Assembly (NCBI GenBank): GCA_016935485.1
Contig: JAFGQW010000343.1
Location: 1 to 38,163, forward strand
Origin: Planctomycetota bacterium
GTDB taxonomy: Bacteria > Planctomycetota > JAFGQW01
Direction of reading: 5' to 3'
DNA length: 38,163 bases
Shown: positions 1 to 38,163 of the stretch, one piece after another
Numbering within the stretch: the stretch's first letter is position 1
How the letters are laid out: each line of letters begins with the position of its first letter
Notes under the pieces: generated by a model
Told to the model about the DNA's origin: nothing
What the model saw: the letters and a program-made list of their open reading frames with translations, nothing else
Databases searched by the model: none
Position numbers and translations under genes: made by a program

Positions 1-24
1 TCGAACAGGGTGGGCAGTGCAGCA

Positions 25-2562
25 ATGGCAGGCATACCCAGGTACAAGCTGATTCTGCACGAGGAGACGGGGCGCCGGGAGGTGGATGTCGGCCCCGGCC
101 CGGCCGTGGTCGGCCGCTCGGCGGAGAACTCGGTCAGAATCGAGCACGCCTCGATCTCCAGACGCCATTGCGAGGTCCGATTCTCGCCCGAGGGGGTGGA
201 GCTCCGGGATCTGGAGTCTTCCAACGGCACGTGGTTGAACGGCCAGCGGATCTCGCGGATCCAGGTGCGCCCCGGGGACGCGCTTCAGTTCGGCCATGTG
301 CGCGCCGAGATCGTCGCCCTGGAACCGCAGGAATCGTCGGAGCGCGACGAGGGCGGCCCCGCGGAGTCGGCGCCCGCATCGCCCTACACGCTCGTGATCG
401 TGGACGGCGAGTGCGCCGGGGAGCGCTTCGGGCTGCGGCGGTGCCGCATGACGGTCGGGCGGAGCAATGCGAGCGACATCCGCGTGAAGGGGCTGGGGGT
501 GTCGGCCCAGCACGCCGAGATCGTGTGGGACGGAGAGACCCCCGTGCTCAGGGACCTCGACAGCACGAACGGGCTGATTCACGCCGGGCGGCGCGTGGCG
601 TCGATCGCGCTCAAGCACGGGCTGTGCGTCGGCGTCGGCAAGGTCAACGTCCGGATCGAGGGACCGGGGGACGAGATCGAGATCGAGGGGGATCCGGGGC
701 TGGACCGGGAAGCGCTGGCGCAAACCTCGGACGAGACTCTTCAGTTCCACCACGTCACCCAGGTCCAGCCGCCGCGTCGGCGCGGCGTCGGCGCGCTGGT
801 CGGGCTCCTCGTGCTGTTGCTCGTGCTGGCGGCTGCGGCCTACTTCGGTCTGAAGCCGGCGTCCTCCCGGGGCCAGGGGGGACGGCTCTTCGGCACGGTG
901 GAGCCGCCCAGGGACAGTCTCCTCCAGGCCGGTTTCAGTGCGGAGGAGGCCGAGGCGACCGAGTTCTGGCTGCTGGCGAGCCCGAGGGGCAGTTCTCTCT
1001 CGCGCAGCCCCGCGGCCGCGCGGACCGGGCGCTTCGGCTACCGGCTGGAGCGAACCGAGGAGGCGGAGCCCGGACGGCCCACGGTGGCGGTCTACCGCGA
1101 GCCGCTGCGGGTGGATGCCCGCCGGCGCTACGAGCTGAGCGCGTGGGTCAGGCGCGAGTCCGGCGATGCCGAGGCCACGCTGATGGTCCGGTTCCTCGCG
1201 CCGGGCGGCGAGGTGGTCTTCGAGCGCTTCGGCGCCCGGGTGCGTGCGGACGAGCCGCAGCTTGTGGAGCTTTCCCCGACCGTGCCCGAGGCGGTCGATC
1301 GGGTGGAGATCGGGCTGGTGGCCTGGGGTGGTCCGGGCGCGCTCGCCTTCGACGACGTGGTGCTCCGGCCGTCGGCGCTGGCGCCGAGGACCGACGCGCA
1401 CATCGCCAGTCGATTCTCGATCGAGCTCCTCCCCGACGGCGTCTGGAGCCTGCGCGAGGACCGCAGCTGGCTGCTCCGGCGCGCGGAGTATTTCCTCGAG
1501 AGCGAAGCGGAGCGTTTCGTGCAGTCCTTCTTCGCCCGCCCGGGCGGCGCGGGGATCGTGCAGCGCGACGGCGTCACCCAGTGGGCCGGCACGCTGGCCG
1601 GTCCCGAGCCCCAGGCGGGCGCGTTCGCGCTGGCGATCGCCGGCGCCGACGTGGTGACGTTCACGTACGAGCCCTGGAAGGGTGCGGGTGGCAAGCGGGA
1701 CGGCCTGGTGCTGTGGGTCCGGCGGGCCGACGTGGAGGCGGGAGTCCTGGCCGCGGTCGGAGGCGACGTGTCGGTCCAGCGGGGCCCGTTTTCGATGGAG
1801 GCGGTCGAGGCGTTGGTGCTAGGCACCGGGACGCGCAAGATCCGGCTGGTGCTCGAGCCGCCGCTCAACGCGGAGCTCCTCGAGGTCGACCGCGATTTTC
1901 GCCTGGAACTGAGCCGGCGCCACGCGGCCGACGAGCCGCTCGTGCTGCGCCTGAACACCTCGATCATCGATCTGCTGGCCGCGGCGCGCACCGCCCTGGA
2001 CAAGGGCCGTGACGCCCTCGGCCACGAGCGCTACGGCGAGGCGTACCGCCACCTGAACCAGCTTCTCGGGGAGTTTGCCGTCGATCTCGGCGACGTGGAC
2101 ACGGCGCACCGGCTGATCGCCCAGGTGCAGCAGGAGTTCCGCGGGCGGCACGCCGCGGTCAAGGAGCGCGCCGACCGCGCGGCGTTCTTTCGGGACCGCG
2201 ACGAGGTCGGCGCGGTGCTGCAGGAGGCGCTCGCCCTGCAGCGCGCCTACCAGAAGACCCCGGTGGAAGGCGAGGCGCGGGCCATCGTGGAGAAGCTGGA
2301 GAGCCTGAGAAGCGAGCTGGAGGCCGGCCGCGCCGCGCGGGAGGCCCGCGCGCTGTTGCTGCTGGCCCGGGATGCGAAGGAGCGCGGCGATATCGGATTC
2401 GCGGAGGAGTACTACCGTACGGTGATGGACCGCTGTACGGGTACGCCGTTCGCGGCCGAGGCCGAGAGCGAGCTGGCCGAGATGCAGCGGGTGGCGGCGG
2501 AGCTGGAGCGAAAGTCGGAGAGCGAGCCGGAGGGGCGTCCGGAGAGCCGCTCGCTGCGGTAG
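25..2562 (+). CDS. Double-FHA, single-pass membrane protein
   Basis: The protein has 845 residues. Two FHA (phosphothreonine-binding) domains occupy roughly residues 8-105 and 122-215. The first has the full signature: GRS at 30-32, SRRH at 45-48 and SSNGT ending at 69. The second has GRS at 145-147, a QH pair and STNG, but Leu replaces the Thr after NG. A transmembrane helix follows at about 254-276. The outer part is beta-rich and resembles a carbohydrate-binding or jelly-roll domain (about 300-460). It ends in a long helical, TPR-like, coiled-coil-rich segment from about 650. FHA domains read Ser/Thr-kinase phosphorylation, so the protein could link cytoplasmic signalling to the secretion cluster that follows; that link is inference. 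ATG at 25 is preferred over an in-frame GTG at 10, but neither has a convincing ribosome binding site. Upstream context lies outside the window. Confidence 0.85.
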   Translation: MAGIPRYKLILHEETGRREVDVGPGPAVVGRSAENSVRIEHASISRRHCEVRFSPEGVELRDLESSNGTWLNGQRISRIQVRPGDALQFGHVRAEIVALEPQESSERDEGGPAESAPASPYTLVIVDGECAGERFGLRRCRMTVGRSNASDIRVKGLGVSAQHAEIVWDGETPVLRDLDSTNGLIHAGRRVASIALKHGLCVGVGKVNVRIEGPGDEIEIEGDPGLDREALAQTSDETLQFHHVTQVQPPRRRGVGALVGLLVLLLVLAAAAYFGLKPASSRGQGGRLFGTVEPPRDSLLQAGFSAEEAEATEFWLLASPRGSSLSRSPAAARTGRFGYRLERTEEAEPGRPTVAVYREPLRVDARRRYELSAWVRRESGDAEATLMVRFLAPGGEVVFERFGARVRADEPQLVELSPTVPEAVDRVEIGLVAWGGPGALAFDDVVLRPSALAPRTDAHIASRFSIELLPDGVWSLREDRSWLLRRAEYFLESEAERFVQSFFARPGGAGIVQRDGVTQWAGTLAGPEPQAGAFALAIAGADVVTFTYEPWKGAGGKRDGLVLWVRRADVEAGVLAAVGGDVSVQRGPFSMEAVEALVLGTGTRKIRLVLEPPLNAELLEVDRDFRLELSRRHAADEPLVLRLNTSIIDLLAAARTALDKGRDALGHERYGEAYRHLNQLLGEFAVDLGDVDTAHRLIAQVQQEFRGRHAAVKERADRAAFFRDRDEVGAVLQEALALQRAYQKTPVEGEARAIVEKLESLRSELEAGRAAREARALLLLARDAKERGDIGFAEEYYRTVMDRCTGTPFAAEAESELAEMQRVAAELERKSESEPEGRPESRSLR

Positions 2563-2646
2563 GTGCGGCAGCGGACCGATCGGCGGAGATCGCCGTGGTG
2601 GCGGCCCGGATGGCCGTCGAGTCGAGAGGAAGCGGGAGCTGAGCGG

Positions 2647-4383
2647 ATGGCGCGTTTCGGCATGGGCATCGACCTGGGCTCCGACAGCGTCAAGATCGTG
2701 CAGGGTCGGTTCCGGGGCGAGACCTTCCACGTGGTCAAGGCGCGCCGGCTCCGCCTGCCGCCGGGCGAGGATCACGCCGCGTTCCTCAAGCGCACGCTCG
2801 CGGGCGAAGGCTTCCGCGGGGCAGCGCTCCTCGGTCTGACCGGCAAGGACATCATCATTCGTTACACGCAGGTGCCGCCGGTCACCCCGCAGCGCTTGAA
2901 GACGCTGATGGACTTCGAGGTGAGCGAGATCATCGCGCAGAGCGGCGGCGACGTCGTCGCGGACTACGCGCTGCTGCCGCTCGACGAGGGCTCCGAGGAG
3001 GAAGAGCTGGTGCTCCTCGGGCTGGTGAAGGACGCCTTCCTGTCGGCGCGCATGGAGGCGCTCAAGGCGCTCGGGATCCGCGTGCAGGGCGCGTGTCCGA
3101 ACGCGCTCGGGCTGTTCAACTGCTTTCTCAAGAACGGCGACTTCCGCAGCGAGGAGCTCACCCTGCTGCTGAACCTCGGCGCCGAGAACTGCGACATCGC
3201 GCTACAGAAGAACGCGCAGCTGATCTTCGCGCGCAACCAGTCCCTCGGCGGGCGGGCCTTCACGCGGGCGATCATGGAGGGACTCGGCGTGGACGAGGTC
3301 CGCGCCGAGCGCTTGAAGCAGCTCAAGGCGGACCTCACGGCCCTGCTGCCGGGCCGGCGCCCGGAGCAGGCCGAGGAGCGGCTTGCGCGCACGCTGGTGG
3401 GACCGGCGGGCCGGCTCTTCTCGATGGTGCAGTCGACCCTGACCTTCGCGAAGAACCAGTCCAAGATGTACAACCTCAAGCTGGGCCGGGTGCTGCTCTC
3501 GGGCGGCGGTTCCCGGCTGCGCGGGCTGGACGCCTACCTGTCCCAGAACCTGGGCGTGCCGGTGGAGCGCTTCGATCCCCTGCCCCGGGTGGATCTGTCG
3601 GCGCTCGCGCCGGAGTCGGCGCGCGAGGTCGCCGGCCACGGCGCGGAGCTGGCGGTTGCACTGGGTCTGGCCGAGATGGCGGTCGATCCGCGCTTCTTCC
3701 GCATCACGCTGCTGCCGGAGAAGGTCCGCAAGCGACTGGAGTTTCGCCGCAGCACGGCCTTTCTGATCGCGGCCGGGGTGGCGATCGTCTGCTTTCTCGG
3801 GCTGAGCTTCTTCAAGGCGCGCACCGAGAACGCCCACGCCGCGGCCTGGCAGCGCAAGGTCTCCGAGGAGCGCCACCAACGCGACAAGCACTTGCGCGAC
3901 TACCGGGAGGTCGAGCGCGCCAACCGGGAACTGGCCGAGAAGGTCGACCGGCTGGCGCGGCGCCGCAACTTCGGGGCGGCGCTCGTCAAGGCGTGGCGCG
4001 CGGTCGAGAAGCACCTGCCGGCGGAGTTCTGGATCCGGGAGCTGAAGCTGGAGTCGGTGCCCTTCCGCGCGATCGGCGAGGAGGGGACCCGGGCCTCCCG
4101 GTCGCCGGCCGTCCCGGTCGGGCGCAGTGCGCGGGACGCCGCGCCGCCCGGACCGGAGATCCCGACGCTCGTCGTGGTCGGCGCCGGCCGCCAGACCGGG
4201 CGGCAGCTGGTTCCGGCGCTCAACGACTACGTGGCGGCGCTCCGCGAGGAGGAGGACATCCGGCTGGTGCAGCGCACTGACAAGCTGGGCGCCGGTCAGC
4301 TGGAGTTCACGCTCTATTTGCACATGGTGGCGCCTCCGGCCGCGCCCGAGCCCGTGGGCGACAAGGACGGGCAACAACCGTAG
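2647..4383 (+). CDS. PilM-PilN fusion / GspL-like assembly protein
   Basis: The protein has 578 residues. The N-terminal ~340 residues form an actin/FtsA-like ATP-binding fold of the PilM/GspL type, with an early GIDLGSDSVKIV phosphate loop and a later LLSGGGSRLRGL motif. A transmembrane helix lies at about 369-390. It is followed by a basic coiled coil (about 395-445) and a periplasmic ferredoxin-like segment typical of PilN or the C-terminal half of GspL. The protein would anchor the pseudopilus assembly platform and contact the secretion ATPase, which is not in the window. ATG 2647 is preceded by GGGAG at good spacing; the open frame runs further upstream without any similarity. The gene lies 84 bases after the FHA gene and just before the GspM/PilO-like gene. 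GspL and a PilM-PilN fusion cannot be told apart from sequence reading alone. Confidence 0.85.
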   Translation: MARFGMGIDLGSDSVKIVQGRFRGETFHVVKARRLRLPPGEDHAAFLKRTLAGEGFRGAALLGLTGKDIIIRYTQVPPVTPQRLKTLMDFEVSEIIAQSGGDVVADYALLPLDEGSEEEELVLLGLVKDAFLSARMEALKALGIRVQGACPNALGLFNCFLKNGDFRSEELTLLLNLGAENCDIALQKNAQLIFARNQSLGGRAFTRAIMEGLGVDEVRAERLKQLKADLTALLPGRRPEQAEERLARTLVGPAGRLFSMVQSTLTFAKNQSKMYNLKLGRVLLSGGGSRLRGLDAYLSQNLGVPVERFDPLPRVDLSALAPESAREVAGHGAELAVALGLAEMAVDPRFFRITLLPEKVRKRLEFRRSTAFLIAAGVAIVCFLGLSFFKARTENAHAAAWQRKVSEERHQRDKHLRDYREVERANRELAEKVDRLARRRNFGAALVKAWRAVEKHLPAEFWIRELKLESVPFRAIGEEGTRASRSPAVPVGRSARDAAPPGPEIPTLVVVGAGRQTGRQLVPALNDYVAALREEEDIRLVQRTDKLGAGQLEFTLYLHMVAPPAAPEPVGDKDGQQP

Positions 4384-4445
4384 GGGCGTGCGCTGCCCCC
4401 GGTGCGATGGGGGCGCGCGGGCCCCGGGCTGGCAGGGAACGCGAG

Positions 4446-5201
4446 ATGGATTTCGAGGAACTCTGGGCCGAACACAAACCGTTCATCCTCCTGGTGGGCA
4501 TCGCGCTGATCGTCCTGCTGGTCTTCCAGGGGGTGAAGACGGCAATCTACACGGACGATACGGGGCGCGCGCTGGCCTCGGCGTCCCGGTCGCTGGCGAG
4601 CCTCCGGAGCGAGCCGGTCGCAAAGCGCAGCGAGGTCGCCGAAGAGCGGGAGCGGGAGGCCGAGCTGGGGGAGCGCCTCGAGCGCCTGCGCGGCGAGCTG
4701 ACCCTGAACGTGCCGGACGATTTCCGCCTGCCCGAGGTCAACGCGAAGTCCGCCTTCACCCGGGTCGTCCAGGAGACGCGCGACAAGGTGGCCGAGGTCG
4801 CCGGGCTGAAGAACCTGCACGTTCCCTACGAGCTCGGCGTCCCGAGCATCACGCCCAACACCCGCGAGGAGATGGACCGCTACCTTCTGGGCCTGGCGGT
4901 GGTCGAGCGCGTGGTGACGTACGCGGTGGACGAGGGGGTGAGGCGCGTGGAGTCGATCGAGATCAGACCGGCGCGGGGCACCGGCTTTCTCCGGGAAACG
5001 CGGGTGACGTTCCGCGTCCTGACCGAGGGGCGGGTGCTCGGCGCGCTGCTCGACCGGATTCTCGACCCCGCGAACCCCCTGGTGCTCACCCAGTTCCAGG
5101 TGACGCACCCGCCCCGCGGGGAGGGCGTCGTCGCCACGCTGGGGATTTCGATCGTGGAGGTCGACCCGGACCGGCCGGTCGGCGAGGAGGGAGTGGGCTA
5201 G
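4446..5201 (+). CDS. GspM/PilO-like assembly protein
   Basis: The protein has 251 residues. It has a short cytoplasmic tail, one transmembrane helix at about 12-30, a charged coiled coil at about 40-95 and a periplasmic alpha/beta domain. This is the layout of PilO and GspM, the partners of PilN and GspL in the inner-membrane platform. Primary sequence similarity in this family is low, so the call rests on topology, size and position right after the PilM/GspL-like gene. ATG 4446 has AGGGA seven bases upstream and puts the helix at the usual distance from the N-terminus; the upstream ATG at 4407 adds only an Arg/Gly-rich stretch. Its stop codon shares one base with the GTG start of the next gene, suggesting translational coupling. 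Confidence 0.75.
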   Translation: MDFEELWAEHKPFILLVGIALIVLLVFQGVKTAIYTDDTGRALASASRSLASLRSEPVAKRSEVAEEREREAELGERLERLRGELTLNVPDDFRLPEVNAKSAFTRVVQETRDKVAEVAGLKNLHVPYELGVPSITPNTREEMDRYLLGLAVVERVVTYAVDEGVRRVESIEIRPARGTGFLRETRVTFRVLTEGRVLGALLDRILDPANPLVLTQFQVTHPPRGEGVVATLGISIVEVDPDRPVGEEGVG

Positions 5202-7897
5202 TGGGTGGTCTGATCACGAAGGAGAAGATCGTCTTCGTCCTCGCACTGGTGCTGCTGGTGTGGGGGCTTCGCGGCGCGCTCTCCCCAGCGAATCCGGCGG
5301 GTTCGGTGCCCCCGGGCCGGCCGCTGGAGAAGACGCCGCCGCCGTTCCTGTCACCGGATCTCCGGCTGGCCGAGACCGACGAGCTCTACCGGGAGCGGGG
5401 CCGGGACCTCTTCGCTGAGCCCATCGCCTTGAAGCCGCTCAGCCCGCTCGAGCTGGCGCCGCCGCCGCTCGTGCAAGCGCCGCTGACGGCCCCGCCGCCC
5501 GTGCCGGGTCCCCCGCCGCGTCACTGGGCGGGGTTGCGCCACCACATGCCTCCGGCCACGGCCGCCGGCGGCGGGGCTCAAGCCGGCCGGGCGGGGGCGC
5601 CCGCCGCGGGGAGCGAGCCGGGGACGGCGACGCCCGGAGCGGACGAGGCGAAGAAGGCGGAGGCGAAGGTCGATCCCGCCAAGACGTACGACTCCGTGAT
5701 CCGCAGGGCGAGCACCACGCGGCTCTACGGGCGGATCCGCAATCCGGATCCCCTGGCGCTCGTCGAGGCGGAGAAGGATGACGAGGAGAACCAATTCGTC
5801 TTGAAGCGCGGCGCGCGCCTCGAGTTCGACTACTTTGACCCGGCCACGGGGCTCCGGCGCGGCGCGGAGACATTCGGAGCGGGCGATCTGGAGGTGTTCT
5901 CCCTGGCAGCCACTCCCACGAACCTCTACGCGATCAAGCGGCGCCGCCTCCCGCCGGGCAGCGTGAACAGCCGGATCGCGCTGGCCCGCTGGCTGACGAG
6001 CATCGGCCGGGTGGACTGGGCCGCGGGGGAGTATCGCGAGGCCATGAAGCTCGACCCGCGCCGCAAGGACCTCTACCTCGAGCTCGGGCAGACGCTCGAG
6101 CGCGAGTACCTCTGGGAGGATGCGCTGCAGTGTTACCGCAGCGCCCGCGAGCAGGGCGTGGACGATCCGGCGCTGCTCTACCGCGAGGGGCTGTTGCTCA
6201 AGCGGTTCGGCCTGATTCCGGCGGCGTTCGGGCGCTTCCGTCAGGCGCTCGAGGTCGATCGCGGGGACACCCGGTCGCGCATCGCGCTCGGGGAGTGCCT
6301 GGTGCGGCTCGGCCGGGTCGACGAGGCCGTGGTCGAGCTGAAGCAGGCCTACGGGGCGAGTGCGCCGGCGGGCACGCCCATCGCGAGCACGCTGTGGTTC
6401 GACGCCGCGGTCGCGCTCGGCCGGGCCTACCTGGCGGCCGGCGACTTCAAGGAGGCGGCCCGCTACTTCCGCGCGGTCGTGGACGCCGACCGCGCCCGCG
6501 AGCACAAGGAGGCGTTCCACGGGCTCGCCGCCACCCTGTACGCGATGGGCGGCAGCGAGGCGCTGGGGGAGGCGCTGCCGCTGTGGGCGGCGGGAGACCG
6601 GTCGCCGCTGACGCGCGTCGCCCTGATCCATCGGGGCTACGCCCTGGTGCGGCTGGGTCGATTCGGCGAGGCGCGCGAGGCGCTCGAGCAGGCGCTCCGG
6701 GAGGATCCGCTCCACGCCGATCTGGCCCTCCTCGGCCTCGCGTTCGTCGCGGAGTGCGAGGGCAAGCACGACGAGGCGCTCGAGACCTACGAGGAGGCGC
6801 TGGTGCGCAATCCGACGCTCCTCTACGCCCACCTGGCCATCGGGCGGATTCAGCGGCAGCAAGGCGACCCCGAGGCGGCCCGGGCCGCGCTGGCCCGCCT
6901 GCTGGACCAGGCGCCGGACGCGGTGGATGCGCTGCTCGAGATGGCGCTGGCTTGCCTGGCGGTCAACCAGACCCCCGAGGCGCTCCGGTACCTGGAGCGG
7001 GCGCGCCAGCTCGAGCCGTCCTCGCTCGCGCTCACCTCGGCGTACGGAGCGTGCCTGCTGCGCGCGCAGCGCGAGGAGGCCGCGATGGCGGTGTTCCAGT
7101 CCGTTCTGGCCCGGCGCGACGACGACCCGCTGGCGCTGGCCAGCGCCGCCGTCGTGCACTACCGCCGGGGGGACGTGCCCAAGGCGATCGGCAATTTCCA
7201 GTCGACGATGGAGGCGGGGCGCAACGACCCCCGGTTCCGGAACATCGTGGAATACGCGCGCCGCACCGCGGCGGCCATCGAGGACAACGCCCGCAAGCGC
7301 CTCTGGGAGGACGACTTCAACCGGACCGAGATCCGCAACGACTGGAGCACGGAACACTCCCACGGGGTCGTCATTCGCAGCGCGAAGGGTGCGGTCGAGT
7401 TCCACGGAACCCAGCAGGTCGGCGACGCGGAGACGGCGCTCCTGCGCACCGTGTCTCTGGGCCAGCTCGTCTCCTTCGACGTGGCGCTCACGGTCCCCGA
7501 GGGCACCCGCGCGGCGATCGGCGTGGAGATCGTGGTGCGCCGCAGCAGTCAGGATCGCACCGCCGTGCGCGGCGCCATCCAGTTCGTGCGCGACCCGCGG
7601 GGGCAGCTCGCCTACCGCATCCACGAGGGCGAGGGCGAGTTTGCGCCGTGGCAGCTCGTCGGCCGGGCCTGGCCGGCCGGCGCGGGGGTGCGCCTGGGCT
7701 TCCAGCGGTCCGGCGAGCGGGAACAGGCGTGGAGCCTGACGCTCGATGGCCGCGTCATCCAGCGCGACATCGAGGTGAAACCGCTGCGCGGCTGGAATCG
7801 GGACGCGCAGATCGGCGTGTTCGGAGCGGCCAAGATCGGCACCGAGTGGGCGTGCACGGTCGACGACGTGCGCATGATTCTCCGGGTGGATTCGTGA
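5201..7897 (+). CDS. Membrane-anchored TPR protein with C-terminal beta-sandwich
   Basis: The protein has 898 residues. An N-terminal transmembrane helix (about 9-26) is followed by a Pro/Ala-rich linker (about 28-165). A small folded region comes next (about 170-250), then a long array of TPR repeats (about 260-690) with the usual A/G-Y-A spacing and repeated LxLDPxxxDLYLELG-like units. The last ~200 residues start with a DDFNR motif and are beta-rich, with a pattern like concanavalin/LamG-type sandwiches. The TPR array should be extracytoplasmic and could act as a scaffold for pseudopilins or secretion partners; this role is inferred from position only. The GTG start overlaps the previous stop (TAGTG) and has AGGAGG ten bases upstream. 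The stop overlaps the next ATG (TGATG). Confidence 0.8.
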   Translation: MGGLITKEKIVFVLALVLLVWGLRGALSPANPAGSVPPGRPLEKTPPPFLSPDLRLAETDELYRERGRDLFAEPIALKPLSPLELAPPPLVQAPLTAPPPVPGPPPRHWAGLRHHMPPATAAGGGAQAGRAGAPAAGSEPGTATPGADEAKKAEAKVDPAKTYDSVIRRASTTRLYGRIRNPDPLALVEAEKDDEENQFVLKRGARLEFDYFDPATGLRRGAETFGAGDLEVFSLAATPTNLYAIKRRRLPPGSVNSRIALARWLTSIGRVDWAAGEYREAMKLDPRRKDLYLELGQTLEREYLWEDALQCYRSAREQGVDDPALLYREGLLLKRFGLIPAAFGRFRQALEVDRGDTRSRIALGECLVRLGRVDEAVVELKQAYGASAPAGTPIASTLWFDAAVALGRAYLAAGDFKEAARYFRAVVDADRAREHKEAFHGLAATLYAMGGSEALGEALPLWAAGDRSPLTRVALIHRGYALVRLGRFGEAREALEQALREDPLHADLALLGLAFVAECEGKHDEALETYEEALVRNPTLLYAHLAIGRIQRQQGDPEAARAALARLLDQAPDAVDALLEMALACLAVNQTPEALRYLERARQLEPSSLALTSAYGACLLRAQREEAAMAVFQSVLARRDDDPLALASAAVVHYRRGDVPKAIGNFQSTMEAGRNDPRFRNIVEYARRTAAAIEDNARKRLWEDDFNRTEIRNDWSTEHSHGVVIRSAKGAVEFHGTQQVGDAETALLRTVSLGQLVSFDVALTVPEGTRAAIGVEIVVRRSSQDRTAVRGAIQFVRDPRGQLAYRIHEGEGEFAPWQLVGRAWPAGAGVRLGFQRSGEREQAWSLTLDGRVIQRDIEVKPLRGWNRDAQIGVFGAAKIGTEWACTVDDVRMILRVDS

Positions 7898-8580
7898 TGC
7901 AGAGCTCGACACGGAACCGAACGCCGCCCGCGGCCCGGGCCGCGGGCGGCCGGCCGCGCGGCGCGCGCGGTTTCACCCTGATCGAGATCCTCGTGGTGCT
8001 GACCATCCTGGCGGCGCTGATCGCGGTGGTCACACCGGTGCTGTTCAAGGCCCAGGAGGAGGGGCAGCGCGCCGTCACCGCGGCGGCCATCCAGACGATC
8101 AAGACGGCGCTCAAGATGCGCGCCGCCGACCCCCGGATCGGCGACGTGCCGCCGACCTCGCTCGCGGCGGCGGGGTTCGACCCGCCGAACGATATCAACG
8201 AGGGGATCGAGGTGCTCGTGGCGCTGCTCGGCGCCGAGGACGCGCCGTCCAATCCGTTCGAGGACGACTCGAGGCTCGTCAACCTGGACGGGGATCGCGA
8301 CCCGACGCGGATGACATACCAGCGCTCCCGGGAGTTCTTCGAGTATGCCGACTCGTGGGGCAACCCGCTCCTCTACTTTCGGCTGCGCGACTTCTCGGAC
8401 AACCCCGACGCCAAGGTGCGCTACCAGATCCTGAGCGGCGCGATCCTCGAGGTGGGGCCGATCCGGAGCAAGAAGACCGGGTCGTTTGCCGGCGTGAGCG
8501 ACGGCTTCCAGCTGATCAGCCTGGGGCCCGACGAGGAGTTGGGCACCGACGACGACGTGGTGAGCTGGAGCGGGTCGTAG
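7897..8580 (+). CDS. gspG: Major pseudopilin, GspG-type
   Basis: The protein has 227 residues. A basic leader ends in Gly followed by the class III prepilin motif FTLIEILVVL, with Glu at mature position 5, and a hydrophobic helix. This is cut and N-methylated by the prepilin peptidase. Two C-terminal marks point to GspG rather than a minor pilin. One is DSWGNPLLYF at about 152-161, matching the DxWGNPYxY family motif. The other is SLGPDEELGTDDD near 208-220, matching the acidic calcium-binding loop of T2SS major pseudopilins. It would polymerise into the periplasmic pseudopilus. It is longer than the usual ~140-150 residues because of insertions between helix and WGNP. It is coupled to the preceding TPR gene. 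Confidence 0.88.
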   Translation: MQSSTRNRTPPAARAAGGRPRGARGFTLIEILVVLTILAALIAVVTPVLFKAQEEGQRAVTAAAIQTIKTALKMRAADPRIGDVPPTSLAAAGFDPPNDINEGIEVLVALLGAEDAPSNPFEDDSRLVNLDGDRDPTRMTYQRSREFFEYADSWGNPLLYFRLRDFSDNPDAKVRYQILSGAILEVGPIRSKKTGSFAGVSDGFQLISLGPDEELGTDDDVVSWSGS

Positions 8581-8677
8581 CGGTTGCCGGCCGGCCCGCG
8601 ACCGGGCACGTGCGGCGTCCGGTCCCGGGGCTCGGGCCTCCAGATCGGGAGAGGACAGCGCGAACGGGAAGGAAGCG

Positions 8678-9715
8678 ATGGGCACGACCGGGCGAGAGCA
8701 GACGCGGCGGGCGGTGGCCGCGGGCACCACGCTGGTGGAGCTCCTGGTCGTGCTGTTCATCGTGTCGCTGCTGCTGGGCATCGGCGTCGGCGTGTTCGGG
8801 AAGTTCTCCGTGCTGAGCGCGGCGGACAACGCCGGGGCGGGGATCCGGTCCATGGTGCGGGTGATCCGCGATCATGCGCGAAACCACGGCACCGTGGGCA
8901 CCGTGGTCCTCGACGCGGAGAACAACCGGGTGCTCGGGCTGCTGGAGCGGGTGGTCGGGCAGTGGCATTTCGAGAGCGCCGGCGGCGCCACGACCGGCGC
9001 CTTCGACCACGATCCTCGGCTGCTCGGCGGTGCGGAGCTGGTTCGGGACGGCTGCATCGGCGGCGCGCTCCGGCTGGACGGCGGTCCGGGCGCTGGCGCC
9101 GAGCTGGGCCGGGCCGTCACGTTCGAGTCCGAGTGGGGGATCGCGCTCTCGGCCGATGTGTGGCTGGAGGAGGCCCAGGGCGGCGGGGGCACGCTGCTGG
9201 CCAAGGGCGATGCGTACGGGCTGCGTCTGGAAGGCACCCGCTCGCTCGTGGGCTGGGTCGGGGTGACGGAGGAGGGCGAGATCGCCCGCCGCCTGGACGT
9301 GGTGGAGGCGAGTTCCGGCGAGGAGAAGGTGCCCTGCGGCCGCTGGGCGCGGATCGGCCTCTACTACGACCGCGTGCAGCTGCGCCTGTTCATCGACGCC
9401 CGGCAGGTGGCCGAGGCCCAGGAGGGGCGTCCGCTGGGGCAGGCGCCCGACAAGCCGCTCGTCCTGGGGGGAGGGACCAGCGCCATCAAGGGCAAGGTCG
9501 ACGGCGTGCGGTTGAGCGTGCTCGGGCCCGCGGAGGGGGGGGAGCTACCCCCGGGGGTCAAGCTGGGCGGCGGCACCCGCGTGATCCGCTTCGATGCGCA
9601 GGGACGGCTGGATGCCCGCTACCACCGGGTGCCGGCGAAGATCGTGCTCGAGGGCGCCGACGGGGGGTTGCGGACCGTTGCGGTCGGACCTCTGGGAGAC
9701 GTATCGCTGGAATGA
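8678..9715 (+). CDS. Minor pseudopilin, GspH-type, with inserted LamG-like domain
   Basis: The protein has 345 residues. The prepilin signal is a variant: Gly then TTLVELLVVL, with Thr instead of Phe at position +1 but Glu kept at +5. The last ~55 residues (TRVIRFDAQGRLDA, then VAVGPLGDVSLE) match the C-terminal strand pattern of GspH/FimT proteins. Between them, residues about 90-285 read as a LamG/concanavalin-like sandwich. A WHFES opening leads to a GGALRLDGG strand, then a CGRWARIGLYYD strand and RLFIDARQVAE, and it closes with GKVDGVRLSVL. GspH proteins usually have about 170 residues, so this one is doubled by the insertion. The ATG has GGAAGGA upstream. The domain should be exposed on the pseudopilus tip or side. 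Confidence 0.8.
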   Translation: MGTTGREQTRRAVAAGTTLVELLVVLFIVSLLLGIGVGVFGKFSVLSAADNAGAGIRSMVRVIRDHARNHGTVGTVVLDAENNRVLGLLERVVGQWHFESAGGATTGAFDHDPRLLGGAELVRDGCIGGALRLDGGPGAGAELGRAVTFESEWGIALSADVWLEEAQGGGGTLLAKGDAYGLRLEGTRSLVGWVGVTEEGEIARRLDVVEASSGEEKVPCGRWARIGLYYDRVQLRLFIDARQVAEAQEGRPLGQAPDKPLVLGGGTSAIKGKVDGVRLSVLGPAEGGELPPGVKLGGGTRVIRFDAQGRLDARYHRVPAKIVLEGADGGLRTVAVGPLGDVSLE

Positions 9716-9855
9716 CTGCCGGCAGGAAATGGAAACCGGGCGCCCGGCGCAACCGGCGGGCATCCTTCTGGTTTGGAGACGCGGTGCGGCGCGCGGGCAT
9801 CGGGGCCGGGCGCCGTGGTGGTGTGCCGGGGTCGGAAAGGAGCCTTCGCGGATGA
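9712..9855 (+). CDS. Possible 47-codon linking ORF
   Basis: A 47-residue frame starts with ATG overlapping the gspH-like stop (ATGA) and ends with TGA overlapping the ATG of the large gspK-like gene (ATGA). The product is Arg/Gly-rich and matches nothing I recognise. It may only carry ribosomes across the gap (translational coupling), or the fit may be chance in a high-GC background. No Shine-Dalgarno of its own is clear. The downstream gene has its own AAGGAG inside this frame. Confidence 0.22.
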   Translation: MTAGRKWKPGARRNRRASFWFGDAVRRAGIGAGRRGGVPGSERSLRG

Positions 9856-12800
9856 TCGCTCGCTACCGTCCGGATCGGCCCGAGGGCATTGCACTCATCA
9901 TGGTGATCGTGGTGCTGATGGCGCTGCTGCTCATCGCCACCCCGTTCGCGGTGAGCATGCGCGACCAGCGGGTCACGGTCCACATGATCGACAGCGCCGA
10001 TCGCGCCCAGGAGGATCTGGTGAGCATCCGGGATGCCGTGGTAGGCCGTCTCGCCCGGACCACGCACTTCCGGACGGATCCGACGCCAGACGTGGACGGG
10101 CTCGCCGAGATCGAGGCGGCGGCCGCACTCGAGGCCGTGGGCGACCTCGACGGCGTGTGCAACCCGCGCGGCGCGATTTGGAGCACGTCCGTCGAGGACG
10201 AGCAGGCGAAGATCAACGTGAACGCGGCCTCGCCGTTTGCGCTCGCCAACCTGTTCGGGGCGCGCACGGTGCTGAGCGAGAAGATCTCGGACGCCGATAC
10301 CGAGATCCCGGTCGAGGACTCCTCGATCTTCGCTCGCGACGGCGGCTACGTGGTGGTGGGCGCGGAGCTCATCCGGTACGCCGGCGTCCAGCTCGGCCGG
10401 CTGGTCGGCTGCGAGCGCGGGGTCCACGCCGTCGAGGAGGAGCCCATCCGGCTCGGCGTGACCGAGTCGTACTACTTCAGTCCCGGCTCGATCGTGCGGC
10501 TGTCCGACGGGCTCAGGACCGACTACGCGATGATCAGCGCGGTGTCCCGCGGTTTCCGCACGATCCTCTCGGGGCGCGGCGGCAGCGTGCAGATCACCCG
10601 CGGCTTCACGCTGCCGGACAATCACGGCACCGGCACGCCAGTCCTCGACGCGCGCGTCTTCGCGGTGAACCTCTACCGGATCCTGCGCCATCCCGGCCAG
10701 TGCTACCGCTACCCGACGGTCACCGCGATCCGCCAGATCACCGACCTGGGGCTGCCCGGCTTCGATCCGGATGCGCTCGAGAAGGTGCTGCCGCTTCTGA
10801 CCGTCTACAGCCAGCACGAGGGGGCGGCCCGCTGGGGCAACCACCGCACCGTGCTCGACGACTTCACCTACCGCGAGCGCGAGTGGCTCAGCTACCACAC
10901 GCGGATCGAGTTCGAGGTGCGCTACCCGGTGAACATCAACACGGCGGACCGCCCGGTCCTGGTCGCGCTCCTGCTCGGGCTTAGCGGCGAGCGCCAGCAG
11001 GAGGAAGTGACCGCCGACATGGCCGGCAAGCTCGCCGACCGCATCCTGGCGGCCCGGGCCGAGGAGCCGCTGAGGGACGCCGAGGACTTCCTCGACCGCA
11101 TCCTCGAGCCGGCGCTCGAGGTGGAGGAGATCACGCGCGGGCTGCGGGGCGCGGTCTTCCAGAACTTCTTCGACAGCCCCATGCTGGTGTTCCTCAACGG
11201 CGGCACCCACCGCGCCATCTTCCATGCGCTCGATACCTTCACGATCCTGGCCAACGTGAGCCGCAACAACGCGGCCGGCGTGGAGCTGGCGCGCCGGCGC
11301 ATGAAGGAGGTCGTGAGCGTCGCCCCGCCGCAGCTCATCCGCTACGTGCTCGACTCGCAGTGGGATTTCGAGCGCCTGATCCCGCCCGGCCGCTACAGCC
11401 GGTTCGTCACCACGTTTCCCGTGAACGTGGAGACCCAGCAGTCCCCGCAGGACCCCCCTGTGTTCGATCCCCCGAACCGCTCGATGAAGCAGCTGTCGGG
11501 CTACGTCCGGAACCAGCGGCGGGAGGCGCGCGGCCTGGAGAAGCGGGACGTGTTCGCCTCGCGGGAGACCGAGGGATTCGAGGGCGAGGACGCCGGCAGC
11601 GTCCGCGGGCGCCCGGCGCGGAGCGCGGACGGCTTCGGCGGCATGGGCCGCAACGTCGAGCCGAACCGGATGTTCGTCGAGCACTTCGACAACAGCGAGG
11701 ACATCGAGGGCGAGAAGCTCACCAGCGGCACGCGGACGCTGCCGCTGTTCAGCCGCAGCGTGTCGGTGCAAGGGGGCGGGCGGGTCAGCGTTCGCGTGTC
11801 CACCGGCCAGCGGGGCGGCGGCATGAACCCGATGGTGATCGGGCTGTGGTATCGCCCGCTCTGGGACGAGATCGGCGAGGGGCGCCACTACATCTGGGGG
11901 ACGGGCGATGACCCGAACACCGACAAGGTGGAGCTCTTCTACGACGGGCGCGAGCGGGCATTGGTGCTCGAGATCGCCGATGCCGGGCTCAGCCGCCCGG
12001 CCGATCTCAGCCGGGCGTACTTTCCCATCCAGCGCGGCAGCCGCGCGTGGTACCACATCGCCTGCGTGATCGCCGGCACGCGGCCCGACCAGATGCAGAT
12101 CCTCGTCGACGGCGTGCCGTTTCGCGGCACGGAGAAGGTCAAGCAGCACTACCGCTTCCTCACCCGGCTCACGGGCGACATCAGCGCCGAGGAGACCCGG
12201 ATTCCGGTCGAGGACAGCGAGGGCTTCCCCGACCGCGGCGTCCTGCTGATCGGCGAGGAGAAGATCGAGTACCGGGGCCGCTCGAAGACCGGTTTCAGCG
12301 CGATTGCGGACAACCGGGAGAACCCGCGGGTCAAGCGGGGCCGCGGGTCCCGCGGATCCACGGCGGTCAGCCACCGGGAGGGGGCCGCGGTGCTGCTGTA
12401 CGGTTATGCCGACGCGATCGCCTCGGAGATCCCCGCCGTGCAGGGCCGGCTCGCCGGTGCGGGCGGGACCGCCGGGCTGGGCCGCTGGCGGCCGGCGCTG
12501 CTCAACGGCAAGGACGCGATCGTCACTGTGCGCGGCGCGCCGCTCGGTCTCCTCGAGACGAGCACGTCGATCCCGCTCTTTGCGCCGAGCGGCACGCTCG
12601 AGGGCTTCCAGCAGAGCGGCTACGCGTTGCTGCTGTCGGCGCGGATCGCCCGGCTGGGACCCGAACCGACGCCCCAGAACCCGAACCCGGCGGGTACCGT
12701 CGATATCGGCGGCGTGGAGCTCGTCCACTACAGCACGCTCGCCGGAAACGAGCTCCAGGGGGTGACGCGCGGCGTGAGCACCCCGCATTTGCTGGAGACG

Positions 12801-15065
12801 TTCGGCGAGCAGAGCATCACGTGGCTGAACCCGACCGTTCCCAAGGCGTTCTTGAACGGCACCGAGCCGCACCTTCTGGTTCAGGCCGAGAGCGGGCAGG
12901 GCGTCATTCCCACCTGGGTCGTTCCCATCAGCCTGCAGGCGACGGATACGACCGGCTACCTCGATCCGCTGGTCACGCTGTACTCCGAGCGCGTGCAGAT
13001 CAACACCGAGGGCGGGCGGCCCGAGTGGGTGCGCTACGACGAGCTGCTCACCTTCGGCGGCGCCCACTACTTCGGGCGGACCGACTGGCGCCACCTTCGG
13101 CGGCTGTTCCGCGTGATGACGCGCCGTGCCCTGGTCCCGCCGGCCAGCGGGAAGTGGGCTTTCCTGGGCCTGCCCGGCGGTGGCGAGGGCCTGGCGGTGG
13201 CGGCGCCGGCTGCTGTCGGCGCCTTCCCGGACCCGGAGCCGCCGCTGCCGCAGCAGACCGAGCAGGAGGAGACGTTCCTCGGCCCCGTCGCCGCCACCGA
13301 GGTGGCGGACTCCTTGCCGGGCTGGGTCGAGTTTCGCGGCTCCGACGACACCCAGGACCGCGACCATGCCCACAACATCGAGATCCTGCAGGTCTTTCGC
13401 ACCGATCTCCCGGCGGCGGGTCCGGAGGATCGGGTGACCCTGGTGGATGGGTCGGGGGCGACGAAGGAGGATCATTTCGTCCGCTGGGGGGCGGCCTATG
13501 CCGACGCTTCCCTCGGGCGCCTGGACCGCACGGCCCACTTCGCGTCATTCAGCCGCGGGGTGGCCCGCCGCTGGCTCTCCGACACCGAGCGGATTCGCAC
13601 CCAGGGCGGTGCGGGGCAGCGCCAGCGCGCCACGGTGGACCGGACCCCGAGCGCCATCCAGTGGGACACGCGCCGGGTGGCGCGCCTGCTGAAGGCGCCG
13701 AGCGGCGAGCTGCCGAGCCGGACCACGGGCTCGCTCATCGTGGGCGGCACGTTCGGTGGGCGGCGGGCCTCGTGCATCCTCGACGAGGTGGAGACCTTCC
13801 CGCACACCGAGTCCACGATGCGCCGCATCGTGGCCCCGCCGTCGCTCAAGCTCCGCTACCAGAACGCCATCAATCCGGGGGCGACCCAGGAGGAACAGCA
13901 GAAGCAGCGCGAGGCGCAGCAGCGGGCGCGGCGCTACATCACCGCGGACGAGGTGGACATCCCGCTCGCGTACGCCGACGTGTGGACCGATTTCGACGGC
14001 ATCACGCGCGAGCGCGAGGTGTGGCGCGGCAGCTTCGCCGCGTTCCAGCGCCAGAACCAGCAGGGACGCAGCGGCGGATCGGTACGGAGCCCCTTTCCCT
14101 ACACGCGCCGGTCCGCGGACGATCGGGACTGCGGCCTGGTGCGCATCGGCAACGAGTTCATCGTCTACCGCGGGCTCGAGCAGCAGTCCGAGCGCATGGA
14201 GATCGTGCTGAAGAACTGCCTGCGCGGGGCCTTCGGCACCGAGGCGTCGGCGCACGAGCAGGGCGAGGCGGCGCTGTTCCTGGGGTACGTGGAGATGACG
14301 CTGCTGCGCGAGGGCATCTCGGCGGAGGCTTCGAGTCTGCCGATCGTGGACAGCCTCGGGCTGGCGCCGCAGGGCTATGTCGCGGCCTTCGACAACCTCC
14401 AGACGGGGAGCGTCCGGGAGGTGATCGGCTACACCGAGACCCGGCGCGGCAGCCGCACCGAGGGCACGGGGGCCGAGCTCGTCATGCCGCAGCGCGTGAG
14501 CCAGGAGCAGCTTCAGACCCTGATCGAGCTCCGGGAGCAGCAGCAGGAGCCGAGCCCGGAGCAGGGCGGCTCCGGCATCTTTCGCGGGCGGTTCGGCACC
14601 GTGCCGGCGCAGCACGCGTCGAACACCGTGCTGCTGCGGCTGCCATTCCGCTACTGGGACCGCGCCGCCCGCAACGCCGACAACCCGGAACTGGGCTACT
14701 TCCAGTTCCCGCTGAACCGGACGGGGGCCTACGTCAAGACGCTCACCTGGGGCGAGCACTTCCGCCAGAAGAACCTCGATCTCCGCGTGCTGGCGCGTGT
14801 GGACCAGCGGGCGCCGTGGGATGCCGAGCCCCGCGGCCGAGAGAACGGGCTCTTCGAGTTCACCAACCCGCGCGGCCAGAACGATCCCAACCGGATCGAC
14901 ATGCAGGGTAACCTCTTGGAGGTGCGGGTCTTCTTCGAGTACCGCGCGGGGGCATTCGATGCGCTCTTCGACGCCGACGGCTGGAAGGAGACCCCGTGGC
15001 TTACCCATCTCCGGGTGGACTACGTGCAGGCGAGCCAGGTGCTGTACCACGAGGCGAAGCGATAG
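9852..15065 (+). CDS. Giant GspK-type minor pseudopilin with LamG-like domain and beta-module repeats
   Basis: The protein has 1737 residues, against about 320 for ordinary GspK. The N-terminus is a prepilin-like helix after Gly (IALIMVIVVLMALLL) without Glu at +5, as expected of GspK. GspK core features are present: KINVNAASPFALANL at about 120 and a helix-hairpin-helix segment starting VNINTADRPVLVALL at about 360-425. The rest is extra. A LamG-like sandwich (about 640-770) contains AWYHIACV and the strand LVDGVPF. At least five copies of a short beta module have the pattern IPVEDS, then G.V.IG.E.I.Y.G, then L..C.RG..GT. They lie near 144-198, 776-841, 900-980, 1425-1483 and 1487-1603. ATG 9852 has AAGGAG nine bases upstream. 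The tip position of GspK suggests a surface-display or adhesive/sensing role; that is inference. Confidence 0.82.
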   Translation: MIARYRPDRPEGIALIMVIVVLMALLLIATPFAVSMRDQRVTVHMIDSADRAQEDLVSIRDAVVGRLARTTHFRTDPTPDVDGLAEIEAAAALEAVGDLDGVCNPRGAIWSTSVEDEQAKINVNAASPFALANLFGARTVLSEKISDADTEIPVEDSSIFARDGGYVVVGAELIRYAGVQLGRLVGCERGVHAVEEEPIRLGVTESYYFSPGSIVRLSDGLRTDYAMISAVSRGFRTILSGRGGSVQITRGFTLPDNHGTGTPVLDARVFAVNLYRILRHPGQCYRYPTVTAIRQITDLGLPGFDPDALEKVLPLLTVYSQHEGAARWGNHRTVLDDFTYREREWLSYHTRIEFEVRYPVNINTADRPVLVALLLGLSGERQQEEVTADMAGKLADRILAARAEEPLRDAEDFLDRILEPALEVEEITRGLRGAVFQNFFDSPMLVFLNGGTHRAIFHALDTFTILANVSRNNAAGVELARRRMKEVVSVAPPQLIRYVLDSQWDFERLIPPGRYSRFVTTFPVNVETQQSPQDPPVFDPPNRSMKQLSGYVRNQRREARGLEKRDVFASRETEGFEGEDAGSVRGRPARSADGFGGMGRNVEPNRMFVEHFDNSEDIEGEKLTSGTRTLPLFSRSVSVQGGGRVSVRVSTGQRGGGMNPMVIGLWYRPLWDEIGEGRHYIWGTGDDPNTDKVELFYDGRERALVLEIADAGLSRPADLSRAYFPIQRGSRAWYHIACVIAGTRPDQMQILVDGVPFRGTEKVKQHYRFLTRLTGDISAEETRIPVEDSEGFPDRGVLLIGEEKIEYRGRSKTGFSAIADNRENPRVKRGRGSRGSTAVSHREGAAVLLYGYADAIASEIPAVQGRLAGAGGTAGLGRWRPALLNGKDAIVTVRGAPLGLLETSTSIPLFAPSGTLEGFQQSGYALLLSARIARLGPEPTPQNPNPAGTVDIGGVELVHYSTLAGNELQGVTRGVSTPHLLETFGEQSITWLNPTVPKAFLNGTEPHLLVQAESGQGVIPTWVVPISLQATDTTGYLDPLVTLYSERVQINTEGGRPEWVRYDELLTFGGAHYFGRTDWRHLRRLFRVMTRRALVPPASGKWAFLGLPGGGEGLAVAAPAAVGAFPDPEPPLPQQTEQEETFLGPVAATEVADSLPGWVEFRGSDDTQDRDHAHNIEILQVFRTDLPAAGPEDRVTLVDGSGATKEDHFVRWGAAYADASLGRLDRTAHFASFSRGVARRWLSDTERIRTQGGAGQRQRATVDRTPSAIQWDTRRVARLLKAPSGELPSRTTGSLIVGGTFGGRRASCILDEVETFPHTESTMRRIVAPPSLKLRYQNAINPGATQEEQQKQREAQQRARRYITADEVDIPLAYADVWTDFDGITREREVWRGSFAAFQRQNQQGRSGGSVRSPFPYTRRSADDRDCGLVRIGNEFIVYRGLEQQSERMEIVLKNCLRGAFGTEASAHEQGEAALFLGYVEMTLLREGISAEASSLPIVDSLGLAPQGYVAAFDNLQTGSVREVIGYTETRRGSRTEGTGAELVMPQRVSQEQLQTLIELREQQQEPSPEQGGSGIFRGRFGTVPAQHASNTVLLRLPFRYWDRAARNADNPELGYFQFPLNRTGAYVKTLTWGEHFRQKNLDLRVLARVDQRAPWDAEPRGRENGLFEFTNPRGQNDPNRIDMQGNLLEVRVFFEYRAGAFDALFDADGWKETPWLTHLRVDYVQASQVLYHEAKR

Positions 15066-15069
15066 TACA

Positions 15070-16323
15070 ATGCAACGGGCCGTGGGTACTTGGCGCGCGC
15101 GTCCCGGGTCTGGCGGCCCGGATGGCCGGCGGCCGTCGCCGGCGCGCGCCGGCTTCACGCTGATCGAGCTTCTGATCTCGTGCGCGCTCTTCATCGGGAT
15201 CGTCTTCGTGCTCTACACGTTCATCAGCGGCGGCGTCAAGATGTGGCGCACCGGGGAGCGGCGCCAGGATCTCTACCAGCGCGCCCAGGCGGCGTTCGAG
15301 GTCCTGGCCGCGGACCTGTGGTGCACGTTCTGCCCGCAGGTCTTCGAGGAGGCCCCGCCCGTGGCCCAGTTCCTCGCGGAACGTCCGTCCCGGCCGGTGC
15401 GGGATGCCTTCGGCATCGAATCCCGCGAGCCCGAGGAGCGGCGTCCGCACGTGCTCGGTTCGCGCCTGCGGCTGGTCCGCACGATTTCCGGCGAGTTCTC
15501 CGATCCGGTGACTCGCTTGAGCGGCCTGGTGGCCGGCGCCACGGAGCACTACTTGCCGGGAGTGCTGCCGGCGACGGACGACGAAGAGGGCGAGGGCAGG
15601 GCGCCGGGCGAGAGTGCGCCGCCTGCCTACAAGGCGCCCGGCGGGCTCATGGAGCTGATGTATCTGGCGACCGTGCTGCCCGGTTCCGGGCAGGCCGCCG
15701 GCATGGGTACGCTGCTCCGCGGCGAGCGCATGCCGGTCGGCGGTGAGGGATCCTTTTTCTCCGACGAGGTCGCCGACAGTCCCGCCGCGTGGACGACGGT
15801 GCTCCGCCCCGTGGTGGGCGGGGTGCTCCACCTTGGGCTGGAGTTCTGGGACCAGGATACCGAGTCCTGGGAAGGCGAGCCCGGCGAGGCCCGCTCCGGG
15901 GTCCAGGACGTGTGGGATTCCACGCGCGGTCGCCTCAAGGAGTTCCGCTTCTATCGCCGCGGCTCGGCGGCGACCGACATCGACGACATCTACCCGCGGC
16001 GGGTGCGGATCACGCTGATCCTGTCCCGGCCCGCGGACGCCGCGATGGCCGCGCGGCTCGCGTGGGGCCTGGGGCGCAACGAGAAGCGCCTCGACCTCGA
16101 CCGGCCCGGCGGGCTCGAGCTCGAGGACGAGGCGGTGGTGCTGGTCGGGGGCCGGGAGCTGATGGCGATCGCCCGCGCCGGCGCCGTCCGCGCCAGGATC
16201 GTCACCCGGGGCGCGTACGATACCCCGATCGCCGACCACGAGCGTGGCGCGCCGGTGGTCTGGGGAGAAGTTTTCACGCGGGTGGTCAACATTCCCTGCT
16301 ACCGCGAGTACCATAACCCGTAG
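15070..16323 (+). CDS. Minor pseudopilin, GspJ-type
   Basis: The protein has 417 residues. A basic, Pro/Gly-rich leader ends in Gly before FTLIELLISCALFIGIVF, a complete prepilin motif with Glu at +5. The C-terminal half contains KEFRFYRRGS and RRVRITLIL, fitting the GspJ pattern in which late strands carry the R-V-x-I/V-T-L signature. GspJ joins GspI and GspK in the tip complex, and this gene lies between those two. It is about twice the usual GspJ length, with an insertion of Pro/Glu-rich sequence near residues 160-195 and an additional C-terminal beta region. The start is four bases after the gspK-like stop, with no strong ribosome binding site, so coupling is likely. Confidence 0.8.
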   Translation: MQRAVGTWRARPGSGGPDGRRPSPARAGFTLIELLISCALFIGIVFVLYTFISGGVKMWRTGERRQDLYQRAQAAFEVLAADLWCTFCPQVFEEAPPVAQFLAERPSRPVRDAFGIESREPEERRPHVLGSRLRLVRTISGEFSDPVTRLSGLVAGATEHYLPGVLPATDDEEGEGRAPGESAPPAYKAPGGLMELMYLATVLPGSGQAAGMGTLLRGERMPVGGEGSFFSDEVADSPAAWTTVLRPVVGGVLHLGLEFWDQDTESWEGEPGEARSGVQDVWDSTRGRLKEFRFYRRGSAATDIDDIYPRRVRITLILSRPADAAMAARLAWGLGRNEKRLDLDRPGGLELEDEAVVLVGGRELMAIARAGAVRARIVTRGAYDTPIADHERGAPVVWGEVFTRVVNIPCYREYHNP

Positions 16324-16325
16324 TC

Positions 16326-16787
16326 ATGACCATGGACCGTAACCCCAGTCACCGGTCGGGCGGCTTCACCCTGATCGAGGTGATGATCGCGGCCGTGGTG
16401 CTCGTGGCGGGAATGCTGTCGATCATGGGGCTGTTCGGCGTCGCGCTGGCCACGCACCGGAGCAACATCGACACGGCGCGCCTGGCGGCGATCCGTGCCG
16501 ACGTGCTGCCGGAGGCGCTCCGGGAGGCGGTCGAGATCGACCCGGAGACCGAGGTGCTCACCTGCCGGGATCTGGACCGGCGACCCGCGCCGGGCCATCC
16601 GGGGTTCTTCTACGAGCTCCGGATCGAGTCGAGCGACGCGGACAGCGGCGCCCACGTGGCGGCGCTGACGGTGAGCTGGTGGGGGGGCGGACGGCAGCAG
16701 ACGGACCGGAGCCGCCACGTGTTCCGGGCAGAGAAGAGCTTCGCGGACCTGATCCGGACCCGATTCAAGGAGGAAAGGCAACCATGA
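16326..16787 (+). CDS. Minor pseudopilin, GspI/PilV-type
   Basis: The protein has 153 residues. A short leader ends in Gly-Gly before FTLIEVMIAAVVLVAGML, a typical GspI/PilV prepilin start with Glu at +5 and an Ala/Val-rich helix. The length is normal for GspI, so unlike its neighbours it carries no added domain. GspI starts the I-J-K tip complex of the T2SS pseudopilus. The gene begins two bases after the gspJ-like stop and ends in an ATGA overlap with the next gene. A second ATG six bases downstream could also serve as the start. Confidence 0.82.
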   Translation: MTMDRNPSHRSGGFTLIEVMIAAVVLVAGMLSIMGLFGVALATHRSNIDTARLAAIRADVLPEALREAVEIDPETEVLTCRDLDRRPAPGHPGFFYELRIESSDADSGAHVAALTVSWWGGGRQQTDRSRHVFRAEKSFADLIRTRFKEERQP

Positions 16788-18394
16788 CAAGAATCCTCGC
16801 ACTCGCGGCCGCGGTGCTGGGCGTTGCGCTGGCGGCCCGGGTGCCGGCCGAGGTGGTCACGCTCAAGGACGGGACCGTGTTGCAGGGCCAGATCCTGGAG
16901 GGCGACGAGAAGGGCCTGCGCCTGCAGCGCTTCGACACGGGCGGGGTGGTCTTCCTGCCCTGGAACTTCCTCCACGACCGCGACCGTGACCGGATCCGCC
17001 GGGACCGCGGGCTGGACATCGGCGAGCTGGACGCCTTCCAGATTCCCGGCGTGCGCATCGAGATGCTGGACCGCACGGTCTACGAGGGCGTGATGGGCGA
17101 GCAGGAGCCCGACAAGATCTGGCTTCACACCGCCCAGTCCAGGATCCCGATCCTCACGAGCCGGATCGTGCGGCAGGAGGCCATCACGGTGAACGCCGTC
17201 GAGGTCTATCCGCCGGACAAGCTCTACGACGACCGGATGGCCGAGGGGCGCCCGACCGATGTGGACAGCCACTTCGAGCTCGGCAAGTTCTGCATGCAGA
17301 TCGAGCTCTACGACAAGGCCATCGAGCATTTCGGCAAGGTGCAGGAGCTCGATCCGCAGTACAAGCCCGACTTCGTGCAGAAGCGCCTGACGGAATGCCA
17401 GGTCATGCTGGCCAACCGCGCCCAGGCGGAGCTCGTCAACCGCATCACCCGGTTGCTCTACGCCAACAAGTTCAAGGAAGCGCTCGACCAGATCGCCGCC
17501 CTCGAGCAGCTCGAGGATCTGGATCCGGTCTGGAAAACGAAGCTCGCGGACAAGAAGAAGGAGGCCGGGGAGAAGCGCGAGTCCTTCCTCATCCGCAGCA
17601 TCGCTGCCACGATGCCGCCCTTCATCCGCCATCTCGCCGAGGTGGCGGGAAAGGACCGCAACCTCTCGCTCCCGAACGCGCGGAACTACGCGCAGCGGGA
17701 CCTCTCGCGGGATCTGCGCGCCCGGCTGGTGAACCGCTTCGAGATCGAGGAGAAGGAAGTCCGGGACTTCATCGCGAAGATCAAGTCGTACCACCAGTTC
17801 AAGGTGAGCTACGGCGACTTCACCTGGTTCGCGCCGGGCGAGACCCCGCCGACCTTCCAGCGCCAGCAGAGCGGCCGCACGACCCAGAGCGACCGTGGGC
17901 GGATCACCCGGGCGAGCGACCGGAGCCGCCAGAGCCAGCAGCAGCGGGAGAAGCCGCTTCCCAAGGCCGACGAGCTCTGGGCGCAGTCGATCGCCAAGCA
18001 GCGCACCAGCTTCATCCACGCGCTCTGGGCGGAGCGTGCGCGCGAGGTCCACGTGGTCCGCATCGAGCGGCAGGCGTGCTCGGTGTGCGCGGGCCGCGGC
18101 ACGACCCGGATCACCGGCGAGGGGGGGATCGTCGAGATCCGCTGCACGCGCTGCCGGGGCATCGGCAGCGACCGGGTGGTCGTCTACCGCATTGGACCGG
18201 GCGACGGCCAGGGCAACGTCGCGTCGCCGGCGAGCGAGGCCGGTCAGGGGCTCACCCCGGCCGAGCGGCTCCGGCAGAAGCTGCTCGAGCGGCAGCGCGG
18301 GCGCACGGAACCGGGCGGTCAGCCGCCCGGCGGCCAGCCGCCTTCCGGGGGCGATCGGCCCGGCTTGCGGCGTCCCGGCGGCGATCGGCGCTGA
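16784..18394 (+). CDS. Exported protein with tandem SH3/LSM-like repeats, TPR region and CxxCxG zinc motif
   Basis: The protein has 536 residues. A signal peptide is likely at 1-22 (hydrophobic, ending LAARVPAEV). Two similar beta units follow (about 24-75 and 84-130), with patterns such as LKDGTVLQGQILEGDEKGL and a GVVFLPWNFL strand, reminiscent of small SH3/LSM-like barrels. A TPR-like helical region lies at about 155-330. A Gln/Arg/Ser-rich linker leads to a zinc-ribbon-like pair, C432-x2-C435-x-G-x-G and C454-x2-C457-x-G-x-G, like two of the four DnaJ cysteine repeats. A Pro/Gly-rich tail ends the protein. The ATG has AGGAGG upstream and overlaps the gspI-like stop (ATGA), so it belongs to the secretion operon. 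I do not recognise a named family. An exported metal or redox-sensitive scaffold is one possibility. Confidence 0.75.
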   Translation: MTRILALAAAVLGVALAARVPAEVVTLKDGTVLQGQILEGDEKGLRLQRFDTGGVVFLPWNFLHDRDRDRIRRDRGLDIGELDAFQIPGVRIEMLDRTVYEGVMGEQEPDKIWLHTAQSRIPILTSRIVRQEAITVNAVEVYPPDKLYDDRMAEGRPTDVDSHFELGKFCMQIELYDKAIEHFGKVQELDPQYKPDFVQKRLTECQVMLANRAQAELVNRITRLLYANKFKEALDQIAALEQLEDLDPVWKTKLADKKKEAGEKRESFLIRSIAATMPPFIRHLAEVAGKDRNLSLPNARNYAQRDLSRDLRARLVNRFEIEEKEVRDFIAKIKSYHQFKVSYGDFTWFAPGETPPTFQRQQSGRTTQSDRGRITRASDRSRQSQQQREKPLPKADELWAQSIAKQRTSFIHALWAERAREVHVVRIERQACSVCAGRGTTRITGEGGIVEIRCTRCRGIGSDRVVVYRIGPGDGQGNVASPASEAGQGLTPAERLRQKLLERQRGRTEPGGQPPGGQPPSGGDRPGLRRPGGDRR

Positions 18395-18461
18395 GGCGGA
18401 GTTGAGGCAACCTGCGGGCTGGCGAGAAAGCCCTTGATTTCGCGCCCCGGCAAGCCAACAT

Positions 18462-18494
18462 GCGGGACGCACGCGGTGCGTGAGTCCCGCTTTT
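18462..18494 (+). terminator. Rho-independent terminator after the secretion cluster
   Basis: A strong hairpin pairs GCGGG (18462-18466) with CCCGC (18486-18490). Inside it, ACGCAC (18467-18472) pairs perfectly with GTGCGT (18476-18481) around a GCG loop, with a small bulge on the right arm. TTTT follows immediately at 18491-18494. It sits 68 bases after the last gene of the pseudopilin operon and 36 bases before the parvulin gene. A weaker hairpin (GGGCT 18416-18420 with AGCCC 18429-18433, then TTGATTT) lies just upstream. Confidence 0.7.
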
Positions 18495-18529
18495 CGTGGT
18501 CCTCGATGGGCGCCGGAGGGAGGCGTCGA

Positions 18530-19573
18530 ATGAGCGGCGGTTGCGGCGCGCTCGCGGCCTTCGTGGCCGCAGGCTTGCTCGTGGGGGCCGGCTGTGCCAC
18601 GGAGCCCGGCGCGGCCCCCGATCCGGCGATCGGAGCGACCGCATCGTTTCGGACGCCGGGGGCGCCGTTCGACCCGCCGCCCGGCCCCGAGCCGCCCGCG
18701 CCGGCGGGACCGTTGGGCCTGGACCGGGCGGAGCCCTTCTGGCCGGACGCACTGGCCTGCGTGGACGGCGCGCCGGTCTCGAAGCGCGATCTCGCCGAGT
18801 TCCTGTGCGTGAGCGATCCCCGGCTGGCGCGGCTGCTCGTGGAGGACCTCGCCAAGCTCCGGGTCCTGCGTGCCGAGGTGGAGCGCCTCGGGATCGAGGT
18901 TCCCGAGGACCGCCTCGCCGTGCGGATGGCGGCCATCGACCGGGAGGTCGAAGCGGCGGCCCGCGGCGCCGGCAAGAGCACCGCGGACTTCATCGCGGAG
19001 CGCTTCGGCATCTCGCTCGACGTGTTCCGGGCGGCGCAGCGGCTCAAGCTCCGCACCCTGCTCGCCCAGGAGCGCGTGGTGCGCTACGCGCGCATCCTGG
19101 ACGACGTGGTCGAGGGGCGGATCCTCGTGGTGGAGACGCGCGCGGCGGCCGACCGGATTGTGCGCCAGCTCGGGCAGGGGGCGGACTTCGCGGCGCTGGC
19201 CCGGCGGGATTCGGTCCATGCCTCGAAGGAGCGCGGCGGGCTGTTGCCGCCGGTGGGCCGCTGGGGCGTGCATGCGGAGCTCGAGGAAGTGCTGTTCGCA
19301 TTGTCGCCGGGCGGGATCTCGGCGCCCGTGGAGATCCGCGAGGAGGGACGCACGCTCTGGGTGGTGCTGAAGTCGGTGCAGCGGATCCCGGCGCGGCGCG
19401 TCCCGTATGCCGCAGTGCGAGACGAGATCGAGCGGGAGCTGGAGGAACGACCGTTCGAGGATCTCGAGGCCGAAGGCTGGATCCAGCACGCACTCCGGCG
19501 CCACGAGGTCCGGATTCTCATCCCGGCGCCCGCACCGGCGTCGGCGGCCGGCGAGGAGAAGGGATGGCGATGA
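18530..19573 (+). CDS. Parvulin-type peptidyl-prolyl isomerase lipoprotein
   Basis: The protein has 347 residues. A lipoprotein signal ends at Cys22 (LLVGAGC; the -3 position is Gly or Val depending on register, so the lipobox is slightly off consensus). A Pro-rich linker and a SurA-N-like helical region (about 80-190) are followed by a parvulin rotamase domain (about 196-287). That domain has GADFAALARRDS, GGLLPPVGRWG and LSPGGISAPVEI, which are hallmark strands of PpiC/SurA. It would assist folding or maturation of exported proteins in the periplasm. ATG 18530 has GGAGGGAGG upstream; the longer open frame upstream crosses the terminator and is rejected. It overlaps scpB by a few bases. The placement right after the pseudopilin operon suggests, but does not prove, a shared export role. 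Confidence 0.85.
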   Translation: MSGGCGALAAFVAAGLLVGAGCATEPGAAPDPAIGATASFRTPGAPFDPPPGPEPPAPAGPLGLDRAEPFWPDALACVDGAPVSKRDLAEFLCVSDPRLARLLVEDLAKLRVLRAEVERLGIEVPEDRLAVRMAAIDREVEAAARGAGKSTADFIAERFGISLDVFRAAQRLKLRTLLAQERVVRYARILDDVVEGRILVVETRAAADRIVRQLGQGADFAALARRDSVHASKERGGLLPPVGRWGVHAELEEVLFALSPGGISAPVEIREEGRTLWVVLKSVQRIPARRVPYAAVRDEIERELEERPFEDLEAEGWIQHALRRHEVRILIPAPAPASAAGEEKGWR

Positions 19574-20394
19574 TTTCGGACGAGGCAACCGATCCGCCGG
19601 CGCTGGGGCGCATCCTCGAAGCGCTGCTGTTCGCGACCGGCGAGCCGCTTTCGCTCGGCCGGCTCGCGGCCGTGCTGAAGGAGTTCGACGCGGAGGCGAT
19701 CCGGCAAGCGCTCGACGTGCTGCGGGCGACGTGCGACCGCGAGCAGCGGTCCTATGCGCTGGAGGAGGTCGGCGGCGGCTACCGGCTCCTGACCCGGTCG
19801 GGCTACGCGGAGTACGTGGGCCGGCTTGAGCGCGTCGCGAGCCAGGAGCGGCTCAGTCCGGCGGCGCTCGAGACGCTGGCGATCATCGCGTTCAAGCAGC
19901 CCGTCATCAAGGCCGAGGTGGACGCCATCCGCGGGGTGAAGTCCGACGGGACGATCCAGAGCCTGCTGAGGCGCCGCCTGGTCAGGGTGGCGGGGCGCGC
20001 GGAGGTGCTGGGACGGCCGCTGCTCTACGGAACGACGCGCCAGTTCCTGGACCAGTTCGGGCTGAAGAGCCTCGAGGATCTCCCCAGTCTCGAGGAGGCG
20101 ATCCTGAGGATCGAGGCGGCGGAGGCGGAGGCGCTCGGCGCGGAGCGGGTCGAGGTCACGCCGGTCGAGCTGGACGGCGGGGACCTGGCCGCCGAGGACG
20201 ATCTCCTCACGCGCGAACTGCCGGAGGCGGCGGTGTTTCGCCGGGACCCGGATGCGGAGACCGCGGCGCCGCCGGAGGAAGTGGCGCCGCCGGAGCTGGA
20301 TCCGGAGGGGTTGCTCGCGACGCACGAACCGGGGCCAGCGGGGGCGGAGGAACCCGACGGCGCGCGGTCGGACGCGCCGCCGTCGCCGGCGTGA
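19564..20394 (+). CDS. scpB: Segregation and condensation protein B, with extended acidic tail
   Basis: The protein has 276 residues. Residues about 10-185 match ScpB. They include ALLFATGEPLS near the start, two winged-helix domains, and the characteristic LETLAIIAFKQPVIKAEVDAIRG and LYGTTRQFLDQFGLKSLEDLP. ScpB binds ScpA and SMC to form the bacterial condensin complex that organises chromosomes. ScpB is usually about 190-200 residues; here some 80 additional residues rich in Glu, Ala and Pro follow. scpA is not adjacent, which is unusual. The start is ATG 19564 with GGAG five bases upstream. ATG 19570, which overlaps the previous stop as ATGA, is an equally possible start. Confidence 0.92.
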   Translation: MAMISDEATDPPALGRILEALLFATGEPLSLGRLAAVLKEFDAEAIRQALDVLRATCDREQRSYALEEVGGGYRLLTRSGYAEYVGRLERVASQERLSPAALETLAIIAFKQPVIKAEVDAIRGVKSDGTIQSLLRRRLVRVAGRAEVLGRPLLYGTTRQFLDQFGLKSLEDLPSLEEAILRIEAAEAEALGAERVEVTPVELDGGDLAAEDDLLTRELPEAAVFRRDPDAETAAPPEEVAPPELDPEGLLATHEPGPAGAEEPDGARSDAPPSPA

Positions 20395-20431
20395 AACGCC
20401 TCCTTGCCGGGCGGTTCCTCGCCGGGCGCGG

Positions 20432-20460
20432 TTGCCGGCGGGGATCGGCACGGCTATCAT
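20432..20460 (+). promoter_or_regulatory. Sigma70-type promoter for the SurA-like gene
   Basis: TTGCCG (20432-20437) is separated by exactly 17 bases from TATCAT (20455-20460). That matches the -35 consensus at four of six positions and the -10 at five of six. Transcription would begin near 20467, leaving a leader of about 67 bases. The scpB stop is 37 bases upstream of the -35 element, so the SurA-like gene probably has independent transcription. Confidence 0.55.
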
Positions 20461-20533
20461 TTCGACCCGTGTCCGCGGGGAGAGGCACTCGCGCGGCGGC
20501 CGTGCGGCCACGCTTCCGGTCGGAGGGATTCGG

Positions 20534-22804
20534 ATGTACCAGTTCACCCAGAAGCACAACAAGATCATCCTGATCGTCGTCTGCGTCGTGCTGCTCCCGT
20601 TCGTGGGCTTCTCGTTCTATCCGATCATGAACCGGATCACGGGCGGCCAGGAGCTCCATTCCGCGGTCGGCACCTTCGAGATGCCGGCCGGACGGGTCCA
20701 CGCGGTCTCGGCGACCCGTTTCGAGGAGACCTACCGGCGGACCAGCCGCGTGGGGCCGGTGTTCGGGGCCTTCCCGGTGAAGACGTACGACGACGTGTGG
20801 CTTCACCTGACCCAGGTGGCCGAGGCCGCGGCGCTCGGGGTGCGGGTGAGCGACGCCCGGCTGGAGGAGTTCATCACCGAGAGGATCCGCCGCCCGGGAA
20901 GACTGCAGACGGTGCAGCAGTACCGCGAGTGGCTCAAACGCCTGCGCCTGTCGCCGCGCGAGTTCGAGGAGACGCTGCGCGAGTTCCTGATGCGGCTGGA
21001 GCTCTACTTCCTCCACCAGTCGGCGGATCGGGTCGACCTCAATACCCTGCTCGAGCAGTATCGCGAGCACAACCGCAAGGTGACGGTCCGGAGCGTCCGG
21101 GTCGGGATCGACCAGGTCCGCGCCACGCTCGACCCGGTCGATTTCCCGCTCAAGCCGCGGCTCGAGGCGTTCTACAGCGATCCGTCCCGCAGGTTCCTGC
21201 TCACGGCGAAGCCCGAGCTGATGCGGCCGCGCGTCTTCGAGGAGGTGCACGTCCTCTACGGCTACTACGCGAAGTTCGATCCCGAGCACGCCGCCGTGAA
21301 GGCGAACCTCAAGGACTACGAGCCCGGCGCGGAGGAGATCCAGCGGGAGTACGAGAACTGGAAGTTCGTGCTCTACCGGGATGCGCCCGTGCCGGCGGAG
21401 GCCGGGACGGAAGCTCCCCCGCCCGCGGCCGACGGCTTCAAGCCGCTCGCTGCGGTTCGGGGCGACGTCGTGAAACGGCTGAAGCTCCGCCGGACGATGG
21501 AGCTCATCCGGGCCGAGGCGGAGGAGGCGCGCGCGGCGGCCGAGCGGGCGAAGAGCGTCCCGGAGAAGCCGACGCCGCCGGCCGAGCCACCGTCGCCCGA
21601 GAAGGCGGCGGAGCCCGCACTGCCCGCGGAGGCGCCGCCCGCGGCGCCGCCGGAGAACCCCGAGAACCCGGAGAATCCAGGGAACCCGGAGGTTGCTGCG
21701 CCGCCGCAGGATCCCGCGCCGTCGGGCAACCAGGCGCCGCCGGTGCTGCCGGCCGCCGGCCAGGATCCGCCGGAGGCGAGTCCGACCCCCGCCGGGTTGC
21801 ATCTCCGGGCTCACGCTGACCGGTACGGGCTCGAGTTCCAGAGGATCGGACCGGTAGACCCCGCCGAGATCCGGCGGATCGCTCCCTTCGAGGCGGACGT
21901 CGGGGACGTCTTTGCCGACGAGATCGGCGCGTTGCGCGAGGGGCAGCTATCTTCGCTCGACGCCGGCACGGGGGAGAAGCTCGTGTTCCTGGCCTATCTC
22001 GCCAAGGACCGACCGGCGGAGCTCAAGCCGCTGGAGGCGATCGAGGACGCGGTGCGCGGGGTGGCGATGGACGAGGCCGCGCGCGAGAAAGCCCGCGAGC
22101 TCGCGGACCGGTTCTACGATGCGCTCGAGGACCAGGTGGTGGCGGCGCTCGAGCCGGAGCTCGAGAAGGACATCCGCGCGCCGCTGCGGCAGCAGCAGAA
22201 CGAGGAGATCGCGGCCGAGAACGCGGAGCGCGCCGGGCAGAACAAGCCCAAGCTCTCCGAGGAGGAGCTCAAGACGATCGAGGAGCGCTACGCCCAGCGC
22301 ATCAAGGAGCAAGAGACGCCGCGCATCGAGCAGGCCAAGCGCGACAAGCTCGGCGAACACTTCGAGGCCGTGGCGCGCGAGCAGGGCCTCGAGGTCGCGG
22401 ACTTCACCTTCTACCTGCCGTGGCGCGAGGTGGGCCGGCGGCCGGGCTACGACTTCGAGCGCGAGCGGCGCGAAATCGAGCGCGATCCGGTGGGCGGATT
22501 CCTCAAGTACCGGGCAGGCTTGGGCGCGCTGCGCGAACCGGGCGAGGTGACTCGCCCGGTGGCCGACCCCGGCAAGGCCGTCTTCGTGCTGAAGCTCGCG
22601 GCGTCGGAACCCGCGCGCTGGGAGGACCTCGATCCGCGGACCTATCGCCGCCTGGTGGAGGCGGCGCGCCGGGACCAGAGCTTCCGGCTGCGTACAACCG
22701 GAGATCCCCTCGGGCCGGACAGGCTGGAGGAGCGCTACCGCTTGAAGACCAGCGTTCGCCACCGGCCCGACGCGGAAGAAGACGGCTCCATGCCGGGTCA
22801 GTGA
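20534..22804 (+). CDS. Membrane-anchored SurA/PpiD-like protein
   Basis: The protein has 756 residues. A short basic cytoplasmic tail and one transmembrane helix (about 10-29) lead to a SurA-N-like helical region. This includes the alternating [18 protein letters not shown] pattern and a [11 protein letters not shown] helix near residues 85-125. A low-complexity Pro/Glu/Ala linker lies at about 340-430, containing four tandem PEN-type repeats. The second half is helical and highly charged, with a region resembling the edges of a rotamase domain ([27 protein letters not shown]). I see no intact parvulin core, so a holdase chaperone is more likely than an isomerase. PpiD-like proteins handle clients emerging from SecYEG; this role is inferred. 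ATG 20534 has GGAGGG upstream. The end overlaps the converging yidD end by seven bases. Confidence 0.7.
21653..21688 (+). repeat. Four tandem 9-base repeats encoding Glu-Asn-Pro units
   Basis: Units of GAGAACCC(C/G) occur at 21653-21661, 21662-21670, 21671-21679 (two changes) and 21680-21688 (one change). They encode repeated Glu-Asn-Pro (last unit Gly-Asn-Pro) in the linker of the SurA-like protein. In-frame copy-number change by slippage would alter linker length without breaking the gene. Confidence 0.75.
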
Positions 22805-23064
22805 GCGCGGCCGCGGTCGGCCGGGGTGTGGGGACCTGGAATGCCCCGTCCTCCGTCCACGGGGTCATAACCGCTTCCGCCCCACGGATGGCAGCGGCCG
22901 ACCCTCTTGATACCCATCCAGATGCCGCGCAGGGGCCCCCTCTTCTGCACGGCTTCCAGCATGTACTCGGAGCAGGTGGGATGAAACCTGCATGCGGGGG
23001 GCAGCGCCGGAGACACGAGCTGCTGGTAGCATCGGATCGCGAGGACGATTGCCGGGCGGATCAC
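22798..23064 (-). CDS. yidD: Membrane protein insertion efficiency factor YidD
   Basis: The protein has 88 residues. It contains the family core [15 protein letters not shown] at about 25-39, an amphipathic helix start ([15 protein letters not shown]), and [14 protein letters not shown], matching the R-C-x-P-x-G-x-x-D-P-V ending. YidD associates with the inner membrane and helps YidC/Sec insertion. It is translated from GTG 23064, whose GTGA overlaps the rnpA stop, with GAGG just upstream. This is the conserved rnpA-yidD pairing. yidC does not follow: the next gene downstream converges and overlaps by seven bases. Confidence 0.9.
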
Positions 23065-23483
23065 GGGAGCCTCGCCGCAAGCTGGTGGTGCGCGGTCCGG
23101 AGGATCCGGTCGAGCTGCGTCCGGACGGCGTGCGGGTCCTGCATCTCCTCGGGACGGCGCGGGATGACCACCACATCGAGCCCGCCGAGCATCCGGCCCG
23201 GGGCCAGCCGGAAGCTCTCCCGGACGACCCGCTTGAGGCGGTTTCGCACCACGGCCCGGCCGCAACGCCGACCCACGCTCAGGCCGAGGCGCATGCGGGG
23301 CAGGCCGTTGGGGCGAGCGACGACCACCATCCCTGGCCCGTGGTAGCGCCGGCCCCGCGAGAGTACGGCGGTGTAGGCGCCACGCCCGGAGAGCCGGTGA
23401 CGGCGGCCGTAGCGAAATCGATGCGCAGGCTGGGAAGGTTGTTCCGGAATGGCCGGGTGCTCCTGTTTCCGGAAGCTTAGCAC
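23061..23483 (-). CDS. rnpA: Ribonuclease P protein component
   Basis: The protein has up to 140 residues. It contains [16 protein letters not shown] near the N-terminus, [17 protein letters not shown] and the [10 protein letters not shown] motif (80-89), which is the RNA-binding RNR signature of RnpA. It joins RNase P RNA to mature the 5' ends of tRNAs. The start is uncertain. GTG 23483 gives the longest frame but has no Shine-Dalgarno. An ATT at 23450 has AGGAG nine bases upstream and would give 129 residues. The first ~20 residues are unlike the family. rpmH, the usual upstream neighbour, is not present. Confidence 0.9.
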
Positions 23484-23495
23484 GCGCGATGCCGG

Positions 23496-23524
23496 TTGCC
23501 CGGGCGGTTTTCAGGTAGTATACT
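23496..23524 (+). promoter_or_regulatory. Promoter for the HEAT-repeat lipoprotein gene
   Basis: TTGCCC (23496-23501), a 17-base spacer and TATACT (23519-23524) fit a sigma70-type promoter, giving a leader of about 77 bases before the TTG start at 23608. The -10 lies within the palindrome AGTATACT (23517-23524), which could also serve as a -10 for rnpA on the minus strand, although no good minus-strand -35 is visible. Confidence 0.5.
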
Positions 23525-23537
23525 TTGTATAAACTAC
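23515..23537. promoter_or_regulatory. AT-rich imperfect dyad in divergent promoter region
   Basis: GTAGT (23515-23519) and ACTAC (23533-23537) are inverted arms flanking an AT-rich core (TATAC and GTATA, offset by about one base). The stretch stands out sharply from the GC-rich surroundings and overlaps the putative -10 of the plus-strand promoter. It may be an operator, or only the melted region of divergent promoters. Confidence 0.35.
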
Positions 23538-23607
23538 AGAAAATAGACCGGGGAAGCTTCGTCCGCGTGCCGGCGGCACGGCGGACGGAGCCGGGGGGGA
23601 CCGCGAT

Positions 23608-24339
23608 TTGGAACCGAGGCACGTCCAGAGGCGCGGCGCGGGCCCGGGACTGCTCCTTGGCGGGCTAGTGGCCCTGATCGGCTGCCGGTCTGCGGTTTTC
23701 GCGCCCGTGCTCGACGGCCGCGAGGACGACGCGCTGGTCCGGGAGGCGAACCTCCCCGGGACGGCGCCGGCGTTGTCTGGAGCGCGCGCTGCATCGCCCG
23801 GGCACGCGGCGCTGCTCCGGGACCTCGAGGACCTGTGCTCGAGCGAGTTCCGGGACCGGGCGCTGGCGCACGCCGCCGTGCTCGCGCGGGGAACCGAGGC
23901 GCTCGACGGCCTGGAACGGGCACGCGCGCGCGCGCCGGCTGCGTCGCACGCACGTGTCGCATGCAGCCGCCTCATCGAGGCGATCCAGCGCGACCGTCCG
24001 ACTCCGGAGCTTGTGCGAGAACTCACCGAGGCGCGAGGCTACCGCCGCATTGCCGCGATCCGGGTCGCCGGCGAACGTGGCGCGGAATGCGTGCCGGCGC
24101 TTCTTCCGCTGGTCGCCCACCAGGATGCGGCGGTTCGCGGCGCGGCCGTCATGGTCCTCGGCAGCATCACGTCGCGACACCCGCTTTTCAGCGGAGAAGG
24201 TCCGGTACCGGCGATCCGGGTCTGGCGCGAGTGGTACGATGCCCAGGACGGCCCGAGGCCTTCCGCCGGCGCCCGGCGGGAGCCGGTTCCGCGGACCGGC
24301 GTGCTCGTTCCCGCCGTTTCGGTCGTGCTGGACCTGTAG
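23608..24339 (+). CDS. HEAT-repeat lipoprotein, function unknown
   Basis: The protein has 243 residues. A basic N-terminus and hydrophobic stretch end in the lipobox LIGC with Cys26. The mature part is helical and Ala/Arg-rich. Around 165-205 a HEAT-like unit is visible ([41 protein letters not shown]), the classic pattern for a pair of antiparallel helices. No catalytic motif is seen. The start is TTG 23608, preceded by a run of G and GGGGGGGA at seven bases; there is no nearby ATG that keeps the signal peptide. It is divergent from rnpA and convergent with the next lipoprotein gene. A periplasmic protein-binding scaffold is plausible. Confidence 0.65.
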
Positions 24340-24378
24340 GAAGAACCCGGGTCGCGCGGGCCGTGGGCCAGGCCGGCG

Positions 24379-25554
24379 TCACGGGTTGGACGGGCGCTCC
24401 TCGGGGAGGGCCGAGCTTTGCGGGGACGCGCCCCGCGACATCGCCAGGTAGGAGTCGCGCTCCTCCATGGCCCGGCGCACGTCGTCGTCGAACTCGCGTC
24501 CCGCGCGGCGGAGCGCACTGAGGAAGCGGTCCATGTCGGCGACCGCTCCCGCATAATCGCCAAGCCTGGCCTTGATCCAGGCGCGGGCCGGCAGGTACCG
24601 AGGCGGGGCGCCGGGGTTGATCGCGTAGATCGCGTTCAGACACTCCAGCGCCTTGGCGTAATCCCCCCGGGCCCGGTAGACGGAGGCCAGCGCGTCCCGG
24701 GCCTCGGCGTCCCGGATCCGGTTGGTGAGGATCTTCTGCTCGAGCTCTTGGCGGCTGCCCGTGACGCCACGCGGCAGGACCCCCGCCTGCTGCCACTTCT
24801 CGTAGACCTCCCGGGTCTGGCGGGCGTACGTGAGCCACTGCTCGAGATGGGCGATCGCCTCGTCGTAGCGCTGGAGGTTGGCGCAGGTCATCCCGATCAG
24901 CAGGTACGATTGGTGCTGCTCGGGCGCGACCTCCTGGAGCCGGCGGGCCTCCGCGAGCGTGTGCTCCAGATAGCTGCGGCGCTGCTGTTGCGCCGTGAGG
25001 ATCTCGGCGTCTCGCAGCGGCGGGTCGGCCGACGCCGCCTCGAGCCGATCGAGCCTGACTCCGGCGAGGGTCGCCAGATTCCGGTACGCACTGGCCAGTC
25101 CGTAGTGGACCCGCCATTCGCCGGACCTGAGATCGGCGGCTTTTTCCAGGTAGTCGATCGCCTCCAGGCACTTCTTCTCGATGCTCTCCTGCTGGTCATC
25201 GTTCCGGCGGTATCGCAGGAGCTCGGCAGCCTGCTGGAAGAGCGCGAAGCCGGCGCCGAGGTGCGCCTTGAGGCTGTAGGAGTCGTAATCGAGCGCCTTC
25301 TTGAACTGCACTTCCGCCTGGCGGAAGTGGCGCAGAGCTCGCTGCGGGTCGCCGTCGGCTCGAGCCTGGGAGGCCTGATCGATGTGGCGCTGGGCGAGGT
25401 TGCTGTACGTGGCGTACGCTTCGCGGCTCGCCTGGCTTGTCATCCAGTCGGGTGAGAGGAAGTCCCCGATCGCATAGCGCGTGGATCGGCAGCCGACGAG
25501 CGCAGGCAGGGTGAACCCGAAGACGATGAAGAGGAGACGGGTGCGGATCGACAT
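24379..25554 (-). CDS. TPR-repeat lipoprotein, function unknown
   Basis: The protein has 391 residues. The signal peptide ends in LVGC with Cys22 as the lipidation site. Several TPR units follow through most of the length, for example HFRQAEVQFKKALDYDSYSL, LKAHLGAGFALFQQAAELL and the late pair DALASVYRARGDYAKALECL / PARAWIKARLGDYAGAVADM. TPR lipoproteins usually serve as docking platforms at the outer membrane. ATG 25554 has AAGGGA about nine bases upstream; the longer open frame upstream has no signal peptide. It has its own promoter candidate and is probably monocistronic, ending 39 bases from the converging HEAT-lipoprotein gene. Confidence 0.75.
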   Translation of the reverse strand: MSIRTRLLFIVFGFTLPALVGCRSTRYAIGDFLSPDWMTSQASREAYATYSNLAQRHIDQASQARADGDPQRALRHFRQAEVQFKKALDYDSYSLKAHLGAGFALFQQAAELLRYRRNDDQQESIEKKCLEAIDYLEKAADLRSGEWRVHYGLASAYRNLATLAGVRLDRLEAASADPPLRDAEILTAQQQRRSYLEHTLAEARRLQEVAPEQHQSYLLIGMTCANLQRYDEAIAHLEQWLTYARQTREVYEKWQQAGVLPRGVTGSRQELEQKILTNRIRDAEARDALASVYRARGDYAKALECLNAIYAINPGAPPRYLPARAWIKARLGDYAGAVADMDRFLSALRRAGREFDDDVRRAMEERDSYLAMSRGASPQSSALPEERPSNP

Positions 25555-25584
25555 GGCCGGTGTTCCCTTCTTTCTGCAATGGTC

Positions 25585-25613
25585 AAGGTAGCAGCCGGCG
25601 GCCGGCCGGTCAA
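25585..25613 (-). promoter_or_regulatory. Promoter for the TPR lipoprotein gene
   Basis: On the minus strand TTGACC (25613-25608), a 17-base spacer and TACCTT (25590-25585) form a sigma70-like promoter. The -35 matches at five of six positions and the -10 at only three. The transcript would start near 25578, leaving a short leader of about 24 bases that contains the ribosome binding site. Confidence 0.45.
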
Positions 25614-25701
25614 TCTGCCGGGCGTGGCGGGAGCAGGCGCGACGGGCTGGAACGGCGCTCGGCCCGGCTTGCGCCGTCATGTGCGGTCTACTCACGGCAG
25701 A

Positions 25702-27213
25702 CTACACGAGCTCCCCCAGCAGGCGGCGCAGGCGCGCGGGCTCGATCCTGAGCTCCAGAATGGCGCTGCGGGACACGGACACTTGCCCGGCGGGGGCGCC
25801 GCGGAGCCGGGTGATATGCTTGCGGAGCGTGTGCAGCACCGCGGCCGTTCTCGCGCCGCGGATCTTCGAGAAGTGCACCGCGAGGTGAGCGGCGTCGAGC
25901 AGGGTCTCCGGCGGGCAGGGCCTGCCCCGCGGGAGCTTCACCACGACGTGGGAGCCCGGGTAGTCGCGTACGTGAAGCCACAGGTCGCTGCCGCGGGCGA
26001 GGCGGAAGGTGAGCTCCTCGTTGCCGGGTCCGCTCCGGCCGACGAGCAGCATGAGTCCGTCTGCGCTCCGGAATTGCAGCGGGCTGCGGCCTGTACCGGA
26101 CCGGGCGGGCCGCCGGGCCGCGCGCGGCGGCTCCTGGGGCGGGCGGAGGAGCCGATGCTCCAGTGCCTCCGCCGCGAGCGCGGCGACCTCGGGAAGGTCC
26201 GCCGCGGCGCGGAGGCGCTGCGCAAGCTCGTCGAGCGACGCCAGTGCGGCGGCGAAGGCGTCGCGCACCTGCCGAGCCTTTGTGGCCGCGGCCCGGAGCT
26301 TGCGGTAGCGCCGGAAGAGCGCCTGCAGGCTTTCCTCGGGGGACTTCCTCGGATCGAGCGCGATGACGGTGGGAGCCGGGGGATCGGCGAAGTAGTCGAT
26401 CAGCGTGACCTCGTGCTGCCCCCGCCGGATGCGATGGAGCTCGCCCTTGAGGAGCTCGCCCTGCCGGCGCACCTGTTCTGCGCGATCGGCTTCGGCCAGG
26501 TCCGCCTCGATGCGGGCCAGGCGCGCCGTGGCGCGCTCCCGCGCGTGCGCCAGGCGCCGTTCGAGCTTCTCGCGCTGCGCCGCGAGGTCGGCCGCGGCGA
26601 CCGCCGGCTCGTAGTACTGCGCCGCGGCCCGACTCCACGCGAGCTCGTCGCGGCCTCGGTCCGCCGGTATCCAGGGCGCGGCGCCGGCGGCGATCGGCGC
26701 GCGCGGGCCGAGCGGCACGTACGCGGCGCCGGGGCGCAGCGCTCGCCGGTCCCGGAGCGGGCGCAGCGCGCCGACGATCGTCGCGTCTCCCCCGACCAGC
26801 AACAAGTTCGCGGTACGTCCGTAGAGCTCGGCCTCCAGGCGCGTGGGAGCGGCGCATGCGGGATCCTCGCCGTGGCGAGTGGCGACCACGGTCACGCGCC
26901 GGTCGTCCGGCGCGGCGACCAGCGACGCGATGCGCGTGCCGGTGAGCGCGCGCCGGCAAGCCTCGCGGAACGGCGTGGGGCGCCACGGCCCGCGCGGTTG
27001 CCCCGTCAGCGCGAGGATTCGGGACGCGCGCGGGTGGGCGCTCAACAGGAGGAAGAGGCTGCGCCCCGGGGCGCGGAGCGCGAGGACGAGATCGTGGTCG
27101 CCGCGCTGGCGCACCTCGCGCACCACGGCGCCCGTGACGAGCGGCCGGAGCTCCGCCACGATCTCAGCGATCTCCGGCGCGGTCATCGGCGGTGGATAGG
27201 CGGCGGTCGTCAT
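25702..27213 (-). CDS. NFACT-family ribosome quality-control protein (RqcH/Rqc2-like)
   Basis: The protein has 503 residues. The NFACT-N domain contains the Asp-Arg pair needed for tRNA binding in RqcH, here PDDRR at about 102-106, followed by LEAELYGRTANLLLVG. A central coiled coil (about 215-290) reaches toward the ribosomal stalk region. The C-terminal NFACT-R (DUF814) domain has DLWLHVRDYPGSHVVV near 408-424. In other bacteria such proteins bind stalled 50S subunits and add C-terminal alanine tails; the same is inferred here. It is slightly shorter than the usual ~570 residues, with a reduced central region. ATG 27213 is chosen; ATG 27186 is also possible, and neither has a strong Shine-Dalgarno. 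It follows ndk by 49 bases. Confidence 0.88.
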   Translation of the reverse strand: MTTAAYPPPMTAPEIAEIVAELRPLVTGAVVREVRQRGDHDLVLALRAPGRSLFLLLSAHPRASRILALTGQPRGPWRPTPFREACRRALTGTRIASLVAAPDDRRVTVVATRHGEDPACAAPTRLEAELYGRTANLLLVGGDATIVGALRPLRDRRALRPGAAYVPLGPRAPIAAGAAPWIPADRGRDELAWSRAAAQYYEPAVAAADLAAQREKLERRLAHARERATARLARIEADLAEADRAEQVRRQGELLKGELHRIRRGQHEVTLIDYFADPPAPTVIALDPRKSPEESLQALFRRYRKLRAAATKARQVRDAFAAALASLDELAQRLRAAADLPEVAALAAEALEHRLLRPPQEPPRAARRPARSGTGRSPLQFRSADGLMLLVGRSGPGNEELTFRLARGSDLWLHVRDYPGSHVVVKLPRGRPCPPETLLDAAHLAVHFSKIRGARTAAVLHTLRKHITRLRGAPAGQVSVSRSAILELRIEPARLRRLLGELV

Positions 27214-27262
27214 GACCGATGCCCCGGACCCGCGCGCCCCCCCGCGGGTGGGCGGCGGCGGG

Positions 27263-27733
27263 TCAGACCAGGTCCTCGGCTCCGTGACACCACCGGGCGA
27301 GCGCGGGCTCGAAGTCGAGGATCTCGCCGGCGGCAAAGAACAGGTCGAGCTCCCGGGCGGCGCTTGCCGCGGAGTCCGACCCGTGCACGATGTTGAACGC
27401 GGTCGAGGCGCTGAAATCGCCGCGGATGGTGCCGGGCGCCGCCTGGTGGCCGAAGGTCTTGCCCATCAGGTCCCGCACCACCTGGATGGCCCGCGGTCCG
27501 CGGACGGCCAGAGCGACCACTGGTCCCGCGGTGATGAACTCGACGAGGCCCGGGTAGAAAGGCTTCTGCCGGTGCTCGGCGTAGTGGCGCTCCGCGAGCG
27601 CGCGGGACACCCGGAGGAGCTTCAGGCCGACGAGCGCGAGCCCCTTCTTCTCCAGCCGGGCGATGACCTCGCCGACGAGGCCGCGCTGGACGCCGTCGGG
27701 TTTGACGAGCACGAGCGTGGTTTCGATGGCCAT
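27263..27733 (-). CDS. ndk: Nucleoside diphosphate kinase
   Basis: The protein has 156 residues. It carries the family start LVLVKPDGVQRGLVGEVIARLE, the GTIRGDF motif and the active-site segment FNIVHGSDS with His117, the residue phosphorylated during transfer of the gamma phosphate from NTPs to NDPs. The usual GATNPxxAAPGTIR stretch reads GKTFGHQAAPGTIR here, a variant before a conserved motif. ATG 27733 has GGAAGGA seven bases upstream, which decides the start over the ATG 21 bases earlier. It follows atpD with 66 bases between, occupying the place where atpC normally lies. Confidence 0.95.
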   Translation of the reverse strand: MAIETTLVLVKPDGVQRGLVGEVIARLEKKGLALVGLKLLRVSRALAERHYAEHRQKPFYPGLVEFITAGPVVALAVRGPRAIQVVRDLMGKTFGHQAAPGTIRGDFSASTAFNIVHGSDSAASAARELDLFFAAGEILDFEPALARWCHGAEDLV

Positions 27734-27765
27734 CGCGATTCCTTCCGTCGGCATGCCGCACCGGA

Positions 27766-27781
27766 CCGGGCCGCCGCCCGG
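27766..27781 (-). other. GC hairpin between atpD and ndk
   Basis: CCGGGC and GCCCGG (six perfect pairs, loop of four) sit in the short gap after atpD. No T-run follows on the minus strand, so it is not a standard terminator. It may protect the upstream mRNA end or reduce read-through into ndk. Confidence 0.3.
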
Positions 27782-27799
27782 CCGCGTCGGCGCGTCGTG

Positions 27800-29260
<1,461 letters not shown>

Positions 29261-29369
29261 TCAGCGTGGCGGAGCTCCCGGAGGCGTTCCGCGTCCCTTC
29301 TTTCAGCGTGTTGCGGGCGGCGGGGCGGGCGCGCGGCCGGCGGCCGGCCGTGCGTCGGCCCCGCCCGGG

Positions 29370-30248
29370 TCATCGCAGCCCCTGCGAGCCGCCCACGATC
29401 TCGGCCAGCTCGCGGGTGATCTGCGCTTGGCGCACCTTGTTCAGATTGCGGGTGAGGGTCTTGATCATGTCCTCCGCGTTCTCGGTGGCGTTCTTCATCG
29501 CGTTGCGCCGGGCGACCTGCTCGCTCGCGGTGGTCTCGAGCAGTGCCTGGAACAGCACGCTCTCCACGTAGACCGGCAAGAGGGAGGCGAAGATCTCCGC
29601 ACGCGCCGGCGAGTAGATCGCGGCGTCGCCGGCGCCGCGCGCCAGGCCGGCGGGGGCGGCGGGACGCACCGGGAGCACGGCCAGGGTTACGGCCGGCTGG
29701 CGGAGCGCGGATTCGTACCGCGCGCAGACGAGTGTGACGCGGTCGACCCGGTCCTCCTCGGCGGCGGCGAAGCGGGCCGTCAGCGCGCGCGCCAGCGCGA
29801 CTGCGTCCGCGAAGACCGGTCGATCGGGGAGCGGCGCCGCCGTGGCGACCTCCTCCCCCTGGAACCGGAGCAGGCCGGCGACCTTCTTGCCGAGGACGTG
29901 GATCTCGGTCGGGTGCCCCGCGCTCCGGATGCGGCGGAGCTCCTCCATACAGCGGCGGTAGAGGTTGGTGTTGAACGCGCCGCACAGCCCACGGTTGGAG
30001 GAGAGCACCACCACCGCCTCCCGGCGGATGTCGGCGCGTTCGGCCAGCAGCGGGTGGTCGGGCAGGTCGCCGCTCGAGACCAGGCGCGCCATGACCTCGG
30101 TGAACCCGCGGAGAAAGGGCCGCGCCTCGAGCATGCGGTTGAGCGCGCGCTTCATGCGTCCGGTGGCCACCATCTCCATGGTGCTGGTGATCTTGTGCGT
30201 GGCCCGCACGCTCTTGATGCGGTTGCGGATCTCCTTGATCTTCGCCAT
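29370..30248 (-). CDS. atpG: ATP synthase F1 subunit gamma
   Basis: The protein has 292 residues. It has the N-terminal helix EIRNRIKSVRATHKITSTM, the central VVVLSSNRGLCGAFNTNLYR core and the C-terminal helix ATENAEDMIKTLTRNLNKVR with QITRELAEIVGG, all diagnostic of the rotor shaft. The paired N- and C-terminal helices form the coiled coil inside the alpha3beta3 ring. It starts one base after the atpA stop codon, so translation is coupled. Nothing is missing by length. Confidence 0.97.
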   Translation of the reverse strand: MAKIKEIRNRIKSVRATHKITSTMEMVATGRMKRALNRMLEARPFLRGFTEVMARLVSSGDLPDHPLLAERADIRREAVVVLSSNRGLCGAFNTNLYRRCMEELRRIRSAGHPTEIHVLGKKVAGLLRFQGEEVATAAPLPDRPVFADAVALARALTARFAAAEEDRVDRVTLVCARYESALRQPAVTLAVLPVRPAAPAGLARGAGDAAIYSPARAEIFASLLPVYVESVLFQALLETTASEQVARRNAMKNATENAEDMIKTLTRNLNKVRQAQITRELAEIVGGSQGLR

Positions 30249-30249
30249 G

Positions 30250-31779
<1,530 letters not shown>

Positions 31780-32373
31780 TCAGTTCTCCTGTGGGTCCTG
31801 CCGGTCGGCCGCGCGGTCCCCGGGGTGCGCGCCGCCGCCGCCACGCGCGTGATCCCGGAGGCGCCGCAACCGCGTGGCGAGCGAGCCGTCGAGAAGGCGG
31901 TCGCCGAAGCGGATCGTCAGGCCGCCGATCAGGTCGGGGTCCACCGTCGCCTCCAGCTGCACCGTCTGGCCGGTCCGGCGGGCGATCTCGCTGGTGATCC
32001 GGGCGGCGACGGCGTCCGGGAGCGCCGTGGCGGAAGTCACGCGGACTGCGATGCGACCCTCGGCGCCGTCGACCAGATCGTCGTAGGCTTCCCGGATCCG
32101 GCCGAAGAACATCTCGCGGCCCTTGCGGACCAGCAGGCGGAGGAAGTTCGCGGTGACGGTGTCGACGTGCGGCGCGATGGCGGCGTCGATCACCTGCTGC
32201 TTGTCGGCCTGGGGTGTGCCGGGCGAGTCGAAGAAGATGCGGATCGCGCGATGTTCCCGGAACACGTCGGCCAGATCCCGCATGTCCCGGTCGATTTCCG
32301 CGCGGCGGCCCTGGTCGGTCGCCAGCGCGAACAGGGCCTGCGCGTACACCTTGGCGATGGCGAAGTCGCTCAT
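31780..32373 (-). CDS. atpH: ATP synthase subunit delta
   Basis: The protein has 197 residues. The N-terminal six-helix domain begins IAKVYAQALFALA, and the C-terminal part has LIGGLTIRFGDRLLDGSLATRL, the family's closing signature. It joins the top of F1 to the b subunits. The last ~20 residues (Gly/Arg/Asp-rich) extend past the usual end. It overlaps the atpF stop by ATGA. Confidence 0.93.
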   Translation of the reverse strand: MSDFAIAKVYAQALFALATDQGRRAEIDRDMRDLADVFREHRAIRIFFDSPGTPQADKQQVIDAAIAPHVDTVTANFLRLLVRKGREMFFGRIREAYDDLVDGAEGRIAVRVTSATALPDAVAARITSEIARRTGQTVQLEATVDPDLIGGLTIRFGDRLLDGSLATRLRRLRDHARGGGGAHPGDRAADRQDPQEN

Positions 32374-32897
32374 GCGGTCAGCTTCCCGAGATGCGAAACC
32401 GACTCCTCCGCCAGACGGCGGTGGTCCGCGTCGGTGATGGCGCGGCCCAGCACCGTGGCGGCCGCCTCGAGGCTCAGGTCCACGGCCTCGCGGCGGAGCG
32501 CCTCGATTGCCCGGTCGCGCTCCAGCCCGATCTCCTGGCGGCTGCGCGCGAGGATCTGCTCCGCCTCCGCGCGCGCCTGGCCCACGATCTCCGTCCGGAG
32601 CTTCTGGCCCTCGACGCGCCCCTCCTCGAGGATGGCGCGGGCTTCTTCCCGCGCCCGGGCGATCTCCTCGCGGTGCGCCTCGACCAGGGCGGTCGCCTCC
32701 TGCCGGCTCCGGTCGGCCTCGTCGAGCGCCTGGCGAATCGATCGCTCGCGCTCCTCGAGCGCGTTCAAGAGCTTGGGCCAGGCCGTCTTGTAGAGCAGCA
32801 CGAAGAGCAGGACGAAGGTGACGATGACCCAGATCCCGATGCCCAGGGGGGACGCTTCGAGCGGACTCGAGGCGAGGAACGCCGGATCGGTCGACAT
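32370..32897 (-). CDS. atpF: ATP synthase F0 subunit b
   Basis: The protein has 175 residues. A periplasmic N-terminus and transmembrane helix (about 18-36, IGIWVIVTFVLLFVLLYKTAWPKLL) lead into a long charged coiled coil rich in Ala, Glu and Arg that forms the peripheral stalk. One b-type gene is present, so a homodimeric stalk is expected. ATG 32897 is preceded by GGAGGA. It lies 25 bases after atpE and overlaps atpH. Confidence 0.95.
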   Translation of the reverse strand: MSTDPAFLASSPLEASPLGIGIWVIVTFVLLFVLLYKTAWPKLLNALEERERSIRQALDEADRSRQEATALVEAHREEIARAREEARAILEEGRVEGQKLRTEIVGQARAEAEQILARSRQEIGLERDRAIEALRREAVDLSLEAAATVLGRAITDADHRRLAEESVSHLGKLTA

Positions 32898-32922
32898 GCT
32901 GGACTTCCTCCGTCGCGGGTCA

Positions 32923-33228
32923 CTACTTGGGCATCTTGTCGAGGATCTCGGTGACGGTGGAGGTCACGTTGCCCATGAGCAGGAAGCAGATCGCGCACGC
33001 GAACAGTGCCACCCCCTCCACCAGGGCCGCCGTGAGGATCATCATGCCGCGGATGTCGCCCGAGGCCTCGGGCTGGCGGGCCACCGCGCTCACCGAGTTG
33101 CCGCCGATCAGCCCGATGCCGATCGCGGCGCCGATCGCGGCCAGGCCGGCGCCGACGCCGGCGCCGAGCAGGCCCACGCCCATGTCCCACGACGCGGCGT
33201 CCAGGCCGGCGAGGATCAGGTCTACCAT
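32923..33228 (-). CDS. atpE: ATP synthase F0 subunit c
   Basis: The protein has 101 residues, long for a c subunit because of about 15 additional N-terminal residues. Helix 1 is Gly/Ala-rich (GAGVGAGLAAIGAAIGIGL), the loop reads ARQPE, and helix 2 carries the ion-binding carboxylate Glu71 in AALVEGVALF. The sodium-type residues (a Gln in helix 1, and Ser or Thr after the Glu) are not present: these places are Ile and Gly. Proton coupling is therefore inferred. ATG 33228 has GGGAG about 11 bases upstream. Confidence 0.96.
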   Translation of the reverse strand: MVDLILAGLDAASWDMGVGLLGAGVGAGLAAIGAAIGIGLIGGNSVSAVARQPEASGDIRGMMILTAALVEGVALFACAICFLLMGNVTSTVTEILDKMPK

Positions 33229-33354
33229 AGCGATTCATGCTCCCTTCTTCCGTGACGCAGTTGCGGGACGCCATGCCGCCGGGGGCACGGGGAAACGGCT
33301 CTCGCGCCTGGGTTCTTGCGGGCGTGGATGCGGGCGCCTCCCGTCGGCATGGGC

Positions 33355-34215
33355 TCAGTGCTGTGGATGGAGGCTCATGCCGATGAACACGGCGCTGAGC
33401 ATGGTGAACACGTACGCCTGGATGAGTGCGACCAGCAGCTCGAGCAGGCTGAACAGGACGATGGCCGCCACCGAAACGGGGGCGATCAGGTACCAGACGG
33501 TGCTGAACGTGAAGATGAAACTCATCAGCGAGAAGATAACGATGTGGCCCGCGGTCATGTTGGCGCACAACCGCACCATCAGCGCGAACGGCTTGACCAC
33601 CAGGCCGACGAGCTCGATCACGAAGAGGAGCGGCCAGACCGCGATCGGCACGCCGCGGGGCACGAGATGGATCCAGAACCGGAGCGGGCCCTGGGCGAGC
33701 ATGCCGCCGACGACCATGCACGCGAACGTGCACAGCGCCAGGGCGCCGGTGACGAACAGATTGCTGGTGGCGGTGGCGCCGAACGGCACCATGCCGAGCA
33801 GATTCATGATGAGAATGAAGAGGAACAGCGTGAGCAGGAACGGGGTGAACTTCCGCCCGTTCTCGACGCCCATGTTCGGATAGATCACGTCGTCCCGGAG
33901 GAACTTTGCGATCACCTCGACGAAATTCCTGAGCCCGCGGGGCACGCGCTCGATGGAGCGCGCCGCGCCCCAGACGACGAGGAAGGTGAGCAGCCCGGCG
34001 AGCAGGATGAACACGGTGTGCTTGGTGACGGCGAGGTGGACGGGCAGCGGGATCTCCATGCCGAGGAACTCGAGCACGTCGAGGCGATCGCCGTCGTAGA
34101 CGTGGTGCAGGATCCAGTTGCTGCCGCGACCGGGGCCCGCACCGTCGTCCTCGCCGCCGCCGGCGGCGGCGAGGAGCGGGCAGAGGCGCGGGAGAGCGGC
34201 CAGAGCGGGGCTCAC
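33355..34215 (-). CDS. atpB: ATP synthase F0 subunit a
   Basis: The protein has 286 residues and several transmembrane helices. The essential proton-channel arginine is Arg215 in LMVRLCANMTAGH, and the matching C-terminal helices include LLELLVALIQAYVFTMLSAVFIGM. The start is GTG 34215, overlapping the stop of the AtpI-like gene as GTGA; the longer open frame upstream has no family similarity. It is followed after 126 bases by atpE. Confidence 0.95.
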   Translation of the reverse strand: MSPALAALPRLCPLLAAAGGGEDDGAGPGRGSNWILHHVYDGDRLDVLEFLGMEIPLPVHLAVTKHTVFILLAGLLTFLVVWGAARSIERVPRGLRNFVEVIAKFLRDDVIYPNMGVENGRKFTPFLLTLFLFILIMNLLGMVPFGATATSNLFVTGALALCTFACMVVGGMLAQGPLRFWIHLVPRGVPIAVWPLLFVIELVGLVVKPFALMVRLCANMTAGHIVIFSLMSFIFTFSTVWYLIAPVSVAAIVLFSLLELLVALIQAYVFTMLSAVFIGMSLHPQH

Positions 34216-34607
34216 GGGATGCGCTCCGCGCCGCCCAGGTCGGTGCCGGCCCCGGTGGGGAGCACCCCGGGCGGATGGGCGGGGCCCGGGGGTCGCGGGC
34301 CGGCGCCGGATCGGGCCCCGGCGCGGGCCTCCAGCACCACGCCCGCGAGGAACGCCGCGAGGAACACCAGGACGAACGCCTCGGGACTCATCCACCTGCG
34401 GGGCACGGCGAAGATCACGAGCACGAGGAGCGCCAGGCGGGCGAGGAACCCGGCGACCATGACCGGCACGGCCCGGCGCGCGTCCAGGGCGAGCGCCCTG
34501 CGTGTGGTCCAGCGGCTGGCGAGCAGGTTCAGGACGCCGCAGGCGGCGCCTCCGGCCACCCCCGCGCAGACCGGCGGCGACAGGGACCCGAGCAGCGGTG
34601 CCGTCAT
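34212..34607 (-). CDS. Small AtpI-like membrane protein
   Basis: The protein has 131 residues with three to four hydrophobic segments (about 9-27, 42-66, 73-92). A basic-rich loop lies between the first two and a Pro/Gly-rich tail follows. Size, topology and its place just before atpB fit the AtpI group, which assists c-ring assembly, but sequence alone is not decisive. ATG 34607 has GGAGAG at six bases' spacing; the longer upstream frame is rejected. The stop overlaps the atpB GTG. Confidence 0.6.
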   Translation of the reverse strand: MTAPLLGSLSPPVCAGVAGGAACGVLNLLASRWTTRRALALDARRAVPVMVAGFLARLALLVLVIFAVPRRWMSPEAFVLVFLAAFLAGVVLEARAGARSGAGPRPPGPAHPPGVLPTGAGTDLGGAERIP

Positions 34608-34733
34608 GACCCACTCTCCGTTTGCGACCTCGACTGACCGCACCGTTACTCGCGTCCGTCCGGCCGTGGCGTGGCGCGCCTGGCCAGGCGATCTTTCGGC
34701 AAGAAAACGAAGTGCAATGTCACCGCGCACAAC

Positions 34734-34753
34734 CGCCCGCCCGAGAGCGGGCG
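34734..34753 (-). other. GC hairpin between the two small ATP-synthase-associated genes
   Basis: CGCCCGC (34734-34740) pairs perfectly with GCGGGCG (34747-34753) around a six-base loop. No T-run follows on either strand. It lies in a 177-base gap between the AtpZ-like and AtpI-like genes, which is long for this operon, and might act as an mRNA-processing or pausing element. Confidence 0.3.
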
Positions 34754-34784
34754 CCGGGCCCGGGAACGCCCCGACCCGGGGAGT

Positions 34785-34991
34785 CTACTTCCGTTCGTCC
34801 GGACCCTTGAACAGGAAGTCCTTGATCAGGAAGTAGGTTCCGCTGATCAAGCCGAAAAACAGGCCGAGAAAGGTGATCCAACCGGTGCTTCCGGCTTGCT
34901 TATCCAGATAGGACCCGAGGAGGGCGCCGACAAGCACAAACAGCGCGAATTGAATCCCGGCCGAAGCGTGGTGCAGGTATCTGCGCGACAC
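34785..34991 (-). CDS. AtpZ/AtpI-like small membrane protein
   Basis: The protein has 68 residues and two transmembrane helices (about 10-28 and 39-59). The family pattern is visible: a Gly in helix 1 (GIQFALFVLVGALLGSYLD), then a DK turn and a Gly-rich helix 2 (LGLFFGLISGTYFLIKDF). These are marks of the AtpZ (putative F0F1 accessory/Mg-Ca transport) proteins that precede atpI-atpB. GTG 34991 with GGGG nine bases upstream is chosen over TTG 35000. It is the first gene of the ATP synthase operon in this window. Confidence 0.75.
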   Translation of the reverse strand: MSRRYLHHASAGIQFALFVLVGALLGSYLDKQAGSTGWITFLGLFFGLISGTYFLIKDFLFKGPDERK

Positions 34992-35108
34992 GAGTAGCAA
35001 CCCCGCAAAGCCGCGTGGGAGAAGAGCTGGCCGACGACGATCCGGGAGTCGCGCGGGCGAGTTGCGCCCGCCGGCTGGCGTGACGGTCTTCTTCTTCCCG
35101 ATGCGCGG

Positions 35109-35137
35109 ACCCTAACCGCGCCGCCGGCGCGCGTCAA
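35109..35137 (-). promoter_or_regulatory. Candidate promoter of the ATP synthase operon
   Basis: On the minus strand TTGACG (35137-35132, five of six -35 matches) is followed after 17 bases by TAGGGT (35114-35109, three of six -10 matches). The leader to GTG 34991 would be about 110 bases. The weak -10 makes the call tentative. Confidence 0.4.
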
Positions 35138-35226
35138 CACCGTCCTCGGTCTGCGGTCGCGCCGGGTCGCGTCGCGCCCCGGGAGTACCGGCGTTGCGGG
35201 GGACGGCCGCTCCCTCGCCCCGGCGC

Positions 35227-35256
35227 TTGCCCGGCCCGGCCGAGGTGTCGTATATC
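35227..35256 (+). promoter_or_regulatory. Candidate promoter of aspS
   Basis: TTGCCC (35227-35232) and TATATC (35251-35256) are separated by 18 bases. The same TTGCC type of -35 occurs in the two other plus-strand promoter candidates in this window. The transcript would start near 35263, leaving a leader of about 115 bases. Confidence 0.5.
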
Positions 35257-35377
35257 TGGTTCGCAGGCAGGCCGCACGCCGCCGCGTGGTCGAGTGCGGC
35301 GCGCGCACCACGGGCGGAGGTTCCGCGGCCGCCGATCGTCCCGGGCGCTGCCGCGGGGCCGCAAAGGGGGGAGAGCC

Positions 35378-37165
35378 ATGTTCGCGACGGCGCTCCGAAG
35401 CCACACGTGCGGCGAGCTCCGCGCGGCGGACGCAGGAACCCGGGTCGCCCTGGCGGGCTGGGTTCAGTCCTGGCGCAATCACGGCGGACTGCTCTTCGTG
35501 GATCTGCGGGATCGCTTCGGCATCACCCAGGTGGTGATTCACCCCGACGAGACGACGGAGGCGGTGGCGATCAGCGCGCGGCTTCGGGCGGAGTTCGTGG
35601 TGCGGGCCGAGGGCGTGGTGCGCCTGAGACCGGGGGACAACCGCAACCCGAACCGGGCCACCGGCGAGATCGAGGTCAAGGCCGAGCGCGTGGAGGTGCT
35701 CGGCGAGGCGGCGCCGCTTCCGCTCGAGATCGGCGCTGCCGTCACGGTCGCCGAGGAAGTCCGGCTCCGCTACCGGTTTCTCGATCTCCGCCGGGCGCCG
35801 ATGCAGGAGACGCTCCGGTTTCGCCACGCCTTCTTCCTCGCCGTGCGCCGCCACCTGGATGCGTGCGGTTTCCTCGAGATCGAGACGCCGGTGCTGACAC
35901 GCAGCACCCCGGAAGGCGCGCGCGACTACCTGGTGCCGAGCCGGACCCGGCCCGGGCACTTCTTTGCGCTGCCCCAGTCTCCCCAGCTCTTCAAGCAGAT
36001 CCTCATGCTCGCGGGCTACGATCGCTACGCGCAGATCGTCAAGTGCTTTCGCGACGAGGATCTGCGGGCCAACCGCCAGCCGGAGTTCACGCAGCTCGAC
36101 CTGGAGATGGCGTTCGTCTCGGAAGAGGACGTGTTCAGCGTCGTGGAGGGGCTGTGCCAGGCGGCGGTGAGAAGCGTGCTGGGGCGCGAGCTCGCGGTGC
36201 CGTTTGGGCGTCTGTCCTACGCCGAGGCGATCGAGCGCTATGGTCTCGACAAGCCGGACCTCCGCTTCGGGCTGCCGCTGTGCGACGTGAGCGAGATCGC
36301 GCGCCGCTGTGGTTTCCGCGTGTTCGCCGAGACCGTGGCGCGCGGCGGCATCGTCAAGGGACTGCGGGTTCCCCAGGGCGGGGCGCTGAGCCGCAAGGAC
36401 ATCGACGGCCTCGAGGCGTTCGTGAGGGACTACGGCGCGCGGGGACTGGCGTGGGTGAAGCTCGGCGAATCCGGTGCGGCGGCGGGCGGCATCTCGCGGT
36501 GGCTCTCCGCCGAGGAGCTCCGGGGGCTTGCCGCGCGCCTCGAGGGGCTGCCCGGCGACCTGCTCGTGTTCCTCGCGGATCGGCCTCGCGTCGTCCATCA
36601 GGGCCTGGGCGAGCTGCGCCGCCTGATCGGCAAGCGTCTGGAGCTCTGCGATCCGGGGCAGCTCAACTTCTGCTGGGTGACCGACTTCCCGCTCTTCGAG
36701 GTCGACGAGACGAGCGGCGCGATCCAGGCGTGCCACCACCCGTTCACCGCTCCCCGGCCGGCGGATCTGGAGCGCCTGGCCGCCGACCCGGCCGGCGTTC
36801 GGGCGCGGGCCTACGATCTGATCTTGAACGGGGAGGAGCTCGGCGGCGGCAGCATCCGGATCCACGAGCCGGAGGTCCAGCGGCGCGTCTTTGCCGTCCT
36901 CGGCATCGACGAACGGCGCGCCGAGGAACGGTTCGGGTTCTTCCTCGAGGCGCTCCGGTTCGGCACGCCGCCGCACGGTGGCATCGCCCTGGGCCTGGAC
37001 CGGTTCGTGATGTTGCTCCGCGGACTGGAGAGCATCCGGGACGTGATCGCCTTTCCCAAGACCGCCAGCGCGACCTGCCTGATGACCGGCGCGCCGGCGC
37101 CCGTGGATCCCGCGCAGCTCGCCGAGCTGGGGATCGCGCTCCGCCCGGGGCCGGAGCGGCCCTGA
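35378..37165 (+). CDS. aspS: Aspartyl-tRNA synthetase, probably non-discriminating
   Basis: The protein has 595 residues, full bacterial length. It has an N-terminal OB-fold anticodon-binding domain, class II motifs and a bacterial GAD insertion. Visible motifs are PEGARDYLVPSR (about 178-190), FALPQSPQLFKQ, motif 2 FRDEDLRANRQPEFTQ (from about 225) and motif 3 GIALGLDRFVMLL (about 535-547). Near the N-terminus, WRNHGG places His35 at the position where His marks non-discriminating enzymes (Pseudomonas aeruginosa H31) and Leu marks discriminating ones (E. coli L30). The enzyme may thus also charge tRNA-Asn, needing GatCAB for correction; this is inferred. ATG 35378 has GGGGGGAG just upstream; the longer frame is rejected. 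It precedes rpmI-rplT. Confidence 0.96.
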   Translation: MFATALRSHTCGELRAADAGTRVALAGWVQSWRNHGGLLFVDLRDRFGITQVVIHPDETTEAVAISARLRAEFVVRAEGVVRLRPGDNRNPNRATGEIEVKAERVEVLGEAAPLPLEIGAAVTVAEEVRLRYRFLDLRRAPMQETLRFRHAFFLAVRRHLDACGFLEIETPVLTRSTPEGARDYLVPSRTRPGHFFALPQSPQLFKQILMLAGYDRYAQIVKCFRDEDLRANRQPEFTQLDLEMAFVSEEDVFSVVEGLCQAAVRSVLGRELAVPFGRLSYAEAIERYGLDKPDLRFGLPLCDVSEIARRCGFRVFAETVARGGIVKGLRVPQGGALSRKDIDGLEAFVRDYGARGLAWVKLGESGAAAGGISRWLSAEELRGLAARLEGLPGDLLVFLADRPRVVHQGLGELRRLIGKRLELCDPGQLNFCWVTDFPLFEVDETSGAIQACHHPFTAPRPADLERLAADPAGVRARAYDLILNGEELGGGSIRIHEPEVQRRVFAVLGIDERRAEERFGFFLEALRFGTPPHGGIALGLDRFVMLLRGLESIRDVIAFPKTASATCLMTGAPAPVDPAQLAELGIALRPGPERP

Positions 37166-37293
37166 GCCGGGCCGGCCGGCAAGCGGTTTCGGGCTCGGCG
37201 GGCGCACGGGAGAAAACGCTTGCCTGGCCCGGCTTCCTGATTCAGGATTCCGCTTCCTTTTCAGGGAGCGGGGTGCAGACCGAGGAAGCCGAA

Positions 37294-37345
37294 CCCGGGC
37301 GCGCAGGTGCCTTCGGGAGAGGGACGCGGCGGCTGTGCACCCGGG
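37294..37345 (+). promoter_or_regulatory. rpmI leader hairpin occluding the ribosome binding site
   Basis: Twelve bases at 37294-37305 (CCCGGGCGCGCA) can pair with 37334-37345 (TGTGCACCCGGG), with one mismatch and one G-U pair. A CC-TTCG-GG mini-loop lies inside. The right arm includes the GGG of the putative Shine-Dalgarno GGGAG (37343-37347), ten bases before the rpmI ATG. L20 represses this operon in E. coli and Bacillus through leader RNA, so this could be an analogous control element. A second hairpin (CCGCTTCC with GGGAGCGG, about 37250-37272) lies upstream. Confidence 0.45.
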
Positions 37346-37357
37346 AGTCCGTGATCC

Positions 37358-37564
37358 ATGGCCACCAAGACGAAGTTCAAGACCGTGAAGAGCGTCGCCA
37401 AGCGCTTCAAGGCCACGCGCCGCGGCAAGGTCAAGCGCAATCGCGCGTACGCCCGCCACCTCAAGGCGTGCAAGAGCCCCAAGCAGAGGCGCCGGTTGCG
37501 CCGCACGGCCACCGTGGACAGGAACCAGGTTCGTACCATTCTGCGGGCGCTGGGCGCCAGGTAG
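37358..37564 (+). CDS. rpmI: 50S ribosomal protein L35
   Basis: The protein has 68 residues and is very basic. It contains KTVKSVAKRFKATRRGKVKR and the following HLKACKSPKQRRRLRR, which are the standard L35 core. It is a component of the large ribosomal subunit. infC, which usually precedes it, is not here: aspS lies 192 bases upstream. rplT follows after 27 bases. Confidence 0.97.
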   Translation: MATKTKFKTVKSVAKRFKATRRGKVKRNRAYARHLKACKSPKQRRRLRRTATVDRNQVRTILRALGAR

Positions 37565-37591
37565 TTCGGCCTGGAGAGGGAGCGAAGAGCA

Positions 37592-37948
37592 ATGAGGGTC
37601 AAGCGCGGGGCGACCAAGCACCGGCGGAAGAAGCGAGTGCTGAAGGCGGCCAAGGGGTACTGGGGCGGGCGGAGCAAGCGGTTCCGCATGGCGCGTGAGT
37701 CCGTGCGCCGCGCGTGGGTCTACGCGTACGCCCACCGCAAACGGCGCAAGCGCGACTTCCGCCGGCTGTGGATCACGCGGATCAGCGCGGCCGTCCGGCG
37801 GCACGGGGCCAGTTACAGCCGGTTCATCAAGGGTCTGCGGAACGCCGGGATCGAGGTCGATCGCAAGGTGCTTGCCGATCTGGCGGTTCGGGACGAGAGC
37901 GCATTTGACGCGCTGGTTCACGCCGCCGGGGTCGCCCAATCGGCCTGA
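37592..37948 (+). CDS. rplT: 50S ribosomal protein L20
   Basis: The protein has 118 residues. It has the L20 start [41 protein letters not shown] and the C-terminal RNA-binding domain ([24 protein letters not shown]). L20 binds 23S rRNA early in 50S assembly and commonly represses its own operon. A GAGGGAG ribosome binding site precedes the ATG. The gene is complete. Confidence 0.98.
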
Positions 37949-38163
37949 TTGCCTGGCGCGGGCTCTTCGCGCGCGGCGACCACGTTTCGGCGGCCGCGCG
38001 CGGCGTCGGCGCCGGGAAGCCTCTGCGGCGCGCGGCTTTGCGGCAGGACGGCTCCTGCGCCCGTCTCTCCGGCAGTGTCGGCCCGCCGACAACGAGCGTG
38101 GAAACAACTCGGTTGGCCGGCAAGCGCGCCGCCGGCGCACGGCGGATCCTGAGGGCGGCGGCA
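37949..38163. other. Sequence after rplT, no gene seen
   Basis: About 215 GC-rich bases. The open frames here have no recognisable motif and no ribosome binding site. No T-run terminator follows rplT within the window. pheS, often next in this operon, does not begin here. Confidence 0.6.

What the first reader, a model, noticed from the sequence alone, without database searches (positions are those of the whole stretch)
9852..15065. Giant GspK pseudopilin built from a LamG-like domain and repeated beta modules
At 1737 residues it is over five times the normal GspK size. Seen directly: GspK core features, a LamG-like segment (about 640-770) and at least five modules with the shared pattern IPVEDS / G.V.IG.E.I.Y.G / L..C.RG..GT. 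I recall similar modules in phage tail and surface proteins. GspK sits at the pseudopilus tip, so the tip could present a large adhesive or ligand-reading assembly. Such an architecture is unusual for a T2SS.
Basis: partly seen in the sequence, partly recalled or inferred. Interest (0 to 1): 0.78.

Follow-up and report, generated by a model that had tools for sequence, protein, structure and literature searches.

The report
Giant lectin-bearing secretion pilus tip
In about half of the Planctomycetota genera sampled, the tip proteins of a secretion-type pilus carry extra parts that look like sugar-binding domains and virus tail-baseplate pieces, and the tip cap is more than five times normal size, which suggests the tip grips a ligand; what it grips is not known.

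Summary
Window 9852-15065 is one uninterrupted gene for a 1737-residue GspK-type minor pseudopilin; the NCBI GspK model is 307 positions long. It is not a fusion artefact: single-frame homologues of about 1400-1900 residues occur in 22 lineages in the same gene order, and the unique C-terminal domain is found in 127 of 294 Planctomycetota genomes (96 of 206 genera). The LamG domain is real but larger than reported: residues 600-772 plus 1280-1335, split by a ~500-residue insert that carries two of the modules. The repeated module is real: 109 copies in 22 proteins, none in shuffles. It resembles phage tail and baseplate proteins and, in 11 genomes, is almost confined to GspK and the adjacent GspJ. 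The adjacent GspH also carries a LamG domain, inserted in its globular fold. So three of the four tip subunits (H, J, K) have grafted domains. Best explanation: a ligand-binding tip complex of a type IV filament, with a lectin-like role inferred and not shown. Both structure predictions failed (pLDDT about 36). Kind: modular pilin, extended to a whole HIJK tip.

The parts
9852..15065 (+). Giant GspK-type minor pseudopilin, 1737 aa, single frame, RBS AAAGGAG 9837-9843
9852..9986 (+). Class III leader (cleavage expected after Gly12, G|IALIMVIVVL, no Glu5 as in GspK) and N-terminal helix
   Evidence: GspK model 11-125
10269..10427 (+). Module 1 (aa 140-192), lying between the two GspK segments
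   Evidence: 41.9 bits; phrog_4406 at 133-191
10428..10676 (+). Module 2, degenerate (aa 193-275, 20 bits)
10929..11102 (+). T2SSK core segment (aa 360-417, PVNINTADRPVL...)
11649..12167 (+). LamG / concanavalin-like domain, first part (aa 600-772)
   Evidence: family profile: Laminin_G_3 in 14 of 22 members; PDB 4qvs E 1.4e-4
12168..12416 (+). Module 3 (aa 773-855), inside the LamG insertion
   Evidence: 70 bits; phrog_708 and phrog_2885 baseplate wedge at 767-818
12564..12776 (+). Module 4, divergent (aa about 905-975, profile hit 929-975), inside the LamG insertion
   Evidence: 23.7 bits
13689..13856 (+). LamG last strands (aa 1280-1335, SLIVGGTFGG...ILDEVETF), closing the split domain
   Evidence: hhalign sliding-window control, score 58.6 to 80.0 only here
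14094..14300 (+). Module 5 (aa 1415-1483)
   Evidence: 51.5 bits; phrog_1101 tail at 1429-1477
14310..14663 (+). Module 6 with an internal loop (aa 1487-1604)
   Evidence: 49.3 bits
14664..15062 (+). Conserved C-terminal domain of unknown fold (aa 1605-1737), diagnostic of the family
   Evidence: A6 profile in 127 of 294 genomes; no PDB match at E 10; no match to LamG or module
8678..9715 (+). GspH-type minor pseudopilin (345 aa) with a LamG domain inserted in its globular fold (Pfam aa 154-279 = nt 9137-9514; family profile nt 8930-9550)
15070..16323 (+). GspJ-type minor pseudopilin, ATG 15070
16048..16260 (+). One copy of the module near the GspJ C-terminus (weak here, E 3e-3; strong in homologues, to 2e-12)
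16326..16787 (+). GspI/PilV-type minor pseudopilin, 153 aa, no grafted domain detected
7897..8580 (+). GspG major pseudopilin (TIGR01710 E 8e-13)
2647..4383 (+). PilM-PilN-like (GspL-like) assembly protein, Amuc_1101 family E 1e-35
4407..5201 (+). PilO/GspM-like membrane protein by position and topology (no family match)
5198..7897 (+). TPR-repeat protein of the operon
10..2562 (+). FHA-domain protein, first gene of the conserved block
16784..18394 (+). TPR protein following the pseudopilins, conserved in the block

Best explanation
This is the cap subunit of a ligand-binding tip complex of a type IV filament (T2SS-like pseudopilus) that is common in Planctomycetota. Shown by sequence: a GspK core; modules inserted between the two GspK segments; a LamG domain that is itself split by a module-bearing insert; two more modules; and a conserved C-terminal domain. 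The neighbouring GspH carries a second LamG and GspJ carries one copy of the same module. Inferred from other type IV filaments: H, I, J and K assemble as a tip with K on top, so the grafts cluster at the filament end. Inferred from LamG and modular-pilin precedent: the two LamG domains bind a carbohydrate or glycoprotein, while the phage-tail-type modules act as rigid spacers or secondary binding elements, and filament extension presses the loaded tip into or through the secretin. Whether the tip takes exported proteins out or captures outside polymers is not decided here.
For: GspK identity. LamG in GspK and GspH. Module in GspK and GspJ. In 11 genomes 52 of 56 module matches lie in the giant GspK or the adjacent GspJ, so the module is tied to the tip genes. 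Conserved order PilM/N - PilO - TPR - GspG - GspH - GspK - GspJ - GspI across the phylum. Full-length GspH-LamG found in 82 of 147 genomes, 81 of which also carry the giant GspK C-terminal domain. HIJK complex capped by K and glycan binding by the lectin pilin PilC: PMC9934059; quaternary tip complex: PMC6211770; modular pilins and PF13385 grafts: PMC8179133.
Against: No binding data. The fold of the modules and of the C-terminal domain is unverified because both models had pLDDT near 36. LamG domains also bind proteins or serve structurally. In phage baseplates the module may be purely structural. Secretin, ATPase and platform genes are not in the operon in most genomes, so the filament type and its outlet are inferred. 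A ~190 kDa cap may be too bulky for a secretin channel.
Confidence: 0.55

Rival explanations
1. Cargo receptor of a periplasmic pseudopilus: the tip stays in the periplasm and the LamG and module surfaces select folded exoproteins (for example glycosylated or LamG-partner enzymes) for export through a dedicated secretin. The genome's other, canonical T2SS handles general cargo.
For: T2SS-type names for G, H, J, K and a GspL-like PilM-PilN. The own genome has a separate cluster on contig C196 with a secretin, a GspE and a GspK in a 517-aa frame, consistent with specialisation of the giant system.
Against: No dedicated cargo gene was found in the operon; the downstream genes are TPR, PPIase and ScpB. 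A lectin on a cargo receptor is not a known T2SS feature.
Confidence: 0.25
2. Structural cap: the added domains are scaffold, as in phage baseplates, and serve to plug or pry open the secretin or to bridge the wide planctomycetal periplasm, without ligand binding.
For: Modules resemble baseplate wedge and virion structural proteins. The domains are nested inside one another, which suits a rigid body. Strong conservation of the C-terminal domain.
Against: Two independent LamG grafts, in GspH and GspK, are more than a spacer needs. LamG-type grafts on pilins are known to be lectins in the one tested case (PMC9934059).
Confidence: 0.15
3. Assembly or frameshift artefact fusing a GspK with neighbouring genes.
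For: None found; the genome is a fragmented assembly of 405 contigs.
Against: 22 homologues, most from different families, are single frames of about 1400-1900 aa with the same domain order, including G001 at 57% identity over 6-1737 on a 1.5 Mb contig.
Confidence: 0.01

Closest known systems
GspK (XcpX/PulK) of type II secretion systems, in the HIJK tip complex
   Same: Class III leader without Glu5, N-terminal GspK model match, T2SSK segment, same gene neighbourhood with G, H, J, I and a GspL-like protein.
   Different: 5.7 times longer; modules between the GspK segments; C-terminal half with split LamG, modules and a new domain.
Modular type IV pilins (Streptococcus sanguinis PilB and PilC; PMC8179133, PMC9934059)
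   Same: Functional domains, including a concanavalin-type lectin, grafted on a pilin and presented at the filament tip.
   Different: Here three tip subunits are modified together, grafts are inserted inside domains and not only appended, and at 1737 residues GspK is twice the largest case named in that survey (860 residues).
Phage tail/baseplate module (PHROG 4406, 2885, 708, 1101; Pfam PF23666 Rcc01698_C of gene transfer agents)
   Same: Significant profile matches at the module positions in most family members.
   Different: Occurs in pilus tip proteins, repeated and nested, and is nearly absent elsewhere in these genomes.
Verru_Chthon cassette protein A (TIGR02600) and the Akkermansia Amuc_1101 pilus operon
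   Same: TIGR02600 is also a large (1296-position) protein with a pilin-type start; PilM matches Amuc_1101 (E 1e-35).
   Different: The TIGR02600 match covers only the first ~60 residues and is far below its cut-off.

Membership tests
Type II secretion minor pseudopilin GspK | Class III prepilin leader and hydrophobic N-terminal helix | tested here: met
   G|IALIMVIVVLMALLLIATPF conserved in homologues
Type II secretion minor pseudopilin GspK | Match to GspK models | tested here: inconclusive
   Pfam T2SSK 24.3 bits vs cut-off 24.2; NCBIfam 30.5 bits vs equivalog cut-off 130, E 2.6e-7, 19 of 22 members
Type II secretion minor pseudopilin GspK | Encoded with other minor pseudopilins H, I, J and major G | tested here: met
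Type II secretion system | Secretin, GspE ATPase and GspF platform in the genome | tested here: met
   own genome has 6 secretin and several T2SSE matches; T2SSF in 12 of 12 relatives (not run on the own genome); linkage to this operon not shown
Type II secretion system | Exports folded proteins through the secretin | not testable with these tools
   needs experiment
LamG / concanavalin-like domain (PF13385) | Profile match and full sandwich including last DE strand | tested here: met
   14 of 22 GspK and 14 of 16 GspH members; split second half located; no match in the window GspK taken alone
LamG / concanavalin-like domain (PF13385) | Carbohydrate binding | not testable with these tools
   no assay
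Phage tail/baseplate module | Significant profile similarity at module positions | tested here: met
   (best 1.6e-20); PF23666 5 of 22
Modular pilin | Pilin module joined to a functional non-pilin domain | tested here: met
   by sequence in GspH and GspK; function of the grafted domain not tested
Verru_Chthon cassette protein A | Full-length model match over cut-off | tested here: not met
   only residues ~9-71, 14-19 bits vs 332 cut-off

The most novel reading that the evidence does not exclude
A distinct class of planctomycetotal type IV filament whose whole tip complex is a lectin-plus-baseplate assembly that captures outside polysaccharide or particles, so the tip works like a phage baseplate turned to feeding or attachment; this would give a molecular candidate for the polymer-binding pili-like fibres reported at planctomycete surface craters.
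Probability: 0.2. Interest if true: 0.82.

Novelty: new variant of a known kind. Interest (0 to 1): 0.6.

Why it matters
Tip complexes of type IV filaments are usually pictured as small, conserved caps. A phylum-wide family in which H, J and K all carry grafted domains, with GspK near 190 kDa, is a strong natural test of how tips confer function. Dextran binding to pili-like fibres at crater structures of Planctomycetes has no binding protein named in the paper that reports it (PMC5394234); these LamG-bearing tips are testable candidates. A caveat: several nearly complete genomes of the phylum lack the giant GspK (families f3, f25, f41, f44), names are hidden here, and the species studied there may be among them. 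The near restriction of a phage-baseplate module to pilus tip genes also bears on exchange of parts between phage tails and pili.

Tried and rejected
Two AlphaFold2 jobs (residues 1-545 and 560-1737). LamG at the C-terminus of the TPR protein (5198-7897), suspected by eye, is not supported by either LamG profile. PDB search with the module profile gave only a phage tip attachment protein J at E 0.61 and an unrelated hit at 0.26, and with the C-terminal domain nothing. A genome-contig scan with the single protein found just two relatives, so other phyla were not surveyed. Membership in the Verru_Chthon cassette was considered and rejected. Fusion artefact rejected. No paper was found that describes this architecture in Planctomycetes, but only open-licence papers are searched.

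Full report
OBSERVATION. The open frame 9852-15065 is real, uninterrupted and starts at an ATG 8 bases after AAAGGAG. The protein has a class III prepilin leader of the GspK type and matches the NCBI GspK model at residues 11-125 (E 2.6e-7) and Pfam T2SSK at 360-417 (E 4e-5). The GspK model is 307 positions long, so 1737 residues is 5.7 times that size.

NOT AN ARTEFACT. In 40 relatives, 29 genomes gave matches. I extracted 22 proteins, most from different families; 21 have a recognisable leader and one is cut by a contig end. The complete ones are about 1380 to 1920 residues after trimming, each in one frame. The nearest, on a 1.5 Mb contig, is 57% identical over residues 6-1737. The phylum is Planctomycetota, judged from the named record L014.

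DOMAINS. A profile built from module copies, iterated over the family, finds 109 stretches above 10 bits in 22 proteins, while 440 shuffled proteins gave at most 3.6 bits. In the window protein the stretches are 140-192, 193-275 (weak), 773-855, 929-975 (weak), 1415-1483 and 1487-1604. Pfam Laminin_G_3 is found in 14 of 22 members (best 2.6e-10), T2SSK in 8, and Rcc01698_C, a gene-transfer-agent tail domain, in 5. The LamG profile from GspK finds a solved S-layer-domain protein at E 1.4e-4. The last 133 residues are the best conserved part, and match nothing in the PDB at E 10 and neither LamG nor the module by profile comparison.

THE LAMG IS SPLIT. LamG domains end with a strand of the type G.iDEv, and this motif stands at about 1305-1315, not near 770. 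I joined columns 600-772 to each of 28 windows of 56 residues from 860 to 1725 and scored each against the GspH LamG profile. The score stayed near 59 except at 1280-1335, where it rose to 80.0 (E 8.5e-12); the overlapping window 1310-1365 gave 65.6. So residues 773 to about 1280, with modules 3 and 4, are an insertion inside one LamG domain. Module 1 lies between the two GspK segments in the same way.

THE NEIGHBOURS SHARE THE GRAFTS. GspH (8678-9715) carries a LamG domain between its strands (Pfam E 5.4e-6; 14 of 16 homologues, best 4.7e-18). GspJ (15070-16323) carries one copy of the module near its C-terminus: weak in the window (E 3e-3), but found in 17 other neighbourhoods with E down to about 2e-12. 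GspI and GspG carry none that I could detect. Of 56 module matches in 11 whole genomes, 52 are in the giant GspK or adjacent GspJ. The order PilM/N - PilO-like - TPR - GspG - GspH - GspK - GspJ - GspI - TPR - PPIase - ScpB recurs across the loci. GspH was not found in three loci (L018, L030, L031).

PHAGE RESEMBLANCE. PHROG families annotated as virion structural (4406, 19 of 22 members, best 1.6e-20), baseplate wedge (2885, 16 of 22) and tail protein (1101, 16 of 22) match; in the window protein, where the coordinates are shown, they match at module positions. Module 3 finds the baseplate wedge protein of Synechococcus phage syn9 (35.8% over 67 residues, E 8e-4), and modules of another family member find a marine virus at 47% (E 4e-5). 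Direction of transfer is unknown.

DISTRIBUTION. The C-terminal domain is present in 127 of 294 sampled genomes of the phylum (96 of 206 genera); nearly all hits are in frames of 1200 to 2400 residues, a few shorter. The GspK core profile matches 79 of 88 genomes, many weakly, and some genomes have up to 17 matches in large GspK-like frames. Families f3, f25, f41 and f44, nearly complete genomes, lack the giant. Full-length GspH-LamG occurs in 82 of 147 genomes, 81 of which are among those with the giant GspK (one search compared; counted by hand).

MACHINE. The genome holds several GspE-type ATPases and six secretins, none in the window. It also holds a separate cluster on contig C196 with a secretin, a GspE and a GspK in a 517-residue frame, so the giant is not the only GspK. 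In G001 a pair of secretins lies 17-28 kb upstream of the operon. PilM resembles the Akkermansia Amuc_1101 family (E 1e-35).

MECHANISM. From published work, H, I, J and K form a quasi-helical tip capped by K (PMC9934059; PMC6211770), and a lectin module grafted on a minor pilin binds glycans in S. sanguinis (PMC9934059). Modular pilins are common and PF13385 is among the usual grafts, but the survey names 860 residues as its most extreme multi-domain case (PMC8179133). By analogy, the grafts on H, J and K should cluster at the filament end and form one composite binding surface. That is inference. Ligand, exposure and direction of transport are unknown. The link to dextran-binding pili-like fibres (PMC5394234) is a suggestion only, since genomes lacking the giant GspK exist and the studied species could be among them.

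VERDICT. Real and conserved; a new variant of a known kind (modular pilins in an HIJK tip), unusual for its scale, nested insertions, coordinated grafts on three tip subunits and phage-baseplate modules.

Noticed in passing
window 8678-9715 and 15070-16323: LamG in GspH and a phage-tail-type module in GspJ; followed up and made part of the finding.
   Followed up: yes
G037 and G073: These genomes have 16 and 17 GspK-core matches, mostly in frames of 800-1350 residues, which suggests an expansion of large GspK-like proteins.
   Followed up: no
G030:C12:14581-14823: A module match inside an open frame of 8712 residues, one of the few module copies outside the pilus tip genes.
   Followed up: no
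G001:C2:283641 and 295079; similar pairs in G016, G017, G020, G030, G114: Two secretin genes about 10 kb apart recur in these genomes; in G001 the pair lies near the giant GspK operon.
   Followed up: partly
window 2647-4383: PilM-PilN-like protein matches the Akkermansia Amuc_1101 pilus family (E 1e-35), so the assembly platform may be shared across the PVC group.
   Followed up: partly
window 30250-32373 (-): ATP synthase alpha and delta genes on the minus strand; ordinary.
   Followed up: no
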